Source of the DNA: Tateyamaria sp. Alg231-49
Lineage (GTDB): Bacteria > Pseudomonadota > Alphaproteobacteria > Rhodobacterales > Rhodobacteraceae
Length of the DNA stretch: 64,000 bases
Direction: 5' to 3'
Assembly (NCBI RefSeq): GCF_900143535.1
Contig: NZ_FRFA01000008.1
Span: 1 to 64,000 of the forward strand
Part shown: positions 1 to 64,000 of the stretch, in pieces
How the letters are laid out: every line of letters starts with the position of its first letter
Numbering within the stretch: position 1 is the first letter of the stretch
Notes under the pieces: model-generated
What the model saw: only the letters and a program-made list of their open reading frames with translations
What the model was told of the DNA's origin: nothing
Database searches by the model: none
Program-made: the position numbers and the translations under genes

Positions 1-142
1 CAGCTATGCTGTCCTCGCCCCTCAGACCGTCCAGGACGATCCTGATCTTCTCTTCGGACGAGTAATGCTTGCGGGTCGCTCGTTTGATGTCTTTGACGAT
101 CTTCTCGCCTGAGCTTTTGCGTGTTCCATTGGTCTGTCTCAT
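1..142 (-). CDS. IS3-family transposase OrfA, N-terminal 47 residues (partial)
   Basis: Read on the minus strand from ATG at 142, the frame gives a basic N-terminus starting MRQTNGTRKSSGEK and continuing through RKHYSSEEKIRIVLDGLRG. This is the familiar start of IS3-family OrfA proteins, which carry a helix-turn-helix that binds the element's ends; OrfB, the DDE catalytic part, is normally made by programmed frameshifting downstream. GGAG lies just upstream of the ATG on the minus strand. The gene leaves the window at base 1, so it cannot be said whether the element is intact. This is the only transposase-like sequence seen in the 64 kb. Confidence 0.85.
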   Translation of the reverse strand, partial: MRQTNGTRKSSGEKIVKDIKRATRKHYSSEEKIRIVLDGLRGEDSIA

Positions 143-228
143 CTTCCACTCCTCGGTGGTTACGATGAGCCAAGAACACTCTCTTAGCAATTTGCCCTAT
201 TTGGACCCATAAGCGCTGACGTCAGACA
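1..228 (-). mobile_element. One end of an IS3-family insertion sequence, cut by the window edge
   Basis: The left edge holds the promoter-proximal end of an IS3-type element read on the minus strand: the start of OrfA plus about 85 bases of leader. The outer end is placed near 228 because IS3-family tips normally read TG...CA and the leader finishes ...GACGTCAGACA there. The other tip and the target duplication lie outside, so the exact boundary is inferred. Confidence 0.6.
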
Positions 229-589
229 ATGTTCTGAAGATCAAACTGCGTATCAGGCTTGGTCCTATCGAACAGCGGACTAACACAAGGACACGGGAAC
301 GGCATATTCGAGTTACCGGGCCTTAAAACTCAGGTCTGTACAGGTTTCAGTGAGTGTCGTCGAAGTTCGTACCATCCGAAAGTTAGCAATCGCAGAAACA
401 CACCGCACTGAGCGATTAAGGCACGCAACAACCAATGCGTGTATACGCTATCTCTCCGGCAGGCAAATAGGTACACATTTTGGCGCTTGGCGCAGGCGTT
501 TTGGCCTCGATTGAAGAGACAAGCGGTCTGACAGCGCGGGATATCAAAAGTTGAAATAAGGGACCGCATAACTTACGCTCCGAACTTAA
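229..589. other. Gap without a recognised gene (361 bases)
   Basis: An open frame of 79 codons on the minus strand (330-569) is Cys/Arg-rich with no recognisable fold and is treated as chance. No tRNA-like or clear terminator structure is seen. The stretch lies between the IS end and a membrane-protein gene, so it may carry that gene's promoter, but no convincing -35/-10 pair stands out. Confidence 0.5.
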
Positions 590-1066
590 ATGTCGGAAAA
601 CCCCAAACCAAGAACAAGTACCCGGTCGCCAGTATTGGCTGAGAGCTTACTTCTCGCTGCTGCCAGCGCGCTGCTATTTTTGGCTCTGGTCTTTGAAGAC
701 TTTGACCAGCTCAGACAAACAGATTGGTCAGAACAGCCAATGGGATTGATTGTCCGCTATTTTGTGGCGATGGGCGTTGGGGGCGCTGTCGCCGGTTACG
801 CCTTGTCGAACTTATTTGGCCGAAGTGGCCTACTTGGATGGGTTCTTGCGGCGATGGGTGGCATTCTGGTGGCAACGTTTGCAGGCCTACTCGGCAGCGC
901 CATCGGGCTTTTGCCAGACCTTGTGTCTGACGGATTTCAGACGCCTGACATCCTCGCAGTTAGCGCCGGGGCGTTGGTACTTCCTCTCGCGCTGATCGGT
1001 TGGCCGACTCTTTTACCGATTTGGATCGGCCTGATTTTTTTGGTGCATATTTTGGCCAAACGTTAG
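590..1066 (+). CDS. Small hydrophobic membrane protein, function unknown
   Basis: A 158-residue protein with a polar N-terminus and about four hydrophobic segments: roughly residues 18-35, 52-72, 82-105 and 122-155. The segments are rich in Gly, Ala and Leu, as in small inner-membrane proteins. No family signature, metal-binding motif or transporter motif is recognised. The gene is monocistronic, with about 500 bases of non-coding sequence after it. The ATG at 590 is the first in frame. The steady hydrophobic pattern and the lack of a better frame support it as real; the function cannot be given. Confidence 0.65.
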   Translation: MSENPKPRTSTRSPVLAESLLLAAASALLFLALVFEDFDQLRQTDWSEQPMGLIVRYFVAMGVGGAVAGYALSNLFGRSGLLGWVLAAMGGILVATFAGLLGSAIGLLPDLVSDGFQTPDILAVSAGALVLPLALIGWPTLLPIWIGLIFLVHILAKR

Positions 1067-1562
1067 CGACGAAGGTCCACTACATCCGCACAGTGGTCGT
1101 TCAGGCAAACCGCAGCCAATGTCCGCGTCGTCCGCAAACCAGTCATAGCTGCAATTTTGGCCAGCGTCTGCTTTGGGTCAAAGCTGCCGTTGAGACCGCG
1201 CTCCGTTAATAGGTCCAGAGCCTAGTTTTGATGTTCGGTTTCAGAGTTCAAATGGCCATTTTTTTTGATTCTTACTTTTGGTGTTTCGATTGACATGGCC
1301 AAAGCGGGCGCCAAGGGGCCGTCAGCGAGAAACTTGTTTTGCGAGGAATACGCTAGCAGAGAGAAAGTTTCTTGTTGAAGGGGAGGGTGCACCGCGTCTG
1401 ACGCGGCTGCGGGCATAAGTCCTACGGATATATGCGCTTTTGGAGAAAAGCGGCGCAAGTGGCGCGAAGCTCATGAGTGCTGCACAAAGGTGCCTGAGAC
1501 CAAAATGCCCGAAGGCACCCCCCTCAGTCACGAGGTAAGCCGGTGATTTTAAGGGGAATTTT
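1067..1562. other. Gap without a recognised gene (496 bases)
   Basis: No frame here has coding character. The stretch contains an AT-rich tract near 1258-1275 and Arg-rich chance frames on the minus strand. It separates the membrane-protein gene from tRNA-Asn, which is transcribed toward it on the minus strand. Nothing else is seen. Confidence 0.5.
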
Positions 1563-1637
1563 TGGCTCCGGCGGTAGGGATCGAACCTACGACCAATTGA
1601 TTAACAGTCAACTGCTCTACCGCTGAGCTACGCCGGA
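1563..1637 (-). tRNA. tRNA-Asn (anticodon GTT)
   Basis: The minus strand folds as a 75-nt tRNA: acceptor stem TCCGGCG/CGCCGGA, D arm with GCTCAGCGGTAGAGC, anticodon loop CTGTTAA giving GTT, T arm with GGTTCGATCCC, discriminator G and an encoded CCA at 1563-1565. All stems are paired. It stands alone, with no neighbouring tRNA or rRNA. Confidence 0.97.
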
Positions 1638-1708
1638 ACGGTTCGCGCCGTATAGCAAGGCGGATTTAGCCCGTCCAGAGGCTTTTCCCGCCCGTGCAGC
1701 AAAAAATT

Positions 1709-2620
1709 TTAAGATCGCGGGATACGCTCGAACCGGGCATTGCTGGTCAATGGGTCCACCGCACGCACCTTAGATTTTCCTGTGAGGTCAATGAGATGTG
1801 CCAATACGTTGCGCGTGGCCGCCGGCAGCAATGCGGCGGGCGTATCTGTGTAAACGATCCGAGCGATCTCATCAGAGCGGGCAGGGCCTTCATCCAAAGC
1901 AGCCAAGATTGCCGCTTCGCGACCCGTTCGGTGCGCAATCAACCAGTCAAGCCGCGCGTTCGGTTCCGTGATCACCTCTCCGTGCCCGGGGTAAAATACC
2001 CGCCAGGACCGACGCGCAAGCCGCGCACAGGAGGCCATGAAGTCCGTCAGATCCCCGTCAGGTGGTGAGACGAGAGAACTGGCCCAACCCATAACATGAT
2101 CCCCCGTCAGACAAGAATCGTTCCATGCCAGCGAGATATGGTTGCCCAAATGACCGGGTGTATGGATCACCTTCAGCGTCCAGCCGTCACCACGTATCAC
2201 TGCCTCGTCCGCAAGGACTGCGTCAGGAGAAAAGGCATGATCAATACCTTCACCACCCCCAGCCATCCCCGATTTCACGAGGGTGTCCATAGCCGAGCTG
2301 CGCCCGGCTTCGGCGCCGCCAAAGGCAAACACCGGCGCGCCTGTGACCTGCGCCAGTGGACGGGCGAGGGGAGAGTGATCAAGGTGGCTGTGGGTAACGA
2401 TGATGTGGGTGATCCGCTCGTCCGGCCCGACAGCGTCTAGGATTGCCTCCAAATGGGCCGGGTTGTCGGGGCCGGGGTCAATAACCGCCAAGCCTTCGGT
2501 GCCGAGAAGGTAGGTGTTCGTGCCACGAAAGGTCATAGGCGAAGGATTGGGGGCTACGATCCGTCGCAAACCCGGTTCAAGAGGCACCGCCACGCCAATC
2601 GGGGGATCGAAATCGTTCAT
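1709..2620 (-). CDS. MBL-fold metallo-hydrolase (LACTB2-like)
   Basis: This 303-residue protein has a metallo-beta-lactamase domain over about residues 20-215. It carries the zinc motif THSHLDH (H77, H79, D81, H82), a later histidine in HTPGH, the bridging aspartate in TGDHVMG and the last histidine in YPGHGEV. A C-terminal winged-helix-like segment (about 225-300) is typical of the LACTB2 subgroup, which includes nucleases and hydrolases. The true substrate cannot be read from sequence. The gene is divergent from the sensor kinase at 2682, with only about 60 bases between the starts. Length and motif spacing are normal and it looks functional. Confidence 0.85.
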   Translation of the reverse strand: MNDFDPPIGVAVPLEPGLRRIVAPNPSPMTFRGTNTYLLGTEGLAVIDPGPDNPAHLEAILDAVGPDERITHIIVTHSHLDHSPLARPLAQVTGAPVFAFGGAEAGRSSAMDTLVKSGMAGGGEGIDHAFSPDAVLADEAVIRGDGWTLKVIHTPGHLGNHISLAWNDSCLTGDHVMGWASSLVSPPDGDLTDFMASCARLARRSWRVFYPGHGEVITEPNARLDWLIAHRTGREAAILAALDEGPARSDEIARIVYTDTPAALLPAATRNVLAHLIDLTGKSKVRAVDPLTSNARFERIPRS

Positions 2621-2681
2621 CTTTACAGTACGCCTTGCCTTGTTCCTTTAAGTCACGAACCGCACCCGATAGGGTATCTCC

Positions 2682-4001
2682 ATGTCGTTCCAATGGCTCA
2701 CAAATTATTTGCCTCGGGGCATTTATGCCCGCGCAGCCTTGATCATGGTCCTGCCAGTTGTCGTTGTGCAAGCCGTCGTGTCCTTCGTTTTTGTAAAGGA
2801 ACACTACGAGGATGTCACAAGGCAGATGACCATCACTGCGTCGCGCGAAGTGCGTTTGGTTCTTTCGGTGATCGCGAACGCAGACGAGGCCACCGATCTT
2901 GAAACCCTCGCTGCGCCTGTGATCGGCCCTTTGGCAATGACTGTCAGACGGGCTGGGCCGGGCGCATCCGAAGAAACAGACCAGAAGTTCTGGTACGACT
3001 TTACGGGCATCACCATAAAGGAACGGATGCACATTCAGGTGCCCGAAGTCACCGCAGTCGACCTGTCAAATGACCGCGTGGTCCGGTTGATCCTTAACAC
3101 TGAGGCAGGCTGGGTCGAATTGCTGTTCGACCGGCGTCGCGTGTCAGCATCCGCTCCCCACCAATTGCTGGTCAACATGGTATTCTTTGGGGTGTTGATC
3201 ACGATCGTCGCCTTTTTCTACATGCGCAACCAACTGCGCCCGATCAAGCGGTTGGCCAATGCCGCCGACGCCTTTGGGCGTGGCAATGTAATTCCCTACA
3301 CGCCCTCGGGCGCGACGGAAGTAAGGGCTGCGGGCACCGCCTTTGTCGACATGCGCACACGGATCGAACGCCAGATCGAAACCCGCACTCTCATGTTGTC
3401 CGGGGTGAGCCACGATTTGCGCACGCCTCTCACACGAATGCGCCTTGCGCTATCGATGCTTGAGGATGAGGACCGCATCCCGTTGGAGCGCGATGTCGAT
3501 GACATGCAGGGGATGATTGATGCCTTCCTCAGTTTTGCCAAAGGTGAAAGCGAAGCCGAACCCGAAGAGACCGATCCGATTGCACTGGCAACTGATCTGG
3601 TGGCCAATGCACAGCGCGGCGGTCAAGCCGTAACCATGGCCGAGGTTGATGGGACAGGAACCGTCACCCTGCGCGTTGCCGCCATGAAACGTGCGCTCGA
3701 CAATCTTATCACCAACGCTGTGCGGTACGGGCAGCGCGCCGAGGTGTCGGTGCGGCTGAGCGACAAATCCTTGCGGTTTCGGGTTGAGGATGCCGGCCCA
3801 GGCATTCCCGAGGACATGTATGGAGACGCCCAACGCCCCTTTGTGCGTTTGGACCAGTCACGCAATCAGGATCGTGGTTCCGGTGTTGGCCTCGGGTTGG
3901 CCATCGCGACAGATATTGCTCGCGCCCATGGCGGCGTGTTGCGTCTGGGGCGCAGCGAGACGTTAGGGGGGCTGCGCGCTGACATCGTGATCGCACGCTG
4001 A
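2682..4001 (+). CDS. EnvZ-like sensor histidine kinase
   Basis: A 439-residue inner-membrane kinase. TM1 is at about 17-38, then a periplasmic sensor region, TM2 at about 162-182 and a HAMP segment at about 183-235. The phospho-acceptor H244 is in SHDLRTPLTRMRL. The ATPase part has the N box DNLITNAVRYG, the G1 box DAGPGIP and the G2 box GSGVGLGLAI. Architecture and the SHDLRTPLTR box match the EnvZ/OmpR-type kinases. No response regulator is next to it in this window, so the partner must be elsewhere. The signal is unknown. Confidence 0.88.
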   Translation: MSFQWLTNYLPRGIYARAALIMVLPVVVVQAVVSFVFVKEHYEDVTRQMTITASREVRLVLSVIANADEATDLETLAAPVIGPLAMTVRRAGPGASEETDQKFWYDFTGITIKERMHIQVPEVTAVDLSNDRVVRLILNTEAGWVELLFDRRRVSASAPHQLLVNMVFFGVLITIVAFFYMRNQLRPIKRLANAADAFGRGNVIPYTPSGATEVRAAGTAFVDMRTRIERQIETRTLMLSGVSHDLRTPLTRMRLALSMLEDEDRIPLERDVDDMQGMIDAFLSFAKGESEAEPEETDPIALATDLVANAQRGGQAVTMAEVDGTGTVTLRVAAMKRALDNLITNAVRYGQRAEVSVRLSDKSLRFRVEDAGPGIPEDMYGDAQRPFVRLDQSRNQDRGSGVGLGLAIATDIARAHGGVLRLGRSETLGGLRADIVIAR

Positions 4002-4086
4002 CGCGTTTCGCGCCGTCACGGCACACTTGATTTGTTGGCAATGAGCTCCTTATCCAAAGGCATCCTTGGTATTGAGAAAGCACAAA

Positions 4087-4536
4087 ATGACCCCCTACGA
4101 CATGATCAAGGCTCACATGACCCAAGCCATCCCTTTTGCCGCACATGTCGGTGTCGAATTGATAGAGATTGGGGACGGAACCGCGACGGCAGCACTTGAT
4201 CAACGCCGAGAGACGTCTAACCACATCCAGACCCAGCACGCTGGTGCTATGTTCACACTGGGCGAGGCGGCCTCTGGGGCTGCTTTGGGCGGCGCGCTGG
4301 CACCCGTATTGCTCGAGGTGCGCCCGGTCGCATCCGGCGCGCAGATTTCTTACGTAAAGATCGCCAAAGGTCGACTGACGGCCACCGCACAAACCAGTGC
4401 GCCGGGGTCAGAATTGCTGGACACGTTAAAAGAAGTTGGAAAAGTCACCTTTTCTGTCGTTGTCGACATCCGTGATGAGGCGGGCGAAACCGTTGCCAGT
4501 ATGCAGGTTGATTGGCATGTGAAAGGCGCAAAGTAG
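4087..4536 (+). CDS. Hotdog-fold thioesterase-like protein
   Basis: A 149-residue protein with the PaaI/DUF4442-like hotdog pattern: a long helix holding HAGAMFTLGEAASGAAL, followed by beta strands with repeated hydrophobic residues. Family members hydrolyse acyl-CoA thioesters, but the substrate here is not predictable. A TTG at 4066 would add seven residues. ATG 4087 is preferred because the purine tract GAGAAAG ends six bases before it. It is the only gene between the kinase and the Sel1-repeat gene and may form a transcript of its own. Confidence 0.75.
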   Translation: MTPYDMIKAHMTQAIPFAAHVGVELIEIGDGTATAALDQRRETSNHIQTQHAGAMFTLGEAASGAALGGALAPVLLEVRPVASGAQISYVKIAKGRLTATAQTSAPGSELLDTLKEVGKVTFSVVVDIRDEAGETVASMQVDWHVKGAK

Positions 4537-4905
4537 GGCGCCATTGATGACGCGTAATACGGCACGGTGTCTTTGTGCACTGGCCTGACTGTTATGACCG
4601 ACGGAGCGCCGTTTTTGCGCTGCTGTTGTCTTTGATGCCAACGCTGTCGAGATTCAGGGGGACCTTCGCTGTCATGAAGGGCGTACATTCTGTCCGCCTG
4701 CGGCAGTTCCGTTTTTGCCCTAAGCGAGGATGAGGTCGAGCCGGATTTGGATGCGAAGGAGGTCTCCGACGCTTGTGCATCAACAGATGAGTCGTGGTGC
4801 GTCCTATGTGCACCGTGAGCTGCGTCCCCTTTGGTGGCACAAGGTGCAACTGGCGTTTCCAAACTGATGTACATAACCTGTGCTTGAGTAGCGGAGGCGG
4901 ACGTT
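4537..4905. other. Gap of 369 bases with a weak hairpin and a possible gene remnant
   Basis: A short hairpin followed by a T run (about 4600-4615) could end the thioesterase transcript. From about 4671 to 4819 one frame reads ILSACGSSVFALSEDEVEPD and continues acidic and Cys-containing to a stop. It looks like the mature part of a small secreted protein but has no usable ATG; the ATG at 4674 is in another frame. It may be a frameshifted remnant, or chance. Confidence 0.35.
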
Positions 4906-5610
4906 TTGAAACAGGTTTTTGGTGCTAGTGCGCTGGCGGTGCTTTTGATTTTCGGCGGGCAAACCGTGTCTGCACAGGATTTCGGCAAAGGGCTTGAAGC
5001 TGCACAAGTTGGCGATTTTGAAACAGCTCTACGCGAGTGGCAACCACTGGCGGATCAGGGAAGTGCAAGCGCGCAGGTCATGCTGGGCTGGATGTATCGC
5101 ACTGGCCGAGGCGTCTCGCAGGACAATGTGGAGGCGGCCAAGTGGTATCGGTTAGCAGCAGATCAGGGAAATTCTAACGCACAGACCAGCTTGGGCATGA
5201 TGTACGGCATTGGTCGAGGCGTCCCGCAGGACTATTCTGAGGCGGCCAAATGGTATCGTTTGGCGGCCGAACAAGGGAACGCTGACGCTCAGGCCAATCT
5301 GGGCTGGATGTACGACAACGGCAGGGGTGTCCCACAGGACTACGCCGATGCGGCCAAATGGTATCGATTGGCGGCAGAGCAAGGGGACGCAGACGCGCAG
5401 TTCTATCTGGGTACTCTGTACGACAATGGCCAAGGCGTCGGGAAAGACAACCTCTACGCTCTCATGTGGTTCAACATTGCCGACCAATCGGGAAATGAAT
5501 TCGCGGCTAACGCTAGAAATGTCGTTGCCGGTAGAATGACCGCCGAAGACATTTCCAAAGCCCAAAGACTTGCGCGGGAATGCGTGGCTAAAGACTACAA
5601 AGACTGCTGA
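4906..5610 (+). CDS. Secreted Sel1-repeat protein (TTG start)
   Basis: A 234-residue protein with a signal peptide (residues 1-23, ending VSAQD), then four tandem Sel1-like repeats of 36 residues. Each has the pattern A..LG.MY..G.GV.QD...A.KWYRLAA.QG. The fourth is altered to YALMWFNIAD and is followed by a short Cys-containing tail. Sel1 repeats form solenoids that bind other proteins, often in the envelope. The start is TTG at 4906, chosen because GGAGG at 4893-4897 is well spaced and the signal peptide begins there. A strong hairpin terminator follows. No partner gene is adjacent. Confidence 0.85.
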   Translation: MKQVFGASALAVLLIFGGQTVSAQDFGKGLEAAQVGDFETALREWQPLADQGSASAQVMLGWMYRTGRGVSQDNVEAAKWYRLAADQGNSNAQTSLGMMYGIGRGVPQDYSEAAKWYRLAAEQGNADAQANLGWMYDNGRGVPQDYADAAKWYRLAAEQGDADAQFYLGTLYDNGQGVGKDNLYALMWFNIADQSGNEFAANARNVVAGRMTAEDISKAQRLARECVAKDYKDC

Positions 5611-5625
5611 GACAGACATTCATGA

Positions 5626-5658
5626 AAAAGGCCGAGGAGGGGGCACTCTCGGCCTTTT
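5626..5658 (+). terminator. Intrinsic terminator after the Sel1-repeat gene
   Basis: An 11-bp perfect stem, AAAAGGCCGAG paired with CTCGGCCTTTT, encloses an 11-base loop and ends in a T run. It begins 16 bases after the stop codon. Confidence 0.9.
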
Positions 5659-5815
5659 ATGATTCTCGGCTTCAGCGGCGGGTGAATTGAGGTCAGGGCG
5701 CGATCGGCCTCAAACTTGGACCAATCATAGCAGAACGCCCGCATGACGAAAACGTATAACAAAACGGATAACGGGCGGACGGATTGCGGGTTTTATCAAT
5801 AAAATCCAAGGTATG

Positions 5816-5892
5816 TGGTAGGCCCGGCAGGACTTGAACCCGCAACCAAAGCGTTATGAGCGCTCTGCTCTAACCAATTGAGCTACAGGCCC
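5816..5892 (-). tRNA. tRNA with CAU anticodon, probably tRNA-Ile2 (lysidine type)
   Basis: The minus strand gives a 77-nt tRNA with D arm AGCTCAATTGGTTAGAGC, anticodon loop CTCATAA (CAU), a T arm with GGTTCAAGTCC and an encoded CCA. The acceptor stem begins with a G1-U72 wobble. The initiator's three G-C pairs in the anticodon stem are absent, so it is not fMet. The stem and TTTGG variable region resemble the Ile2 tRNA, whose C34 is changed to lysidine by TilS, more than elongator Met. Automatic annotation would usually call it tRNA-Met. Confidence 0.9.
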
Positions 5893-6025
5893 GCCATGGA
5901 TGCTTGGCTAGCCAGCCGATCAACAAAGGTCAAGCGCTTGAAAAGGCACATCGCGCACCCAAGCCCATTTACCACAGGCAAAGCCCTTGGTAGGGGAACC
6001 CAAACGGCCACTACCGGAGCGCGCG

Positions 6026-7075
6026 ATGACCGACCCAAAGAAGAATGGAATGACCTATGCCCAAGCGGGTGTGGACATTGATGCGGGAAACGCGCTGGTG
6101 GAACGGATCAAGCCTGCGGCAGCAGCAACCAAGCGACCCGGTGTTGCTTCGGGGCTGGGCGGATTCGGCGGCCTCTTTGATCTGAAGGCGGCAGGGTTCA
6201 CCGACCCTGTTCTGGTCGCAGCCACGGACGGTGTCGGGACCAAGCTGCGCATTGCCATTGATACAGGCAACGTGGACGGCGTGGGCGTTGATCTGGTCGC
6301 GATGTGCGTGAACGATCTGGTCTGCCAAGGTGCGGAACCCCTATTTTTCCTCGACTATTTCGCCACTGGAAAGTTGGAGCTGGATCAGGCCGCGCAGATC
6401 ATTGAAGGCATTGCCAAAGGCTGTGCCGAATCCGGGTGCGCTCTGATCGGTGGAGAAACGGCTGAAATGCCGGGGATGTACCCGGAAGGTGACTTTGATC
6501 TGGCCGGCTTTTCCGTCGGCGCGATGGAGCGTGGAACGGCGCTGCCTGCGGGGGTCACTGAAGGTGACGTTCTGCTGGGCCTTGCCTCGGACGGAGTGCA
6601 TTCGAACGGTTACTCACTGGTGCGCCGGATTGTCGAGGCCTCGGGGCTGGCATGGGAAGATCCGTGTCCGTGGGGAGAAGGGAGATTGGGTGCAGCCCTT
6701 TTGACGCCCACACGGCTTTATGTGCGCGCTGCTTTGGCCGCTATTGAGGCGGGCGGGGTGCACGGTTTTGCCCATATTACGGGCGGAGGCCTGACCGAGA
6801 ACCTGCCGCGCGTCTTGCCTGACGGTCTGGGCGCCCAAGTGGATCTGGATGCATGGGACTTGCCGCCAGTGTTCAAATGGCTGGCCCAGGGCGGCGGGAT
6901 GGATCCAGCAGAAATGCTCAAAACTTTTAACGCAGGCATTGGGATGGTTGTTGTGGTTGCACCAGATGCTGTTGCAGACGTGACAAACGCACTGAGCGAT
7001 GCAGGCCAAACCGTCGTCCCACTTGGGTCTGTCACGGCGGGGCAGGGCGTCACCTACTCGGGTACTCTTTGGTGA
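6026..7075 (+). CDS. purM: Phosphoribosylformylglycinamidine cyclo-ligase (AIR synthetase)
   Basis: PurM closes the imidazole ring of AIR from FGAM with ATP, step five of de novo purine synthesis. The 349-residue product begins [19 protein letters not shown] and carries the family marks [35 protein letters not shown] and [12 protein letters not shown], plus the C-terminal [13 protein letters not shown]. Length is normal. ATG 6026 is chosen because a purine-rich CGGAGC lies before it and all PurM proteins start close to this point. purN overlaps its stop by four bases, so the two are translated together. Confidence 0.97.
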
Positions 7076-7662
7076 ACAAACGGGTCGGGATCTTTGTCTC
7101 GGGCGGCGGGTCGAACATGCGCGCGCTGGTCGAAGACATGGTGGATGACCACCCGGCGCGCGCTGTTGTGATCGTGTCCAACAACGAGAATGCGGGTGGG
7201 ATTGCGTGGGCGCGCTCGCAAGGCATTGCAACCGAAGCCATCGACCACCGCCCATTCGGCGAAGACCGCACCGCATTCGAATCTGCGATCAACAACGCGC
7301 TTGAGCCGTACGAGCTGGACATAATTTGTCTGGCAGGGTTCATGCGGGTGCTGACGGCGGGGTTTGTGACCCCGTGGCAGGGCCGGATGCTTAACATCCA
7401 TCCCTCGTTGTTGCCCAAGTATAAGGGCCTGCGCACCCATGCCCGTGCGTTAGAAGCCGGGGACACCGAACACGGGTGTAGCGTTCATCTGGTTACGCCT
7501 GCGCTGGATGATGGCCCCATTCTGGGGCAGGCGCGGATCCCGGTCGATCCAGACGACACCCCTGACAGCCTTGCCGCTCGGGTGCTGGCCAAGGAACACG
7601 TTCTTTATCCGGCCGTTTTGCGCCGCTTTGCCGCCGGGGACACGTCTCCCATCACGCTCTAG
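7072..7662 (+). CDS. purN: Phosphoribosylglycinamide formyltransferase
   Basis: PurN transfers a formyl group from 10-formyl-tetrahydrofolate to GAR, step three of purine synthesis. The 196-residue product starts at GTG 7072, which overlaps the purM stop (GTGA). It has the N-terminal [14 protein letters not shown] phosphate loop, the catalytic [12 protein letters not shown] block with Asn and His, and the later Asp in [15 protein letters not shown] one codon upstream is less likely. It completes a purM-purN pair; purC, purS and purQ lie 7 kb away in the same window. Confidence 0.97.
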
Positions 7663-7736
7663 CAACCCCTCTGGCTTTGCTATAGCCTCATTTTAACCAG
7701 TCGGTGATGACCACCGCGCAGCATAGAAGCTCTTGT

Positions 7737-8897
7737 ATGAAAACGATCACCACGACCGAAGACCTCGCCGCATTCTGCACAGAGGCAGCGCAACATGATT
7801 ATGTGACGGTCGATACGGAGTTTCTGCGGGAACGCACCTACTATTCCAAACTCTGCCTTGTGCAACTGGCAATGCCCGGCACCGATGACAGCGGCGCGGT
7901 TCTTGTTGATCCATTGGCCAATGGTTTGTCGCTCGAACCACTTTACGACCTGTTCCGCGACACATCCGTGGTAAAGGTGTTTCACGCCGCGCGGCAGGAC
8001 CTAGAGATATTCTATGTCGACGCGCAGGTCTTTCCCGAGCCACTGTTTGACACGCAAGTTGCAGCCATGGTCTGCGGCTTTGGTGAGCAGGTCGGTTACG
8101 AAACGCTCGTACGCAAGATCGCGCGCCAGCCACTCGACAAAACATCACGGTTTACGGACTGGTCGCGCCGCCCATTGACGGACGCGCAAAAGACCTATGC
8201 ACTGGCCGACGTCACACACTTGCGCCAAATCTACGAGTTTCTTGCCGCCAAATTGGCGGAAAGCGGACGGGCGCGCTGGGTCAGCGAAGAATTGCAAATT
8301 CTGCTGAGCCCCGAGACTTACATCATCGACCCACAGAACGCCTGGAAGCGGGTCAAGACGCGGACCTCGTCATCAAAATTCCTCGCTGTCGTGCAGGAAC
8401 TGGCCGCATTCCGAGAAAGCCATGCGCAAAACCGCAACATCCCGCGCAACCGTGTATTTAAGGACGATGCTCTGGTTGAACTGGCCAGCAACAAACCCAA
8501 AAGCCTTGAGGATCTGGGACGCTCGCGGCTGCTTTTGCGGGAGGCCCGCAAGGGCGATATTGCCGATGGCATTTTGTCGGCCGTGTCGCGCGGCGTGGCG
8601 ATGCCGCCCGAGGTTCAACCCAAACCGGATCGCAGCCGCGAAAAGCTACAGGTGAACCCGGCGCTCGCCGATTTGTTGCGGGTGCTGTTGAAAGCCAAGA
8701 CCGAAAGCGCGGGCGTGGCCGCAAAACTGATCGCAACCGCTTCAGATCTGGATGCGCTCGCGGCTGGAATACGAGATGTATCCGCGCTGCAAGGATGGCG
8801 ATCAGAAGTGTTTGGCGAGGATGCGATACGTCTGTGCGAAGGGCGTGTGGCGTTGACAGCTGATGGGGCGGATGTGCGAATTATCGCGCTCGACTAA
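7737..8897 (+). CDS. rnd: Ribonuclease D
   Basis: A 386-residue 3'-5' exoribonuclease that trims tRNA and other stable RNA ends. The DEDDy nuclease domain fills residues 1-180: VTVDTEFLRE (D, E), VFHAARQDLEIF (D), and YALADVTHLRQIY with D and Y. An HRDC helix bundle follows at about 200-280, containing RNIPRNRVFKDD. Length matches the family. ATG 7737 is chosen over the upstream GTG/ATG at 7704/7707 because homologues start MKTITTT. Monocistronic; the lipoprotein gene converges on it 7 bases downstream. Confidence 0.95.
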   Translation: MKTITTTEDLAAFCTEAAQHDYVTVDTEFLRERTYYSKLCLVQLAMPGTDDSGAVLVDPLANGLSLEPLYDLFRDTSVVKVFHAARQDLEIFYVDAQVFPEPLFDTQVAAMVCGFGEQVGYETLVRKIARQPLDKTSRFTDWSRRPLTDAQKTYALADVTHLRQIYEFLAAKLAESGRARWVSEELQILLSPETYIIDPQNAWKRVKTRTSSSKFLAVVQELAAFRESHAQNRNIPRNRVFKDDALVELASNKPKSLEDLGRSRLLLREARKGDIADGILSAVSRGVAMPPEVQPKPDRSREKLQVNPALADLLRVLLKAKTESAGVAAKLIATASDLDALAAGIRDVSALQGWRSEVFGEDAIRLCEGRVALTADGADVRIIALD

Positions 8898-8904
8898 CGC
8901 ATAC

Positions 8905-9429
8905 CTATCGTCGGGCAGATGTTTGCGCGTTGCGCACCCCTTCGACACGGATCGTTCTTACGCCTGCAAGTTCACGATCGGTCAGCTTTATCGCTACGTT
9001 GACGACACGCACTTGGGATGCAGTGGTACGCCCGGCATTGCGTGGCCGCTCGGCCTCGAGCCGGTAGGTCAGAACACCGTCGACAGGCTCTGCATCTTCG
9101 TTGATTGGGGTCAGTTGCACGCCAAATGGGCCATCATAGGCGGACAAGCCTGACGCGCGCACAATCGCGCCGCCGGGCACCTTTTCGACCACCAATTCTG
9201 TGACCTGATCCACCGGAGTGCCAGTGTAAACGACCTCCCGACGACCGAAGGTACTGAACAGATTTCCACGTTCCTCGGTTGGGATGAGCGGGTTGGTCTC
9301 TACAGGTGTAATCTTCGCTGGGGGCTGGGAGCGACCGTTCCCAAACCAATTCACGGGGTTCAGACGGCTTTCTCCGCAGGCGCTCAGACCAAGCGTCGCG
9401 ATCAGAACTGATGTAGTCAAAAGGCGCAT
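8905..9429 (-). CDS. Predicted outer-membrane or periplasmic lipoprotein
   Basis: A 174-residue protein with a short signal peptide and the lipobox LSAC, so Cys18 would be lipidated. The mature part is soluble with a beta-rich pattern and contains no catalytic motif. A longer frame begins upstream, but ATG 9429 is chosen because the signal peptide begins there and GAGCAG precedes it. It resembles conserved Rhodobacteraceae lipoproteins without a known role. Convergent with rnd; divergent from sufE. Confidence 0.75.
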   Translation of the reverse strand: MRLLTTSVLIATLGLSACGESRLNPVNWFGNGRSQPPAKITPVETNPLIPTEERGNLFSTFGRREVVYTGTPVDQVTELVVEKVPGGAIVRASGLSAYDGPFGVQLTPINEDAEPVDGVLTYRLEAERPRNAGRTTASQVRVVNVAIKLTDRELAGVRTIRVEGVRNAQTSARR

Positions 9430-9560
9430 TGGCTGCTCGTGTTTTTGCTTGGCATGTTGGTAACGGATGTCGCACCGCTTGAAAAGCGTCCATTGGTGCA
9501 CTGGACCTTTGGCGGGACAGCGCCTAGGTCACCGGGCAGACAGACGGACGTGAGGGTGAC

Positions 9561-9965
9561 ATGGCAACGGCAGCATTCGAAGAGATCGTGGAAGACTTTG
9601 AGTTCCTTGAGGATTGGGAGGACCGCTATCGCTATGTGATCGAGCAGGGCAAGGCGATGGCCCCGTTGGACGATGCGCTCAAAGTTCCCGCGACCAAAGT
9701 AGACGGCTGTGCATCGCAGGTGTGGTTGCACGCGGTCGTCGAGGACGGACAGTTGTATTTTGATGGCGACAGCGACGCGATGATTGTTAAGGGTCTGATT
9801 GCGGTTTTACGACGTCTTTACAACGGATTGGAGCCCAAAGCTGTATTAGCCGTGGATGCACGCGCAGAGATGGCGCGGCTTGGGCTAAACGACCATCTGT
9901 CTGCACAGCGTTCTAATGGATTACGCGCGATGATCGAACGCGTGCGCAGCGTGGCCGCGACGTAA
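9561..9965 (+). CDS. sufE: Cysteine desulfuration protein SufE
   Basis: SufE takes persulfide sulfur from the cysteine desulfurase SufS and passes it to the Fe-S scaffold. The 134-residue protein has the catalytic Cys50 in VDGCASQVW and the conserved flanks PATKVDGC, DSDAMIVKGLIAVL and GLNDHLSAQRSNGLRAM. The length is that of standard SufE. It is not next to a suf operon here. Its start is divergent from the lipoprotein gene, with about 130 bases between. Confidence 0.96.
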   Translation: MATAAFEEIVEDFEFLEDWEDRYRYVIEQGKAMAPLDDALKVPATKVDGCASQVWLHAVVEDGQLYFDGDSDAMIVKGLIAVLRRLYNGLEPKAVLAVDARAEMARLGLNDHLSAQRSNGLRAMIERVRSVAAT

Positions 9966-10058
9966 CCGATTTTTTGTTAGGGAAAGCTGTGCTTGGAGCA
10001 GAGATTTGGACGCGTGGCGTTGCTGCGCTCCTTGAAGACTCTTTGAGTTCAGCGAAAG

Positions 10059-10691
10059 TCAGAGTTCAGCGAGCGTGGTCTTGAGATCGCCATAGCCGGT
10101 GAAACGGCGTTCAAACGCCAGCCCCAAGGTATTGGCCGCGGCTTTTGCTTTTTCTGTCAGGGCCGGGTCGTCGGTTTGCGCTTGGTAGACGAGCTTTTCA
10201 TAGTTTCCGAAATACATGTCGCGCAGTTCTGGGTGGCGGTCTAACCCCATGGGCTTGAGGATGAATGCCTCAAACTGCCGGACTAGAAAATCCGTGAGGT
10301 AAAAGGCAGTAATTTCACTTTCACTGTGGGATGCAAAGCGTTCATTTCCCTCAAAAAAGCTGTAGCAATGTGGACCTGAAATCATTTCGACGCCAAGCTC
10401 CTTGCAAGCTACCTCAAGCAACCCGCCTGTCCCGCAGTCGGCGTAGACGACGAAGATGGTAGAATAGGAGCTACGGTGCTTTGTAACCGCTTTTGACACC
10501 TCCTCTGTGATCTTTTCGGGGTAGAGGTGCAGTTTCGCGGGCAGGCAGGTCAGGTCCATGTGGTCCCATCCATTCAGCGCCTTGAGATCAAGGATTTCAC
10601 GCGCCAGCGCGCCACAGGCGATCAGCAGAATCCGACCGCTGCCTTTGATCTCCAGCCCGTGTTCGGTGAGGTGTGAATCGTTCAGCGCCAT
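10059..10691 (-). CDS. DUF1638 protein, probable accessory factor of split methionine synthase
   Basis: A 210-residue DUF1638 protein with conserved blocks LLIACGALAREI, LHLYPEKI, FVVYADCGTGG and GPHCYSFFEG; its cysteines (in IACGAL, ADCG, PHCY) are typical. Its function is not settled biochemically. From memory, mutant-fitness work in Phaeobacter linked a DUF1638 gene beside B12-binding and homocysteine-binding subunits to methionine synthesis. Here it sits last in a three-gene minus-strand run (corrinoid, thioredoxin-fold, DUF1638). It overlaps the thioredoxin-fold gene by ten bases, which supports a shared role. Confidence 0.85.
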   Translation of the reverse strand: MALNDSHLTEHGLEIKGSGRILLIACGALAREILDLKALNGWDHMDLTCLPAKLHLYPEKITEEVSKAVTKHRSSYSTIFVVYADCGTGGLLEVACKELGVEMISGPHCYSFFEGNERFASHSESEITAFYLTDFLVRQFEAFILKPMGLDRHPELRDMYFGNYEKLVYQAQTDDPALTEKAKAAANTLGLAFERRFTGYGDLKTTLAEL

Positions 10692-11227
10692 TTGATTGAA
10701 CAGCCCATGCTGGCCGTTTGATTCTGCGGACCTGCACCGGTCTGCGCGATCAAGCGCATGGCGTTGACCAGTTCCGGGGTACGTCCCGCCGCATCGCCCA
10801 TCCGCGCGTCATCCAAGCGTCCGCGATATTGCAAAAGACCATCTGCGTTTAGCCCGAAAAAATCAGGGGTACATTTGGCATCATAGGCCCGTGCAACAAC
10901 TTGATCCGTGTCCACGAGATAAGGGAAAGGAAAGCTGTATTTGTTGGCGAATTCTATCATCCGCTCCGGCGCATCTGCCGGATAGCTTTGATAGTCGTTG
11001 GACATAATGGCCAGAACGCCGATACCGTCGTCCATCAGCGCCCGCGCATCCTGTGCTAGGCGGTCAGCAATGGCGATCACGTAGGGGCAATGATTGCAGA
11101 TGAATGCGATCAGCAACCCGTTGGGACCGAGCAGCTGATCAAAGTGATGCACTGTCCCGCTTGCATCCGGCAATTCGAACGCAGGTGCGGCCCAACCAAA
11201 GTCACATACAGGGGGTCCTGTCAGCAT
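10682..11227 (-). CDS. Thioredoxin-fold (AhpC/TSA-like) redox protein
   Basis: A 181-residue cytoplasmic protein of the redoxin family. It has the CxxC-type site CNHCPYV (Cys44 and Cys47), the surrounding block LLIAFICNHCPY, and later conserved pieces ERMIEFANKY, PFPYLVDTDQ and CTPDFFGL. No signal peptide. Such proteins reduce disulfides or peroxides. Here the operon position between the corrinoid protein and DUF1638 suggests redox support for the cobalamin enzyme, which is inference. Start ATG 11227 has GAAAGGA upstream. The next gene overlaps its end. Confidence 0.85.
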   Translation of the reverse strand: MLTGPPVCDFGWAAPAFELPDASGTVHHFDQLLGPNGLLIAFICNHCPYVIAIADRLAQDARALMDDGIGVLAIMSNDYQSYPADAPERMIEFANKYSFPFPYLVDTDQVVARAYDAKCTPDFFGLNADGLLQYRGRLDDARMGDAAGRTPELVNAMRLIAQTGAGPQNQTASMGCSIKWR

Positions 11228-11260
11228 GGCCGTCCTTTCGCACCTTGCGAGGGGCCGAGT

Positions 11261-11962
11261 TTAGCCGGCCGCCAGTTGGTTGTGTTTGCGCGCAACAAAT
11301 TCCTTGGCCGTTTCAACGGCGACAGCGGCGTCGCGGCAATAGGCATCGGCCCCAATCGCCTTGCCGAACTCTTCGTTCAGGGGCGCACCGCCGACCAAAA
11401 CGATATAATCATCGCGGATGCCTTTTTCGACCATCGTGTCGATCACGACCTTCATGTAGGGCATCGTGGTGGTCAGCAGGGCGGACATACCAAGGATATC
11501 CGGGCCTTCGTTTTCAATGGCTTCCAGGTAGTTTTCGACAGGGTTGTTGATCCCCAGATCGACAACTTCGAAACCCGCACCTTCCATCATCATGGACACG
11601 AGGTTTTTGCCGATGTCGTGGATATCGCCTTTGACCGTCCCGATCACCATCTTGCCCACACGCGGCGCACCGGTTTCGGCAAGCAGGGGTTTGAGGATGG
11701 CCATGCCGCCTTTCATGGCGTTGGCTGCCAGCAGCACTTCAGGTACAAACAGGATACCATCGCGGAAATCAGCCCCGACGATGGTCATGCCACCGACAAG
11801 TGCCTTGGTCAGCACGTCATAGGGGACCCAGCCCCGCTCGATCAGGATGTTCACGCCTTCTTCGATCTCTTCGCGCAGACCGTCATAGAGGTCGTCAAAC
11901 ATCTGTTGGACAAGCTCTTCGTCGTCGAGTTCCGACAGGATGATTTCGTCTTCTTCAGACAT
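11261..11962 (-). CDS. Corrinoid (B12-binding) protein, probable cobalamin subunit of split MetH
   Basis: A 233-residue protein built like the cap and B12-binding modules of MetH. A helical cap covers about residues 10-95. A Rossmann domain follows with the lower-ligand motif GDIHDIGKN (His115), then DLGINNPVENYLEAI, GMSALLTTTMPYMK and VLVGGAPLNEEF. Such proteins carry methyl groups on cobalamin between methyltransferases. No MtgB/MttB-type methyltransferase adjoins it. The homocysteine methyltransferase at 13247-14263, on the same strand, is the likely acceptor partner. RBS GGAACGG precedes ATG 11962. Confidence 0.9.
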   Translation of the reverse strand: MSEEDEIILSELDDEELVQQMFDDLYDGLREEIEEGVNILIERGWVPYDVLTKALVGGMTIVGADFRDGILFVPEVLLAANAMKGGMAILKPLLAETGAPRVGKMVIGTVKGDIHDIGKNLVSMMMEGAGFEVVDLGINNPVENYLEAIENEGPDILGMSALLTTTMPYMKVVIDTMVEKGIRDDYIVLVGGAPLNEEFGKAIGADAYCRDAAVAVETAKEFVARKHNQLAAG

Positions 11963-12141
11963 GGCCGTTCCTTGAAGTTCGGGCGCGCAAGCGCCGTGCC
12001 AATTTAATCGCCAATTTGTCAGATTGCCGCAGATGGACTGTCCGAATTACGACATGGTTCGGATCAGCCGCGACCTGAGGCACATAGCGCCGTTGCATTT
12101 TGCCCTTGCTGTGTCTGATTTGGAACTGTTTTCTGGCGTAT

Positions 12142-12156
12142 GTTCACATTATGTTC
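12142..12156 (+). promoter_or_regulatory. LexA-type SOS box GTTC-N7-GTTC
   Basis: A direct repeat GTTC-ACATTAT-GTTC matches the alphaproteobacterial LexA consensus exactly. It ends 12 bases before the ATG of the radical SAM gene, where a bound repressor would block transcription or initiation. Binding is inferred from sequence only. Confidence 0.6.
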
Positions 12157-12168
12157 TAGTATTTTTGG

Positions 12169-13245
12169 ATGAGTAAAGACCTGCAAACAAGAAGTCCCAG
12201 GGGACGCGCGGCGCTTAGCAATGTGGTTGGGCGATTTGAGCCCATCACGCGTCATTCTGTCGATGACGGATGGGCCAAGGATGAGGAGTTGCCGACGCTG
12301 CGCACCGAGGTCGGTATTGAGCACCCACGCTCGATCATCACCTATAACCGTTCTCCTGATTTGCCCTTTGATCGCTCAATCAATCCATATCGCGGTTGCG
12401 AACACGGGTGCGTCTATTGTTTTGCCCGGCCAAGCCACGCGTATCTGGGTCTCTCTCCCGGGTTGGATTTCGAAACAAGGCTGATCGCGCGCCCGGATGC
12501 GCCGGATGTTTTGCGAGCTGAACTGGCCAAACGGACGTATGCTGTCGCACCAATAGCAATTGGCACCAACACCGACCCTTACCAGCCAATTGAAAAAGAG
12601 CATGGAATCATGCGGGCCTGCCTTGAGGTGCTGGAGGATTGCGGCCATCCAGTCGCCATTGTCACAAAGGGCGCTTTGATCGAACGAGACCTTGATATTC
12701 TCGGACGAATGGCGCGGCGTGGGCTTGTCCGCGTTGGAATATCGGTAACGACCCTCGATCGTGTGTTGTCACGGTTGATGGAACCGCGCGCTCCGGCACC
12801 TGAGCGTCGATTGCTCATGATCCGACGCATGAGCGGGGCAGGGGTTCCAGTGCGGATCATGGCCTCACCGATGGTGCCTGCGTTGACCGACCCCGAGTTG
12901 GAAGAGATTTTGAAGCGCGGCAAGGAGGCTGGTGCGCGAACGGCGAGTTGGATCATGTTGCGTTTGCCGCGTGAAGTGTCGGCTCTGTGGCAAGACTGGC
13001 TGGCGGCCCATTACCCCGACCGAGCGGGGCGGATTATGGCGCGGTTGCGCGAAATGCACGGGGGCAAGGAATACGATGCGCGTTGGGCGCACAGAATGAA
13101 AGGCGAGGGTGCCTATGCCGAGATGGTGGCCGCCCGCTTTGCGGTGGCGATCAAGCGGTTGGGATTAAAGGAAACGGCGCCTTCCATGCGCACCGACCTG
13201 TTCCAGCGCCCGGCTCCTGAATCCGCACAGCTGAGCCTGTTTTAG
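12169..13245 (+). CDS. PA0069-type radical SAM protein (SplB-related)
   Basis: A 358-residue radical SAM enzyme. The 4Fe-4S cysteines are in the compact CEHGCVYCFARPSH motif (spacing C-x3-C-x2-C) at about residues 79-92, preceded by the family block SINPYRGCEHG. Conserved GTNTDPYQPIEKE and ITRGAL-like segments follow. It belongs to the group distantly related to spore photoproduct lyase; the substrate is unknown. A perfect LexA-type box sits directly upstream, which hints at a DNA-damage role. It is transcribed against the split-methionine-synthase genes on both sides and converges with bmt, one base apart. Confidence 0.85.
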   Translation: MSKDLQTRSPRGRAALSNVVGRFEPITRHSVDDGWAKDEELPTLRTEVGIEHPRSIITYNRSPDLPFDRSINPYRGCEHGCVYCFARPSHAYLGLSPGLDFETRLIARPDAPDVLRAELAKRTYAVAPIAIGTNTDPYQPIEKEHGIMRACLEVLEDCGHPVAIVTKGALIERDLDILGRMARRGLVRVGISVTTLDRVLSRLMEPRAPAPERRLLMIRRMSGAGVPVRIMASPMVPALTDPELEEILKRGKEAGARTASWIMLRLPREVSALWQDWLAAHYPDRAGRIMARLREMHGGKEYDARWAHRMKGEGAYAEMVAARFAVAIKRLGLKETAPSMRTDLFQRPAPESAQLSLF

Positions 13246-13246
13246 C

Positions 13247-14263
13247 TCAAGCAACGCGACGATTGCCGCGCCGCTTGCGCGTCGGTGCCGTGTTTTCGCC
13301 GGTGCCGTCATTGGCCGATGAAAACGCGCCAAGCGCATCAACGATCTGGTCGAGGGTAGGCGCAGTCCCTTTGGGCCGCGTGTCGAGTGCGTTGCGCATC
13401 TGGCGCAAGTGCGCAGGTGTGGTGCCACAGCATCCGCCAATGATTGAGGCCCCGCAGTCGCGCGCCAGCACAGCATAGTCGGCCATCAATTCAGGCGTTC
13501 CATCATAGTGGATGTGCCCGTCATGGTATTTGGGGATACCGGCATTTCCCTTTGCGATCAGGGGGATGGGGCTGCCAGTTGCGGCAAAACCAAGAATCGT
13601 GCGCAGCAGGTCCGAGGCACCAGTACCGCAGTTTGCACCGAAGGCCAGTGGTGGATTGGGAAGCCCCGAAACCAGCAAGGCGAGGTCCGTGCTGGTCACA
13701 CCCATCATTGTGCGCCCAGCTGTATCAAAGCTCATCGTTCCGACCCAGGGCATGTCAGCCAACGCGAAACCTTCGGCCGCGGCGGTGTATTCTTCGGGCG
13801 CCGAAATGGTTTCCAGCCAGCCGATGTCGGCCCCGCCAGCCTTTAGGCCTGCGGCGGTTTCGTTGAACATCTCAACCGCGTCAGCGTGGCTGAGCGTGCC
13901 CACGGGTTCCATAATGTCACCGGTTGGCCCGACCGAGCCCGCCACGATCACGGTGCGACCCGCTTGATCTGCGACGTTGCGCGCGATTTCGGCGGCCATT
14001 TTGCTCAATTCAAAGGCACGGTGCCCTGCATCATGCAATTTCAGCCGTGAGGCGTTAGCACCAAAAGAATTGGTCAGAAACACATCGCTGCCCGCATCCA
14101 CAGCCCCTTTGTAAAGGGTCGTGATCTTTTCCGGCGCAGTTTCATTCCACAATTCGGGTGCGTCCCCGGCCATCAACCCCATTTCAAACAGGTTGGTGCC
14201 CGTGGCACCATCGGCCAGCAAAGTGCCTTTTTCGGCCAAAAGATCGCTGAATGGGTTGGTCAT
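13247..14263 (-). CDS. bmt: Homocysteine S-methyltransferase (Bmt-type; homocysteine subunit of split MetH)
   Basis: A 338-residue homocysteine-methyltransferase barrel. Zinc ligands are in FGANCGTGASD and in the paired cysteines of GGCCGTTPAHL near residue 275. The N-terminal block LLADGATGTNLFEMGL is typical. Annotation usually reads betaine-homocysteine methyltransferase. In Rhodobacteraceae, homologues beside corrinoid and DUF1638 genes are thought to be the homocysteine half of a divided methionine synthase; both readings remain open. A C-terminal basic tail RKRRGNRR is unusual. ATG 14263 is preferred to the in-frame ATG 75 bases upstream because GAGGAGCAG precedes it. Confidence 0.88.
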   Translation of the reverse strand: MTNPFSDLLAEKGTLLADGATGTNLFEMGLMAGDAPELWNETAPEKITTLYKGAVDAGSDVFLTNSFGANASRLKLHDAGHRAFELSKMAAEIARNVADQAGRTVIVAGSVGPTGDIMEPVGTLSHADAVEMFNETAAGLKAGGADIGWLETISAPEEYTAAAEGFALADMPWVGTMSFDTAGRTMMGVTSTDLALLVSGLPNPPLAFGANCGTGASDLLRTILGFAATGSPIPLIAKGNAGIPKYHDGHIHYDGTPELMADYAVLARDCGASIIGGCCGTTPAHLRQMRNALDTRPKGTAPTLDQIVDALGAFSSANDGTGENTAPTRKRRGNRRVA

Positions 14264-14300
14264 GGTCTGCTCCTCGCGCGCGCGTACTCCGTTCGTCCTT

Positions 14301-14314
14301 TCACGCATGCGTGA
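14301..14314. promoter_or_regulatory. Perfect 14-bp palindrome upstream of bmt
   Basis: TCACGCATGCGTGA is its own reverse complement and lies 37 bases upstream of the bmt start codon, in its leader or promoter. It looks like a dimer-binding operator. No regulator can be named. Confidence 0.4.
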
Positions 14315-14404
14315 TTGAAACCAGTTCATAATATTCATGTAGTTTATGAGTTGTGTATGATTTTAAGCCGATGCAAACCCCACAGCTTACCCGGCGCAGA
14401 CACG

Positions 14405-14437
14405 AAAAAAGGCGCACAGCCTGTCAGCTGTGCGCCT
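14405..14437 (-). terminator. Intrinsic terminator after the ATPase zeta gene
   Basis: On the minus strand, an 11-bp stem (AGGCGCACAGC paired with GCTGTGCGCCT, 14410-14437) with a six-base loop is followed by a run of T. It lies 34 bases beyond the zeta-subunit stop. A T-rich flank on the other side may let it act in both directions. Confidence 0.88.
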
Positions 14438-14470
14438 AAAAATACGTGAAGTACGGCCTGTACCAGACTG

Positions 14471-14791
14471 TTATTTATCGACTTCGGTCATAACCTGTGA
14501 CTTGGCCTCTGCCATCAGCTGTACCATTTGGGTGCGGATCGTCGCTTCGTCTGCCAGATCGCCCAGATCGCCGGACACTTTGCGGTAGACGTCCTCGTCG
14601 CCTGCCTCTTCAAAGTCGGACGCGACCACTTCGCGCGCATAGTCGTCTGCGGCGTCGCCTGCCTTGCCCATCAAACCAGCGGCCCACAGACCCAACAGCT
14701 TGTTGCGGCGGGCCTCTGCTTTGAACTGCATTTCTGCATCATGGGCATATTTGTTCTCAAATGCGTGTTCGCGGTCATCAAAAGTGCTCAT
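14471..14791 (-). CDS. F1-ATPase inhibitor subunit zeta (DUF1476)
   Basis: A 106-residue all-helical protein matching the alphaproteobacterial zeta subunit, which inserts its N-terminus into the F1 catalytic head and blocks ATP hydrolysis. Conserved marks are the start MSTFDDREHAFENKYAHD, the block RRNKLLGLWAAGLMG, and DYAREVVASDFEEAGDEDV. Length is standard. It is monocistronic with its own terminator and divergent from purC. This family is confined to alphaproteobacteria, which supports the taxonomic call. Confidence 0.95.
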   Translation of the reverse strand: MSTFDDREHAFENKYAHDAEMQFKAEARRNKLLGLWAAGLMGKAGDAADDYAREVVASDFEEAGDEDVYRKVSGDLGDLADEATIRTQMVQLMAEAKSQVMTEVDK

Positions 14792-14941
14792 GGGGCATCT
14801 CCGTAGTGTCTATTGTTTCATCAAGATATGCGCAGGCCGCACGCGGCTTGCAACCCCTTTGCTTGCGACACCACAACTGATTGCTTATGAGGGCGCGAGG
14901 CGGGGCAGACTCAGTGACCGCGCCCAAGCGAAAGGACGCCC

Positions 14942-15703
14942 ATGGCGCGACGCAAAAAAATATACGAAGGCAAGGCCAAGATCCTGTACGAAGGCCCGGA
15001 ACCGGGCACAATCGTTCAGTATTTCAAGGACGACGCCACAGCCTTTAACGCACAGAAAAAAGAAGTGATCGACGGCAAGGGCGTTCTAAACAACCGCCTG
15101 AGCGAGTTCTTCATGACCGGATTGGCCCAGATCGGCGTGCCGACCCACTTTATCAAGCGCCTGAACATGCGGGAGCAGTTGGTGCGCCAGGTCGAAATCG
15201 TCCCGCTGGAAGTCATCGTGCGCAATTATGCCGCAGGTACAATGTCCAAGCGGCTTGGGATCGAAGAGGGCACACAACTGCCACGACCGATTGTGGAATA
15301 CTGCTACAAGGACGATGACCTCGGCGATCCGCTGGTCACCGAAGAGCACATTGCCGCCTTTGGATGGGCCAGCCAACAGGACATGGACGACATCCTGAGC
15401 CTCGCGCTGCGCGTAAATGACTTTCTCAGTGGTGTAATGATGGCCGTTGGCATTCGTTTGGTCGATTTCAAAATTGAAATCGGACGCGTCTATGACGGTG
15501 ATTTCATGCGTTTGATCGTCGCAGATGAGATCAGCCCAGACAGCTGTCGCCTGTGGGACATTGAAACGGGTCAAAAGCTCGACAAAGACGTGTTTCGCCG
15601 CGATCTGGGCAATCTGACAGATGCCTACACAGAAGTGGCGCGACGTTTGGGTGTGATGCCCAAGACGTCTTCGCCGATCACCAAACCGACGTTGATCAAC
15701 TAA
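14942..15703 (+). CDS. purC: SAICAR synthase
   Basis: PurC joins aspartate to CAIR with ATP, step eight of purine synthesis. The 253-residue protein begins [20 protein letters not shown] and has the signatures [26 protein letters not shown] and SPDSCRLWD. Length is normal. It starts a compact run with purS (20 bases later) and purQ, the usual alphaproteobacterial order. purL is not next to them here, since dctB follows. Confidence 0.97.
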
Positions 15704-15723
15704 GACGGAATGAGGACCGCAGT

Positions 15724-15954
15724 ATGAAAGCCACAGTACATGTCATGCTCAAGACCGGAGTGCTGGACCCGCAAGGAGAAGCAGTGCGCCATGCTCTTGG
15801 GGCCCTCGGGTTTGACGGGGTGCAGGGCGTGCGTCAGGGCAAGGTGATCGAATTGGATCTGGCTGATGGCACCTCAGAGGCAGATGTGACTGCGATGTGT
15901 GAAAAACTGCTCGCCAACACAGTCATCGAATCCTACCGGGTGGACATGACATGA
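15724..15954 (+). CDS. purS: FGAM synthase subunit PurS
   Basis: A 76-residue subunit of the three-part FGAM synthase (PurL-PurQ-PurS), thought to help channel ammonia from PurQ to PurL. It starts [20 protein letters not shown] and has the typical [17 protein letters not shown] block. It overlaps purQ by four bases (ATGA), so both are made in step. Small PurS with a separate PurQ implies a short-form PurL elsewhere in the genome. Confidence 0.96.
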
Positions 15955-16619
15955 AGGCGGCCGTCGTCGTCTTTCCGGGATCAAACTGTGATCGTGATCT
16001 GGCTGTCGCGTTTCGCGCGGCAGGGGCCGATGTCGAGATGGTCTGGCATAAGGACACGGACCTGCCAAGCGGCGTCGACATCATCGGCGTTCCGGGTGGC
16101 TTTTCCTTTGGCGATTATCTGCGTTGCGGCGCGATTGCGGCGAATTCACCCATTTGCCGGACGGTCAAGGCACATGCAGACCGGGGCGGCTATGTTCTGG
16201 GCATCTGCAACGGCTTTCAGGTGCTGACCGAGACCGGCATGCTGCCCGGTGCGTTGTTGCGCAACGCTGACCTGAAATACATCTGCAAAACGATTGGTCT
16301 TAAGGTTGAAACTTCGCAGTCCATCTATACCGAAGGCTACAATGCGGGCGATGTTGTAGACATTCCCATCGCGCATCACGACGGCAACTATTTTGCTGAT
16401 GATGCAACGATTGAACGCCTCAAGGGCGAGGATCGCATTGCCTTCACTTACACAAACAACCCCAATGGTTCGCTTGGCGATATTGCCGGCATCCTGTCCG
16501 ACAACCGTCGTGTGCTTGGCATGATGCCGCATCCCGAACGGGCAGCGGATTCGGGCCATGGCGGCACAGATGGGCAGGCGTTGTTCCGCGCAGTGGCATC
16601 TCAATTGACCACTGCATGA
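15951..16619 (+). CDS. purQ: FGAM synthase glutaminase subunit PurQ
   Basis: A 222-residue class I glutamine amidotransferase that releases ammonia for FGAM synthesis. The nucleophile is in [10 protein letters not shown] and the catalytic His in [10 protein letters not shown]. The N-terminal [13 protein letters not shown] and [13 protein letters not shown] blocks are standard. It overlaps purS and ends the purC-purS-purQ run; dctB begins within 40 bases. Confidence 0.97.
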
Positions 16620-16656
16620 CTTGAGCGGCCCCGTGTGGACGCCTAGAGTGTTGGCT

Positions 16657-18441
16657 ATGGAGCCGGCATCGCAAAGTTCAGAGACCGACCAAACCCAACG
16701 CAGCGTTGGATGGCGTGTGCGTCTCGCGCTTATTATTCTTGTATGGGCTGCCATCGCGACGGTGTTTTTCACCAATCGGCTGCTGACGAACCAGTTCACT
16801 GAAACCACACGAAATCGAGCGGAACTGCGTCTGGCGCTTTATTCGGGCAACCTGCAAAGCGAGCTCAGTCAGAGTGCGATTGTGGCGCAACTACTGGCCC
16901 GCGACCCTGCACTGATTGGCGCGTTGAATTCGGCAGACTATCAGCAATCCACGCAACGCCTGATTTCATTTGTCGAAGAGACGGGCGCCGCAAACCTGAT
17001 GTTGATGGACAACGACGGGCGGGCTGTGGCCGCGACCGACCGCAATCGTCTGGGCACCAATCACCGCACTGATCCTTTCTTTCTCGATGCGTTGCGCACC
17101 AATGGCACGTCCTTCACGGTTACCCCGCGCGAGGCGGGCGGTTTTTCATTCACTTATTCGCGCAAAATCACGGCAGGCAGTGACGTTTTGGGCGTGATCG
17201 CGGTCGAGGTAGACCTGCAGAAATTCGAACAGGCATGGGCCGGGATTTCGGCGGCCGTGTTCGTCACCGACAGCGAAGGGCAGATCGTCCTTGCAACTGA
17301 ACCCCGCTGGCGTGGGCGCACAGAAGAAGCCGCCCTGGCCCAGCAAACTCCGCAGAGCGCAATCGAGCGTGCCATTCGTGCCACCGCCGATTGGACGGCC
17401 TTGCCTGCGGACGCCTACATTCAGGGCGAGGCGGTCATGCGGTTGGAAAGCCGCATACCCTTTCGCGGCTGGCGCATGACCTCTTTCACGACGTACGAGT
17501 CGGTGCGCGAGCGTGTGAATGGGGTATTGGCCCTCGAAATCATGGGATTCGCGCTGCTGCTGGCGCTGGCATTTTATGCGCTCAACCGCCGCTCGGCGCT
17601 GCGTCTGGCATTGTCCACGCGCGAGTCGGCAGAGCTTCGCCATCTCAACATCCAGCTACAGCAAGAAGTCGCCGAGCGCCAACGCGTGCAGGAAGACCTC
17701 GCCGTGGCCGAGCAAACCCTTGAACAATCATCAAAACTTGCCGCTTTGGGTGAAATGTCTGCGGCTGTCAGTCATGAGTTGAACCAGCCACTCGCGGCGA
17801 TGAAAACCTATCTGGCCGGTGCACGCCTTTTGCTGCGTCGCAATCGCCCGGATGAGGCGGTCGTCAGCTTTGGGCGCATCGATGACCTGATCGAACGAAT
17901 GGGCGCCATCACCCGCCAGCTCAAGTCCTATGCCCGCAAGGGCCAAGACGCGCTCAGCCCAGTAAACATGGGCGATGCGCTCGCCTCATCCTTGTCGATG
18001 ATGGAACCTCAGTTGCGCCAGAGGCGGGTTCAGATCAACCGAGTATTGCCGAGTGAGCCAGTGGAAGTGATGGGGGATCGTTTGCGTATCGAACAGGTGA
18101 TGGTCAACCTGTTGCGCAACGCCATCGACGCCACAAAAACGGTGCGCGCGCCGCAGATCGACATCATGTTGTCAGCAGGGGAAACCGCCACGTTGACCGT
18201 GCGCGACAACGGTCCCGGAATCGAGGATCTCGATGCCCTGTTCGAACCGTTTTATACCACCAAGCAGCCCGGCGACGGCGTTGGCTTGGGGCTTGCCATC
18301 TCATCCGGCATTGTCAACGATCTGGGTGGACGGCTCACGGCGCGCAACAGTACGTCTGACGGCGCCGTGTTCGAGATGCAATTGCCCATAATGGGTTCTG
18401 AGGCCGATAACGGCGACAGAAAAATTAAAGCGGCGGAGTAA
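16657..18441 (+). CDS. dctB: C4-dicarboxylate sensor kinase DctB
   Basis: A 594-residue membrane kinase with TM1 at about 20-40, a large periplasmic dCache-like sensor region (with NLMLMDNDGRAVAATDRNRLG), TM2 at about 292-312, then a coiled coil into the kinase core. The phospho-acceptor is in SHELNQPLAAMKTYLAGARLL, the motif typical of DctB, with NLLRNAIDAT and DNGPGIED for ATP binding. In relatives it senses succinate, malate or fumarate and drives DctD. A TTG at 16621 would add 12 residues; ATG 16657 is the more usual start. dctD follows after seven bases. Confidence 0.9.
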   Translation: MEPASQSSETDQTQRSVGWRVRLALIILVWAAIATVFFTNRLLTNQFTETTRNRAELRLALYSGNLQSELSQSAIVAQLLARDPALIGALNSADYQQSTQRLISFVEETGAANLMLMDNDGRAVAATDRNRLGTNHRTDPFFLDALRTNGTSFTVTPREAGGFSFTYSRKITAGSDVLGVIAVEVDLQKFEQAWAGISAAVFVTDSEGQIVLATEPRWRGRTEEAALAQQTPQSAIERAIRATADWTALPADAYIQGEAVMRLESRIPFRGWRMTSFTTYESVRERVNGVLALEIMGFALLLALAFYALNRRSALRLALSTRESAELRHLNIQLQQEVAERQRVQEDLAVAEQTLEQSSKLAALGEMSAAVSHELNQPLAAMKTYLAGARLLLRRNRPDEAVVSFGRIDDLIERMGAITRQLKSYARKGQDALSPVNMGDALASSLSMMEPQLRQRRVQINRVLPSEPVEVMGDRLRIEQVMVNLLRNAIDATKTVRAPQIDIMLSAGETATLTVRDNGPGIEDLDALFEPFYTTKQPGDGVGLGLAISSGIVNDLGGRLTARNSTSDGAVFEMQLPIMGSEADNGDRKIKAAE

Positions 18442-18448
18442 GTTTGAC

Positions 18449-19783
18449 ATGACCCAAGCCATGAAGATCGCCATTGTTGATGATGAACAGGATATGCGCC
18501 AGTCAATCAGCCAATGGCTGGCCCTTTCGGGCTACGACACTGAGACATTCGCCAGTGCCGAGGACGCGCTGAAAGTGCTTGGGCCTGATTACCCCGGCAT
18601 TGTCATTTCTGACATCCGGATGCCTGGCATGGACGGGATGCAATTCCTGAAAAAGCTGATGGGCAATGACAGTGCGCTGCCGGTGATCATGATCACCGGC
18701 CACGGCGATGTGCCGATGGCGGTCGAGGCGATGCGCGTTGGCGCGTTTGATTTTCTCGAAAAGCCGTTCAATCCTGATCGAATGTCCCAGCTGGCCAAGA
18801 AGGCAACCGGGCAGCGCAGGCTGGTCATGGATAACCGGGCCCTTCGCCGCGAATTGAGCGACGGCGGGCAATTGATGAAAAAGCTCATTGGTCAGTCTCC
18901 GGTCATGGAGCGGCTGCGTGAGGATATTCTCGACCTCGGTCAGGCCGATGGCCACGTTTTAATCGACGGTGAAACCGGCACAGGAAAGACTTTGGTCGCC
19001 CATGCGCTGCACGCCGTTGGATCACGTGCAGGCAAACGTTTTGTTCTGATCAGCTGTTCGGCCTGGGAAGAAGACGCGCTGGCCAAGCGACTGTTTGGCC
19101 CCATGAACCCTGAGGACGCACAATTGCCCGCGATCGAAGAGGCGCGAGGCGGCACGCTAGTCCTTGAGGATATCGAAGCCCTCAGCGAGACCTTGCAGGC
19201 TCGTCTGCTGAGCGTCATCAACGAACAGGGCACGCCAGCTGAGACGCGCATTGTGGGCATCTCCAATTTGCAAGAGGCCGGGCGCACCTGCGAAGACGCG
19301 CTGCGCCCCGATCTTTATTACCGCCTTGCGGCACTCAAGATCACCGTCCCACCTTTGCGGCAAAGGGGCGAAGACATCCTGACCCTGTTCACGCGGCTTA
19401 GCGATCAATTTGCGGATGAGTATGGCTGTGATGCGCCCAAAGTATCGGCGCAAGAGGCGGCACAACTGTTGCAGGCCCCTTGGCCGGGCAACGTGCGCCA
19501 GTTGATCAACATCGCCGAAAGGGCCGTTTTGCAGGCACGTCGAGGCACCGGGTCCATCGCATCGCTGCTGATGAACGATCACGAAGAAATGCAGCCCGTG
19601 ATGACGACGGAAGGCAAGCCGCTCAAAGAATACGTTGAGGCGTTCGAGCGGATGCTGATCGACAACACAATGCGCCGCCACAAGGGCTCGATCGCGTCTG
19701 TGATGGATGAGTTGTGCCTGCCACGCCGGACACTGAACGAGAAGATGGCCAAGTACGGCCTGCAACGGTCAGACTACCTCTGA
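18449..19783 (+). CDS. dctD: DctD-type response regulator lacking the GAFTGA loop
   Basis: A 444-residue regulator. The receiver has Asp55 in VISDIRMPGMDG. An AAA+ domain has Walker A GETGTGKT (173-181) but, between LFG and GGTLVLED (about 216-237), lacks the GAFTGA loop that contacts sigma-54. Walker B reads LVLEDIE instead of the usual DE order. A Fis-type helix-turn-helix ends the protein (SIASVMDELCLPRRTLNEKM). Canonical DctD activates C4-dicarboxylate transport with sigma-54. This one probably works with the housekeeping sigma factor, as described for Rhodobacter capsulatus NtrC. Pairing with dctB is clear; no TRAP transporter genes adjoin. Confidence 0.88.
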   Translation: MTQAMKIAIVDDEQDMRQSISQWLALSGYDTETFASAEDALKVLGPDYPGIVISDIRMPGMDGMQFLKKLMGNDSALPVIMITGHGDVPMAVEAMRVGAFDFLEKPFNPDRMSQLAKKATGQRRLVMDNRALRRELSDGGQLMKKLIGQSPVMERLREDILDLGQADGHVLIDGETGTGKTLVAHALHAVGSRAGKRFVLISCSAWEEDALAKRLFGPMNPEDAQLPAIEEARGGTLVLEDIEALSETLQARLLSVINEQGTPAETRIVGISNLQEAGRTCEDALRPDLYYRLAALKITVPPLRQRGEDILTLFTRLSDQFADEYGCDAPKVSAQEAAQLLQAPWPGNVRQLINIAERAVLQARRGTGSIASLLMNDHEEMQPVMTTEGKPLKEYVEAFERMLIDNTMRRHKGSIASVMDELCLPRRTLNEKMAKYGLQRSDYL

Positions 19784-19788
19784 TTCAA

Positions 19789-19824
19789 AGCGCGCAAATG
19801 TACAAAATTTGCGCGCTGTCTTTT
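19789..19824 (+). terminator. Intrinsic terminator after dctD
   Basis: An 11-bp perfect stem, AGCGCGCAAAT with ATTTGCGCGCT, around a seven-base loop, followed by GTCTTTT. It starts five bases after the dctD stop. Confidence 0.88.
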
Positions 19825-19960
19825 CATTCATGAGGCGATGCCGCGTGCGCCAGATGCCGCCGATCTTGGCATGGATGTACACGTCAGGGTTGACGAGCGG
19901 TCTTTGAACGCGTCCACTTATTTCACTTTATAAGACTACATTTTTTATTGGAGATTTATG

Positions 19961-20293
19961 ATGCGACGTTTTTCCATGGCCTTGGCCATATTCTCTTTTG
20001 CTGTCAGCCCTGCATTCGTTAGCGCTCAGGACAGCACAGCTTTGGACCGTACATCCATCGGCATTCAACGTTCTCTAGGGCAGGCAAAATTCCGACTGAC
20101 CGACAAAATGCGCGAAGAAATGCGCGGGGACAGTCAGATGAAGGAACTGACCTTAATCGCCATCGGTGGACTTGAACGTACGTGCTGGCCCAATCCCTTT
20201 ATGGCTTGCGGTTGTACTTTGGACGGGTTCGCGACCTCATGTTACTTTGTCGCGACGTGCCTTTCGGCAGGACTGTGCGAAATCGACAACTGA
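19961..20293 (+). CDS. Small secreted Cys-rich protein, unknown
   Basis: A 110-residue protein with a signal peptide ending VSAQD (about residue 22). The mature C-terminal third holds six cysteines (in RTCWPN, MACGCTL, TSCYF, ATCLS, GLCEI). They suggest a disulfide-stabilised periplasmic or extracellular protein. No family is recognised. Two adjacent ATG codons (19958 and 19961) are possible; the second has the better distance from GGAG. It has its own promoter region after the dctD terminator. Confidence 0.65.
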   Translation: MRRFSMALAIFSFAVSPAFVSAQDSTALDRTSIGIQRSLGQAKFRLTDKMREEMRGDSQMKELTLIAIGGLERTCWPNPFMACGCTLDGFATSCYFVATCLSAGLCEIDN

Positions 20294-20391
20294 CCTGAAG
20301 TGCCCGGCGGCATACTGCCGTCGGGACATTTCCATTTTCCCAGCCGCATGGCATTAACTTCCAAAAAAATCTACAGTGGGCAGGTCAGGGC

Positions 20392-21081
20392 ATGGAGCGG
20401 CCAGAGGCATTTCTTTTTGATATGGACGGTTTGCTGCTGGACAGCGAGCGGGTCTACCGCGACGTGGCTATCGAATTAATGCGACCCATGGGGTTCGACC
20501 ATGCGCAAGCAGAGGCGCATTTTATGACCCTTGTGGGCAATTCCGGGCCAAAAGGATTGCGCCGGATCGCCGCGTTTGCCGGATCACGGGAACGTGCTGT
20601 CGCCTTTAACGATGCTATGCATGCCGGGGTGAAGGCCGCGCTTGAAGCCCATGTTCCATTGCGTCCGATGGTGCGTGAAGCTCTTGCTGCATTGGCCGGG
20701 CAGGGTGCGCGTATGGCCGTTGTGACCTCTACGCACGGTGCCAATGCTCGCCGTCATCTGGCCCATTCCGGTTTGCTTGATCACTTCGAATTTGTGGTTG
20801 CCGGCGACGAAGTGCGCGCCAACAAACCAGATCCTGCGCCTTATCTTCAGGCGGCGGAATTCTTCGGAATGGACCCGCGTCACTGCGCCGCCTTCGAAGA
20901 CAGCGACCCGGGCACGACATCTGCAGTGACGGCGGGATGCCACACCACCCAAATCCCCGACCTGCGCCCAATCGGGCAAGCTTTGCCAGATCTTGGGCAA
21001 CGCGTCGCACCCAACCTTTGGGCCGCTCTTGAGGGTCTTGGGGTGCTCAAAGGCTCAGAAAGTTCGCTGACCCAAAGCTAA
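20392..21081 (+). CDS. HAD-family phosphatase (beta-phosphoglucomutase-like)
   Basis: A 229-residue HAD hydrolase. Motif I is FLFDMDGLLLDSE with the nucleophile Asp, motif II is the Thr in AVVTST, and motif III/IV is KPDPAPYL plus FEDSDPG. A helical cap lies between motifs I and II. Members dephosphorylate sugar phosphates or similar small molecules; the substrate cannot be named. The start ATG 20392 is close to the DMDG motif as usual. It is followed by the long leader of rne. Confidence 0.85.
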   Translation: MERPEAFLFDMDGLLLDSERVYRDVAIELMRPMGFDHAQAEAHFMTLVGNSGPKGLRRIAAFAGSRERAVAFNDAMHAGVKAALEAHVPLRPMVREALAALAGQGARMAVVTSTHGANARRHLAHSGLLDHFEFVVAGDEVRANKPDPAPYLQAAEFFGMDPRHCAAFEDSDPGTTSAVTAGCHTTQIPDLRPIGQALPDLGQRVAPNLWAALEGLGVLKGSESSLTQS

Positions 21082-21478
21082 CCTGTAATTGACCATTGTC
21101 TTTCTCCACCTGTTCACCTTATCTAACAGTACGGGATTGCGACGCTGTTTCGCGTCGCCCCGGATACGAGTTTCGCTGTCTACTTTGTTTTGGCGGGCCA
21201 GCCCCCGGACATGGCGACAGACCGATTGGGCCTCTCACGAGGCCACGAGATGCTGACGCAGGCACATGTCTTGCGCAGCTAATGAACGGATGCAGCGCCC
21301 TGAGGGGTAATTTGCGTCGGAGAAGAACCGCGATGACACGCGCAAGGACATTGAGAGTTCCAGCAGAAGGCCCCCCGGGTCAAGCCTGCCGCGTGCCGCA
21401 TATCGCCCAGACAAGACACGCATCACGACGGCCCGCCCCCCCAGGGGCGGTGCGGCCTGACGCGCGCAATGGACTTAA
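21082..21478 (+). promoter_or_regulatory. Long leader region of rne (397 bases)
   Basis: There is no gene in this stretch. Two stable hairpins can be drawn: GCGACGC with GCGTCGC at 21139-21158, and CCGCCCC with GGGGCGG at 21433-21450, the latter 28 bases before the start codon. In other bacteria RNase E controls its own mRNA through a structured leader. A similar role here is inference. Confidence 0.45.
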
Positions 21479-24181
21479 ATGGCTAAGAAAATGCTTATCG
21501 ATGCCACCCACGCGGAAGAGACCCGCGTTGTGGTGGTTGACGGAAACAAGGTCGAGGAATTTGACTTTGAATCCGAAAACAAACGCCAGCTTGCTGGCAA
21601 CATCTATCTTGCAAGAGTAACACGGGTTGAACCGTCGCTTCAGGCGGCGTTTGTGGACTATGGCGGCAATCGCCATGGTTTCCTTGCGTTCTCGGAAATC
21701 CACCCGGATTACTACCAGATCCCAGTCGCCGACCGTCAGGCGCTGATGGAGGAAGAACGCGCTTACGTCGAAGCCCAAAAGGCCCGCGACGAAGCAGACG
21801 AGAAACCCAAGCCCAAAAGACGCTCTCGCTCACGTGCCGCCGCCGCCAAGGACAAAGATCCCAAGGCGACACAAGAGATTGATGGCATGGAAACCATTGA
21901 CCTTGACGCAGATGCAGACGTCGAGGCTGAGGTGCCTGCGGATGAGGCGGCTTCGCCCATGGAAACCGTGGCAGAAACGCCTGTGGAAACGCCTGCATCA
22001 GATGAGACCGCTGAAGAAGCGACCGCAGACACGGACGCACCTGAGGATGATCAACCGGCCGCCGAAACAGTTGGCGACGACGATCAGGCCGTTGCCGAAG
22101 CAGACGGTGATGACGACGAAGATGACACGCCCAAAGGCTCTAACGCAGCCGCCAAGGACGACAGCATCGAATCCGTCGCCGACGAAGATGATCAGGAAGA
22201 CATCCGCCCTGCGCGCAAACCGCGCCCCAAGCGGTACAAGATTCAAGAAGTCGTCAAGGTTCGTCAGATCCTGTTGGTGCAAGTCGTCAAAGAAGAACGC
22301 GGCAATAAGGGCGCAGCTTTGACCACGTATCTGTCCCTTGCCGGGCGTTACTGTGTGCTGATGCCAAACACGGCCCGTGGTGGCGGGATTTCCCGCAAGA
22401 TCACCAACGCCGCCGACCGCAAGAAGCTGAAAGAAATCGCCAACGAGATCGACGTGCCCCAAGGCGCAGGACTGATCGTGCGCACGGCAGGTAGCCAGCG
22501 CACCAAGGCCGAGATCAAGCGGGACTATGAGTACCTCCAACGCCTGTGGGAACAGATCCGCGAGCTGACGCTGAAATCCATCGCGCCCGCCAAGATCTAC
22601 GAAGAAGGCGACCTGATCAAACGTTCGATCCGCGACCTGTACAACCGCGATATCGACGAAGTGTTTGTCGAAGGCGAGCGCGGCTACCGCACCGCCAAGG
22701 ACTTCATGAAGATGATCATGCCGTCCCACGCCAAGAACGTGAAACTCTATACTGAAAGTCTGCCGCTCTTCGCGCGCTATCAGGTCGAGACGTACCTTGG
22801 TGGTATGTTCAACCCGACTGTGCAGCTGAAATCCGGTGGTTACATCGTGATCGGTATCACCGAAGCGCTTGTGGCCATCGACGTAAACTCAGGTCGCTCC
22901 ACCAAGGAAGGGTCGATCGAAGACACGGCCCTCAAAACCAACCTTGAGGCGGCCGAGGAAGTCGCACGCCAGTTGCGTCTGCGTGACCTTGCAGGTCTGA
23001 TCGTCATCGACTTTATCGACATGGACGAGCGCAAGAACAACACAGCTGTCGAAAAGCGGATGAAGGACAAGCTGAAGACAGATCGCGCACGCATTCAGGT
23101 GGGTCGCATCTCGGGCTTCGGTCTGATGGAGATGTCCCGCCAGCGCCTGCGCCCCGGTATGATCGAGGCCACGACGCAGCCATGTAGTGCATGCCACGGA
23201 ACTGGTTTGATCCGCTCGGATGACAATCTGGCCCTGTCGATCCTGCGCCAGATCGAAGAAGAAGGCACACGCCGCCGTTCACGCGAAGTTCTGGTGAAAT
23301 GCCCCGTTGGCATCGCCAATTTCCTGATGAACCAGAAGCGCGAGCACATCGCCCAAATCGAAGGGCGCTATGGTCTGTCCGTGCGCATCGAAGGCGAACC
23401 GCATCTGATCAGCCCGGACTTCTCAATCGAAAAGTTCAAGACCGCAACGCGTGTTGTGAAGGCGGTAGAGACGGCTGTGGTGTCTGTGGACACGTCCCTG
23501 ATGGATCAGGTGGACGAAGATGACAGCGAGGTGATCGAAGACGAAGCACCTGCCGCCACAGGGCCCGCACCCGCGTCAGAGACAACGCAAGATGACGGCG
23601 AACAAAAGTCAAAACGCCGCCGCCGTCGTCGGCGCCGCGGTCGTGGCAAAGGGACTGGGCAAGACAACGCTGCGTCCGACGAAAATGCGTCGTCCGAAGA
23701 CACCCCTTCGGTCGAAACCACAGAGGATGCAGTAAGCTCGGAAACTGTGCCTGAAGAGGCCACAGAAGAGGATGCACCTGCACCCAAGAAGAAGCCGACG
23801 CGTACGCGCCGGTCGAAATCTGGCGAAAAGGCAAAGGACAAGGCCACGTCCGCAGAACCCGTTGCCGAAAGCACGACGCCCGAAGCCGTTGATGCCGCGT
23901 CTGAAACCGTTGATGCCGCGTCCGAAGGCGAGACAACCGCGGCGGAGCCCGAAGCCAAACCCGCTCCCAAGCCAAGACGGTCACGGGCCAAAGCACCCAA
24001 ACCTGCTCCTGAGACCGAAGTGGTGGTGCAAGAAGCGCCGGCACAAGAAGCGGTACCGGAGCCTGCTCCTGCGCCCGTCGCTGTCCCGCCAGCAGAGCCT
24101 GAGCCAGTCGCGGCTGAAACCGTGGTCGATGACGCACCACCAAAGCCGAAAAAGCGCGGCTGGTGGTCGCTGGGCAAATAA
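21479..24181 (+). CDS. rne: Ribonuclease E
   Basis: A 900-residue endoribonuclease and degradosome scaffold. The S1 domain is split by an acidic, low-complexity insertion (about residues 100-245), common in alphaproteobacterial RNase E. The DNase I-like catalytic Asp residues are in ALVAIDVNSGRS and LIVIDFIDMDE, and the zinc link is CSACHGTG. Residues from about 690 on are disordered, with an Arg tract (KRRRRRRRRGRG) and Glu/Pro/Ala-rich sequence, ending KKRGWWSLGK. The tail binds RNA and partner enzymes in relatives. A long leader precedes it and a strong terminator follows. Confidence 0.96.
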   Translation: MAKKMLIDATHAEETRVVVVDGNKVEEFDFESENKRQLAGNIYLARVTRVEPSLQAAFVDYGGNRHGFLAFSEIHPDYYQIPVADRQALMEEERAYVEAQKARDEADEKPKPKRRSRSRAAAAKDKDPKATQEIDGMETIDLDADADVEAEVPADEAASPMETVAETPVETPASDETAEEATADTDAPEDDQPAAETVGDDDQAVAEADGDDDEDDTPKGSNAAAKDDSIESVADEDDQEDIRPARKPRPKRYKIQEVVKVRQILLVQVVKEERGNKGAALTTYLSLAGRYCVLMPNTARGGGISRKITNAADRKKLKEIANEIDVPQGAGLIVRTAGSQRTKAEIKRDYEYLQRLWEQIRELTLKSIAPAKIYEEGDLIKRSIRDLYNRDIDEVFVEGERGYRTAKDFMKMIMPSHAKNVKLYTESLPLFARYQVETYLGGMFNPTVQLKSGGYIVIGITEALVAIDVNSGRSTKEGSIEDTALKTNLEAAEEVARQLRLRDLAGLIVIDFIDMDERKNNTAVEKRMKDKLKTDRARIQVGRISGFGLMEMSRQRLRPGMIEATTQPCSACHGTGLIRSDDNLALSILRQIEEEGTRRRSREVLVKCPVGIANFLMNQKREHIAQIEGRYGLSVRIEGEPHLISPDFSIEKFKTATRVVKAVETAVVSVDTSLMDQVDEDDSEVIEDEAPAATGPAPASETTQDDGEQKSKRRRRRRRRGRGKGTGQDNAASDENASSEDTPSVETTEDAVSSETVPEEATEEDAPAPKKKPTRTRRSKSGEKAKDKATSAEPVAESTTPEAVDAASETVDAASEGETTAAEPEAKPAPKPRRSRAKAPKPAPETEVVVQEAPAQEAVPEPAPAPVAVPPAEPEPVAAETVVDDAPPKPKKRGWWSLGK

Positions 24182-24187
24182 GATCAG

Positions 24188-24213
24188 GGGCGCACTTCAG
24201 GTGCGCCCTTTTT
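24188..24213 (+). terminator. Intrinsic terminator after rne
   Basis: An 8-bp stem (GGGCGCAC with GTGCGCCC) around a five-base loop and followed by five T. It begins six bases after the rne stop. Confidence 0.9.
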
Positions 24214-24230
24214 CTTTGTGCAGTGCCGGG

Positions 24231-24461
24231 TCAGCTTTTGCGGATCACATAGGTCTGGATGGGGCCGTGCAGTTCGCTTGAGATCAGCGTATGACCCGCT
24301 TCGGCACAAAAGTGTGGGACATCAACGATGGCCGCCGGATCATCAGCCTGCACGGTCAATGTCTCGCCAGCCTTAAGCGCCTGCAAGCGTTTGCGAGCCT
24401 TCAGGACTGGGAGGGGGCAAAGAAGGCCAGTGGCATCTAAACTGTGATCGGTGTCGCTCAT
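24231..24461 (-). CDS. tusA: TusA-family sulfurtransferase
   Basis: A 76-residue TusA-like protein with the persulfide-carrying Cys15 in LLCPLPVLKARK (the CPxP motif). Members relay sulfur for tRNA thiolation, molybdenum cofactor or sulfur oxidation. As a lone gene the exact acceptor is unclear. ATG 24461 is preferred to 24470 because homologues start just before the first strand. It is divergent from ccdA and convergent with rne. Confidence 0.9.
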   Translation of the reverse strand: MSDTDHSLDATGLLCPLPVLKARKRLQALKAGETLTVQADDPAAIVDVPHFCAEAGHTLISSELHGPIQTYVIRKS

Positions 24462-24554
24462 GCCTTTCACTTAGGCGCGATGTTTCAGACTGTCCACAGA
24501 CATGTGACTGCCCAAGGGCGTGACGTAGGCAACGTGCCGGGATAGGGGTGGAGC

Positions 24555-25307
24555 ATGTTTGGAATTGACATCATCGACGCGAGCCTGCTTCCGGCTATGA
24601 GCGTGGCCTTGCTGGCCGGCATTATCAGCTTTCTCAGCCCATGTGTTCTGCCAATCGTGCCGCCTTATCTGGCCTACATGTCGGGCATGAGCGTGTCAGA
24701 GATGTCAGACGGGCGATCAGAGCGCAACCGCGCCACCATCACGGCCCTGTTCTTTGTCCTCGGCCTTAGTACTGTGTTTTTGTTCCTTGGCTTTGCAGCA
24801 TCGGCATTTGGTGCGTTTTTCCTGTCCAACCAGGTGCTTTTCTCGCAGGTATCTGGGGTAGTCATCATGATATTTGGGCTGCATTTCCTGGGCGTGTTCC
24901 GCATCCCATTCCTCGATCAAGAAGCACGCATGGATGCAGGCGATCAGGGTGGCTCTTCCTTTGGGGCCTATGTGCTGGGGCTTGCCTTCGCCTTTGGCTG
25001 GACACCATGCATCGGGCCGCAACTGGGCGCGATCCTGACACTTGCCGCCTCTGAGGCGTCTGTGACGCGGGGCACGTTTCTTTTGGGTGTCTATGCGGCA
25101 GGCCTCGGCATTCCGTTCCTGTTGGCCGCAATGTTCATGAGCCGTGCGATGGGGTTCATGAACCGGATCAAGCCGCATATGGGGCTGATTGAAAAGGTGA
25201 TGGGTGGGCTGCTCTTGCTTGTGGGTGCGGCGATGCTGTTTGGGCTTTTCACACGCTTTTCGTTCTGGTTGCTTGAGCAGTTCCCGGTTTTGGCTACTTT
25301 TGGCTAA
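24555..25307 (+). CDS. ccdA: Cytochrome c biogenesis protein CcdA
   Basis: A 250-residue inner-membrane thiol transporter with six membrane segments. It carries reducing power from cytoplasmic thioredoxin to periplasmic proteins that keep the haem-binding cysteines of apocytochromes reduced. The two active cysteines are in FLSPCVLPIVPPYLAYMSG and FGWTPCIGPQLGAIL, each with the CcdA proline context. Full length. No other ccm gene adjoins. Confidence 0.95.
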   Translation: MFGIDIIDASLLPAMSVALLAGIISFLSPCVLPIVPPYLAYMSGMSVSEMSDGRSERNRATITALFFVLGLSTVFLFLGFAASAFGAFFLSNQVLFSQVSGVVIMIFGLHFLGVFRIPFLDQEARMDAGDQGGSSFGAYVLGLAFAFGWTPCIGPQLGAILTLAASEASVTRGTFLLGVYAAGLGIPFLLAAMFMSRAMGFMNRIKPHMGLIEKVMGGLLLLVGAAMLFGLFTRFSFWLLEQFPVLATFG

Positions 25308-25459
25308 GCAATTTGTGGCGCTAGTTTCGGTCAGACAACGGCCGAAAACCGCATCGAAGTCCGATTTCATATCAATACGCGGATGGGTTCAGAAGATCAG
25401 GGCAGGGTGCGTCATCGTGCAGGCTGCAAGTCAGACCCGAAAGGTCGCCGCAGGCTTGC

Positions 25460-25678
25460 TTAACGATCCGTCAAACGCTTCAGCACAAACACGCGGATGG
25501 CCGATGCCAGCCCCACTCCGGGCGCACGTTCAGCATCAATTTCACTGGCCAACGCATTGATCGGCTTGCCATCTGTCTCGGCGATGTCGCGAAAGGCGCG
25601 CCAGAACTCTGCCTCGAGGGACACGCTGGTGCGATGCCCTTTGAGGGTCAGAGAGTGTTTCTGCGGTCCGGCACTCAT
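25460..25678 (-). CDS. Ribbon-helix-helix domain protein
   Basis: A 72-residue protein with a ribbon-helix-helix pattern: the strand KGHRTSVSLEAEFW followed by two helices (RAFRDIAETDGKPINALASEID and LASAIRVFVLKRL). This is the small family common next to fumC in Rhodobacteraceae. It is probably a DNA-binding dimer, target unknown. It follows the DUF4169 gene by 90 bases on the same strand. Confidence 0.8.
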   Translation of the reverse strand: MSAGPQKHSLTLKGHRTSVSLEAEFWRAFRDIAETDGKPINALASEIDAERAPGVGLASAIRVFVLKRLTDR

Positions 25679-25768
25679 GGCCTACACCCGCTTGGCGCTC
25701 TGCTAGGGACGAACTGGATAATCATTTACACACACTTCACTTTTTACGGGTGCGTCTATCACATGGCA

Positions 25769-25984
25769 TTATGGCTTTTTGCCGCCCTGACCAGTGACAT
25801 CATCGGGCGATTTCAGGGCCTTTCCATCAAGGTCTCGCCTCAGACGCGCACGTTCAAGCCCGTCTGCTTCTTTTTGCACCTTACTGCGCCCATGAACCAC
25901 CACATTGGTATCCGCGCGCGCCTTAGCAGCCGCGCGCGCTCGTGCTTTACGCACTTTGTTCAGGTTGATGGGCGTTTCGCTCAC
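25769..25984 (-). CDS. DUF4169 family protein
   Basis: A 71-residue, very basic protein starting [25 protein letters not shown], matching the small DUF4169 family. It is likely helical and nucleic-acid-binding by composition; its role is unknown. Its ATG overlaps the fumC stop by four bases (25981-25984), so it is translationally coupled to fumarase. The RHH gene follows. This three-gene order recurs in the family Rhodobacteraceae. Confidence 0.85.
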
Positions 25985-27372
25985 TTGGGGCCGATCATGT
26001 TTTCCGGGCGCACCACACGGTCGAAGGTCTCTTTATCTACAAAGCCGAGGGCAATCGCTTCTTCCAGCAAAGTGGTGCCATTCTTGTGGGCCGTCTTGGC
26101 CACTTTGGTGGCGTTGTCATAGCCGATTTCGGGTGCAAGCGCTGTCACCAGCATAAGGGATTCGCGCATCAGCTTGTCGATCCGCACCCGGTCTGCATCC
26201 AGACCGACAACAAGATTGTCGGTAAATGTGCTGGCCGCATCGCCAAGCAGTTGCATGGATTGAAGCACATTATAGGCCATCATAGGCTTGTAGACGTTCA
26301 ACTCGAAATGCCCCTGAGACCCGGCAAAGCCGACGGCCGCGTCATTGCCCATCACATGCGCACAGACCTGTGTCAGTGCCTCACACTGGGTGGGGTTCAC
26401 TTTGCCGGGCATAATGGATGATCCAGGTTCATTCTCGGGCAGTACCAACTCGCCCAGACCGCAGCGCGGGCCAGATCCCAGCAAGCGAATGTCGTTGGCG
26501 ATTTTGAAGAGCGACGCAGACACTGTCTTGAGCGCGCCTGACATCTCGACCATCGCATCATGGGCCGCAAGTGCTTCGAACTTGTTGGGTGCGGTGATAA
26601 AGGGCAGACCTGTGATCTTGGCCATGTGCGCAGCCACAGCTTCGGCCCAGCCTGTTTTGGTATTGAGGCCCGTACCCACGGCTGTTCCGCCCTGCGCAAG
26701 TTCATAGATGCGCCCGAGCGCGTCCTTCACCCGCTCAATCCCCATGGCGACCTGGTGGGCATACCCACCAAATTCCTGAGAGAGCGTCAGAGGGGTCGCA
26801 TCTTGCGTATGAGTGCGGCCTATCTTGATGATGCCATCAAAGGCTTCAACCTTTGCGACCAGAGCGGCGTGCAGTTTTTCCAAACCCGGCAACAGCACCT
26901 GATGTGCTGTCATGGCGGCAGAAATATGCATTGCCGTCGGGAAGGTGTCGTTACTGGACTGACCCATGTTGCAATGATCGTTGGGGTGCACCGGGTCTTT
27001 TGACCCAATAACGCCGCCAAGCATTTCGATGGCGCGGTTTGCAATCACTTCATTGGCGTTCATGTTGGATTGTGTGCCGGACCCGGTCTGCCAGACCACC
27101 AGCGGAAAATTGTCGTCGAACTTACCCGCCACAACCTCGGACGCCGCCGCAATGATCGCATCCGCCAGTGCGGGATCCAGATCACCCTGCACCTTGTTCT
27201 GCATGGCGCAAGCCTGCTTGATCACACCCAGTGCTCGCACGATTGCGATGGGTTGTTTTTCCCAGCCAATCGGAAAATTAATAATCGAACGTTGGGTTTG
27301 TGCGCCCCAGTATTTGTCAGACGGAACTTCAAGAGGGCCGAAGCTGTCGGATTCTGTGCGGGTGTCGGCCAT
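25981..27372 (-). CDS. fumC: Class II fumarate hydratase
   Basis: A 463-residue iron-independent fumarase that hydrates fumarate to malate in the TCA cycle. It has the superfamily signature [13 protein letters not shown], the block [13 protein letters not shown] and [19 protein letters not shown], and a standard length. It heads a fumC-DUF4169-RHH run on the minus strand. Divergent from a secreted-protein gene at 27545. Confidence 0.97.
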
Positions 27373-27544
27373 AAAGAGGCTCCTATCAATTTATCTCGTT
27401 TCTTGGCATGTCGTTTATCGGGCAGGGGCCGGGCAGACAAGCACGCGGCGCTGGGTCACGGTGAATTCGGAGAATGGGTGATGAATCTTGCGTGGTGGCG
27501 CGCTATATAAAGAAGGCGCGTGTATTTTAACGGAGTTTTGATCA

Positions 27545-28114
27545 ATGCCAGCTAGCCGCACGGCCGTTCGTCCCGTTCTGCATCATACCGTCCTTGCCTT
27601 TTGTACTCTGGTTGCAGGGTTAGCCCTGTTTTGCCTTCAGGCGCGCGCGGATGCCTCTGCATTCGTGGGGAGTTACAGTGGGTCGGCCGAAGTGGTCGCT
27701 CTGGATGGTAGCCTGATTCCGCGGGACATGAGCGTCGAGATTTCCGAGACCAAGGATGGGTTTCGCGTCCAATGGACGTCGGTGACCTATCGCGTTGACG
27801 GGTCAGTGCGTGAAAAGTCCTACGAAATCGACTTTGTCGACAGTGATCGGGACGCGGTTTTTGCAGCCGCACAACGCAAGAACGTATTTGGGCATGTGGT
27901 TCAACTCGATCCGATGAAAGGTGAACCCTATGTCTGGGCGCGTATCGTTGAGCAAACCCTTACCGTCTATTCACTGTTTGTCGGAGCGGATGGTGGGTAC
28001 AGCTTACAGCAATACGACCGGACACTTGCTGATGGCGGCCTGAATTTGCGGTTCCAAACCATCCGGGACGGCCAAATCCAGCGCGCAGTCGAAACGTTTC
28101 TGGCGCGCGACTAA
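27545..28114 (+). CDS. Secreted protein of unknown function
   Basis: A 189-residue protein with a long basic signal region; the cut is probably after QARAD (about residue 36). The mature part is beta-strand-rich (FVGSYSGSAEVVALDGSLIPR, then repeated hydrophobic strands) like a small periplasmic barrel. No catalytic motif is seen. Convergent with the SspB gene, seven bases apart. It resembles hypothetical proteins conserved in related marine bacteria, but the name of a family is not known to me. Confidence 0.65.
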   Translation: MPASRTAVRPVLHHTVLAFCTLVAGLALFCLQARADASAFVGSYSGSAEVVALDGSLIPRDMSVEISETKDGFRVQWTSVTYRVDGSVREKSYEIDFVDSDRDAVFAAAQRKNVFGHVVQLDPMKGEPYVWARIVEQTLTVYSLFVGADGGYSLQQYDRTLADGGLNLRFQTIRDGQIQRAVETFLARD

Positions 28115-28121
28115 TTGGCGG

Positions 28122-28625
28122 CTACTTTCTGAAACTATCCAGTGACACGATCTCGGCGTCCTTGCCGTCATTGTCTTCTGTACCTTCGTCAGCGACAGGC
28201 TTGGGCTTGGTGGCTGGTGAGCTGGGAAAAATGTCCGCCGTTGCACCCGGCACCGCAGCGCCATTTTCGTCATCTTGTGTTTCAAAACGCAGGCCGAATT
28301 CCACTGATGGATCTACAAACGTCTTGATGGCGTCGTAGGGAACGTAAAGCGGCTCTGGCATATCACCAAAGTTCAAAGTCACCGCAAACCCGTCGTCACC
28401 AACCTCCAGCTTGTCATACCAGTGCTGCATAACAACCGTCATTTCACCGGGATACCGGTCGCTTAACCAATCAGCGAGTTCGGCGTCGGGGTGACTTGTA
28501 TCAAAGGTGATGAAAAAGTGGTGTGACCCGGGCAAGCCGCGTTCTGCCACATCGTCCAAAACTTTGCGGATGAGGCCACGCATGGCCTCGTGCATCAGGT
28601 TGCCATAATCAATGCTGCGGCCCAT
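28122..28625 (-). CDS. sspB: SspB-family ClpXP adaptor
   Basis: A 167-residue alphaproteobacterial SspB homologue. The substrate-binding fold lies in about residues 1-115 (HHFFITFDTSHPDAELADWLSDRYPGEM and VTLNFGDMPEPLYVPYDAIKTF). A flexible tail ends in EIVSLDSFRK, the position of the ClpX-binding peptide. SspB brings ssrA-tagged proteins to ClpXP. The tmRNA gene lies in the same window at 32040-32400, so both parts of the ribosome-rescue route are here, though not adjacent. Confidence 0.9.
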   Translation of the reverse strand: MGRSIDYGNLMHEAMRGLIRKVLDDVAERGLPGSHHFFITFDTSHPDAELADWLSDRYPGEMTVVMQHWYDKLEVGDDGFAVTLNFGDMPEPLYVPYDAIKTFVDPSVEFGLRFETQDDENGAAVPGATADIFPSSPATKPKPVADEGTEDNDGKDAEIVSLDSFRK

Positions 28626-28702
28626 GGATGTCCTCGCAGGTTACGTGATCAGCATACCCCTTTCCGGCGCGGTGAAAAGAGGTGGCAACCACAAAGCATG
28701 AT

Positions 28703-29956
28703 TTAAGTGAAACCAATGAGCGAAAGACCGCATCCCGCCAATGCCATAAGCCCCAGTGTCGGCAATAATTTCACACGCGCCACCAGCATCAACACCATGG
28801 CCAAACCCGAGAGGATAAGTGCCCATATATTAAGCGTGGCGAGATCCGGAACGGGCAGGGCAAGGTTTGGAACGGTGCCGACTTGCGCAAAAAACACGTG
28901 CAAAGCAAACCAAACAGACAAATTTAGGATAACCCCTACAACGGCGGCCGTAATTCGCCCAAGCGCGGCAGCAAGGCGGGGTCGGGCGGAGATGTGATCG
29001 AGATAGGGCCCAGCCGCAAAAATCCATAGAAAACACGGCGTAAAGGTCACCCAGAGCGTCAGCGCACCTGCCGCCAGTGCCAGCCCCAACCCGCCTTGGG
29101 CGTAACCGGCGAGCAGGGCCACAAACTCGGTCACCAGAATCAGTGGCCCCGGCGTGGTCTCGGCCAATCCAAGCGCATCAATCATCTGGGGCGTGGTAAT
29201 CCAGCCGTAGTCCTGCACCACCGCTTGGGTCATGTACGCCAGAACCGCATAGGCCCCGCCAAAAGTGACGATGGCCAGCTTGGAAAAGAAGAGACCGATT
29301 TGAAGCAGGAATTCTTGCGCCGTCAGCCACACTAAGACCAATGGCGCGGCCCACAAACTGCCCCAAATCAGAACTGTTTGCACCGTGCGCACGCGGACAG
29401 GCGGAGGAGGGGCCTGCGCCGAGGTCAAATCAGCAGTAACATAGCCAAAAAGACCAGCGGCGATCACAATGGCCGGAAATGGCAGGCCAAAGACAAACAG
29501 GGCCGCAAACGCAAGCCCCGCCAGTATCCAAGCCGTCTGATCACCCAGCGCTTTTTGTCCAAGGCGTAGCAGCGCCTGCAAGACAACCACGATGACAGTG
29601 GCCTTGATGCCCAGAAACGCCGCCTGAACCAGAGGTACATCGCCGAACTGCACATAAAGCAGCGCAAGAGCCAGAATGATCATGGCCCCTGGCACAACGA
29701 ACAACAGACCTGCCAACAGGCCGCCTGCGACGCCTCGTAGGCGCCAGCCCGCATAAGTCGCCAGTTGCATGGCCTCTGGGCCGGGCAACAACATGCACAA
29801 GGATAAGGCGCGCAGATACTGATCTTCGCTTAGCCATTTTTGGCGAGTGACCAAGGCGTCGTGCATCAAAGCGATTTGCGCTGCAGGACCGCCAAAGGAC
29901 AACAACCCAATACGCCCAAATACCGAGAACAGCGACGCGAACGAAGGCGCGTTCAT
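28703..29956 (-). CDS. chrA: Chromate transporter ChrA (long-chain, two CHR domains)
   Basis: A 417-residue inner-membrane transporter of the CHR family that exports chromate. It has both halves: an N-terminal CHR domain with LLSFGGPAAQIALMH and LLPGPEAMQLATY, and a C-terminal one with IVTFGGAYAVLAYM and ETTPGPLILVTEFVA. About ten membrane segments. It overlaps the upstream rhodanese-ChrB gene by four bases, so the two form one operon. Confidence 0.93.
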   Translation of the reverse strand: MNAPSFASLFSVFGRIGLLSFGGPAAQIALMHDALVTRQKWLSEDQYLRALSLCMLLPGPEAMQLATYAGWRLRGVAGGLLAGLLFVVPGAMIILALALLYVQFGDVPLVQAAFLGIKATVIVVVLQALLRLGQKALGDQTAWILAGLAFAALFVFGLPFPAIVIAAGLFGYVTADLTSAQAPPPPVRVRTVQTVLIWGSLWAAPLVLVWLTAQEFLLQIGLFFSKLAIVTFGGAYAVLAYMTQAVVQDYGWITTPQMIDALGLAETTPGPLILVTEFVALLAGYAQGGLGLALAAGALTLWVTFTPCFLWIFAAGPYLDHISARPRLAAALGRITAAVVGVILNLSVWFALHVFFAQVGTVPNLALPVPDLATLNIWALILSGLAMVLMLVARVKLLPTLGLMALAGCGLSLIGFT

Positions 29957-30768
29957 TGCCCGCGCACGCCCGGCCAGTCGTGGCCCTCATCAGCACCGTC
30001 GCGTGCCCAACGATAAAGGGCATCGTAAAGACCAAGGCCCGCCTTGAGTTGATCCTGATCATCCCGGTACTGGCGCGACAAGCCAACGGACATGGCCAAA
30101 AGACCGGCCGCCTCTGGCGCCAGATCGTGGCGATTGGTATCCGCGGCGCGGATCACCCGTGCCAGCCGGTCAAGGGCCGGGGAATGAAGCGCGAATTCGT
30201 CCAACATGGTGTCAAAGGTGCACGCATCGCCCCTATGGCTCCAGAACACGTCTTCAACGTCAAACGGAGTTGCGCCATAGCGATCAGCGACGCCCATCAC
30301 TTCACCCGGCGAGACAAACAGAAAACGCGCATTACGATCCACAAAGCGGCGGATCAGCCATGGGCAAGCGATCCGGTCAATCTTGGGGCGATGACGTGTG
30401 ACCCAAAGGGTCGCACCGTCAACAGGCGCGGGCAGGGCGCTTGCTGGCAAGCGGATCGTGTACTTCATGTCGCGCCACGCGAACATACCGCCTTTGAGGT
30501 ATTCAGCCCTGTGCCCGTCGGCGCGCAGGCGTGCTGTTAGTCCCTGAGAAAGCTTGATGCCGCGCTGACAGCTGATCACACAAGGCGCATTCCCTAAGAG
30601 CTCTTTGAGCCCCTGTAGGTCGGTATGGGGATGTCGGATTGATCCGGGGATCAGAAACGGATCATCGTCAAAATCAGGGTCAATCGAAATATCGACGATC
30701 ACCGGTGCATCTGGTGTTCCGATGAGGCGCAGGAGTTGAGGTGGAGTGATTTCGTTTGGGGCAGCCAT
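29953..30768 (-). CDS. Rhodanese-ChrB fusion, chromate resistance protein
   Basis: A 271-residue protein in two parts. Residues 1-110 form a rhodanese domain with a candidate active Cys in CVISCQRGIKLSQGL. Residues 125-270 match the ChrB C-terminal domain (WVTRHRPKIDRIACPWLIRRFVDRNARFLFV and DVEDVFWSHRGDACTFDTM). ChrB senses chromate or regulates chrA in other bacteria. The usual ChrB N-terminal region is replaced by rhodanese, so a sulfur- or redox-linked sensor is possible. ATG 30768 gives better spacing from AAGGA than ATG 30774. Confidence 0.85.
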   Translation of the reverse strand: MAAPNEITPPQLLRLIGTPDAPVIVDISIDPDFDDDPFLIPGSIRHPHTDLQGLKELLGNAPCVISCQRGIKLSQGLTARLRADGHRAEYLKGGMFAWRDMKYTIRLPASALPAPVDGATLWVTRHRPKIDRIACPWLIRRFVDRNARFLFVSPGEVMGVADRYGATPFDVEDVFWSHRGDACTFDTMLDEFALHSPALDRLARVIRAADTNRHDLAPEAAGLLAMSVGLSRQYRDDQDQLKAGLGLYDALYRWARDGADEGHDWPGVRGQ

Positions 30769-31040
30769 GAGCATGCATCCTTGGATGTGGAGACATGCGA
30801 ACGTTGGGCTTGGCGCCTCACGGGGTGTTCGCGTTTACCCCATGACCGCATATTGCCTGCGTGCATATCGCCTCGTCAACCCATGCCATGCAAGGTGAAC
30901 TAGATCGATGCAGAGCACCGTGCGGCCATGGCAACGGCTCCGTGAAAGGTGATGCAATTCAGGTTGCCGATTGTGTTTCTGGTTTATGTGACTTGGCCCT
31001 CCGGTGGGGCAGTGTGCCGCCAAAAGAATGACGCCGAGAT

Positions 31041-31469
31041 TTACCGCAGGATCGTGCCGCTCATCAACAGGGCGTCAATATCTTCCGGCAACTGATCCAG
31101 TTGTTCGAAAAACCGCAACAGATCAAACTGGGGGTAGCTTTCACTGATAAACCCGTCTTTCTGACGGCACAGGATCTGCTGGTACGCCGTCACAGGTTTG
31201 TCGGTCGCCCGAGAGACGCAGGAGATTCTCAGGAACGCCGAACACCACATTCCATCGTCGATGCTGTGTAAGAAGGTCACTTTCTTGTCGCGGACAAGCG
31301 CATCAAGTATCTGCATCCACTCGCGGACTTCCTTCGGATCGACGGCGCGCTCCTGGATCAGGATATTGCCGGTCAGATCAGGCTGAAAGTAATCTGCAAT
31401 GCTGTTGTAACGCAGATTCTCCCAGACCTCGGTGTAAAACCGGCGCAGGATGACGGACGTCGGTTCCAT
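31041..31469 (-). CDS. NTF2-like (SnoaL-type) protein, copy A
   Basis: A 142-residue cone-fold protein with the helix RFYTEVWENLRYNSIADYFQPD and strands ending LLRFFEQLDQLPED. It has no signal peptide. NTF2-like proteins act as small enzymes, ligand binders or polyketide cyclases, and no active-site pattern tells which. The tail FFEQL..LP......M.GT.LR matches the gene at 31534, so the two are tandem paralogues. A TTG at 31484 would add five residues; ATG 31469 is chosen. Confidence 0.75.
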   Translation of the reverse strand: MEPTSVILRRFYTEVWENLRYNSIADYFQPDLTGNILIQERAVDPKEVREWMQILDALVRDKKVTFLHSIDDGMWCSAFLRISCVSRATDKPVTAYQQILCRQKDGFISESYPQFDLLRFFEQLDQLPEDIDALLMSGTILR

Positions 31470-31533
31470 TAGATTGAAGCCCAACTATGTGTTTTCGGCG
31501 GCCACTTCGACCTGTTTGTGGGGTGCACACCTG

Positions 31534-31962
31534 TCATCGCAAACGGGTTCCACCCAACATCACCGCCATGGCATTGTCCGGCAAAAGACCCAACTGCTCG
31601 AAAAAGGTGATCGAATCAAGATTGCTGTGAATTTCGATCATGCGCTCACCGTCAAACCGCGCCATGACTTGATTGAACACGTGGATCGGGTTGTTGTTGT
31701 CGATCGCATGGCTGTTGATCTCGACGAGGGCAGAAAGCCAGTCGTCCTGTTCCATAATCTTGGGCATCGTAACAGTGATCGGCCCCATGAGAGCGCGCAC
31801 CATGGCGACCAGCTCTTTCAACTCGTCCGCATCAAACTCGGTGTCCCCCATGATCCCTCGGGTCCGGGCGCCGGGCGCGAACACGTCATCCAAAGCGTCA
31901 AGATTTCCCTTAACCCACAGTTCCTGAAAATAGGTTTCGAGCGTCTTGAACTTGTGCGGCAT
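31534..31962 (-). CDS. NTF2-like (SnoaL-type) protein, copy B
   Basis: A 142-residue paralogue of the neighbouring gene. The N-terminal helix is YFQELWVKGNLDALDDVFAPGA, and the C-terminal strand and helix read IHSNLDSITFFEQLGLLPD, followed by GGTRLR. The cone fold and absence of a signal peptide suggest a cytoplasmic ligand-binding or enzymatic role, substrate unknown. It is upstream of copy A by 65 bases on the same strand, and both lie downstream of ssrA. Confidence 0.75.
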   Translation of the reverse strand: MPHKFKTLETYFQELWVKGNLDALDDVFAPGARTRGIMGDTEFDADELKELVAMVRALMGPITVTMPKIMEQDDWLSALVEINSHAIDNNNPIHVFNQVMARFDGERMIEIHSNLDSITFFEQLGLLPDNAMAVMLGGTRLR

Positions 31963-32039
31963 CAGCCCTGACCATGTTTATAGTTCCAAGAGGCAGAGTA
32001 GCGGCAGGTGCTTAAGAAATGTTCAAGGCCGTCAAAGCT

Positions 32040-32400
32040 TTGCGGGGGTAAACCGCCAAGTATCCATGTTGTTTTGAAAGTGCAGGCTTCTGTTGCCAGG
32101 TGCCTGCGAACCCCGCCTTAAGCTGCAAAGCGTAAGGACTTAATTTTCGATATTAGGAACAGCTTACGCTGCTACTGCCATCGGAGCACGATTGTCATTT
32201 GCAATTGTACAGTTTTCGCCGGTAACGGTGGCAGACAGCCGAGACAAAGCAAACCCCTTTAGACGTCCGTCGATCCTATTTCGACCCCATGATCCCAAAT
32301 GAAAGGATGTTTGGTGGAGTCGCCGGGTACCGCCCCCGGGTCCGATCCGCTTATTACGAGCGCGTTTATGTCCATAGTCCCGAAGGACACAGAATATATA
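32040..32400 (-). ncRNA. ssrA: Permuted two-piece tmRNA (ssrA)
   Basis: On the minus strand the tag frame at 32164-32202 reads ANDNRAPMAVAA then stop, the tmRNA degradation tag. The coding piece starts at G1 = 32288 with GGGGTCG, which pairs with CGACTCC of an acceptor piece ending ACCA at 32312-32315. This gives a seven-pair acceptor stem with the alanine identity pair G3-U70. The T arm CCGGG-GGCGGTA-CCCGG lies just before. The acceptor piece is transcribed first, separated from the coding piece by a 23-base processed spacer (32289-32311). A GC-rich helix near 32042-32120 ends the coding piece. Outer ends are estimated. Confidence 0.93.
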
Positions 32401-32582
32401 GGAGGTTGTTGGGCGTGATGCAATCTGCAGCAGCCTTCGGTGAAGATTTTCGAAACAGAGAAGACCTGGAACAACATCAGGTATGCGGCATAGTATATTG
32501 AATTGGTTATAAAACCAAAATCATTACCGCCAGAAAAATAACCCCACCTGTTGACGCGACATCATTTCCCGAAGCCGTGATT

Positions 32583-32933
32583 TTACAGATTGGCCCACAG
32601 AAACCAAACTGCCAGCGCCACTTCGATACCGCCAAAGACCAGAACCTTCGCTATCGGTGGCTTGTCAAAAATCAACGACAGAATGCGACCCAACGCAGCG
32701 CCTGAAAAAGCAAAGCCAATCATCGCGTACCCCAACGGTTGGCCCAACCAAATCGCAGCACCGCCCGCAACCACGAACAGACCGCCCACACTGGCCCGCA
32801 TTTCGCTCAAACCCATGGTGCTGTCAGTGGGGGCGAGATCCAGAGCCGACGCGGTGTAGCGTGGCGCGAGGAACCCAAACAGCCCAAAGCCTATGGTCAA
32901 GAAAGCGGCAATCACATTCACAACATCAATCAT
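32583..32933 (-). CDS. Small four-helix membrane protein (DUF4345-like)
   Basis: A 116-residue protein with four hydrophobic segments: about 5-24, 45-62, 68-86 and 95-114. A short polar loop GLSEMRASVGGLFVV precedes TM2, typical of the small DUF4345-like membrane family. No catalytic residue is apparent. It is monocistronic and divergent from the hydrolase at 33036. Confidence 0.7.
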   Translation of the reverse strand: MIDVVNVIAAFLTIGFGLFGFLAPRYTASALDLAPTDSTMGLSEMRASVGGLFVVAGGAAIWLGQPLGYAMIGFAFSGAALGRILSLIFDKPPIAKVLVFGGIEVALAVWFLWANL

Positions 32934-33035
32934 GCAAGATCAGCTAGCGCGCCCAACCCATTCAGGCAAGCGAACTTGGCCAACGATGATCTCTGATCTA
33001 GGTGTTAGGGTACACAACCTTTTGGAGAGAACGCG

Positions 33036-33923
33036 ATGACACGCAAGACTGCCAAAGACTTCGACCCCAATATCCTCAAATTGTTTGACGGCTACGTACA
33101 CGGCGATATGAGCAAGCGCGATTTTTTGCGCGGTGCGGGCAAATATCTTGCCGCGGGCGTCACCGCAACGGCCGTTCTGGAAAGCTTGCAGCCTAACTAT
33201 GCACTGGCCGAACAGGTATCCCCGGATGACCCCAGCATCGAAACGATGCGGGTGACATACGACAGCCCCGACGGGCACGGCGCAATTGAAGGTTTGATGG
33301 CCAAACCCGCTGGCGCCACAGGAAAGTTGCCTGCCGTCCTTGTGATCCACGAAAATCGTGGCTTGAACCCTTACATCGAAGACGTCGTGCGCCGCACAGC
33401 CAAGGCCGGATATCTCGCCTTTGGTCCGGACGGACTGTCGCCCTTGGGTGGATATCCTGGCACGGACGATGAAGGGCGCGAGATGCAGCGCTCATTGGAT
33501 CGCACCAAGCTGCTTCAGGATTTTTTTGCCGCATATGAGTTCCTGACCACCCATGAAGGATCGACAGGGAAGGTGGGCGCCGTGGGCTTCTGTTACGGCG
33601 GTGGCGTGTGCAATGCGCTGGCGGTCGCCTATCCTGACATGGCGGCATCTGTACCCTTTTACGGCCGTCAAGCAGCAGCTGAGGATGTGCCAAGCATTCA
33701 GGCACCGTTGCTCTTGCACTACGGAGAGTTGGACGAACGCATCAATGCTGGCTGGCCCGCGTTTGAGGCGGCATTAAAGGCCGGGGGCAAAACCTATGAT
33801 GCGCATATCTACGCGGACGCCCCGCACGGGTTCCACAATGACACGACGCCGCGGTACGACCCGGACGCCGCAGCGCTCGCGTGGGAGCGGACACTGGCTC
33901 ATTTCGAGACATACCTCACCTGA
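33036..33923 (+). CDS. Exported dienelactone-hydrolase-family protein
   Basis: A 295-residue alpha/beta hydrolase. The nucleophile is Cys in [10 protein letters not shown], the acid is in [10 protein letters not shown] and the His in DAPHGFHND, the triad of dienelactone hydrolases. The N-terminal 60 residues have a Tat-like region, [16 protein letters not shown], with Lys-Arg in place of Arg-Arg, so export through Tat is possible but not certain. The natural substrate is unknown. A clear promoter gap separates it from the divergent membrane protein. Confidence 0.85.
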
Positions 33924-34030
33924 ACCCACAAGCTGCTCCAAGCGTATCCACCGCTAGAGCCCTCAAGCCTCGGCTTTGACATCATCTGGAGTAATTTGGT
34001 CGCGCCTTGGGTGCGCGACCAGAGAGGCCG

Positions 34031-34477
34031 TCAGACCACTGAAAGACACGCGCACTTTGCAAGGTGGTTCACGCGTTGTGTTGTACTGCCCTGCACCAAA
34101 GAACCGATTGAGCCAATTCCGCGGCGGCCGGTTACGATCAGGTCGGCACCACACTCATTTGCATATTCGATCATCACATCCGCAGCGTCGCCTAACTTCT
34201 GGAGGGATCCGGCCACGCTTTGACCTGCATCCGCGGCGATCTGAATGCCTTCGGCAAGGACCTTTTCTCCCGCTGCCCGCACCTCATCTGGGGACGGCAT
34301 GGTGGTCGCAGTGTGGTACCCCGCCACTGCGCCCATCGCAAAGGCGACGGTCTGGGGTTGGGGCGTGTGCACAATGTGCAGAGCAGCGTCATATTTTCCC
34401 GCGATGTCACACGCCAGACGCAACGCATGTTGCGCAGGTTCCGATCCATCAAGGCCCACAACGATTGTCTTAAACAT
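34031..34477 (-). CDS. Universal stress protein (UspA family, ATP-binding type)
   Basis: A 148-residue USP domain starting MFKTIVVGLDGSEPAQHAL. The ATP-binding loop is TGRRGIGSIGSLVQGSTTQRV (pattern G-x2-G-x9-G-S/T), so this is the nucleotide-binding class. Such proteins help survival in starvation or stress by poorly known means. ATG 34477 is chosen; GGAGGAAC precedes it and homologues start there. Confidence 0.9.
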   Translation of the reverse strand: MFKTIVVGLDGSEPAQHALRLACDIAGKYDAALHIVHTPQPQTVAFAMGAVAGYHTATTMPSPDEVRAAGEKVLAEGIQIAADAGQSVAGSLQKLGDAADVMIEYANECGADLIVTGRRGIGSIGSLVQGSTTQRVNHLAKCACLSVV

Positions 34478-34611
34478 CTCCGTTCCTCCTCTGCTTCGAT
34501 TGGTGTACAACCCTAAAGAAGGGCCGCGATGGGTGCCTTGATGTGGATCAACGCCTTTGGGATGCCGCCAATTCGTGACCTCACCAACGCGGACGCCAAG
34601 GAGTGGTTGAT

Positions 34612-35418
34612 ATGGATCACCAGAGTATTATCGACACGATATCAACCGCAGTTGGCGACACACCCGGCATCGAGGCGCTGTTTCTAAGCGGTAGCCACGC
34701 AACCGGGCTGGCGGACGTTTATAGCGATATCGATTTTGTGATGGTGGCAGCGGACGGTGCGACAGACGTCGTGTCAGCCCTTTGGCGTGACGCCGTCGCC
34801 CAGACGGGTGAAATTGTGTTGTGGTGGGATCGCACCACGGTGCCTGTTCTTATCAACGCGATAACCGCTGATTGGACACGCACCGATGTTGTCATTCTGA
34901 AACCGGAGCAGATGGGTCACCACACACAGGCAGGGTTGAAGCCGTTGTTTGATCATAAAGGGCTGCACGCCACTCTGGCCAAGTCCCCAGCCGCCGGGCA
35001 ACCCAACCTCAAGAAATTCCGATATCAGATTGAAGAATTCGTTCGCATCCTTGGCCTTTTGCATCTGGCCGTGGGGCGCGAGGAATACATTAATGGCGTG
35101 CTTGGGGTGTTCCATCTGCGCGCAGCTCTGGTCGAATTGATGATCGAAGAGACGGCTGCTCCAAATCGCGGTGGTATTCTGCACCTCAACCGGCTGATCA
35201 CGGACGACCAAAAGCGGGTTTTGATGGCGATGCCTGCCCCAAAACCGGAACGCGAGGGCATGATTGCGGCGCATCTTGCCTATGCGGCTGCGTTCCTGCC
35301 AAGGGCAAGGAACAGGGCAGGGGCGTTGGGTGTGGAGTGGCCTGAAAGCTTTGAAGAGGTGACGTGGGCGCGCCTAAAGGAAAGCCTCGACATCGACTGC
35401 CCTTATTCGCGCACCTAG
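34612..35418 (+). CDS. Nucleotidyltransferase-domain protein
   Basis: A 268-residue protein with the DNA-polymerase-beta-type nucleotidyltransferase signature GSHATGLADVYSDIDFVMV near residue 26, with the two metal-binding Asp in SDIDF. A helical C-terminal region follows, as in aminoglycoside adenylyltransferases and related enzymes, but resistance function cannot be claimed. ATG 34612 is chosen because AAGGAG ends eight bases before it. Its stop overlaps the end of the minus-strand membrane gene by four bases. Confidence 0.75.
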   Translation: MDHQSIIDTISTAVGDTPGIEALFLSGSHATGLADVYSDIDFVMVAADGATDVVSALWRDAVAQTGEIVLWWDRTTVPVLINAITADWTRTDVVILKPEQMGHHTQAGLKPLFDHKGLHATLAKSPAAGQPNLKKFRYQIEEFVRILGLLHLAVGREEYINGVLGVFHLRAALVELMIEETAAPNRGGILHLNRLITDDQKRVLMAMPAPKPEREGMIAAHLAYAAAFLPRARNRAGALGVEWPESFEEVTWARLKESLDIDCPYSRT

Positions 35419-36068
35419 AGTGCCGTCCAAACGCCGACAACGCCCACGACGATCAAACTTAGCGCCCAGATCAGATCGAGATCGAACCAGCTGCGCGACA
35501 CGAATTGCAGCCCCAACCAGCGGTGCACAGCATAGGCCATCGCTCCTCCCGAACCGATCATCGCAATGGTGTGCAAAATCGCGACCCCAAGTGCCAGGGC
35601 CGTTGTGGCCATAAGCGCGGAGGCAGCGCGGTGGCCTGCATCCAATTCGTCCAGCGCGCAAAGGCCCAGATAAATCGGCACCAGCATCAAGGCGGCCCCA
35701 TGCGCAAGGGCCACCAGAAAGGACCACAAAGCCAGCCGATGCGGCGGGATGCGGGCCAAAAAGCGGGGGTGGCTGCGCGTGATCGCAAGGTAAAGGCCCA
35801 TTACAATCACAACGATCCCGGCACCGATGCGAATTTCGCGCTGATAATCAATCAGAAGGGTCATCATGGAAAAGGGGAGCAGAATGCCCAGCATCGCTGC
35901 GAAATGACCCACTGACAGCGCGCCAAGGGCCGGCCACAGCGCGCTGCGCCGACGCTCAAACAGTGCAGACGACACAGCCAGCGGCCAGCCCATGCCTGGG
36001 TTAAGGCCGTGATAAAGGCCAGAAAGGATCACGGCGAGCCAGAGGCCCGCCGCGGTTGTCAGGTCCAT
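35415..36068 (-). CDS. Polytopic membrane protein coupled to the SBP56 gene
   Basis: A 217-residue protein with about six membrane segments. Histidines lie inside or next to helices (SGLYHGLNPGMGW, SVGHFAAM, ALAHGAALM, ILHTIAM), reminiscent of metal transporters of the nickel/cobalt type, without the exact signature. Its ATG lies directly after the stop of the SBP56 gene (no bases between), so the two are co-translated. A metal supply or export role for SBP56 is a reasonable guess only. Confidence 0.65.
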   Translation of the reverse strand: MDLTTAAGLWLAVILSGLYHGLNPGMGWPLAVSSALFERRRSALWPALGALSVGHFAAMLGILLPFSMMTLLIDYQREIRIGAGIVVIVMGLYLAITRSHPRFLARIPPHRLALWSFLVALAHGAALMLVPIYLGLCALDELDAGHRAASALMATTALALGVAILHTIAMIGSGGAMAYAVHRWLGLQFVSRSWFDLDLIWALSLIVVGVVGVWTAL

Positions 36069-37469
36069 TTAGACCGAAGGATAGCAGAAACTGTCCGTCG
36101 AACAGTCGCCACCCTCAAGCCGGATCTGGTGGCTGCGATAACCTTCTGGGAAATCGACATAGAAATCCTCGGCCAATGTCAGACCACCATTTTCGCCCAC
36201 ATGCGCCATAACCATCTGCCCACCTTCGTCATCCGGGTAGAATTGATCATCCCATGTCGAATACAGTGAGTTTGTCCAGTAGACCCGTTTGCCATCACGG
36301 CTGATCTCGACCATTTGCGGCCCGTAGACAAAAGGCTTGCCGTTGGGGTGCTTGGTCTTTTTGACGATGCCGCCGACATCAACCTTGCCCGCAAGGACAG
36401 GGTTCATCGGATCAGACACGTCATACTGGTGCATTTCACCCAAGCCCCAGCAGGCGACATACAGGTACTTGTCGTCCATGCTCAGGTCGATGTCGGTGAC
36501 CAGCGGCGGGCACGCGCCAAAGCCTTTCAACAACTCAGGCAGATCGTCTGCATCCGCAGGGACAGGATCAATGGTTATGGTCTTTTTCGCCTGCCATTCG
36601 CCGTTGTCATCCTTCCACCATGTGAAGATTGCGCCTTGCAGGTTGGTGGTGTCGACCACCACGCCGCAGAACCCGTATTCCTTGACCGGGTCATGGGCAG
36701 GGCGGATTTCCAAGGCCATCTGGTGGTTTTCGCCCAGATCAATGGACTTGGCCACTTTGCGCGCGCGCAGATCCCAGAAGTGGATCGTATGGCCATACTT
36801 GTTGGACAGCAGATCCTCGGCAACGATGCCGTTTTCGAACTGCGGCGGCAGGCCCCATTCAGAGCTGACCATGTAGTCGCGCGGCAGGTTCCACCAGAAA
36901 TCATAGTGCTTGTCCTGAATGCCACGATCCATCTCGTACCGGCCTTGGATCTCGAAGGTCTGGCAATCCATGATAAAGATGCCTGGAGGGCCATCCGTGC
37001 CGTCCTTGCCACCGCCACCTAGGGTCGAGACATAGATGCCTTCGGGTCCGCAGTGGATGGTGTGGGGGCGGGAATAGCCCGTCTTGGCCATTAACTCTTC
37101 AGGTTCGATGGTCTTGTGGATTTTCATGTCCATCGGGTCTTTGACATCAATAATATAGATGCGCGACGACCGAATGCCCGGGATGATCAGATAGCGGCGT
37201 TCCAAAAACGCATGACCGGTCAGAGGTGACAAAGAAGATGAACAGGCGTTCCAGCCAAAGTGGTGGAATTCATCGCCCAGGTTCGGAACATAGAGAGAAT
37301 TCACAATCTCGCCGTACGTGTCGGAGGTCGGGTCCAAGTCCACGACAGCGACACCATCAGGCTTGGAAAAATCCGGGCTCAGCATCAGTGTAAAGCCGAG
37401 CTTTTCGACCGGGGCCTCCATGGCCATTTTGGGTGAGGGGTAAAATGTTGGATCTGGTCTCAAATTCAT
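36069..37469 (-). CDS. mtoX: SBP56-family protein, probable methanethiol oxidase
   Basis: A 466-residue selenium-binding-protein-56 homologue. The conserved site DEFHHFGWNACSS (Cys76) aligns with Cys57 of human SELENBP1, and later His-containing blocks RPHTIHCGPEG, YGHTIHFWDLRA and EGYRSHQIRLEGGD are family marks. SBP56 enzymes oxidise methanethiol to formaldehyde, H2O2 and H2S with copper. No signal peptide is seen, unlike the periplasmic enzyme of Hyphomicrobium, so location is uncertain. With dmdA in the same window, it could clear methanethiol from DMSP demethylation. Followed directly by the membrane gene. Confidence 0.8.
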   Translation of the reverse strand: MNLRPDPTFYPSPKMAMEAPVEKLGFTLMLSPDFSKPDGVAVVDLDPTSDTYGEIVNSLYVPNLGDEFHHFGWNACSSSLSPLTGHAFLERRYLIIPGIRSSRIYIIDVKDPMDMKIHKTIEPEELMAKTGYSRPHTIHCGPEGIYVSTLGGGGKDGTDGPPGIFIMDCQTFEIQGRYEMDRGIQDKHYDFWWNLPRDYMVSSEWGLPPQFENGIVAEDLLSNKYGHTIHFWDLRARKVAKSIDLGENHQMALEIRPAHDPVKEYGFCGVVVDTTNLQGAIFTWWKDDNGEWQAKKTITIDPVPADADDLPELLKGFGACPPLVTDIDLSMDDKYLYVACWGLGEMHQYDVSDPMNPVLAGKVDVGGIVKKTKHPNGKPFVYGPQMVEISRDGKRVYWTNSLYSTWDDQFYPDDEGGQMVMAHVGENGGLTLAEDFYVDFPEGYRSHQIRLEGGDCSTDSFCYPSV

Positions 37470-37544
37470 ATCGTCCTCCCTGACGTTATGGTGGGTTTTC
37501 TTTGCCTCGGCCCCTTTGGCGTTCTTAACGACGCATCGGGGATA

Positions 37545-38300
37545 TCAGGCGGTGGTACTCTCCTTTTCTGCCGCCTTTCTGGCGCGGGCATCGGCGACGT
37601 TTTGCGCCAGTTCCCGTGTATAGGCTTCTAGTTTGACAAGTGTTTGATCTGTGCGCGCGGCGTCTTTGTCCGTCAGCGCGTCAGCCAGTTCAGTGTGCAG
37701 AGCCACGATGGCTTCGCGCGAACGGGCCGAAAACGTGATCATGTTCATCAGGGGCTGCATCGCCTCGACCGCGCCAGCAAGTTGATAGCTGAGCACCTTG
37801 TTGCCAGCCCCATCGACCAAAGCGCGGTGAAAGGTGACATCTGAGGCGCAAAACGCCTCGTCCGACAGATCGGGCTGCGACTGGCGGTGGATTTCAGCGC
37901 GCATCGTGGCCAATTGATCCGGCGTGCGGCGCTGCGCGGACATTGGGGCGCAGGCGCGCTCCAACGCATAACGGGCCTCACAGGCCACATCAAAGCTGAC
38001 CGCGTTCATCGACAACAGAAGGGTCGAGGTTGTGACCTGTTGTGTATACGCCTCGGCGTAGCGCAGGCGATTGACGAAAGCACCGCCGGTTGCTCCACGC
38101 TGGGTGCGGATCAAGGATTGAGCCGCCAGACGCTTCAATGCTTCCCGCACAGTGGGACGAGACACTTCAAACTGATCGGCCAGTTCAGCTTCAGACGGAA
38201 GGCGCTGATCTACGATCAAATCCCCCGCAACTATGGCGTCGCGGATGGCTGTGGCGATCTGGGCGGATAGGTCTTTGGATGAATTAGGATCAATTTTCAT
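37545..38300 (-). CDS. GntR/FadR-family transcription regulator
   Basis: A 251-residue regulator. A winged helix-turn-helix occupies about residues 8-75 (LPSEAELADQFEVSRPTVREALKRLAAQSLIRTQRGATGG). An FCD ligand-binding domain follows (about 95-225) with metal-ligand His in VTFHRALVDGAGNKVL and ALHTELADAL. Members bind small organic acids. It lies upstream of the SBP56 gene on the same strand and may control it. An 11-bp inverted repeat spans its start codon. Confidence 0.9.
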   Translation of the reverse strand: MKIDPNSSKDLSAQIATAIRDAIVAGDLIVDQRLPSEAELADQFEVSRPTVREALKRLAAQSLIRTQRGATGGAFVNRLRYAEAYTQQVTTSTLLLSMNAVSFDVACEARYALERACAPMSAQRRTPDQLATMRAEIHRQSQPDLSDEAFCASDVTFHRALVDGAGNKVLSYQLAGAVEAMQPLMNMITFSARSREAIVALHTELADALTDKDAARTDQTLVKLEAYTRELAQNVADARARKAAEKESTTA

Positions 38301-38338
38301 TTGTCATACGTTTAAAGGTTTTTTGGGCAAATGAAAAT
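38293..38338. promoter_or_regulatory. 11-bp inverted repeat spanning the GntR start codon
   Basis: ATTTTCATTTG (38293-38303) and CAAATGAAAAT (38328-38338) are exact reverse complements 24 bases apart. The left arm contains the start codon of the GntR gene. It could be an operator for autoregulation or an mRNA hairpin that hides the start. Confidence 0.5.
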
Positions 38339-38698
38339 ACAAGGTTTAACTTGCAAAGGGCTTTCGATGCGAGGATTCAATATCCACCCGATCACATTAT
38401 GCGCCTAGGGTCAGCATTCTCTGATATCTGCCGATCCGCACCACCGGAACGGGAATATTTTTGTGCTACCCTGGGCAAAAGCAATTTGACCTCGCGCATA
38501 AACATCAGAAAACAAATGAAAAAGCCTCCGCCAAGAAGGGCGAAGGCTTTGATTGGTTTGCCTAATTATCCGGGTTGGCCCGCACTACCAAGCTGACGGC
38601 ACGTCAAAAAGCAAGGTCCCCTTGACAGCGCCTAAAGGCAGGAGGCTCATTCGTCCCGAACCCACAAAGAGCGGGTCTCGTCTAACGAGTTTGTCAAA
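38339..38698. other. Gap of about 360 bases with one hairpin
   Basis: No supported gene. A near-perfect hairpin (AAAGCCTCCGCC with GGGCGAAGGCTTT, 38521-38550) is followed by a T-rich stretch and could be a terminator for the minus-strand gene at 38699 or serve both directions. An 81-codon frame across it is Arg/Pro-rich and looks like chance. Confidence 0.4.
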
Positions 38699-39127
38699 CT
38701 AAAAACCGTTGTACGGCGGTTCGCTTTCGGGCTCAGGCTCTTCTTCAGGGGGTTCTTCCTGTGGGGGCTCTTCCTGAGGAGGTTCTTCCTGAGGAGGTTC
38801 TTCTGGATCGCCGCCTCTTTCGTGTTCGTCCTCTTCTAAAGACGCCGTAGCCGTATCCGTCAACAAACCGGCCAGAAGCGGGCAAGCATCGTAGGCGTAG
38901 TTCAAAACTTCGCCGAAGTCCTTATCCCTCTGGATCCGCGAGATGAATGAGACGGTGATCTCTTGGCACGCGCAAATCGCAGCAAAATCATCGGCAGCCA
39001 AAGACAAACGAGCAGATTTTGCATTGCAAACTGCGGACGTTTCCGCTGCCATAACTGGTTGCGGTGTGAACAATGCCAATGAAGCCAGAACAGTTCCGGT
39101 CGAAAAAGATGTGCGAACCAGCATCAT
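38699..39127 (-). CDS. Secreted protein with Glu/Pro repeat tail
   Basis: A 142-residue protein. The signal peptide ends about VMAAE (residue 29), a short mature core has four cysteines (VCNAK, ICACQ, DACPL), and the tail holds repeated EEPPQ units ending PYNGF. The tail would be extended and highly acidic, like a spacer or wall-facing segment. No family is recognised. Its ATG overlaps the stop of the VPLPA-CTERM gene by four bases, so the two are made together. Confidence 0.6.
   Translation of the reverse strand: MMLVRTSFSTGTVLASLALFTPQPVMAAETSAVCNAKSARLSLAADDFAAICACQEITVSFISRIQRDKDFGEVLNYAYDACPLLAGLLTDTATASLEEDEHERGGDPEEPPQEEPPQEEPPQEEPPEEEPEPESEPPYNGF
38751..38809. repeat. 15-bp tandem repeat coding for EEPPQ
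   Basis: Four units of 15 bases, of the type GGTTCTTCCTGAGGA, with small differences. Each codes on the minus strand for EEPPQ or a close variant. Unit number could vary between strains by slippage. Confidence 0.85.
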
Positions 39128-39774
39128 GCGACCTCGCTTACTTTTTTATTGCGGTACCGCGAAAATGCGAAGCAACCGCCAAATGCACTCAACATGAACA
39201 TAAAGGACGCAGGCAACGGCACAGCAGAGAGGCTTACGGCCCCGCGACCCAAGGTTACGGGCTGTTCAATCACCTTACCAGTTAGCTCGTAGTGACCCGC
39301 CTCTAGATACCATTTTCCTGAACTCCAAAGATCATTATGGAAAGCAGCTTCCCATTCATTTTCAATGTTATCACCTCCAGCGCCTTTACCCACCGCTTCA
39401 TAGTCAAACTTGGAAGTCTGACCTAACAAAGTGAAAACGCTGTTATCTACCGAAGTGTCTCTCAAATAAAGTTCAAACCGGTCACCATCAAGCCATCCAT
39501 CAGTGACCCTCAACGCTGAACGCCCGGTAAGTGAAAAACTGAAAGTTAACACTCCCAAGTCTTCAGCGCTTTCCTGAACACCATTTGGTCTCTCCCCCAG
39601 CTCGCGGGTGTCCAGAAAACCGCCTTCTTGGTGATCTTTTGAAAATCTGAATTCGTTCCAGTCCGAATTTGCTTCGATAACCTTTGTCACAGGCACTGTC
39701 GTACCGCTGGCGAAGCTGGGCAAAGCAGCAATGCATGCTGTTGCGAGGAGTTTTTTGAGGTACATTTTTGTCAA
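39124..39774 (-). CDS. VPLPA-CTERM surface/exported protein
   Basis: A 216-residue protein with a signal peptide (to about residue 23) and a beta-rich core. The C-terminal sorting signal covers residues 185-216: VPLPAS, a hydrophobic helix (FMFMLSAFGGCFAF) and a basic end, SRYRNKK. This is the VPLPA-CTERM type, handled by a dedicated exosortase that cuts at the motif and moves the protein outward. No exosortase is in the window. The core resembles the pre-peptidase or lectin-like beta domains of such proteins but is not assignable. Confidence 0.8.
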   Translation of the reverse strand: MTKMYLKKLLATACIAALPSFASGTTVPVTKVIEANSDWNEFRFSKDHQEGGFLDTRELGERPNGVQESAEDLGVLTFSFSLTGRSALRVTDGWLDGDRFELYLRDTSVDNSVFTLLGQTSKFDYEAVGKGAGGDNIENEWEAAFHNDLWSSGKWYLEAGHYELTGKVIEQPVTLGRGAVSLSAVPLPASFMFMLSAFGGCFAFSRYRNKKVSEVA

Positions 39775-40337
39775 CCTAATTCATAATCATTACTAACGCT
39801 GCGCGGCGTTTGGGCCGAAATCGGTCGCTGCGAACTTACGTAGGTTGGGTGCCACAGTTTTGCAACATTCGCAACACAATGTCGTCTTAAGTGTGTCCGA
39901 AATGCCGCTTTGCTCACAAAGGAATACCCCAGTAGCGAATGGTGGCCACAGGAACAGCAAGACTGTCATTCATCATAAGCGGCGGCGATCAAAATGCCGG
40001 AGTATATTGATAGTAAATGTAAAATAGTTACGCAGCTAAGGTGTTTACCCACTTCGCTTTGACAGAAAACTACTGATCGCTGGAATTGTAGCGGCCAAGT
40101 TTGTGCCGGCAAATCAACATCGCTGGTGCAGTGTCAGAGCAATAGAGGGAGTGTAGAACATTGGCACCGTACGTCGGATGATTGTTTGCTTCTAAGCAAC
40201 AAGCGCGCGATTCTGGGGCCTTCGCCTAGACAGTTGCAATACGTCTTCTTGGCGGATCAGGTGGCCAGCGCTGCGCACTAAACGCCACAAATGTCTGCAA
40301 TTGAGAAACGGAGGTGGAGCCCGGCTAAATGTTCTGC
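39775..40337. other. Gap of 563 bases without a recognised gene
   Basis: No coding frame has support; a 60-codon plus-strand frame (39845-40027) looks like chance. An imperfect hairpin lies near 40181-40202 (TTGTTTGCTT with AAGCAACAA). The stretch must hold the promoter of the VPLPA-CTERM gene. It is AT-richer than the flanking genes. Confidence 0.45.
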
Positions 40338-40967
40338 TCAGCCGTTTATCACCAAACCCACCCATTTTTCAGGCTGGTCAGGATTTTGCATGCGCAGGAA
40401 CGTGTAATTTGTCTTCCGCCAAAGCTTGATTTGATCTGAGAGGTTATCAAGAATGAAGTCCCCTTTGTCGGTCCGAAGTACCAACACTGCATGCGACCGC
40501 CGCTTATGATCAAGAACGGTCGCGAGAAGCAGTCTTTGCGGAGCTATACCGGCACGCACAAGTTCCAGTTTTTTAAGAAGAGCAAAATCCTCGCAGTCCC
40601 CACCTCCTGATGTCGGAAGGGTCCAATAATCTTCGCGTCGGTATTGTACTTTATCCGCGACATCTCGGATTTGACGGTTCACCTTGCGATTGATGTTGCC
40701 GATGAGCCGCAAGTCACTTTGGGTTACGCTTTTGTTTGCCCGTGAAGAGGAGCAGACCCAATCGTATTTGTTGCAAATTCCCTTGGCACCGGTAGGGGCA
40801 TTCATGGCCAGCTTTACTTTAAGAAAGTCGTTTGTAGACGCTTTTGTCTCAGTCGGCTGGAAGGCCGCCATAATGCCTAAAAGACATAGAAAAGTACCTG
40901 CCTTTAACTTTTGGCTCGTACTAATATCGAAGCTTATACGCTCCAGAATCTTGTTCAGGTGTGTCAT
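40338..40967 (-). CDS. Transglutaminase-like cysteine peptidase (BTLCP family)
   Basis: A 209-residue exported protein. A hydrophobic segment at residues 23-37 is the signal, and the papain-like fold has Cys125 in SGGGDCEDFALLKK, His159 in RRSHAVLVLRT and Asp174 in FILDNLSDQI. LapG of Pseudomonas, which frees an adhesin by cutting it, is the known member of this family. No LapA- or LapD-like gene is adjacent, so the target is unknown. ATG 40967 is chosen; GAGG precedes it and the upstream extension has no coding character. Confidence 0.85.
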   Translation of the reverse strand: MTHLNKILERISFDISTSQKLKAGTFLCLLGIMAAFQPTETKASTNDFLKVKLAMNAPTGAKGICNKYDWVCSSSRANKSVTQSDLRLIGNINRKVNRQIRDVADKVQYRREDYWTLPTSGGGDCEDFALLKKLELVRAGIAPQRLLLATVLDHKRRSHAVLVLRTDKGDFILDNLSDQIKLWRKTNYTFLRMQNPDQPEKWVGLVING

Positions 40968-41337
40968 GGCAGCGGCCTCGATTGTTAAACCTTCTGTCAA
41001 CAGGCAGACCGCAACCCAAAAGTCTGCGAACCAGCACGTGTTGCAAAAGTGATCGCAACTATAAGTGGCGAAACTTAGGCCCAAATTTGTCCAGAAAAAT
41101 AAATGCAAAGAAGGACCAGTATCTTTACGCCGCTGTGGCCCAAGCAGATATGCAGATCAATGGCCGGCTGGGCAAAATGGCTAGCTCTAGACTGCGACGC
41201 CGTTTGAGGGTCGAATTAACCCGCAGCGATCTCGCGGGCAAAAAAGCGTCAGGCTGAAACCCCATCACTTGCCACACAAATTAATGTCTGACATTTAAAC
41301 TGTCATGGACTGAGTCGACCAATGTCAGGGAGGGCAA
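40968..41337. other. Gap of 370 bases without a recognised gene
   Basis: One plus-strand frame (about 41097-41257) reads KKDQYLYAAVAQADMQINGR and on to a basic end. It looks somewhat protein-like but has no ATG/GTG at a proper place; it may be a gene remnant or chance. The promoter of the DUF2182-acuI run should lie near 41260-41330, ahead of the AGGGAGG ribosome site at about 41329. Confidence 0.4.
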
Positions 41338-42126
41338 ATGTCGCATCTTGTTCGCTCAACACTGTGGCTGGGCTTTTTCGGCGCAATTCTTGCGTCATGG
41401 TGGGTGATGTATTCCATGTCGATGGACATGGACCTCGATCTGCTGGGCCGCCCCGGTGAGATGGGCGCGCGGATGGCCGCGATGGACCCGCGCATGCCGA
41501 TGTATATGCCTATGGCGAATTTTGGCCCATTGTTCTGGATGTGGGCAATCATGATGGCGGCGATGATGTTGCCAACACTTGTCCCAACCCTGCGCTGCTA
41601 TGAAGACTTGATGGTGTCCGCAGATGGCACGCGGGCAGGGTGGTTGGGTGTGATTTTAGGCTACTTCATAGTTTGGGTCGGCTTTGCCGCAGTGATTACC
41701 AGTGTCCAATTGGGTCTGCTCTTTGGCGGCGTAATCGACATGCTTGGCATCGCGAAAACCAACGTGTTTGCAGGGCTGCTGCTTTTGGCCGTTGGCACAT
41801 TTCAATTCAGCCGCGCCAAGGAAATCTGCCATGGCGTGTGCCACAGTCCGATTTCGTATTTCCTTGGCCACTGGAAAACAGGGCTGTTCGGGGGGCTCAG
41901 GATGGGCCTTGGCCTAGGCGCGTTTTGCGTGGGCTGCTGTTGGGGATTTATGGCGCTCGGCTTTGTTGGTGGCGTTATGAGCCTTGCGTGGATGGGGCTC
42001 GCCACCCTTTTCATGGTACTCGAAAAACTTCCCCAAATCGGGCACGCTGTAACAAAACCTATGGGGGCGATCTTGGTCGTCGCCGGTCTGGCCGTGTTGG
42101 CCTGGCCTTATATCGGAGGACTATAA
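41338..42126 (+). CDS. DUF2182 integral membrane protein
   Basis: A 262-residue protein of the predicted metal-binding membrane family DUF2182 (COG5486), with about seven membrane segments. A Met- and Asp-rich periplasmic loop (residues 25-60: MYSMSMDMDLD, MAAMDPRMPMYMPMANFG) looks suited to bind copper or another soft metal. The cysteines in EICHGVCHSP and FCVGCCWGFMALG are also conserved-looking. First gene of the run that leads to dmdA and acuI; one base separates it from the DUF1326 gene. AGGGAGG precedes the start. Confidence 0.88.
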   Translation: MSHLVRSTLWLGFFGAILASWWVMYSMSMDMDLDLLGRPGEMGARMAAMDPRMPMYMPMANFGPLFWMWAIMMAAMMLPTLVPTLRCYEDLMVSADGTRAGWLGVILGYFIVWVGFAAVITSVQLGLLFGGVIDMLGIAKTNVFAGLLLLAVGTFQFSRAKEICHGVCHSPISYFLGHWKTGLFGGLRMGLGLGAFCVGCCWGFMALGFVGGVMSLAWMGLATLFMVLEKLPQIGHAVTKPMGAILVVAGLAVLAWPYIGGL

Positions 42127-42127
42127 G

Positions 42128-42835
42128 ATGGCCGTAAAGAAACGACCTGACGCCGACAAACTGCCAATAAGTCAGCGGATCGACAGTCGCATGCCCAACC
42201 CTGGACGTCGGCAGATGACTCCGACCGATTGGGCAATCAAGGGCGAGTTGTTCATGAACTGCTCTTGCGAGGTGGTGTGTCCCTGCGGCATTTCTCTGGG
42301 CAAGCACCCGCCGACCTATGGCTATTGTCAGACGTGGTTTGCCATGCAAATCGACGATGGGCATTTCGAAGGCGAAAGCCTTGCTGGGCTGAACGTTGCT
42401 TTGCTGATCGATATTCCGGGTCGCATGTGTGAAGGGAACTGGAAAGTAGCCGCTTATGTCGACGATCAGGCGACCAACAAGGCTTACAACGGTCTTTTGA
42501 AAATTCTCTCCGGACAAGCAGGTGGCAGCACCGGAGTATTCAATTTTCTTGTGTCAGAAATTCTGGGCGCTGAGCGGGAAAAGGTAGTCATCGAAAAGGA
42601 TGGCCGCCGTCGCCGCATCATTGTCGGGCGTAAGATCCAAGGCGAGATCGAAATGATTCCCGGTAAAGACACTGAAGTTCCAGTTTCGATGCAGAACACC
42701 CAGTACTGGATGGGCCCTGTCATCTATCCTGCCGTCGGTTTGAAATCCAAAGTGCGTGACTACGGCCGAGTCTGGGATTTCGAAGGCAAGTCTGGGGATA
42801 TCATCCCGGTTGATTGGAAAGGCCCCAGACCTTGA
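42128..42835 (+). CDS. DUF1326 Cys-rich protein
   Basis: A 235-residue soluble protein of DUF1326 (COG5588). The N-terminal metal-like cluster is NCSCEVVCPCG (Cys45, 47, 51, 53), followed by KHPPTYGYC (His60, Cys67). The rest is a beta-rich fold. DUF1326 is often found next to DUF2182, as here, which suggests a shared metal or redox task. The stop overlaps the next start by four bases. Function is not known. Confidence 0.88.
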   Translation: MAVKKRPDADKLPISQRIDSRMPNPGRRQMTPTDWAIKGELFMNCSCEVVCPCGISLGKHPPTYGYCQTWFAMQIDDGHFEGESLAGLNVALLIDIPGRMCEGNWKVAAYVDDQATNKAYNGLLKILSGQAGGSTGVFNFLVSEILGAEREKVVIEKDGRRRRIIVGRKIQGEIEMIPGKDTEVPVSMQNTQYWMGPVIYPAVGLKSKVRDYGRVWDFEGKSGDIIPVDWKGPRP

Positions 42836-43341
42836 TCGAGGCGGAGTATGTCCGGACCATGGCCCGCTACAATGCGTGGCAGAACCGTCAGTTGACAACA
42901 GTCCTGGCGGACATGGATGACGACACACTTCGCGCTGATCGGGGTGCGTTTTTCGGATCGATCATGGCGACGCTCAACCATATCCTGTGGGCCGATACCA
43001 TCTGGATGAGCCGGTTTCACGACCGTATTCCCGCACCCGATCCGAATGGCCCGTCCCATTTGGAATATACGCCAACGTTTGCTGTCTGGACCGCAGATCG
43101 ATTTCGCATCGATGGCGCCATCCGCTTGTGGGCCGACACGCTGCGTACGTTGGATTTAAAACGCCGTTTATCGTGGTATTCCGGCACGTTAGAGAAAGAT
43201 ATGAAGCAGCCACTTGAAGTTTGTGTAACGCATATGTTCAACCACCAAACCCACCATCGCGGCCAAGTGCACGCGATGATGACCGCCGCCGGGTTCAAGG
43301 CCCCGGTTAGTGACATAGTCTTTATGCCAGAGGATGAATAA
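42832..43341 (+). CDS. DinB-family protein (YfiT-like fold)
   Basis: A 169-residue four-helix DinB-type protein with the metal-binding His pattern: HILWADTIW (first His) and THMFNHQTHHRGQVH (second and third His). Relatives include thiol S-transferases that use bacillithiol, mycothiol or glutathione. TTG 42832 is chosen: it overlaps the DUF1326 stop (TTGA) and GGAAAGG lies eight bases before it. ATG 42859 is an alternative. The stop TAA shares its last A with the ATG of dmdA. Confidence 0.82.
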   Translation: MIEAEYVRTMARYNAWQNRQLTTVLADMDDDTLRADRGAFFGSIMATLNHILWADTIWMSRFHDRIPAPDPNGPSHLEYTPTFAVWTADRFRIDGAIRLWADTLRTLDLKRRLSWYSGTLEKDMKQPLEVCVTHMFNHQTHHRGQVHAMMTAAGFKAPVSDIVFMPEDE

Positions 43342-44444
43342 TGGCCGTCCTATCCCCATCGCGCCGCCTGCGCCGCACTCCGTTTTCTGACGGCGTCGAA
43401 GCCGCCGGTGTCAAAGCCTACACCGTTTACAATCGCATGCTCTTGCCCTCGGTTTTTGAGAGCGTCGAGGCCGACTATCGTCACCTGAAAGATCACGTGC
43501 AGGTCTGGGATGTGGCTGTCGAGCGCCAAGTCGAGTTGCGCGGCCCGGATGCGGGTCGCCTGATGCAGATGCTAACTCCGCGCGATCTGCGCCGCATGTT
43601 GCCGGGCCAGTGCTACTATGTGCCCATCGTGGATGAGACGGGGGGCATGCTGAACGATCCGGTTGCCGTCAAACTCAGTGAAGACCGCTGGTGGATATCA
43701 ATTGCGGATTCTGACCTGTTGCTCTGGGTCAAGGGGATCGCCAATGGCTATCGCCTCGACGTGCTTGTGGACGAACCCGATATCTCTCCGCTCGCTATTC
43801 AGGGGCCCAAGGCCGACGATTTGATGGCGCGCGTCTTTGGGGACCGCATCCGCGACATCCGGTTCTTCAAGTTCGACATGTTCCAGTTCATGGACAAAGA
43901 CCTCGCCATCGCGCGCTCTGGTTACTCCAAACAGGGCGGGTTCGAGATTTACGTAGATGGTGCCGAGATAGGCATGCCGCTGTGGAATGCCCTGTTTGAC
44001 GCGGGCGAAGACCTGAACGTGCGCGCTGGGTGCCCCAACGGGATCGAGCGCATCGAGGCGGGCCTTTTGTCTTATGGCAACGACATGACTGACGACAACA
44101 CGCCACATGAATGTGGGTTGGGCCGGTTTTGCGACACCCAGACGGCCATTGGCTGTATTGGGCGCGATGCGCTGCTGCGCGTGACCAAGGAAGGTCCGGT
44201 ACAGGAAATCCGGCCAATCTCGATCGACGGAGACGCTGTTGGTCCATGCGATCGTCCCTGGCCCATCTTTGCCGGTGGCCGCCGGGTGGGGCAGGTGACA
44301 AGTGCCGCCTGGTCGCCGGATTTCAGCACAAATGTGTCTATCGGCATGGTCCGCATGACCCACTGGGATCCCGGCGCCCCGTTGGAAGTTGAAACCCCGG
44401 ATGGTATGCGCCCCGCGATGGTTCAGGAGTCATTCTGGTTGTGA
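43341..44444 (+). CDS. dmdA: DMSP demethylase DmdA (GcvT fold)
   Basis: A 367-residue member of the aminomethyltransferase (GcvT) fold. DmdA moves a methyl group of DMSP to tetrahydrofolate, giving methylmercaptopropionate. It begins with the DmdA-like SRRLRRTPFSDGVEAAG and AYTVYNRMLLP, has VWDVAVERQVELRGPDA and SPLAIQGPKADDLM, and the folate-side block SGYSKQGGFEIYVDG. Placement directly before acuI matches the order in Ruegeria. A different GcvT paralogue is possible but less likely. Its ATG overlaps the DinB stop by one base. Confidence 0.82.
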   Translation: MAVLSPSRRLRRTPFSDGVEAAGVKAYTVYNRMLLPSVFESVEADYRHLKDHVQVWDVAVERQVELRGPDAGRLMQMLTPRDLRRMLPGQCYYVPIVDETGGMLNDPVAVKLSEDRWWISIADSDLLLWVKGIANGYRLDVLVDEPDISPLAIQGPKADDLMARVFGDRIRDIRFFKFDMFQFMDKDLAIARSGYSKQGGFEIYVDGAEIGMPLWNALFDAGEDLNVRAGCPNGIERIEAGLLSYGNDMTDDNTPHECGLGRFCDTQTAIGCIGRDALLRVTKEGPVQEIRPISIDGDAVGPCDRPWPIFAGGRRVGQVTSAAWSPDFSTNVSIGMVRMTHWDPGAPLEVETPDGMRPAMVQESFWL

Positions 44445-44449
44445 TCTGC

Positions 44450-44520
44450 GGGATTGGGGCGTTGCCCCAAACCCCATGGTATTTTTAGTCAAAAGAAGCT
44501 CGGACCGCAGGTCCGCACGC
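44450..44520. repeat. REP-like intergenic element between dmdA and acuI
   Basis: Two perfect small hairpins, TTGGGGC-GTT-GCCCCAA (44454-44470) and CGGACC-GCA-GGTCCG (44501-44515), flank the stretch CCCCATGGTATTTTTAGTC. This pattern is like the short dispersed intergenic elements common in Rhodobacteraceae genomes. It may act as an mRNA stabiliser or partial terminator between the genes. No second copy was noticed in the window. Confidence 0.5.
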
Positions 44521-44534
44521 ACATGGAGAACGAT

Positions 44535-45521
44535 ATGTTTAATGCACTGGTGGTGAACAAGGACGAAGAAAGCGGAAAGACATCCGCTTCGGTCGCGCAG
44601 TTGGGTCTGGATGATCTGCCCGCCGGTGAGGTGACAGTTTCGGTCGAGTACTCCACCGTCAACTACAAGGACGGGCTGTGCATCGGCCCCGGTGGCGGTC
44701 TGGTGCGCAAGTATCCGCATGTGCCGGGCATCGACTTTGCCGGCACCGTGGAGGCTTCCGACGACGACCGCTATGCCCCCGGTGACAAGGTTGTGCTGAC
44801 CGGTTGGCGTGTGGGTGAGGCCCATTGGGGTGGATATTCACAAAAGGCGCGGGTCAAGGCCGATTGGTTGGTTCCACTGCCAAGTGGTTTGGACACACGG
44901 CAAGCCATGGCAGTGGGCACGGCCGGGTTCACGGCCATGCTGGCGGTCATGGCGTTGGAAGATCACGGGATCAAGGCGGGCCCTGTTTTGGTCACAGGTG
45001 CGGCTGGTGGTGTCGGATCGGTCGCAACAGCGATCCTTGCCAACCTCGGCTACAAAGTGGCTGGTGTGACGGGACGTCCGGAGACGGCGGATTATCTGAC
45101 CTCGCTCGGCGCCACGCAGATCGTGGCCCGCGAAGAGATCAACGAGACCGTCAAGCGTCCGCTGGAAGGCGAGACGTGGGGTGGATGCGTCGACGCCGTC
45201 GGCGGCGCAATGCTGGCCCGTGTCTTGGGACAGATGGAATATAGCGCAAGCGTCGCAGCGGTTGGCCTTGCAGGTGGCGCGGGGCTGCCTGCGACAGTCA
45301 TTCCGTTCCTGCTGCGCGGTGTGAACTTGCTTGGGATCGACTCGGTGATGCAACCCTACGACAACCGGGTGCGGGCATGGGAGCGTGTCGCCACGGATCT
45401 GCCGATGGACAAACTTGAGGCGATGATCCAGCCCGCTACACTATCGGACTTGCCGCAACTGGGTTCCGACATCCTAAAGGGACAGGTCAAGGGCCGCGTG
45501 GTCGTCGACGTTAACGCCTGA
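44535..45521 (+). CDS. acuI: Acryloyl-CoA reductase AcuI
   Basis: A 328-residue medium-chain reductase (zinc-free MDR type) that reduces acryloyl-CoA to propionyl-CoA with NADPH, protecting the cell from acrylate made from DMSP. It has the nucleotide-binding GAAGGVGSVA, the front block YSTVNYKDGLCIGPGG, and LLGIDSVMQPY near the end. Length is standard. ATG 44535 is chosen; GGAG lies six bases ahead. It follows dmdA by 90 bases across the hairpin element. Confidence 0.9.
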   Translation: MFNALVVNKDEESGKTSASVAQLGLDDLPAGEVTVSVEYSTVNYKDGLCIGPGGGLVRKYPHVPGIDFAGTVEASDDDRYAPGDKVVLTGWRVGEAHWGGYSQKARVKADWLVPLPSGLDTRQAMAVGTAGFTAMLAVMALEDHGIKAGPVLVTGAAGGVGSVATAILANLGYKVAGVTGRPETADYLTSLGATQIVAREEINETVKRPLEGETWGGCVDAVGGAMLARVLGQMEYSASVAAVGLAGGAGLPATVIPFLLRGVNLLGIDSVMQPYDNRVRAWERVATDLPMDKLEAMIQPATLSDLPQLGSDILKGQVKGRVVVDVNA

Positions 45522-45573
45522 TCCCGCGTGGCCCTGCTGCGCTACGTGCGTCGGGCAGGGCCGTTCCGGAGTG

Positions 45574-47187
45574 TCAAAGCAGATTGGCTTCGAGTGCGTC
45601 AATCTCGGACCCGATATAGTCGTGGGTGTCGGCGAGGCCGCCGATCGTCGTCAGCACCACATCAAGTGCTGCACTGGCTGTTGAGATGCCGACAGTCAGG
45701 TTGGCTGCGGTTGACACGAAATTCGCAACAAAGGCCATGACTTTTTCGATCTGCTCCATGGTCATCGCGGTGCCTTTGTTCAAAAGCGCAATGGTCTGTT
45801 CCAGCTTTCCGACCCGTGTGCCCATATCCTGATAACGCTTGTTGCCATCGGCGATCTTGTCGAGCAGTTGGGTCACCACCTGTCCGGCGCTGTCACTGTT
45901 TGCGATCAACTTGTCGACCTCGGCCAGAATAGTGCGCTTGTCGCCTGCATTGATCACTGAATTCTGCTGCACCGCTTTTTTGTAGGTGATAACACTGGCG
46001 ATTTCCTTGGTGTTGACTGCGATCAGGGTGTTGGCCTGTTTCATCAACTCATCCAGCTTGCGTTCGGCAAGCGCAAGGCGTGGCTTGAACACATCAATGA
46101 CGTCCTTCACGGACGAGAATGTCTTGGCCAGCCCGCCACCTGAAATCGCATTCAACGTGACAAGGGTGCCTTCGCGGGCATGTTCTCGGATTGTGGGTTC
46201 GTGGTCGTTATAGGTGTCCGCCAGCCGTTTGATCGCGCCTTCCATGCTTTTGAGGACTTTTTCGAGGTCCCGGTAATACTGCTTCCAGACGGTGACCAGT
46301 GCTGCGGTGGCGCGCAGGGCCGCAATCGTTCCGGCCACTGCGCCCGCCACGTTGCCCGACGCGATGGAGGTGCCGGTTCCGACCACAGCGGCTGCGCCGC
46401 CGATCACGGGAACGGCAATCGCGCGAAACTTTTTCTTCTTGAACCCTTTGGTGACTTCGTAGCGGTTGATGAACTTGTCCCACGCGACCTCTACGACCTT
46501 TTCCGCCTTGGCTCCAAAGGCGACGACGAACTGGTTGAGGTCGACCGTCAATTCTGGATTTTCCTGCGCGGTGGTGATGCGCTTTCGCATGTTGGTCAGT
46601 TCTGCATCAAACAGCGTGTTGGCCGCGTCGGTCATCCGGGCGGCAAAGGCCTCGGCGTTATGTGTCTTGAGTGCGCTGATGAAGAATTTCGGCAATTTGA
46701 GTTCAACCGGAGTCGCAAGGCCGTTATATTGCCCCACAATCTGTTCATTGACACCGGCTGATATCAGCGACGTTGCAAATGACTTGCTCCAGAGGGTGAC
46801 CAACGTGTCGTCAAGGTTTTCCGCCTCCTCTGCGTCATCCTCGACAGCCTCGTTGTCATCAAGGCCGTCTTGCGGGGCTGCGGATGACTTGATCACAGAA
46901 GGCGCAACCGTCAACTTCGAGAAATAGGGTTTGAGGGCCGCGTCCTTGAAGCTGGACGTGATCTTGTCACAGCTAAACGTACAGGTTTTTCCATCTTCCG
47001 AGATAGACACAGAGCCGAAGGCCGTCAGCTTGCCCTTTTTTTCGGCCTTGCCTTTCAGGGCGGCGCCCTTTTTCTTTTTGTCGGCGATAATCCCGACCGG
47101 TGAGCCGGACCCATCATAAGCCGCAAAGCCATAAGACGCGCCGGCGTTTTTCTTGAGGGTCTGCACAATGCTTTCAAACGAGTCCAT
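45574..47187 (-). CDS. 537-residue helical protein with hydrophobic hairpin, unknown
   Basis: No family recognised. Residues 1-100 are a small mixed domain with a Lys-rich segment (ADKKKKGAALKGKAEKKGK). Residues 105-128 are acidic and flexible. Residues 130-250 are helical. Residues 255-300 are a Gly/Ala-rich hydrophobic stretch (VPVIGGAAAVVGTGTSIASG onward) able to form a membrane hairpin. Residues 300-470 are long amphipathic helices with coiled-coil spacing, and 483-517 are again hydrophobic. There is no signal peptide. The layout recalls alpha-helical pore-forming proteins, but that is only a shape comparison. It is single, between acuI and the HIT gene. Confidence 0.8.
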   Translation of the reverse strand: MDSFESIVQTLKKNAGASYGFAAYDGSGSPVGIIADKKKKGAALKGKAEKKGKLTAFGSVSISEDGKTCTFSCDKITSSFKDAALKPYFSKLTVAPSVIKSSAAPQDGLDDNEAVEDDAEEAENLDDTLVTLWSKSFATSLISAGVNEQIVGQYNGLATPVELKLPKFFISALKTHNAEAFAARMTDAANTLFDAELTNMRKRITTAQENPELTVDLNQFVVAFGAKAEKVVEVAWDKFINRYEVTKGFKKKKFRAIAVPVIGGAAAVVGTGTSIASGNVAGAVAGTIAALRATAALVTVWKQYYRDLEKVLKSMEGAIKRLADTYNDHEPTIREHAREGTLVTLNAISGGGLAKTFSSVKDVIDVFKPRLALAERKLDELMKQANTLIAVNTKEIASVITYKKAVQQNSVINAGDKRTILAEVDKLIANSDSAGQVVTQLLDKIADGNKRYQDMGTRVGKLEQTIALLNKGTAMTMEQIEKVMAFVANFVSTAANLTVGISTASAALDVVLTTIGGLADTHDYIGSEIDALEANLL

Positions 47188-47336
47188 AAATACTCCTACC
47201 TAAATGAATGGCGCCAACTTGGCGTGTTCCGGCATATTTGCAAGGGGTTTGTGATCGACCCATCGATGCGATGTGTTGCGCGTGCGTGATGTGGCGCGTT
47301 AAGAGCATGGCAATGCGACTGGAACAGGAGCCCGCC

Positions 47337-47753
47337 ATGACCGCCTATGACGACCAGAACATTTTTGCCAAAATCCTGCGTGGCGAAATCCCGTCTTTCA
47401 AAGTTTACGAGGATGATGACACGATGTGCTTCATGGACATCATGCCGCGCACCGACGGACACTGCCTTGTGATCCCCAAGACGCCGTGTCGCAATGTGCT
47501 GGATGCGAGTGACGCACAACTGGCCGCCGTCATGGCGACAGTTAAAAAGGTGTCCAATGCCGCCAAGGCTGCATTTGACGCGGAAGGGATCTCCTTGCAG
47601 CAGTTCAATGAAGCCGCAGGTGGGCAAGAGGTGTTCCACCTGCATTTCCACATCCATCCGCGCCATTCAGGCGTGCCGATGCGCCCCGCCGGACAAATGG
47701 GCGATATGGATGCGATCAAGGGCCACGCTGAACGGATCAGCGCTCAGTTGTGA
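47337..47753 (+). CDS. HIT-family nucleotide hydrolase
   Basis: A 138-residue histidine-triad protein with the active motif HLHFHIHPR and the N-terminal FAKILRGEIPSFKVYEDD. Such enzymes hydrolyse AMP-linked phosphoramidates. ATG 47337 is chosen because AGGAG ends six bases before it; earlier in-frame starts lack coding character. Divergent from the 537-residue gene. Confidence 0.93.
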   Translation: MTAYDDQNIFAKILRGEIPSFKVYEDDDTMCFMDIMPRTDGHCLVIPKTPCRNVLDASDAQLAAVMATVKKVSNAAKAAFDAEGISLQQFNEAAGGQEVFHLHFHIHPRHSGVPMRPAGQMGDMDAIKGHAERISAQL

Positions 47754-48308
47754 AGACATGAACAGGGCGCCTCTGGGGCGTCCAATCAGTGTCTTGGGCG
47801 TGTTGTCATGACGCGGTAGGTTCATCTTTATTGACGCCCAATGGGCATGACAGCAATCGTTGAACACCGCCTTGGTCAGCCAGACCATGGTCGACACCAC
47901 TCCGATCGGGCAGGGCGCCGATGATCTTTGCGCCCTGCAAAAATGTCGGCGGGGCGATGAATGGCCGTCGAACATTTAACACCACCATCATTCCACAGTA
48001 TCGTTAGCGTACATCAGGCTGTGCATCACCGACGCGCGACACATTTGTTTTGTTGACGCATTCACTCAGATTTGTCACGAAACGACACTTGCAGATCGAA
48101 GGATGAAGATTTCCCAGTCCATGGTCTTCGGAGCAAGAAATTCGGATGAAGACCCAAAAACTGAAGATTTTGGACCAATTTTCAGTATCGGTCGAAAAAC
48201 GCCGATTTGGAGCCTGTAGCGACCCGTTTGGAACGCATTAACGTTTCGCGAATTCCGAGTGCCGTGATGTACTGCCGTCATAGAATTGACATACAGGGAG
48301 AGAGAAAC
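47754..48308. other. Gap of 555 bases ahead of the BCCT gene
   Basis: No supported gene. Minus-strand frames at 47667-47975 and 47806-47991 lack any familiar pattern. The final 250 bases are AT-richer and probably hold the BCCT promoter and a long leader; the region near 48050-48075 has TTGACG, but no clear -10 at the right distance. GGGAG at 48296-48300 is the ribosome site. Confidence 0.4.
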
Positions 48309-50003
48309 ATGGCAATTAAGCCTCCGCTAACGGAGCTACCGATCAAAACCGCGGATGTCGGATTTTATCGTGGCTTTAGCGTAAACGTTACAGTCATCAG
48401 TAAAATCATCATCAGCATCCTCGTGGTGTGGTGCATCTTTTGGCCCACTCAATCGGGCAAGGTGCTGGGTGGGTTGAACAGTGTGATCCTGTCGAACTTT
48501 GCCGCATGGTACATCTGGGTCGTCGCCTGCTTTATCATCGTGTGCTTTGGCCTTGCGCTATGGCCAGCGGCGGGCAAGCTCAATCTGGGCCAACCGGGAG
48601 AGGGGCCTGAATTTTCGAATTTCTCATGGTTTTCGATGATGTTTGGCGCTGGGATCGGTGTCGGCATGCTGACATGGGCCGTGGCTGAACCGGTTGCGCA
48701 CTTTGGGTCAAACCCTGAAACCATCCAAGGCATCACGACAGGGGGTGCTGCGGACAACGTGCGCATGGCCTACAAGTGGTCCTTCCTGCATTGGGGTCTG
48801 GGGGCTTGGGCGTGCTACGCCGTTGCGGGGCTGTCCTTGGCCTTCTTCAGCTACCGTCGCGGCCTGCCGCTGACCATCCGGTCGGCGATGACGCCTCTGT
48901 TCGGCAAATCATTATCGGGCGTTCTGGGTCACATCATCGATATCGTTGCCGTTGTTGCGACCATCCTAGGGGTGGCGCAAACGCTGGGTTTTGGCGTGGA
49001 TCAGTTCGTCGCGGGTCTGACACGGATCGGCATTGGCGGTCTTGTGGACGCTGAAAACAACGCCAACATGACCGGCATTATTGTGGCTTTGGTGGTCATC
49101 ATGGGGGCCTCGACCATTTCGGCTCTGTCTGGTGTGGGCAAAGGCATCAAGTGGCTGTCCAACATCAACATGGTGTTGTCCATTGTTCTGCTTGGCTTCT
49201 TTATCATCTTCGGCGCAACTTTCTTTGGTGCGACGGCGTTTGTTGTGGGCATTTGGGATTACCTGATCGCTCTGCCACAGATGAGCTTTAACGTCTGGTC
49301 TTCGGACGGGGTTGAAGGGTCTGAGTCCTTCCTGCTGACACAATGGCAAGGTTGGTGGCCTGTGTTCTACTGGGCATGGTGGATCGCATTCGCACCGTTC
49401 GTGGGCCTGTTCCTTGCGCGCATCTCGCGCGGTCGGACCATCCGGGAATTTGTGCTGGGCGCGATGATCGTGCCATCGATCATGTGCTTTGTCTGGTTCG
49501 CATGGGCCGGTGGCACAGCGATCGACCTGGAACTCAACGGTGGCGCCAACGGCGTGATCTTTGATGCGGGCAATGGCGACAAGATCTTTGCCATGACCGA
49601 GTTCATGCTGGCACCAATCGCGCAGGCTCTGGCGTGGGGGATGGCGATGCTGATTGTGATCCTGCTGATGACCTTCCTTGTGACTTCGGCGGACTCGGCT
49701 GTTCTGATCGTGAACACGATCAATGCAGCTGGCGACGAAGGACCAAAGGCGCGCCCACATATCCTGTTCTGGGGCGCCGCACTGGGTCTGGTTGTGGCCG
49801 GCTTGCTGATCTCGGGGGGCACGAGTGCCATTCAGACAGCAATGGTTATCGGGGCGCTGCCGTTCTCGGTGGTGATGGTCTTGATGTGCATCTCGCTGAT
49901 CAAGGCGGTGTTCAACGACAGTCGCCGCGAAGCGGCTGGCGTACCTTCGGTCCACTCTGAGATTGAAGGGGCAACCGGCAACGGGCTGTCCCCGGCAGAG
50001 TAA
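48309..50003 (+). CDS. BCCT-family transporter (betaine/choline/DMSP type)
   Basis: A 564-residue transporter with twelve membrane segments. It has the substrate-box tryptophans in GMLTWAVAEPVAHFG, the FLHWGLGAWACYA block, and the family signature WWIAFAPFVGLFLARISRGRTIREF. It imports quaternary amines such as glycine betaine, choline, carnitine or DMSP by ion coupling. The exact substrate is not readable. A terminator follows. ATG 48309 is chosen from the GGGAG site and the homologous start. Confidence 0.92.
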   Translation: MAIKPPLTELPIKTADVGFYRGFSVNVTVISKIIISILVVWCIFWPTQSGKVLGGLNSVILSNFAAWYIWVVACFIIVCFGLALWPAAGKLNLGQPGEGPEFSNFSWFSMMFGAGIGVGMLTWAVAEPVAHFGSNPETIQGITTGGAADNVRMAYKWSFLHWGLGAWACYAVAGLSLAFFSYRRGLPLTIRSAMTPLFGKSLSGVLGHIIDIVAVVATILGVAQTLGFGVDQFVAGLTRIGIGGLVDAENNANMTGIIVALVVIMGASTISALSGVGKGIKWLSNINMVLSIVLLGFFIIFGATFFGATAFVVGIWDYLIALPQMSFNVWSSDGVEGSESFLLTQWQGWWPVFYWAWWIAFAPFVGLFLARISRGRTIREFVLGAMIVPSIMCFVWFAWAGGTAIDLELNGGANGVIFDAGNGDKIFAMTEFMLAPIAQALAWGMAMLIVILLMTFLVTSADSAVLIVNTINAAGDEGPKARPHILFWGAALGLVVAGLLISGGTSAIQTAMVIGALPFSVVMVLMCISLIKAVFNDSRREAAGVPSVHSEIEGATGNGLSPAE

Positions 50004-50036
50004 CACCAAACCGCGCCCTCACGGCGTAAGTAAAAG

Positions 50037-50072
50037 AAAAGGGTCCCGACCGTCGCGGTTGGGGCCCTTTTT
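50037..50072 (+). terminator. Intrinsic terminator after the BCCT gene
   Basis: A long GC-rich hairpin, AAAAGGG(T)CCC(G)ACC paired with GGTTGGG(G)CCCTTTTT, ends in a T run. It lies 34 bases after the stop. Confidence 0.85.
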
Positions 50073-50351
50073 CGTTCGAAAGACAGGGCTTCAAGGTGAA
50101 TGCAGGTCGGAGGGTGCTGCATGCAAAGGTTGTGTCCCATCGATAGTGTTCAGAATACGGCAGCGTCTGATTTAACACGTAAAACGGGAAGTCCAAACAT
50201 ACCCGCAAACGTAGAAAAATCATCTAATTCATTCAAATTGCTATAAATTTGAACTGCCCCAGAGTTATCGCAATTGGGCCAACATGTAACCCAAGTCCGT
50301 GGCTAGCTTGACCGCAATACAACAGTTCAACCACTGAATGGGAGACGCAAA

Positions 50352-50657
50352 ATGCGCTCACTTATGATCACAGCAAGCCTCTGCATCGCTGCATCGGCGG
50401 CCAACGCCGGTCCAAACTATCTGGACGGCAATTCCAACATGACCCTCAGCAACGGTTGCGTCTACACACCCAGCCCGGCGGGCACAGCAAACACTTGGGC
50501 GCTGATCTATGCCAGCACCGGCCCTGCAGCATCCTGCGCCTTTCAAGTCTATACTCAGCCGACTTTCGTGTCGCGTGCCGAGGCTTCAAGCCTGACTTTC
50601 ACTCGGACCGCCAGCATTGCAGTCGAACCTGAATATCTTGTCGGTGTCTTCCGCTAA
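50352..50657 (+). CDS. Small secreted protein, unknown
   Basis: A 101-residue protein with a signal peptide cut after ANA (about residue 19: SAANA-GP). The mature 80 residues have two cysteines (NGCVYTP, ASCAFQ) and a beta-rich, Thr/Ser-rich pattern. GGGAGACGC precedes the ATG. No family recognised. Monocistronic, with a short terminator after it. Confidence 0.65.
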   Translation: MRSLMITASLCIAASAANAGPNYLDGNSNMTLSNGCVYTPSPAGTANTWALIYASTGPAASCAFQVYTQPTFVSRAEASSLTFTRTASIAVEPEYLVGVFR

Positions 50658-50688
50658 GTCGACGCACTTATGAACCAAGCGCTCCCGT

Positions 50689-50707
50689 CAGGGGGCGCCC
50701 TGGTTTT
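50689..50707 (+). terminator. Short intrinsic terminator
   Basis: A CAGGG/CCCTG stem with a GGCG loop followed by GTTTT, 32 bases after the small secreted-protein gene. Short stem, so moderate confidence. Confidence 0.55.
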
Positions 50708-50883
50708 GGCCCAAGGGGCCATACCACTTTTCCTGCCATTGGTGGCAGGTGCCTCGATCTCGCCCCAACGGCGTTTGATTTATCGACGACGTAACGTTTC
50801 CGCGCACAAGTATGCCCACAACATCTTGCGGATCGCGCGCGTTTCCCTAGTCTCGGCCTATCTCAGGTAAAGGCTGGTGTTTC

Positions 50884-52110
50884 ATGTCACTCGATCTCGA
50901 CTTTGTGCGCGCGCAGTTTCCGGCGTTCGCGGAACCTTCTTTGCAGGGTCAGGCTTTCTTTGAAAATGCCGGGGGCAGCTATGCGTGCTCACAGGTCATC
51001 GACCGACTGTCGCGCTTTTATACCCAACGCAAAGTGCAGCCCTATTCAGATTACCCCGCCTCGCGCCTTGGTGGCCAAGAGATGGACGAAGCCCGCACAC
51101 GGATGTCAGCCATCCTCGGGGTCGAAGGGGATGAGTTAAGCTTTGGTCCATCAACAACCCAAAACACTTACGTCCTTGCGCAGGCGTTCGGACAAATGTT
51201 GCGTCCCGGCGAGGCGATTGTTGTCACCAACCAGGATCACGAGGCCAACACAGGTCCATGGCGTCGTTTGGCCGAGCGTGGCATCGAAGTACGCGAATGG
51301 AAAGTCGACCCTGCCACAGGCCATCTGGATCCGGGCGCGCTCGAGCAATTACTGGACGAGTCGGTACGTCTTGTCTGTTTTCCTCACTGTTCCAACGTGG
51401 CGGGCGAGATCAACCCAGTTACCGAGATCACAGCACTGGCCCATGCCGCCGGTGCGTTTGTTTGTGTTGACGGTGTATCCTATGCCCCGCACGGATTTCC
51501 TGATGTGGGGGCGCTGGGACCGGACATCTATCTGTTTTCCGCTTACAAGACATACGGACCGCATCAGGGCTTGATGGTTATCCGAAAAACGCTTGGCGAA
51601 CTGCTCCCCAATCAGGGCCACCATTTCAACGCTGACAGCCTTTACAAAAGGTTTACCCCCGCAGGCCCTGACCATGCGCAAGTCGCGGCTTGCGCCGGGA
51701 TGGCCGACTATGTCGATGCGCTTTATGCCCATCATGTGCCGGACGGGGCAGGCGACGCGGGCACCCGCGGACAGGTCGTGCACGATTTGATGCGCGCGCG
51801 CGAAGTCACAGCATTGGCCCGCGTTTTGGATGCATTGAAAGAGCGCAACGATCTGCGCGTCCTTGGCCCGACAGATGCAGCGCTGCGTGCACCCACCGTT
51901 GCATTGGATCTAGGCCGCGATCCGGTCGCTGTGGCCGCCCAACTGGCGGATCATGGGATCATGGCAGGGGGCGGGGATTTCTATGCGGGTCGCGCGCTAG
52001 AGGCGATGGGAGTGGACCCGACCAGAGGCGTGTTGCGCCTCAGCTTTACCCATTACACCAATGATCAAGAGGTAGATCAGTTGCTGGGCGCTCTCGAAAC
52101 GGTTTTGTGA
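50884..52110 (+). CDS. Cysteine-desulfurase-like class V aminotransferase homologue
   Basis: A 408-residue PLP enzyme of the class V fold, the VC1184-like group. The PLP Lys is in FSAYKTYGPHQG, the aspartate in FVCVDGVSYAPHG, and the phosphate-binding region in FGPSTTQNTYVLAQAF. The mobile cysteine loop of true desulfurases is not evident near the C-terminus (DHGIMAGGGDFYAGRAL). So the activity, desulfurase or other lyase, is open. It is 76 bases upstream of photolyase, on the same strand. Confidence 0.82.
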   Translation: MSLDLDFVRAQFPAFAEPSLQGQAFFENAGGSYACSQVIDRLSRFYTQRKVQPYSDYPASRLGGQEMDEARTRMSAILGVEGDELSFGPSTTQNTYVLAQAFGQMLRPGEAIVVTNQDHEANTGPWRRLAERGIEVREWKVDPATGHLDPGALEQLLDESVRLVCFPHCSNVAGEINPVTEITALAHAAGAFVCVDGVSYAPHGFPDVGALGPDIYLFSAYKTYGPHQGLMVIRKTLGELLPNQGHHFNADSLYKRFTPAGPDHAQVAACAGMADYVDALYAHHVPDGAGDAGTRGQVVHDLMRAREVTALARVLDALKERNDLRVLGPTDAALRAPTVALDLGRDPVAVAAQLADHGIMAGGGDFYAGRALEAMGVDPTRGVLRLSFTHYTNDQEVDQLLGALETVL

Positions 52111-52132
52111 GGCGACTTTCTGCACCGCTGGT

Positions 52133-52158
52133 TGATCCAGGCCACGACGCGCTACGTA
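52133..52158 (+). promoter_or_regulatory. Candidate ECF (RpoE/ChrR-type) promoter for phrB
   Basis: TGATCC at 52133-52138 is followed by TACGTA at 52153-52158, 28 bases before the photolyase start. With 17 bases between TGATC and CGTA, it resembles the promoters read by the singlet-oxygen sigma factor RpoE of Rhodobacter, which controls photolyase and cfa genes there. Inferred from pattern only. Confidence 0.45.
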
Positions 52159-52186
52159 AGTCCTGTAAACAAAAGGATAACAGGCA

Positions 52187-53605
52187 GTGAGCACGCCCCC
52201 CATTATCATGTGGTTTCGCCGCGATTTGCGCATCAGCGATCATGCGGCATTGACGGCGGCGTGTGCCGCCGGCGCGCCAGTCATCCCGGTTGTGATCCGC
52301 GATGGGTCCGTGACCGAACTGGGTGCTGCGCCAAAATGGCGCTGGGGTCTTGGGGTTGCGCATCTGGCCGAAACGCTGGCCGGGCAGGGCAGTCGTTTGA
52401 TCCTGCGGACCGGCCACGCAAAAGATGTCTTGCAAGAGCTGATCAAAGAGACGGGCGCAAAATCCGTGTTTTGGTCGCGCCTCTATGATCCGTACGCGGT
52501 AACGCGCGACACAGAGGTAAAGACGACCGTCAAACAACAGGGGATCGACGCGCGCAGCTTTGGCGGGCATCTGATGTTCGAACCCTGGACGGTCGAGACC
52601 AAAACCGGCGGATATTACAAAGTCTACACCCCGATGTGGAGATCGGTAAAAGATCGCGACGTGGACGTGCCACTGCCTACGCCAGCACATATTCCGGCTC
52701 CTGACACTTGGCCGCACAGCGATATCATCGACGAATGGGCGTTGGGGGCACAGATGCAGCGCGGGGCAGATATCGTGCGCCCTCATGTCCGTCTTGGCGA
52801 AGGTGCTGCGCAATCCCGTCTGGGCACGTTTATCGACGAAAAGGTTGCGCGTTATGATCAGGGTCGCGATTTACCCGCTACAGACGGCACGTCTGGATTG
52901 TCCGAAAACCTCGCCTTGGGAGAGATCAGCCCGCACCAATGCTGGCATTCAGGCTTGCGTGCGCTGCATGAGGGCAAAGCCGGAGCAGAGACGTTTCTGA
53001 AGGAATTGGTCTGGCGCGAATTTGCCTATCATCTGATGCATCACACACCCCGCATTCTGGATCAGAATTGGAAACAGGACTGGGACGCTTTTCCTTGGAA
53101 CACGGATGCGCACAGCGCCGAAGTGACGGCATGGACGCGCGGGCGCACAGGTATCCAGTTTGTTGATGCGTCCTTGCGTGAAATGTACGTGACGGGCCGG
53201 ATGCACAACCGAGGCCGCATGATCGTGGCGAGCTACCTGACCAAACACCTGCTTACCCATTGGAAAATAGGTCAAAAGTGGTTCGAGGACTGCCTGATCG
53301 ACTGGGACCCGGCAAGCAATGCGATGGGTTGGCAATGGTCGGCAGGTTCGGGGCCGGACGCGACTCCCTATTTCCGCGTGTTCAACCCGGTCACACAACT
53401 CGACAAGTTCGACAAGAACCGCGCTTACGTCTCGCGATGGATCGCCGAAGGGCGCAGCAAGCCGCACAAAGATGCACTCAGCTATTTCGACGCAATACCG
53501 CTCAGTTGGGGCATGTCGGCCAGCGACATTTATCCCAATCCGATTGTGCCAGCAGACGAAGGGCGTAAGCGCGCGCTTGGCGCTTATGAGAACAGAGGGT
53601 TCTGA
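52187..53605 (+). CDS. phrB: Deoxyribodipyrimidine photolyase (class I)
   Basis: A 472-residue CPD photolyase that repairs UV dimers with light. The N-terminal antenna domain (MSTPPIIMWFRRDLRISDH) and the C-terminal FAD domain are both present. The latter has LKELVWREFAYHLMHH, NRGRMIVASYLTKHLL, DWDPASNAMGWQWSAG and DATPYFRVFNP. GTG 52187 is the start, with no earlier in-frame ATG. Followed by cfa after 177 bases. A candidate ECF promoter lies upstream. Confidence 0.95.
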   Translation: MSTPPIIMWFRRDLRISDHAALTAACAAGAPVIPVVIRDGSVTELGAAPKWRWGLGVAHLAETLAGQGSRLILRTGHAKDVLQELIKETGAKSVFWSRLYDPYAVTRDTEVKTTVKQQGIDARSFGGHLMFEPWTVETKTGGYYKVYTPMWRSVKDRDVDVPLPTPAHIPAPDTWPHSDIIDEWALGAQMQRGADIVRPHVRLGEGAAQSRLGTFIDEKVARYDQGRDLPATDGTSGLSENLALGEISPHQCWHSGLRALHEGKAGAETFLKELVWREFAYHLMHHTPRILDQNWKQDWDAFPWNTDAHSAEVTAWTRGRTGIQFVDASLREMYVTGRMHNRGRMIVASYLTKHLLTHWKIGQKWFEDCLIDWDPASNAMGWQWSAGSGPDATPYFRVFNPVTQLDKFDKNRAYVSRWIAEGRSKPHKDALSYFDAIPLSWGMSASDIYPNPIVPADEGRKRALGAYENRGF

Positions 53606-53782
53606 GGTGACTGCGTACCCACCGCACGTCTCGCGGCTGATCCAGCAAAACGCGCCTGACACGCAGGCAACCGGACCAGTTAATCACCTACAAACACGTA
53701 CCTTTATGCAATATGAACCATCAATCAGTTGCGCGAAACATTCTGGCTGGCTAGCGTGCAATAATTGCGAACGGGAGAGCGC

Positions 53783-54991
53783 ATGATCAAGACCACCACT
53801 GACGGCGAGCAAAACCTGCCACGCTACTTTGCCCGCGCTTTTGCGATGCTAAAGGATCTGAATACGGGCCGCATCGATTTCGTGCTGCCAGACGGACGCC
53901 GCTTTCGTGCCGAAGGGCACAAGCCGGGACATGTGGCCGAGGTGCATATCCATAACAATGATCTCTTTGCGCGCCTGATCCGCGAAGGGGATCTGGGGTT
54001 CTGCGACGCCTACCTTGATGAATGGTGGTCAACACCCGACCTCCAAGCCTTTATGGATTGGGTCCACGCGGACAATGAAGCGATCTATGATGGGTTTCCG
54101 GGCCTTGGCCTTGTGCGCCAGTTCGAAAAGTTTCGGTTTTGGCTGCAACGCAATCACCGCGATCAGGCGCGCAAAAACATCAGCTATCATTATGATCTGG
54201 GCAATGACTTTTACGGATTATGGCTGGACGATACGATGACCTATTCCAGCGCTCTGTTCAAAACAGGTCAGGAAAACCACGAAGCCGCCCAAATCGCCAA
54301 ATACGCCAGCATGGTGGATCAGATGGGCGCACAACCCGGTGATCATATCCTTGAGATTGGATGTGGCTGGGGCGGGTTTGCAGAATACGCCGCTCGAGAG
54401 CGTGGATTGAAGGTGACAGGCCTCACAATCAGCGAAGAACAGTTTAAGTACGCGCAGGATCGCATTGAAAAGGCTGGGCTTTCGGACTTGGTTGAATTCA
54501 AGCTGCAAGACTACCGAGATGAAGTGGGGCTCTATGACGGGATCGCGAGCATCGAAATGTTCGAAGCTGTAGGCCAGAAGTATTGGCCCGTCTATTTCGA
54601 CACAGTGCGCGAGCGTTTGAAACCCGGCAAAAACGCCACTTTGCAGATCATCACAGTTCAGGACAGTCGGTGGCACGTCTACCAGCGGGGTGTAGACTTT
54701 ATCCAGAAGTACATATTCCCCGGAGGGATGTTGCCCAGCCCGAAGGCCTTGCGCGCACAGATTTCAAAGGCGGGTTTGGGCATCGAACGCTCTGTGGAAT
54801 TTGGTGAAAGCTACAACATCACGTTGCGCCGATGGCATGAGACGTTCAACGAAAAATGGGACCAGATTGCCGAAATGGGCTTTGACGACCGGTTCCGCCG
54901 AATGTGGAATTTTTATCTGACGTCTTGTGCTGCGACCTTCGAAAGTGCCAACTGTGACGTAACACAGATCACGATCAAACGACCCGGGTAG
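53783..54991 (+). CDS. cfa: Cyclopropane-fatty-acyl-phospholipid synthase
   Basis: A 402-residue SAM-dependent enzyme that adds a methylene bridge to membrane unsaturated fatty acids, protecting against acid and oxidants. It has the SAM loop LEIGCGWGGFAEYAA, the block NISYHYDLGNDFYGLWLDDTMTYSSALF, and EMFEAVGQKYW near the active site. ATG 53783 is chosen; GGGAGA precedes it. In Rhodobacter, cfaA is in the RpoE regulon with photolyase, and the same pairing occurs here. trgA follows after 20 bases. Confidence 0.95.
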   Translation: MIKTTTDGEQNLPRYFARAFAMLKDLNTGRIDFVLPDGRRFRAEGHKPGHVAEVHIHNNDLFARLIREGDLGFCDAYLDEWWSTPDLQAFMDWVHADNEAIYDGFPGLGLVRQFEKFRFWLQRNHRDQARKNISYHYDLGNDFYGLWLDDTMTYSSALFKTGQENHEAAQIAKYASMVDQMGAQPGDHILEIGCGWGGFAEYAARERGLKVTGLTISEEQFKYAQDRIEKAGLSDLVEFKLQDYRDEVGLYDGIASIEMFEAVGQKYWPVYFDTVRERLKPGKNATLQIITVQDSRWHVYQRGVDFIQKYIFPGGMLPSPKALRAQISKAGLGIERSVEFGESYNITLRRWHETFNEKWDQIAEMGFDDRFRRMWNFYLTSCAATFESANCDVTQITIKRPG

Positions 54992-55011
54992 AAATATGAA
55001 GGAAATGTACG

Positions 55012-55458
55012 ATGCCTAACGCAGCCAAATTGATGGCAGCCTTTGGCATGGCGGTATTGGCCTTTATCGTGTCTTTCATCGTTATGGCGCTGCCGCTGTT
55101 CGAAGAAGATACGAACTTTGGCTGGTTCGTGCACGTCAACGTCGCAGTAGGCCTCATCGTGGGTTGGACAGTCCTCGGGAGTCGCGCGGGGCGTGGAACC
55201 GTTTCGGCAATCAATGTGGGCCTGACCGCGCCCGTGGTGTTAGTGTTCTGGTGTCTCTTCATCCAGTCATGCAACGAAATGATCCGTATTGCGATGAAGA
55301 ACCGGTATGACAACGCTTTCGAAGCCCTTGTCGATATTTTCGAAATAGGAGCGGATTGGGCGATTGAGATGACGACAATCCCCATCTGGTCCACGCTTTT
55401 GATCGGCGGGATGATCGTCGGGCTGATGACCGAATACGCTTGGCGGACCTGGCGATAG
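55012..55458 (+). CDS. trgA: TrgA-family membrane protein (tellurite resistance)
   Basis: A 148-residue protein with four membrane segments (about 7-28, 38-55, 68-90 and 121-141). It starts MPNAAKLMAAFGMAVLAFIVSF and matches the TrgA family first described in the Rhodobacter sphaeroides tellurite locus. Its biochemical role is unknown. trgB begins four bases after it and cysK follows, the same order as in Rhodobacter. GAAGGAA precedes the ATG. Confidence 0.88.
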   Translation: MPNAAKLMAAFGMAVLAFIVSFIVMALPLFEEDTNFGWFVHVNVAVGLIVGWTVLGSRAGRGTVSAINVGLTAPVVLVFWCLFIQSCNEMIRIAMKNRYDNAFEALVDIFEIGADWAIEMTTIPIWSTLLIGGMIVGLMTEYAWRTWR

Positions 55459-55462
55459 GCCC

Positions 55463-56578
55463 ATGAAAACCCTGTTCTTTTACGGCACGATGCGCCATCT
55501 GCCGCTCTTGGAGTGCGTATTAGGACGCGGGTCTGAACATCTGGACTATGCCGAAGGAGTGTTGCCCGACCACACCGTATTGGCAGCGCAAGACGGCCCG
55601 TTCCCCGTGCTGATCAAATCGGACGGAGACGGGGTGCACGGCCTCAAAGTCACGGGACTGACAGAGCCGGACATCGCGCGCCTTAATTTTTATGAGGCAG
55701 GGTTTGATTACGACATAAAAGACTGCGCGCTGGCCGACGGCAGCCGCGCCGATGTCTATATGCCAACCCCGGATGTGCGTGCCACAGACACCCCTTGGGA
55801 CTTTGACGCCTGGGCGCAGCAGTGGGCCGCTATGAGTGTCGCCGCGGCCGAGGAAGTCATGGACGGGTTTGGCACCTTGTCCCCGGAGGTGATCGCCGCG
55901 CGGTTTCCGCAGATTCGAAAACGAGCGTGGAGCCGTGTTTTGGCCCAGTCCGGGTGCCATGGGGCAGGGGTGCTGAACGGCCGCGTCGATATGATCAAAC
56001 GGTGGCGTGCCTATACTGGTTTCTTTGGTTTCGACGAATTGAGACTGCAACATGAGACATTTGACGGTGAAATGTCTGACGTGCTTGACCGCTCAGTGTT
56101 TATCTCGAGCGACGCGGCACTGGTGTTGCCATACGACCCGGTGCGGGATCGCGTTCTGCTGGTCGAACAGGTGCGCATGGGCCCGATAGGGCGCCATGAC
56201 CCTGTGGCATGGCAGATGGAACCGGTCGCGGGGCTCATTGATCCCGGTGAAATGCCCCGCGAAACCGCCCGGCGCGAGGCACGCGAAGAGGCCGGGTTGG
56301 AGTTGCAGCACCTGGAAGACGTGGGGGGCTATTATGCATCCCCGGGTGCCACGACCGAGTATTTTTACATGTTCGTAGGCTTGTGTGATTTGCCCAGTAC
56401 AGAGCCTCGGATCGGCGGCGAGGCGGACGAGGGCGAAAACATCCGCGCCCACGTTATGCCGTTTCAGTCGCTGTTGGACATGGCCGAAGATGGGCGTACA
56501 GGCAATGTCCCGCTGACCCTGCTTGCCTACTGGCTGGCGCGGCATCGCGACCGCCTGCGTGCGCACGCTGCGGGTTGA
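55463..56578 (+). CDS. trgB: TrgB: GGCT-like plus Nudix ADP-ribose pyrophosphatase fusion
   Basis: A 371-residue protein in two parts. Residues 1-115 form a gamma-glutamylcyclotransferase-like (AIG2) fold starting KTLFFYGTMRHLPLLE. Residues 205-350 form a Nudix domain with the box GLIDPGEMPRETARREAREE (start near residue 258), as in ADP-ribose pyrophosphatases. It is the second gene of the tellurite-resistance pair. How the two parts work together is not known. It sits four bases after trgA. Confidence 0.88.
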   Translation: MKTLFFYGTMRHLPLLECVLGRGSEHLDYAEGVLPDHTVLAAQDGPFPVLIKSDGDGVHGLKVTGLTEPDIARLNFYEAGFDYDIKDCALADGSRADVYMPTPDVRATDTPWDFDAWAQQWAAMSVAAAEEVMDGFGTLSPEVIAARFPQIRKRAWSRVLAQSGCHGAGVLNGRVDMIKRWRAYTGFFGFDELRLQHETFDGEMSDVLDRSVFISSDAALVLPYDPVRDRVLLVEQVRMGPIGRHDPVAWQMEPVAGLIDPGEMPRETARREAREEAGLELQHLEDVGGYYASPGATTEYFYMFVGLCDLPSTEPRIGGEADEGENIRAHVMPFQSLLDMAEDGRTGNVPLTLLAYWLARHRDRLRAHAAG

Positions 56579-56637
56579 GGTCACTGGGCGCGCCCGCTAC
56601 ACAATTAAAGCAACACCACCCGAAAGGATCGCCGCCC

Positions 56638-57672
56638 ATGCGCTTTGCCCCTGATCTGGCCGCCGCCGTTGGAAACACCCCTCTAATCAAACTGCGCAAG
56701 GCCAGCGAATTGACCGGCTGCACCATTCTGGGCAAGGCCGAATTCATGAACCCGGGCCAGTCGGTCAAAGACCGTGCTGCGCTGTCGATTATCAAAAATG
56801 CTGTCGCAAGCGGAGAGCTGCGCCCCGGAGGGACCATCGTCGAAGGCACGGCGGGCAACACCGGGATTGGCTTGGCCGTGGTCGGGGCCTCAATGGGGTT
56901 CAAGACGGTGATCGTTATCCCTGAAACTCAAAGTCAGGAAAAGAAGGATATGTTGCGCCTTGCGGGTGCGGAACTGATCCAGGTGCCAGCAGCACCCTAT
57001 CGCAACCCGAATAATTTTGTGCGTTATTCCGGACGTTTGGCGGCCGAACTTGCCAAAACAGAACCAAATGGAGCGATCTGGGCAAACCAGTTTGACAATG
57101 TGGCCAACAAGCAAGCGCACATCGACAGCACGGCACCCGAAGTATGGGAACAAACAGACGGAAAAGTCGACGGTTTCATCTGTGCCTGCGGGTCGGGTGG
57201 TACGCTTGCGGGCGTTGCCGAGGTGCTCCAACCAAAGGGTGTAAAAATCGGACTGGCCGATCCGGACGGTGCGGGCTTGTATAGCTACTACACCACCGGA
57301 GAGATCGCGATGCAGGGTGGTTCAATCGCCGAAGGGATTGGGCAGGTGCGCATCACCAAGAACCTTGAAGGGTTCAAACCAGATTTCTGTTACAATGTTT
57401 CGGACGCCGAAGCGCTGCCAATCGTGTTTGATCTACTGCAACACGAAGGGTTGGTCATGGGAGCATCAACAGGGGTGAACGTGGCAGGTGCAATGCGTCT
57501 TGCACGGGATCTGGGACCCGGACACACCATTGTGACGATCCTGTGTGACTATGGCACACGTTATCAGTCGAAACTGTTCAACCCCGAATTCCTTAAGGAA
57601 AAGGGACTGCCCGTGCCGGACTGGCTGGATCGTGCACCTGCCAGCATCCCCGGTGTGTTTGAGGACGTATGA
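56638..57672 (+). CDS. cysK: Cysteine synthase A
   Basis: A 344-residue PLP enzyme that makes cysteine from O-acetylserine and sulfide. It has the Lys motif NPGQSVKDRAAL, the phosphate loop GTAGNTGIGLA, the GASTGVN-type loop and ILCDYGTRYQSKLF near the end. It also matters for tellurite resistance in Rhodobacter, where it neighbours trgAB as here. ATG 56638 is chosen (AAAGGA ahead). The next ATG overlaps its stop. Confidence 0.95.
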   Translation: MRFAPDLAAAVGNTPLIKLRKASELTGCTILGKAEFMNPGQSVKDRAALSIIKNAVASGELRPGGTIVEGTAGNTGIGLAVVGASMGFKTVIVIPETQSQEKKDMLRLAGAELIQVPAAPYRNPNNFVRYSGRLAAELAKTEPNGAIWANQFDNVANKQAHIDSTAPEVWEQTDGKVDGFICACGSGGTLAGVAEVLQPKGVKIGLADPDGAGLYSYYTTGEIAMQGGSIAEGIGQVRITKNLEGFKPDFCYNVSDAEALPIVFDLLQHEGLVMGASTGVNVAGAMRLARDLGPGHTIVTILCDYGTRYQSKLFNPEFLKEKGLPVPDWLDRAPASIPGVFEDV

Positions 57673-60089
57673 TGACACGGAGCGCGGTGCGCGCAGCGGT
57701 TGCTGCGTTCGCTTTTCTGATTTGGGTCGGCATCGGCGCTGCACAAGACACGGCGCCAGATTACGCCGCTTGGCAGTCCGTTGCCGAGCGCGCAGAAGAA
57801 GCTGTTGAGAACGCCGAAGCTTCAAATCCGGTGTTGGAGACTCTACGCGCTGAAATCGTGGAGTGGCGCCAAGAGTTCCAAGGCCAGCTAAACAGCAATG
57901 ACAGCCGCATCGCCACTTTGCAGGAACAGGTCGAAGCGTTGGGTCCAGCCCCGGAAGAGGGCGAGACCGAGGCCGAAGAGATCGCGAACCGGCGCGCAGA
58001 ACTGAACGCCCAAATTGAACGGCTCACCACGCCGCGTCGCATCGCCGAAGAAGCGTTTAGTCGCACCAATGGAATAATTTCTGAAATCGACCAGATTATC
58101 CGTGACCGTCAGGCCAACGCCCTGCTGGATGCAGGCCCATGGCCGATCAATCCGGCACACTGGGCAGATGCCATTCGCCAGCTGCGCCACAGCGCACTTG
58201 CGGCGGTGGCGGGCGCGCAGCAGTCATGGGGCACCCCATCACGGCGGGAACAAGCCCGCGATAACCTGCCACTCGTGCTCTTTTTGGTAACGCTTGGAGC
58301 CATTCTTCTGGCTCGGGCACGTCGTTGGTCGGAATGGCTGGCACAGCGGTTGCTGCGCGATGACAACCGCGCAACCGCGCAAATCGCGGATTTTGTCGTC
58401 TCCCTTGGCCAGATCGTTCTGCCGATGTTGGGCTTGTGGGCGATTGTACGTGGTGCAGGTGCGACGGGCTTATTTGCGGCGCGGGGCCAATCGCTACTGG
58501 ATACATTAGAGGCCGTTGGCTTTGTACTCTTCTTCACGCTTTGGCTGGTGGGCCGGGTGTTTCCGCGTGACGATGTACATCGCAGCGGGCCGGGCGGTCT
58601 GACGCCCAGACGGCGCGCCGAGGCAAGGCTTTATGTGCTGGCAATGGGCGGAATGCTCGCGTTTTACGTCCTGCTTTTGGAGCTGTCACAGTTCGATCGC
58701 TATAGCCGAGCGACTGATGCCGTCCTGCACTACCCACTGACTTTAGTGGCAAGCCTGCTGTTGATGCGGATGGGCTGGATCATGCGTCAAGCGCGCCGCA
58801 ACATCGGCGAAGAAGATATCGCCGCAGATCGAGATTTGTACCTGCGGTTTGTCGTGTGGCTTGGACAGGTCCTGATTGTTGTAGGGGTTGTCGCCCCGGC
58901 CTTGGCAACTTTTGGATATGGAAACGCGGCCGAGTACCTGATCTATCCCACCATCGTGACATTGTACCTCTTCGGAACAGTCCGCCTGTTGCAGGTTCTT
59001 GTCTATGACATTTACAGGGCCGTCACCGGAAAAGATAGCATCGATGACAGCCTGATCCCGACACTCAGCAGCTTTGTCCTTGTGCTTGCCGCCTTGCTTG
59101 TTTTGCCGCTGATCTGGGGCGCTCGGGTGACGGACATGTCCGAAATGTGGACGAGGGTGCGTGGCGGACTGACCGTTGGCGGCATAACCATTTCCCCAGC
59201 CAGCTTTTTCACTTTGATCATCGTCTTTGGCTTGGGCTACGCGATCACAAGAGCGACGCAAAATGCGCTTAAGGTGGCCGTGCTGCCCAAGACTCGGATT
59301 GATCCGGGCGGACAAGTCGCGATTGTCTCGGGGCTGGGATATGTTGGGATATTCCTTGCCGGTCTTGTGGCCATCACTTCTGCTGGTATGGACCTGTCAA
59401 ACCTCGCGATTGTGGCTGGTGCCCTTTCCGTCGGCATCGGCTTTGGTTTGCAGACCATCGTCAGCAACTTTGTTTCTGGGATCATCCTGCTGATCGAACG
59501 CCCTATCTCCGAAGGCGACTGGATCGAAGTGGGGGGACAGATGGGTTATGTCCGCTCGATTTCGGTGCGTTCAACCCGGATTGAAACCTTTGACCGCACC
59601 GATGTGATTGTCCCGAATGCTGATCTGATTTCGGGAACAGTGACCAACTTTACGCGCGGCAACACCGTGGGCCGCGTTATCATACCTGTGGGTGTGGCCT
59701 ACGGCACAGATACCCGCCGTGTCGAAGCCATCTTGCGCGAAATCGCCGAAGCACACCCAATGGCACTGATGAACCCGCCCCCCGCGATTGTCTTTGCAGG
59801 GTTCGGGGCGGACAGTCTTGATTTCGAAATCCGTATGATCCTGCGAGACGTGAACTGGATGCTCGTCGTGAAGAGCGAGGTCAATCACCAGATTGCAGCG
59901 CGGTTTACCGAAGAAGGGATCGAAATTCCCTTTGCTCAAAGGGACGTATGGCTGCGCAACCCAGAGGCGTTGCAACCGGACACCAAGAGTACGCCCTCTG
60001 AGCCTGCCGCTCAGGAACCGCCAGCGGCCACTCCAGTGCCCGAGATTGACCCAGATGTTGACGCTGACGGCGATGGAGAAGGGAGATGA
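57669..60089 (+). CDS. Large MscS-type channel with DUF3772 domain
   Basis: An 806-residue inner-membrane channel. A signal peptide (to about residue 25) and a coiled periplasmic region come first, then a DUF3772 segment (about 130-190) and about eleven membrane helices. The MscS core at about 560-765 has VGIGFGLQTIVSNFVSGIIL and LIERPISEGDWIEVGGQMG. A Pro/Glu/Asp-rich tail ends EIDPDVDADGDGEGR. It opens under membrane tension and releases solutes. Its ATG overlaps the cysK stop by four bases. Confidence 0.9.
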   Translation: MMTRSAVRAAVAAFAFLIWVGIGAAQDTAPDYAAWQSVAERAEEAVENAEASNPVLETLRAEIVEWRQEFQGQLNSNDSRIATLQEQVEALGPAPEEGETEAEEIANRRAELNAQIERLTTPRRIAEEAFSRTNGIISEIDQIIRDRQANALLDAGPWPINPAHWADAIRQLRHSALAAVAGAQQSWGTPSRREQARDNLPLVLFLVTLGAILLARARRWSEWLAQRLLRDDNRATAQIADFVVSLGQIVLPMLGLWAIVRGAGATGLFAARGQSLLDTLEAVGFVLFFTLWLVGRVFPRDDVHRSGPGGLTPRRRAEARLYVLAMGGMLAFYVLLLELSQFDRYSRATDAVLHYPLTLVASLLLMRMGWIMRQARRNIGEEDIAADRDLYLRFVVWLGQVLIVVGVVAPALATFGYGNAAEYLIYPTIVTLYLFGTVRLLQVLVYDIYRAVTGKDSIDDSLIPTLSSFVLVLAALLVLPLIWGARVTDMSEMWTRVRGGLTVGGITISPASFFTLIIVFGLGYAITRATQNALKVAVLPKTRIDPGGQVAIVSGLGYVGIFLAGLVAITSAGMDLSNLAIVAGALSVGIGFGLQTIVSNFVSGIILLIERPISEGDWIEVGGQMGYVRSISVRSTRIETFDRTDVIVPNADLISGTVTNFTRGNTVGRVIIPVGVAYGTDTRRVEAILREIAEAHPMALMNPPPAIVFAGFGADSLDFEIRMILRDVNWMLVVKSEVNHQIAARFTEEGIEIPFAQRDVWLRNPEALQPDTKSTPSEPAAQEPPAATPVPEIDPDVDADGDGEGR

Positions 60090-60805
60090 CGAAACCCCTT
60101 TTTCGTGAAGACGCCTATCTGCGACGTGCCGAGGCCGAGGTGCTGGCGCATACGTCCGAAGGTGGCATCGTGCTGGATCAAAGCATTTTTTACCCAACCG
60201 GTGGCGGCCAACCGGGCGACAATGGGGTGCTGCACTGGGATGACGAGAGCATGGCAATAGCCACGGCAATCAAGGGTGAGGGCGAGACCATCATCCTTGT
60301 ACCCGCCGAACCGCGCGCATTGCCCCAAGTTGGCTCAGTGGTCGAGCAAGCAGTCGACTGGAAGCGTCGTTATGGACACATGCGGATGCACACCGCACTT
60401 CATCTGTTGTCGGTTGTGGTCCCGTTCGGGGTCACAGGTGGTTCAATCGGGGCAGAGCGCAGCCGACTGGATTTCGATATGGCAGACGCACCAGAAGACC
60501 GCGCCGCCCTTGAGGCGACGCTGAATGCGCATGTTCGCGCCGACATGAACATCAGCGAGGAATGGATCACCTCTGCCGAGCTCGACGCCAATCCCGGTAT
60601 GGTCAAAACACTGTCGGTGCAGCCCCCACGCGGCGCCGGACAAATCCGGCTGGTACGCATCGGCGACAGCACCGACACCATCGACCTGCAACCGTGCGGC
60701 GGCACACACGTCGCCAGCACAGGCGAAATCGGCACGCTGCGCATCGGCAAGATCGAAAAGAAAGGGCGGATGAACCGCCGGATCTATCTGCATCTGGACA
60801 GCTAA
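60086..60805 (+). CDS. Alanyl-tRNA editing protein (AlaX type)
   Basis: A 239-residue stand-alone editing enzyme that removes Ser or Gly from mischarged tRNA-Ala. It has the zinc motifs HMRMHTALHLL (His-x3-His) and CGGTHVASTGEIG (Cys-x3-His). The N-terminal beta-barrel domain (YPTGGGQPGDNG) is present, so this is the longer AlaX form. It overlaps the MscS stop by four bases and closes the run that begins with phrB. Confidence 0.93.
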   Translation: MTKPLFREDAYLRRAEAEVLAHTSEGGIVLDQSIFYPTGGGQPGDNGVLHWDDESMAIATAIKGEGETIILVPAEPRALPQVGSVVEQAVDWKRRYGHMRMHTALHLLSVVVPFGVTGGSIGAERSRLDFDMADAPEDRAALEATLNAHVRADMNISEEWITSAELDANPGMVKTLSVQPPRGAGQIRLVRIGDSTDTIDLQPCGGTHVASTGEIGTLRIGKIEKKGRMNRRIYLHLDS

Positions 60806-61032
60806 TCGTAAGGGCAGGGTGCCGACCTTGAGATGATCTTGGCATGCCCTGAAGTGCTCAGGAACGCGGAGCTGTGCACGGGATGTCCTATGAAGACAAT
60901 GAGATCGGGCGCATCTCGCGGGTATGACCTTTTTCAATGCTGCTATCTGCAATGAACAAAAAAGCGCGACGCAAATATTCTTTCACCAACCCGCTTGCGT
61001 TCGGGTGGCAGAATTGGGTAGACCGCCCGCAC

Positions 61033-61122
61033 GGACAGGTGGCCGAGTGGTCGAAGGCGCACGCCTGGAAAGTGTGTAGGCGGGAGACCGTCTCCAGGGT
61101 TCGAATCCCTGTCTGTCCGCCA
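61033..61122 (+). tRNA. tRNA-Ser (anticodon GGA)
   Basis: A 90-nt class II tRNA: acceptor GGACAGG/TCTGTCC, D arm with GTGGCCGAGTGG, anticodon loop CTGGAAA (GGA), a long variable arm (GTGTAGGCGGGAGACCGTCTC region), T arm with GGTTCGAATCC, discriminator G and encoded CCA. The long variable arm is typical of tRNA-Ser. Confidence 0.97.
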
Positions 61123-61138
61123 CCCCCACCAACTGGTG

Positions 61139-62152
61139 TCAGGCTAACTGGCAATCCGCATCATCCGCGATCTGATAAAGTGCGTCGCCACGGGCCACCT
61201 GCGCCATGGCCCGCATTGCCAAGACGATCCCGCCAAAGGGAGAAATGACCCGATCGGGAAGGCGGCCCGGTGTCTCCGGGTAGTGGATCAGCGCGATCGT
61301 CTCGCCATTTTTGACAGCATCACCAATGCCCTTGCAAGGTTCAAACACGCCTGCGTCATATGCGTAAACTGAACCCTGAACATGCAGCGCGCGCGTGCCC
61401 TGTGGCGCGTCGGGAGAATATCCGGGCAGCATGCCAAGGGTACTTAGAATGCGCCGCAGGCCACGTTGCGTCAGCGCAAGAATTTCCGGAGTCAGTGTAT
61501 TGCCACCGCCAAGCTCGGCCATAACATTGATGACCCCTTTGCGATTGGCCGCCCCCATCGCAGTTCTTGCCGTGCTCCCTTTGCCACCACCGTCCTTAAA
61601 AACCCATGTGTATGGCAGATCAAATGCCTCTGTGAGTGTCTTTAACCCTGCCCATTCCTCTGGCGTGTGGCCCGGCCCCCGCAAAACGGTTGCCGGATAT
61701 AACAGTGATGATCCGCCAGAGTGCAAATCAACGGCATAATCGGCGAGAGGCAGGATCACATTTTCATGGAAATGCGCAATCATTTCTGAGGGCGTGCCTC
61801 TAGGATCACCGGGGTAAAGGCGGTTCATGTTGCCATCATCGATCGGGGACAACCGGCGACCGGCCTGCGCTGCGGGAAAGTTTAGCATTGGAAGCAAGAT
61901 TAACCGCCCAACGACATCTTGTGCTGATAGATCATTGGCAAGCTGGGAAACAGAAATCTGGCCTTCGTATTCATCGCCGTGCACCCCGGCAGAGATCACC
62001 AAGGTGGGGCCGTCCCCATTGCGGATCACCGTTATCGGTACGGGCAGCCACCCATAGGCCGAACGGTCAACGGAGTGTGGCACGCGCAAATAGCCCGACT
62101 GTTTGCCTTCGGCCTCAAAATCAACTTCTGATATGATCTGTGTTGTTGTCAT
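61139..62152 (-). CDS. Succinylglutamate desuccinylase/aspartoacylase-family deacylase
   Basis: A 337-residue zinc deacylase of the M14-like family. The zinc motif is GVHGDEYEG, the third His is in YAVDLHSGGSS, and the catalytic Glu is likely in NVMAELGGGN. It is close in size to DoeB, which removes acetyl from N-acetyl-diaminobutyrate in ectoine breakdown, but no doe gene adjoins here, so the substrate stays open. The gene lies 16 bases beyond tRNA-Ser and is divergent from the DUF3604 gene. Confidence 0.82.
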   Translation of the reverse strand: MTTTQIISEVDFEAEGKQSGYLRVPHSVDRSAYGWLPVPITVIRNGDGPTLVISAGVHGDEYEGQISVSQLANDLSAQDVVGRLILLPMLNFPAAQAGRRLSPIDDGNMNRLYPGDPRGTPSEMIAHFHENVILPLADYAVDLHSGGSSLLYPATVLRGPGHTPEEWAGLKTLTEAFDLPYTWVFKDGGGKGSTARTAMGAANRKGVINVMAELGGGNTLTPEILALTQRGLRRILSTLGMLPGYSPDAPQGTRALHVQGSVYAYDAGVFEPCKGIGDAVKNGETIALIHYPETPGRLPDRVISPFGGIVLAMRAMAQVARGDALYQIADDADCQLA

Positions 62153-62599
62153 GGGTTATCTCGTGGACAGTATGTCCCGATTGATCGCTCCTGACCAGAT
62201 TGAGCAGCTGTTCTGTACATCAGTTTGGACTTTGTCGAGTTTGGTTATCTGTAAGAGCCCGTTCTCGCGCCCGGTTTGCTCGGTCTGGGTGTCGGCAGTG
62301 CTAAAGACATGCAAAGAGCACGATTTGCAAACACGCTCACCTTGGATCCTGATATCGCATTTCAATGCCAATCTGCGTCGACGATTGATGTGTAACTTTA
62401 CACATACGTCTTGAACCGGTTCGATGATGCCACAGGCACGGTTAATCCTTCGATAGAAATATGACCCATGAACCTTGTGTAACGGATCAGATGTGTCAAA
62501 AAATCATGGTAATGCGAACCAGCATATAACTCACTATGCTTGGAACGATCCCGGGGCGCCTTGTGCTGCGCTCCGGACAACTCTTGGAAAGGAACTTCC
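62153..62599. other. Divergent promoter region of 447 bases with an operator-like palindrome
   Basis: No gene is supported. The notable feature is ATGTGTAA-CT-TTACACAT at 62388-62405, a perfect palindrome with 8-bp arms, 195 bases before the DUF3604 gene and 236 bases before the deacylase. AAAGGAA at 62588-62594 is the ribosome site of the DUF3604 gene. A minus-strand frame of 67 codons is judged chance. Confidence 0.45.
62388..62405. promoter_or_regulatory. 18-bp palindrome, possible operator
   Basis: ATGTGTAA-CT-TTACACAT has two exact 8-bp arms with a two-base centre, in the space between divergent genes. It may bind a dimeric regulator. No family is assigned. Confidence 0.4.
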
Positions 62600-64000
62600 A
62601 TGCCAAATCACGAAACACCACGGCCATGGGAGAATACAGATTCAGGCGTTATCTTGCACGCCGTCGCACCCCAAGACCTCGGAACGGCAAAGATTACACC
62701 GACAGGACGGTTTGATGCAGGTAGCTATGCCAGTTTTGATTTGGTCTACACTGCGGGTCCTTACGGGATCGATGACTCTGGCAGCCTGCGTGTGTGCTTT
62801 CGGTTCGCTTCGGATCAATCCAATCCTCAGTTCGAGGATCCAAAAGGGGCGAACTTCTGCACAGTAGAAGCATCCAACGGCGCAGTTTTGCAACTGCGCT
62901 GGGACCCCAAGGGGAACGTCCGGCCATGGGACAAAACGTTGTGGATCAAAGTGGTCAAAGGATACTTGGCAGAAGGCGACACAATCACGATCAGATTTGG
63001 TGTGACCGACGACGGCGGTCCGGGCATGCGATTGCAGACGTTTTGCGAAGACACCTTTGAATTCCGCGTGCTTAGCGACCCCATCGCAACCTTTAACTTC
63101 CAACCGCTGCCTGAGCAGCCCATGATTGAAATCGGCCCAGGCGTGCCCGAGCGTTTTCTGGCGGTGCTACCGACCAAACGCAGGCCCGGAGAAACCTTTT
63201 CACTCAAGGTCAAAGGTGAGGATCGTTGGGGAAACCCCTCTGATCGCTGTGACAATGTACTCAAGGTGATCGCAGAAGGCGACATTGCGGGCCTGCCTGA
63301 CACGATCACGTTGACTCCGGGCGCACGTGCTTTCGTGTTTGACGGCCTGAGTGTGCCCATGACGGGCCGCGTTTCGATCTCTCTGCAAGATGAGAGTGGG
63401 ACAACAGTTGCGCGTTCCAACCCCTTGATGATCGAAGACACTGAACTGGTTCAGTTCTGGGGTGACCTTCACGGCCAATCCGAAGAAACAATCGGTACCG
63501 GAAGCGCAGAACAATATTTCACTTTTTCCCGTGATCTCGCCTTCGTTGATGCCTGCGGACATCAGGGAAATGATTTTCAGATCACCGATGCCTTTTGGGG
63601 CGAACTCAACCGCATTACGGCGACGTTTGATGTGCCCGGCACGTTCCTGGCGCTGCCCGGTTATGAGTGGTCGGGGAATACGGCATTGGGTGGAGATAGA
63701 AACGTATATTTTCCGAACGAAAACAGGATTATACGTCGCTCATCTCATGCTTTGATTGAAGGTGGCGACGCCGCAGGGACTGATGCATTGACGGCCGGCA
63801 AACTCTTTGAGGATCTGGCGGAAGCCGGTGAGTGGGATGTCGTGACGTATGCCCATTGCGGCGGGCGGTATGCCGACATCGAGGTGGCCCATGATGGCCG
63901 CTTTGAACGATCTGTCGAGGTTCATTCGTCTTGGGGGACGTTTGAATGGCTTTTGTATGATGCGTTTCGGTTAGGATACCGTGTTGGCGTTGTCGCCAAC
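62600..64000 (+). CDS. DUF3604-type protein, N-terminal 467 residues (runs off the window)
   Basis: An open frame from ATG 62600 with no stop to the end of the window. It begins MPNHETPRPWENTDSGVI. The first 280 residues are beta-rich, with an Ig-like domain (LPTKRRPGETFSLKVKGEDR). From about residue 285 it has the DUF3604 pattern: FWGDLHGQSEETIGTGSAEQY, ALPGYEWSG, VTYAHCGGRY and VEVHSSWGTFEW. The His and Asp residues suggest a PHP-like metal hydrolase. The gene continues beyond base 64000. AAAGGAA precedes the start. Confidence 0.88.
   Translation, partial: MPNHETPRPWENTDSGVILHAVAPQDLGTAKITPTGRFDAGSYASFDLVYTAGPYGIDDSGSLRVCFRFASDQSNPQFEDPKGANFCTVEASNGAVLQLRWDPKGNVRPWDKTLWIKVVKGYLAEGDTITIRFGVTDDGGPGMRLQTFCEDTFEFRVLSDPIATFNFQPLPEQPMIEIGPGVPERFLAVLPTKRRPGETFSLKVKGEDRWGNPSDRCDNVLKVIAEGDIAGLPDTITLTPGARAFVFDGLSVPMTGRVSISLQDESGTTVARSNPLMIEDTELVQFWGDLHGQSEETIGTGSAEQYFTFSRDLAFVDACGHQGNDFQITDAFWGELNRITATFDVPGTFLALPGYEWSGNTALGGDRNVYFPNENRIIRRSSHALIEGGDAAGTDALTAGKLFEDLAEAGEWDVVTYAHCGGRYADIEVAHDGRFERSVEVHSSWGTFEWLLYDAFRLGYRVGVVAN

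Follow-up and report, generated by a model that had tools for sequence, protein, structure and literature searches.

A conserved PpoB2–DUF1326 unit, often with DinB, precedes acuI and optionally dmdA in Rhodobacteraceae and may handle copper

Introduction

Why should genes for a PpoB2 membrane protein, a DUF1326 protein and a DinB-family protein run directly into dmdA and acuI? In breaking down DMSP, these bacteria carry out a major step in marine sulfur cycling, and dmdA serves as the marker of this breakdown; acryloyl-CoA is a thiol-reactive electrophile and methanethiol a copper-binding thiol. The locus lies in the 64,000-nucleotide stretch of DNA analysed here (the window). As reported in the available part of the work on R. 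pomeroyi, DMSP and acrylate induce dmdA-acuI, and the promoter is already contained in a 350-bp fragment that ends within dmdA (PMC3338564), so the three upstream genes are probably absent from this model strain. A literature search whose coverage excludes most subscription journals returned no paper naming DUF1326 or DUF2182 and, in the text portions that it reached, no description of genes upstream of dmdA.

Results

Genes of the locus

The five plus-strand genes had been predicted to follow each other with gaps of 1, -4, -1 and 90 nucleotides, which is exact by ORF coordinates, and the families then proposed (DUF2182, DUF1326, DinB and dmdA) all score above curated cut-offs (Table 1); Pfam gathering scores or curated cut-offs were the threshold for family assignments. 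The TTG start of DinB lies inside a TTGA overlap with the end of DUF1326. While DmdA passes its equivalog model, AcuI stays just under the equivalog cut-off NF051456 (414.6 versus 440) and passes the wider TIGR02823. The current database name of PF09948, the former DUF2182, is "PpoB2, Copper chaperone". The GntR and SBP56 genes and the palindrome listed in the table are additions to the original prediction.

Table 1. Features of the locus, in coordinates of the window (profile scores in bits, against the cut-off where given)
Feature	Coordinates	Strand	Remarks
217-aa protein	35415..36068	-	no family match; directly after SBP56
SBP56 protein	36069..37469	-	466 aa; PF05694 576.5
GntR/FCD regulator gene	37545..38300	-	PF00392 and PF07729 matches
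Operator-like palindrome TGTCTGACA	41285..41293	.	ends 44 nt 5' of the PpoB2 start
PpoB2 (formerly DUF2182, COG5486) membrane protein	41338..42126	+	262 aa; PF09948 195.3 vs 28.7
DUF1326 protein	42128..42835	+	235 aa; PF07040 165.5 vs 25
DinB-family protein	42832..43341	+	169 aa, TTG start; PF05163 83.6 vs 23
dmdA, DMSP demethylase	43341..44444	+	NF009133 686.8 vs 410
acuI, acryloyl-CoA reductase family	44535..45521	+	TIGR02823 443.1 vs 297.25

The unit is conserved across the family

In a survey of 295 genomes of the family (294 genera), dmdA was found in 125 genomes at 135 loci, and PpoB2 and DUF1326 stand upstream of it at 99 of these loci, accompanied by DinB in 53 of the 99. Such an association is not due to chance, and the arrangement, far from being confined to the genome in which it was noticed, is conserved well beyond it. 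The module, by which we mean PpoB2 and DUF1326, often with DinB, is nevertheless dispensable, since 19 of the 125 dmdA genomes do not have it. The association tests throughout take no account of phylogeny. These listings are complete for dmdA matches above the cut-off and for the DUF1326 clade; AcuI and PpoB2 counts are those among the matches listed, supplemented by fetched loci for the 139 module genomes, and of the 59 listed PpoB2 sites away from dmdA most loci were fetched. At the loci of relatives, in a set that counts some genomes twice, junctions of at most 10 nt separate PpoB2 from DUF1326 in 106 of 140 cases, DUF1326 from DinB in 102 of 106 measurable ones (-4 in 56 and -1 in 39) and DinB from dmdA in 105 of 111.

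AcuI and other CoA enzymes as partners

The clade of the window DUF1326 occurs in 139 of the 295 genomes, and acuI is nearby in 118 of them, 29 of which carry no intact dmdA at the locus. Another CoA enzyme replaces acuI nearby in 12 further module genomes: a crotonyl-CoA carboxylase/reductase in 4 without a close AcuI and an AMP-forming acyl-CoA synthetase in 8. Outside the family, a synthetase of the same type follows the module, or the module and dmdA, at 4 of 6 loci. At 5 of the 139 module loci, where the contig continues, none of these CoA enzymes is nearby. PpoB2, DUF1326 and often DinB form a conserved unit that usually lies directly upstream of acuI, with dmdA as an optional gene in between. 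On a tree built from 112 loci (88 of the 99 with dmdA and 24 of the other 40; a quick method with a simple model, leaving 38 of 109 branches open), at least 19 changes in dmdA presence are required; with shuffled labels the mean is 22.1, which means that the dmdA label is hardly clustered.

The original prediction of a coupling to dmdA therefore stands as a conserved adjacency and is not supported as a partnership specific to dmdA, in view of the acuI-linked modules without intact dmdA and the repeated gain and loss. It had also proposed that the proteins handle a metal, a thiol or a methylated intermediate. A metal role agrees with the name of PF09948 and with the conservation of Met, Cys and His (see below); a role restricted to methanethiol or methylmercaptopropionate would leave those 29 genomes unexplained. 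Cupin DMSP lyases, searched for in 160 of the 170 dmdA-less genomes, showed no significant association with the module (17 of 33 versus 42 of 127, p 0.068, kinship ignored).

Could the module merely share a promoter or location with acuI, as part of an old genome layout with no common function? Wider synteny is compatible with this: genes named by eye as fumarase, chromate transporter, BCCT transporter, aminotransferase and photolyase each recur at 9-10 of 40 loci, among 20 clade loci. We nonetheless find this account quite improbable, as the module junctions overlap or nearly do so across genera, other CoA enzymes substitute where acuI is missing, and the module at two loci (L331 and L333), although inverted so that acuI is divergent from it instead of downstream, is still adjacent to acuI.

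Regulator and palindrome

Most dmdA loci have a divergent GntR gene and a palindrome, TGTCNGACA, ahead of the module. The GntR gene is divergent in 80 of the 99 loci with module and dmdA and present at only 10 of 31 dmdA-less module loci, so regulation tracks dmdA more than acuI. Where a module locus has a GntR gene, the palindrome lies upstream of PpoB2 in 77 of 90 cases; where it has none, in 0 of 40, a group that includes some loci cut by contig ends. The motif also occurs at dmdA loci that lack the module (5 of 36) and at module loci that lack dmdA (7 of 31). In the window, the GntR gene is about 3 kb from PpoB2; in relatives it is divergent and immediately beside it.

Another reading is general metal detoxification, in which the module would protect against copper and have come under the DMSP regulator because both DMSP and copper are supplied by algal surfaces. 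Diverged DUF1326–PpoB2 pairs in reverse order do exist elsewhere in these genomes, and among 20 such loci no neighbour recurs in more than four. Detoxification would, however, not account for the constant association with acuI and other CoA enzymes, and we regard it as very unlikely.

Conserved residues and predicted folds

Met, Cys and His rank among the best-conserved residues of the module proteins in our alignments. PpoB2 residues M68, M72, M76, M77, C164, C168, C197, C200, C201 and M205 are 98-99% conserved (176 sequences from fetched loci), DUF1326 cysteines 45, 47, 51, 53 and 67 are 98-100% conserved (119 sequences), and DinB histidines 50, 138 and 142 are 97-99% conserved (80 sequences). 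The conserved Met and Cys of PpoB2 may be metal ligands; in the DinB superfamily, conserved histidines bind metal. Sequence searches of solved structures gave nothing useful for PpoB2 or DUF1326 and one weak match for DinB (E 0.012).

The predicted folds bear on an alternative without any role for copper, in which DUF1326 and DinB would be pathway enzymes with acryloyl-CoA, 3-hydroxypropionyl or methylthio intermediates as substrates, while PpoB2 would be a transporter. The partners of the module are indeed acyl-CoA enzymes; the 12 best Foldseek matches of the DUF1326 AlphaFold model (pLDDT 77.7) are all of the acetoacetate decarboxylase (ADC) type (E 1.5e-6 to 5.8e-4), and DinB matches a mycothiol-S-transferase model weakly, below its cut-off (22.3 versus 27). 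Yet the TM-scores of the DUF1326 matches are only 0.32-0.41, and hhalign against three ADC sequences (probability 0.8%) brought no sequence-profile support. As for a transporter, the PpoB2 model found no solved match at E 0.001 in a fold search, and its Met/Cys set is conserved. On balance, we consider enzymatic roles of this kind unlikely.

The SBP56 neighbour

The window SBP56 looks like RlMTO, the cluster 1 SBP56 of R. lacuscaerulensis that was demonstrated to degrade methanethiol and whose essential cysteines are at positions 76, 140 and 456 in the accessible text (PMC10936201): all three (Cys76, Cys140 and Cys456) align in the window protein. It is not an MtoX equivalog (NF052453 120.9 bits against a cut-off of 650). 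Histidine motifs, which we read as the published ligands, are common to both SBP56 types in the alignment. Wirth et al. 2020 left the methanethiol oxidase of R. lacuscaerulensis open in the portion available (PMC7157515). The locus would point to one SBP56 gene of that species, and from the cysteine positions this gene should be the one that Cao et al. 2024 tested as RlMTO (PMC10936201). At the window-type SBP56 loci inspected, the 217-aa protein, which has no Pfam or NCBIfam match, adjoins SBP56 in L182, L185, L261, L362-L366 and 21 named loci.

PpoB2 and DUF1326 might then be a dedicated copper supply of SBP56, so that DMSP-derived methanethiol is oxidised. A bacterial SBP56 is copper-dependent (PMC5739008), and the window protein carries the RlMTO cysteine set. 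SBP56 adjoins GntR in the window, in L182 and L185 and at 21 of the 80 named dmdA loci, which are the top 80 of at least 591 and so biased to near relatives, and it directly follows dmdA in L261. Kinship ignored, it co-occurs with the module in the 295 genomes (77 of 139 versus 24 of 156, p 3e-13) and in those without dmdA (11 of 33 versus 14 of 137, p 0.002), but not in dmdA genomes (66 of 106 versus 10 of 19, p 0.45). Moreover, SBP56, the one copper oxidase considered as a client, is missing from 62 of the 139 module genomes, and at known MTO loci SCO1 and MauG genes stand in place of the module (PMC5739008). We judge a dedicated supply rather improbable. As a general answer, SBP56 copper supply was rejected on account of its absence from those 62 genomes and the lack of association within dmdA genomes, although its association with the module in dmdA-less genomes persists.

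Discussion

Our preferred reading, tentative and in our estimate somewhat short of an even chance, is a module handling copper or another soft metal that is co-expressed with C3 acyl-CoA metabolism, and with dmdA in DMSP demethylators. From the observed gene organisation we infer the metal, the client and the role; copper would be borrowed by analogy from a distant relative, the PpoB2 of Marinomonas. Since the module stays beside acrylate-type CoA enzymes in loci without dmdA, metal or thiol control is suggested to be part of the pathway. The GntR protein would bind the palindrome and release the operon once acrylate or one of its derivatives builds up. At the membrane and in the cytosol, PpoB2 and DUF1326 may bind Cu(I) and hand it on, and DinB may be a metal-dependent enzyme whose substrate is a thiol or an acyl electrophile. 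The likely purpose would be a copper/thiol balance while AcuI clears acryloyl-CoA and DmdA opens the route to methanethiol.

A bolder and doubtful extension makes the handling of copper or a soft metal an integral, regulated component of the acryloyl-CoA/DMSP operon in marine Rhodobacteraceae, one perhaps overlooked because it is missing from the model strain; metal status would in that case contribute to how DMSP is shared between methanethiol and sulfur assimilation on one side and DMS on the other. Should three quarters of the sampled dmdA loci indeed carry genes for metal handling in one transcription unit with dmdA, copper supply or toxicity could be tested as a control of the pathway.

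Known systems, as far as the accessible parts of the reports describe them, resemble pieces of the locus. Window SBP56 shares Cys76/140/456 with RlMTO (PMC10936201); it is flanked by the 217-aa protein and GntR instead of the SCO1/MauG of MtoX loci (PMC5739008). The PpoB2 of Marinomonas mediterranea moves copper to tyrosinase (PMC2855505); it belongs to the same family (PF09948/COG5486) and likewise shares an operon with its client gene. Its partner is the tyrosinase PpoB1, whereas the partners in the window are DUF1326, DinB, dmdA and acuI, where copper transfer is what we infer. In a three-gene operon with a DMSP lyase (PMC3338564), acuI is similarly under acrylate control, with a TetR-type regulator and without PpoB2, DUF1326 or DinB as described. 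In the roseobacter dmdA-acuI operon (PMC3338564), dmdA is directly followed by acuI as in the window, where three more genes, and ahead of them a palindrome, lie on the upstream side.

Organization and conservation of the operon

The five genes of the operon are spaced by 1, -4, -1 and 90 bases, exactly as originally described. Family searches assign the first three products to PF09948, PF07040 (DUF1326) and PF05163 (DinB), the fourth to DMSP demethylase and the fifth to the family of acrylyl-CoA reductases. PF09948, formerly DUF2182, now bears the name PpoB2, Copper chaperone, and occurs once in the window's genome. The closest named records to the locus are from Tateyamaria.

Features of the window
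Feature	Coordinates	Strand
Genes resembling a corrinoid methyl-transfer cluster (by eye)	10059-14338	
Protein without family match	35415-36068	
SBP56	36069-37469	-
GntR	37545-38300	-
GntR-PpoB2 interval	38301-41284	
BTLCP cysteine peptidase	40338-41108	
TGTCNGACA palindrome	41285-41293	
PpoB2	41338-42126	+
DUF1326	42128-42835	+
DinB	42832-43341	+
dmdA	43341-44444	+
acuI	44535-45521	+
537-aa protein, convergent with acuI	45574-47187	

Among 295 family genomes (294 genera), dmdA exceeded the curated cut-off in 125, at 135 loci, all of which were fetched for the neighbourhood counts. The coupling to dmdA that the original prediction had found unexpected recurs across genomes, since PpoB2 and DUF1326 (the module, often with DinB) each stand at 99 of these loci, together with DinB at 57, AcuI at 98 and a GntR regulator at 86. 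The 99 loci with both module genes include 89 with AcuI, 53 with DinB and 80 with a divergent GntR; the corresponding counts at the 36 loci lacking the pair are 8, 3 and 6. The module was also present in 76 of 80 named near relatives, the best 80 of at least 591 and thus biased to near relatives. The organization of the operon is well supported.

The palindrome TGTCNGACA lies at most 250 nt upstream of PpoB2 at 70 of the 99 loci with module and dmdA (expected from the rest of the loci, 0.005 per 250 nt). Where a GntR gene is present, 77 of 90 module loci carry the palindrome; none of the 40 lacking GntR do. We infer that GntR may bind this site. Eight further ATGTCNGACAT sites occur in the window's genome, seven inside long open frames and one (L403) assignable neither way. 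DMSP and acrylate are given as inducers of dmdA-acuI in R. pomeroyi (PMC3338564).

Several local features accompany the operon. About 3 kb, including a cysteine peptidase gene, separate GntR from PpoB2, which are adjacent in relatives. The protein convergent with acuI has no Pfam or NCBIfam match, and the genes read by eye as a corrinoid cluster encode a corrinoid protein and a homocysteine methyltransferase. The window's DUF1326 gene is 86-87% identical to those of comparison genomes G082 and G250 versus 71% to that of same-genus G240, at odds with PpoB2, dmdA and acuI, which are nearer to Tateyamaria than to G082/G250; on these identities it looks like a single-gene replacement.

Partners of the module beyond dmdA

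The operon's DUF1326 clade, delimited by a score gap (at least 182 bits versus at most 101 for other copies), is found in 139 of the 295 genomes. Both dmdA and module occur in 106 genomes, dmdA only in 19, module only in 33 and neither in 137 (odds ratio 23, kinship ignored). The proposed tie to dmdA holds in that dmdA adjoins the module in 99 of 139 module genomes, but it extends further, as 29 have acuI next to the module without an intact dmdA there (L327, L331, L333, L337, L339, L343, L348, L352, L353, L354, L356, L357 and 17 others). The module is thereby found with acuI in 118 of 139 genomes (89 plus 29).

The remaining 21 comprise 12 with another CoA enzyme, four at a contig edge (L284, G060, G030, G180) and five (L233, L347, L349, L351, L355) where neither acuI, crotonyl-CoA carboxylase/reductase (Ccr) nor AMP-forming acyl-CoA synthetase was found near the module. 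Ccr follows dmdA in L285 and DUF1326 in L359, L360 and L361, four genomes without a close AcuI, and is absent from all others of the 170 loci compared; the latter three pass the Ccr family cut-off, and the L285 protein is 84% identical to that of L360. In the other eight of the 12, the synthetase stands between DUF1326 and dmdA (L197, L219, L238, L240, L246), after dmdA (L257, L273) or after DUF1326 (L345). It is also found beside acuI (L201, L235) and before dmdA in five module-less loci (L241, L252, L271, L274, L276). Its substrate in these operons could be methylmercaptopropionate or acrylate.

Six genomes of other families (240 searched) carry the operon-type clade at 300 bits or more. The synthetase directly follows DUF1326 in L370, L372 and L373, and follows dmdA in L371; only that of L373 exceeds the PRK08162 cut-off (742.3 versus 677), those of L371 and L372 being incomplete. 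L374 and L375 differ from these four.

On a 112-locus tree, the dmdA label changes at least 19 times, 12 of them forced by well-supported branches; the tree being unrooted, gain and loss are indistinguishable. L357 retains a fragmented dmdA at the operon position, which fits dmdA loss there, with a draft-genome error possible, and L353 has a partial DmdA-like stretch on the far side of PpoB2.

L307-L326 carry PpoB2 and DUF1326 of another, diverged clade, with the order of the two genes reversed (DUF1326 then PpoB2). Two such pairs face each other in L307, and an ABC-transporter ATPase gene adjoins the pair in L311, L316 and L318.

Conserved residues and possible function

Residues kept are M68, M72, M76, M77, C164, C168, C197, C200, C201 and M205 in PpoB2 (176 sequences), C45, C47, C51, C53 and C67 in DUF1326 (119 sequences) and H50, H138 and H142 in DinB (80 sequences); glycine, proline, tryptophan and other residues are likewise conserved in these alignments. 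The most likely reading, which we put forward tentatively, is that the module may help to keep copper or another soft metal, and thiols, in balance while the cell metabolises C3 acyl-CoA compounds and demethylates DMSP. In Foldseek, the DUF1326 model (pLDDT 77.7) is similar to proteins of the acetoacetate decarboxylase type, at low TM-scores, and profile comparison with acetoacetate decarboxylase gave no support; such a predicted fold is a lead only.

SBP56 genes beside the operon

The window's SBP56 gene is grouped with GntR and a membrane-like protein of no known family, a block found beside the operon in 21 of the 80 named loci (best 80 of at least 591), including R. lacuscaerulensis (L114, Silicibacter lacuscaerulensis ITI-1157). 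SBP56 is missing from 62 of the 139 module genomes and is not associated with the module among dmdA genomes, which rules it out as the module's general client; an association is present among dmdA-less genomes. The protein without a Pfam or NCBIfam match that follows the window-type SBP56 genes examined (the window and L362-L366) is a possible partner of this putative methanethiol oxidase type. A DmdA-like gene lies near another SBP56 type in L066 and L068.

Wirth et al. (PMC7157515) describe R. lacuscaerulensis as lacking mtoX and suggest that its role might fall to other members of the selenium-binding family. Methanethiol degradation is reported as demonstrated for its SBP56 methanethiol oxidase, RlMTO, with cysteines at positions 76, 140 and 456 (PMC10936201). 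In our alignment, the cysteines of the other SBP56 type lie elsewhere, and the SBP56 proteins of the window and L114 share the three positions of RlMTO.
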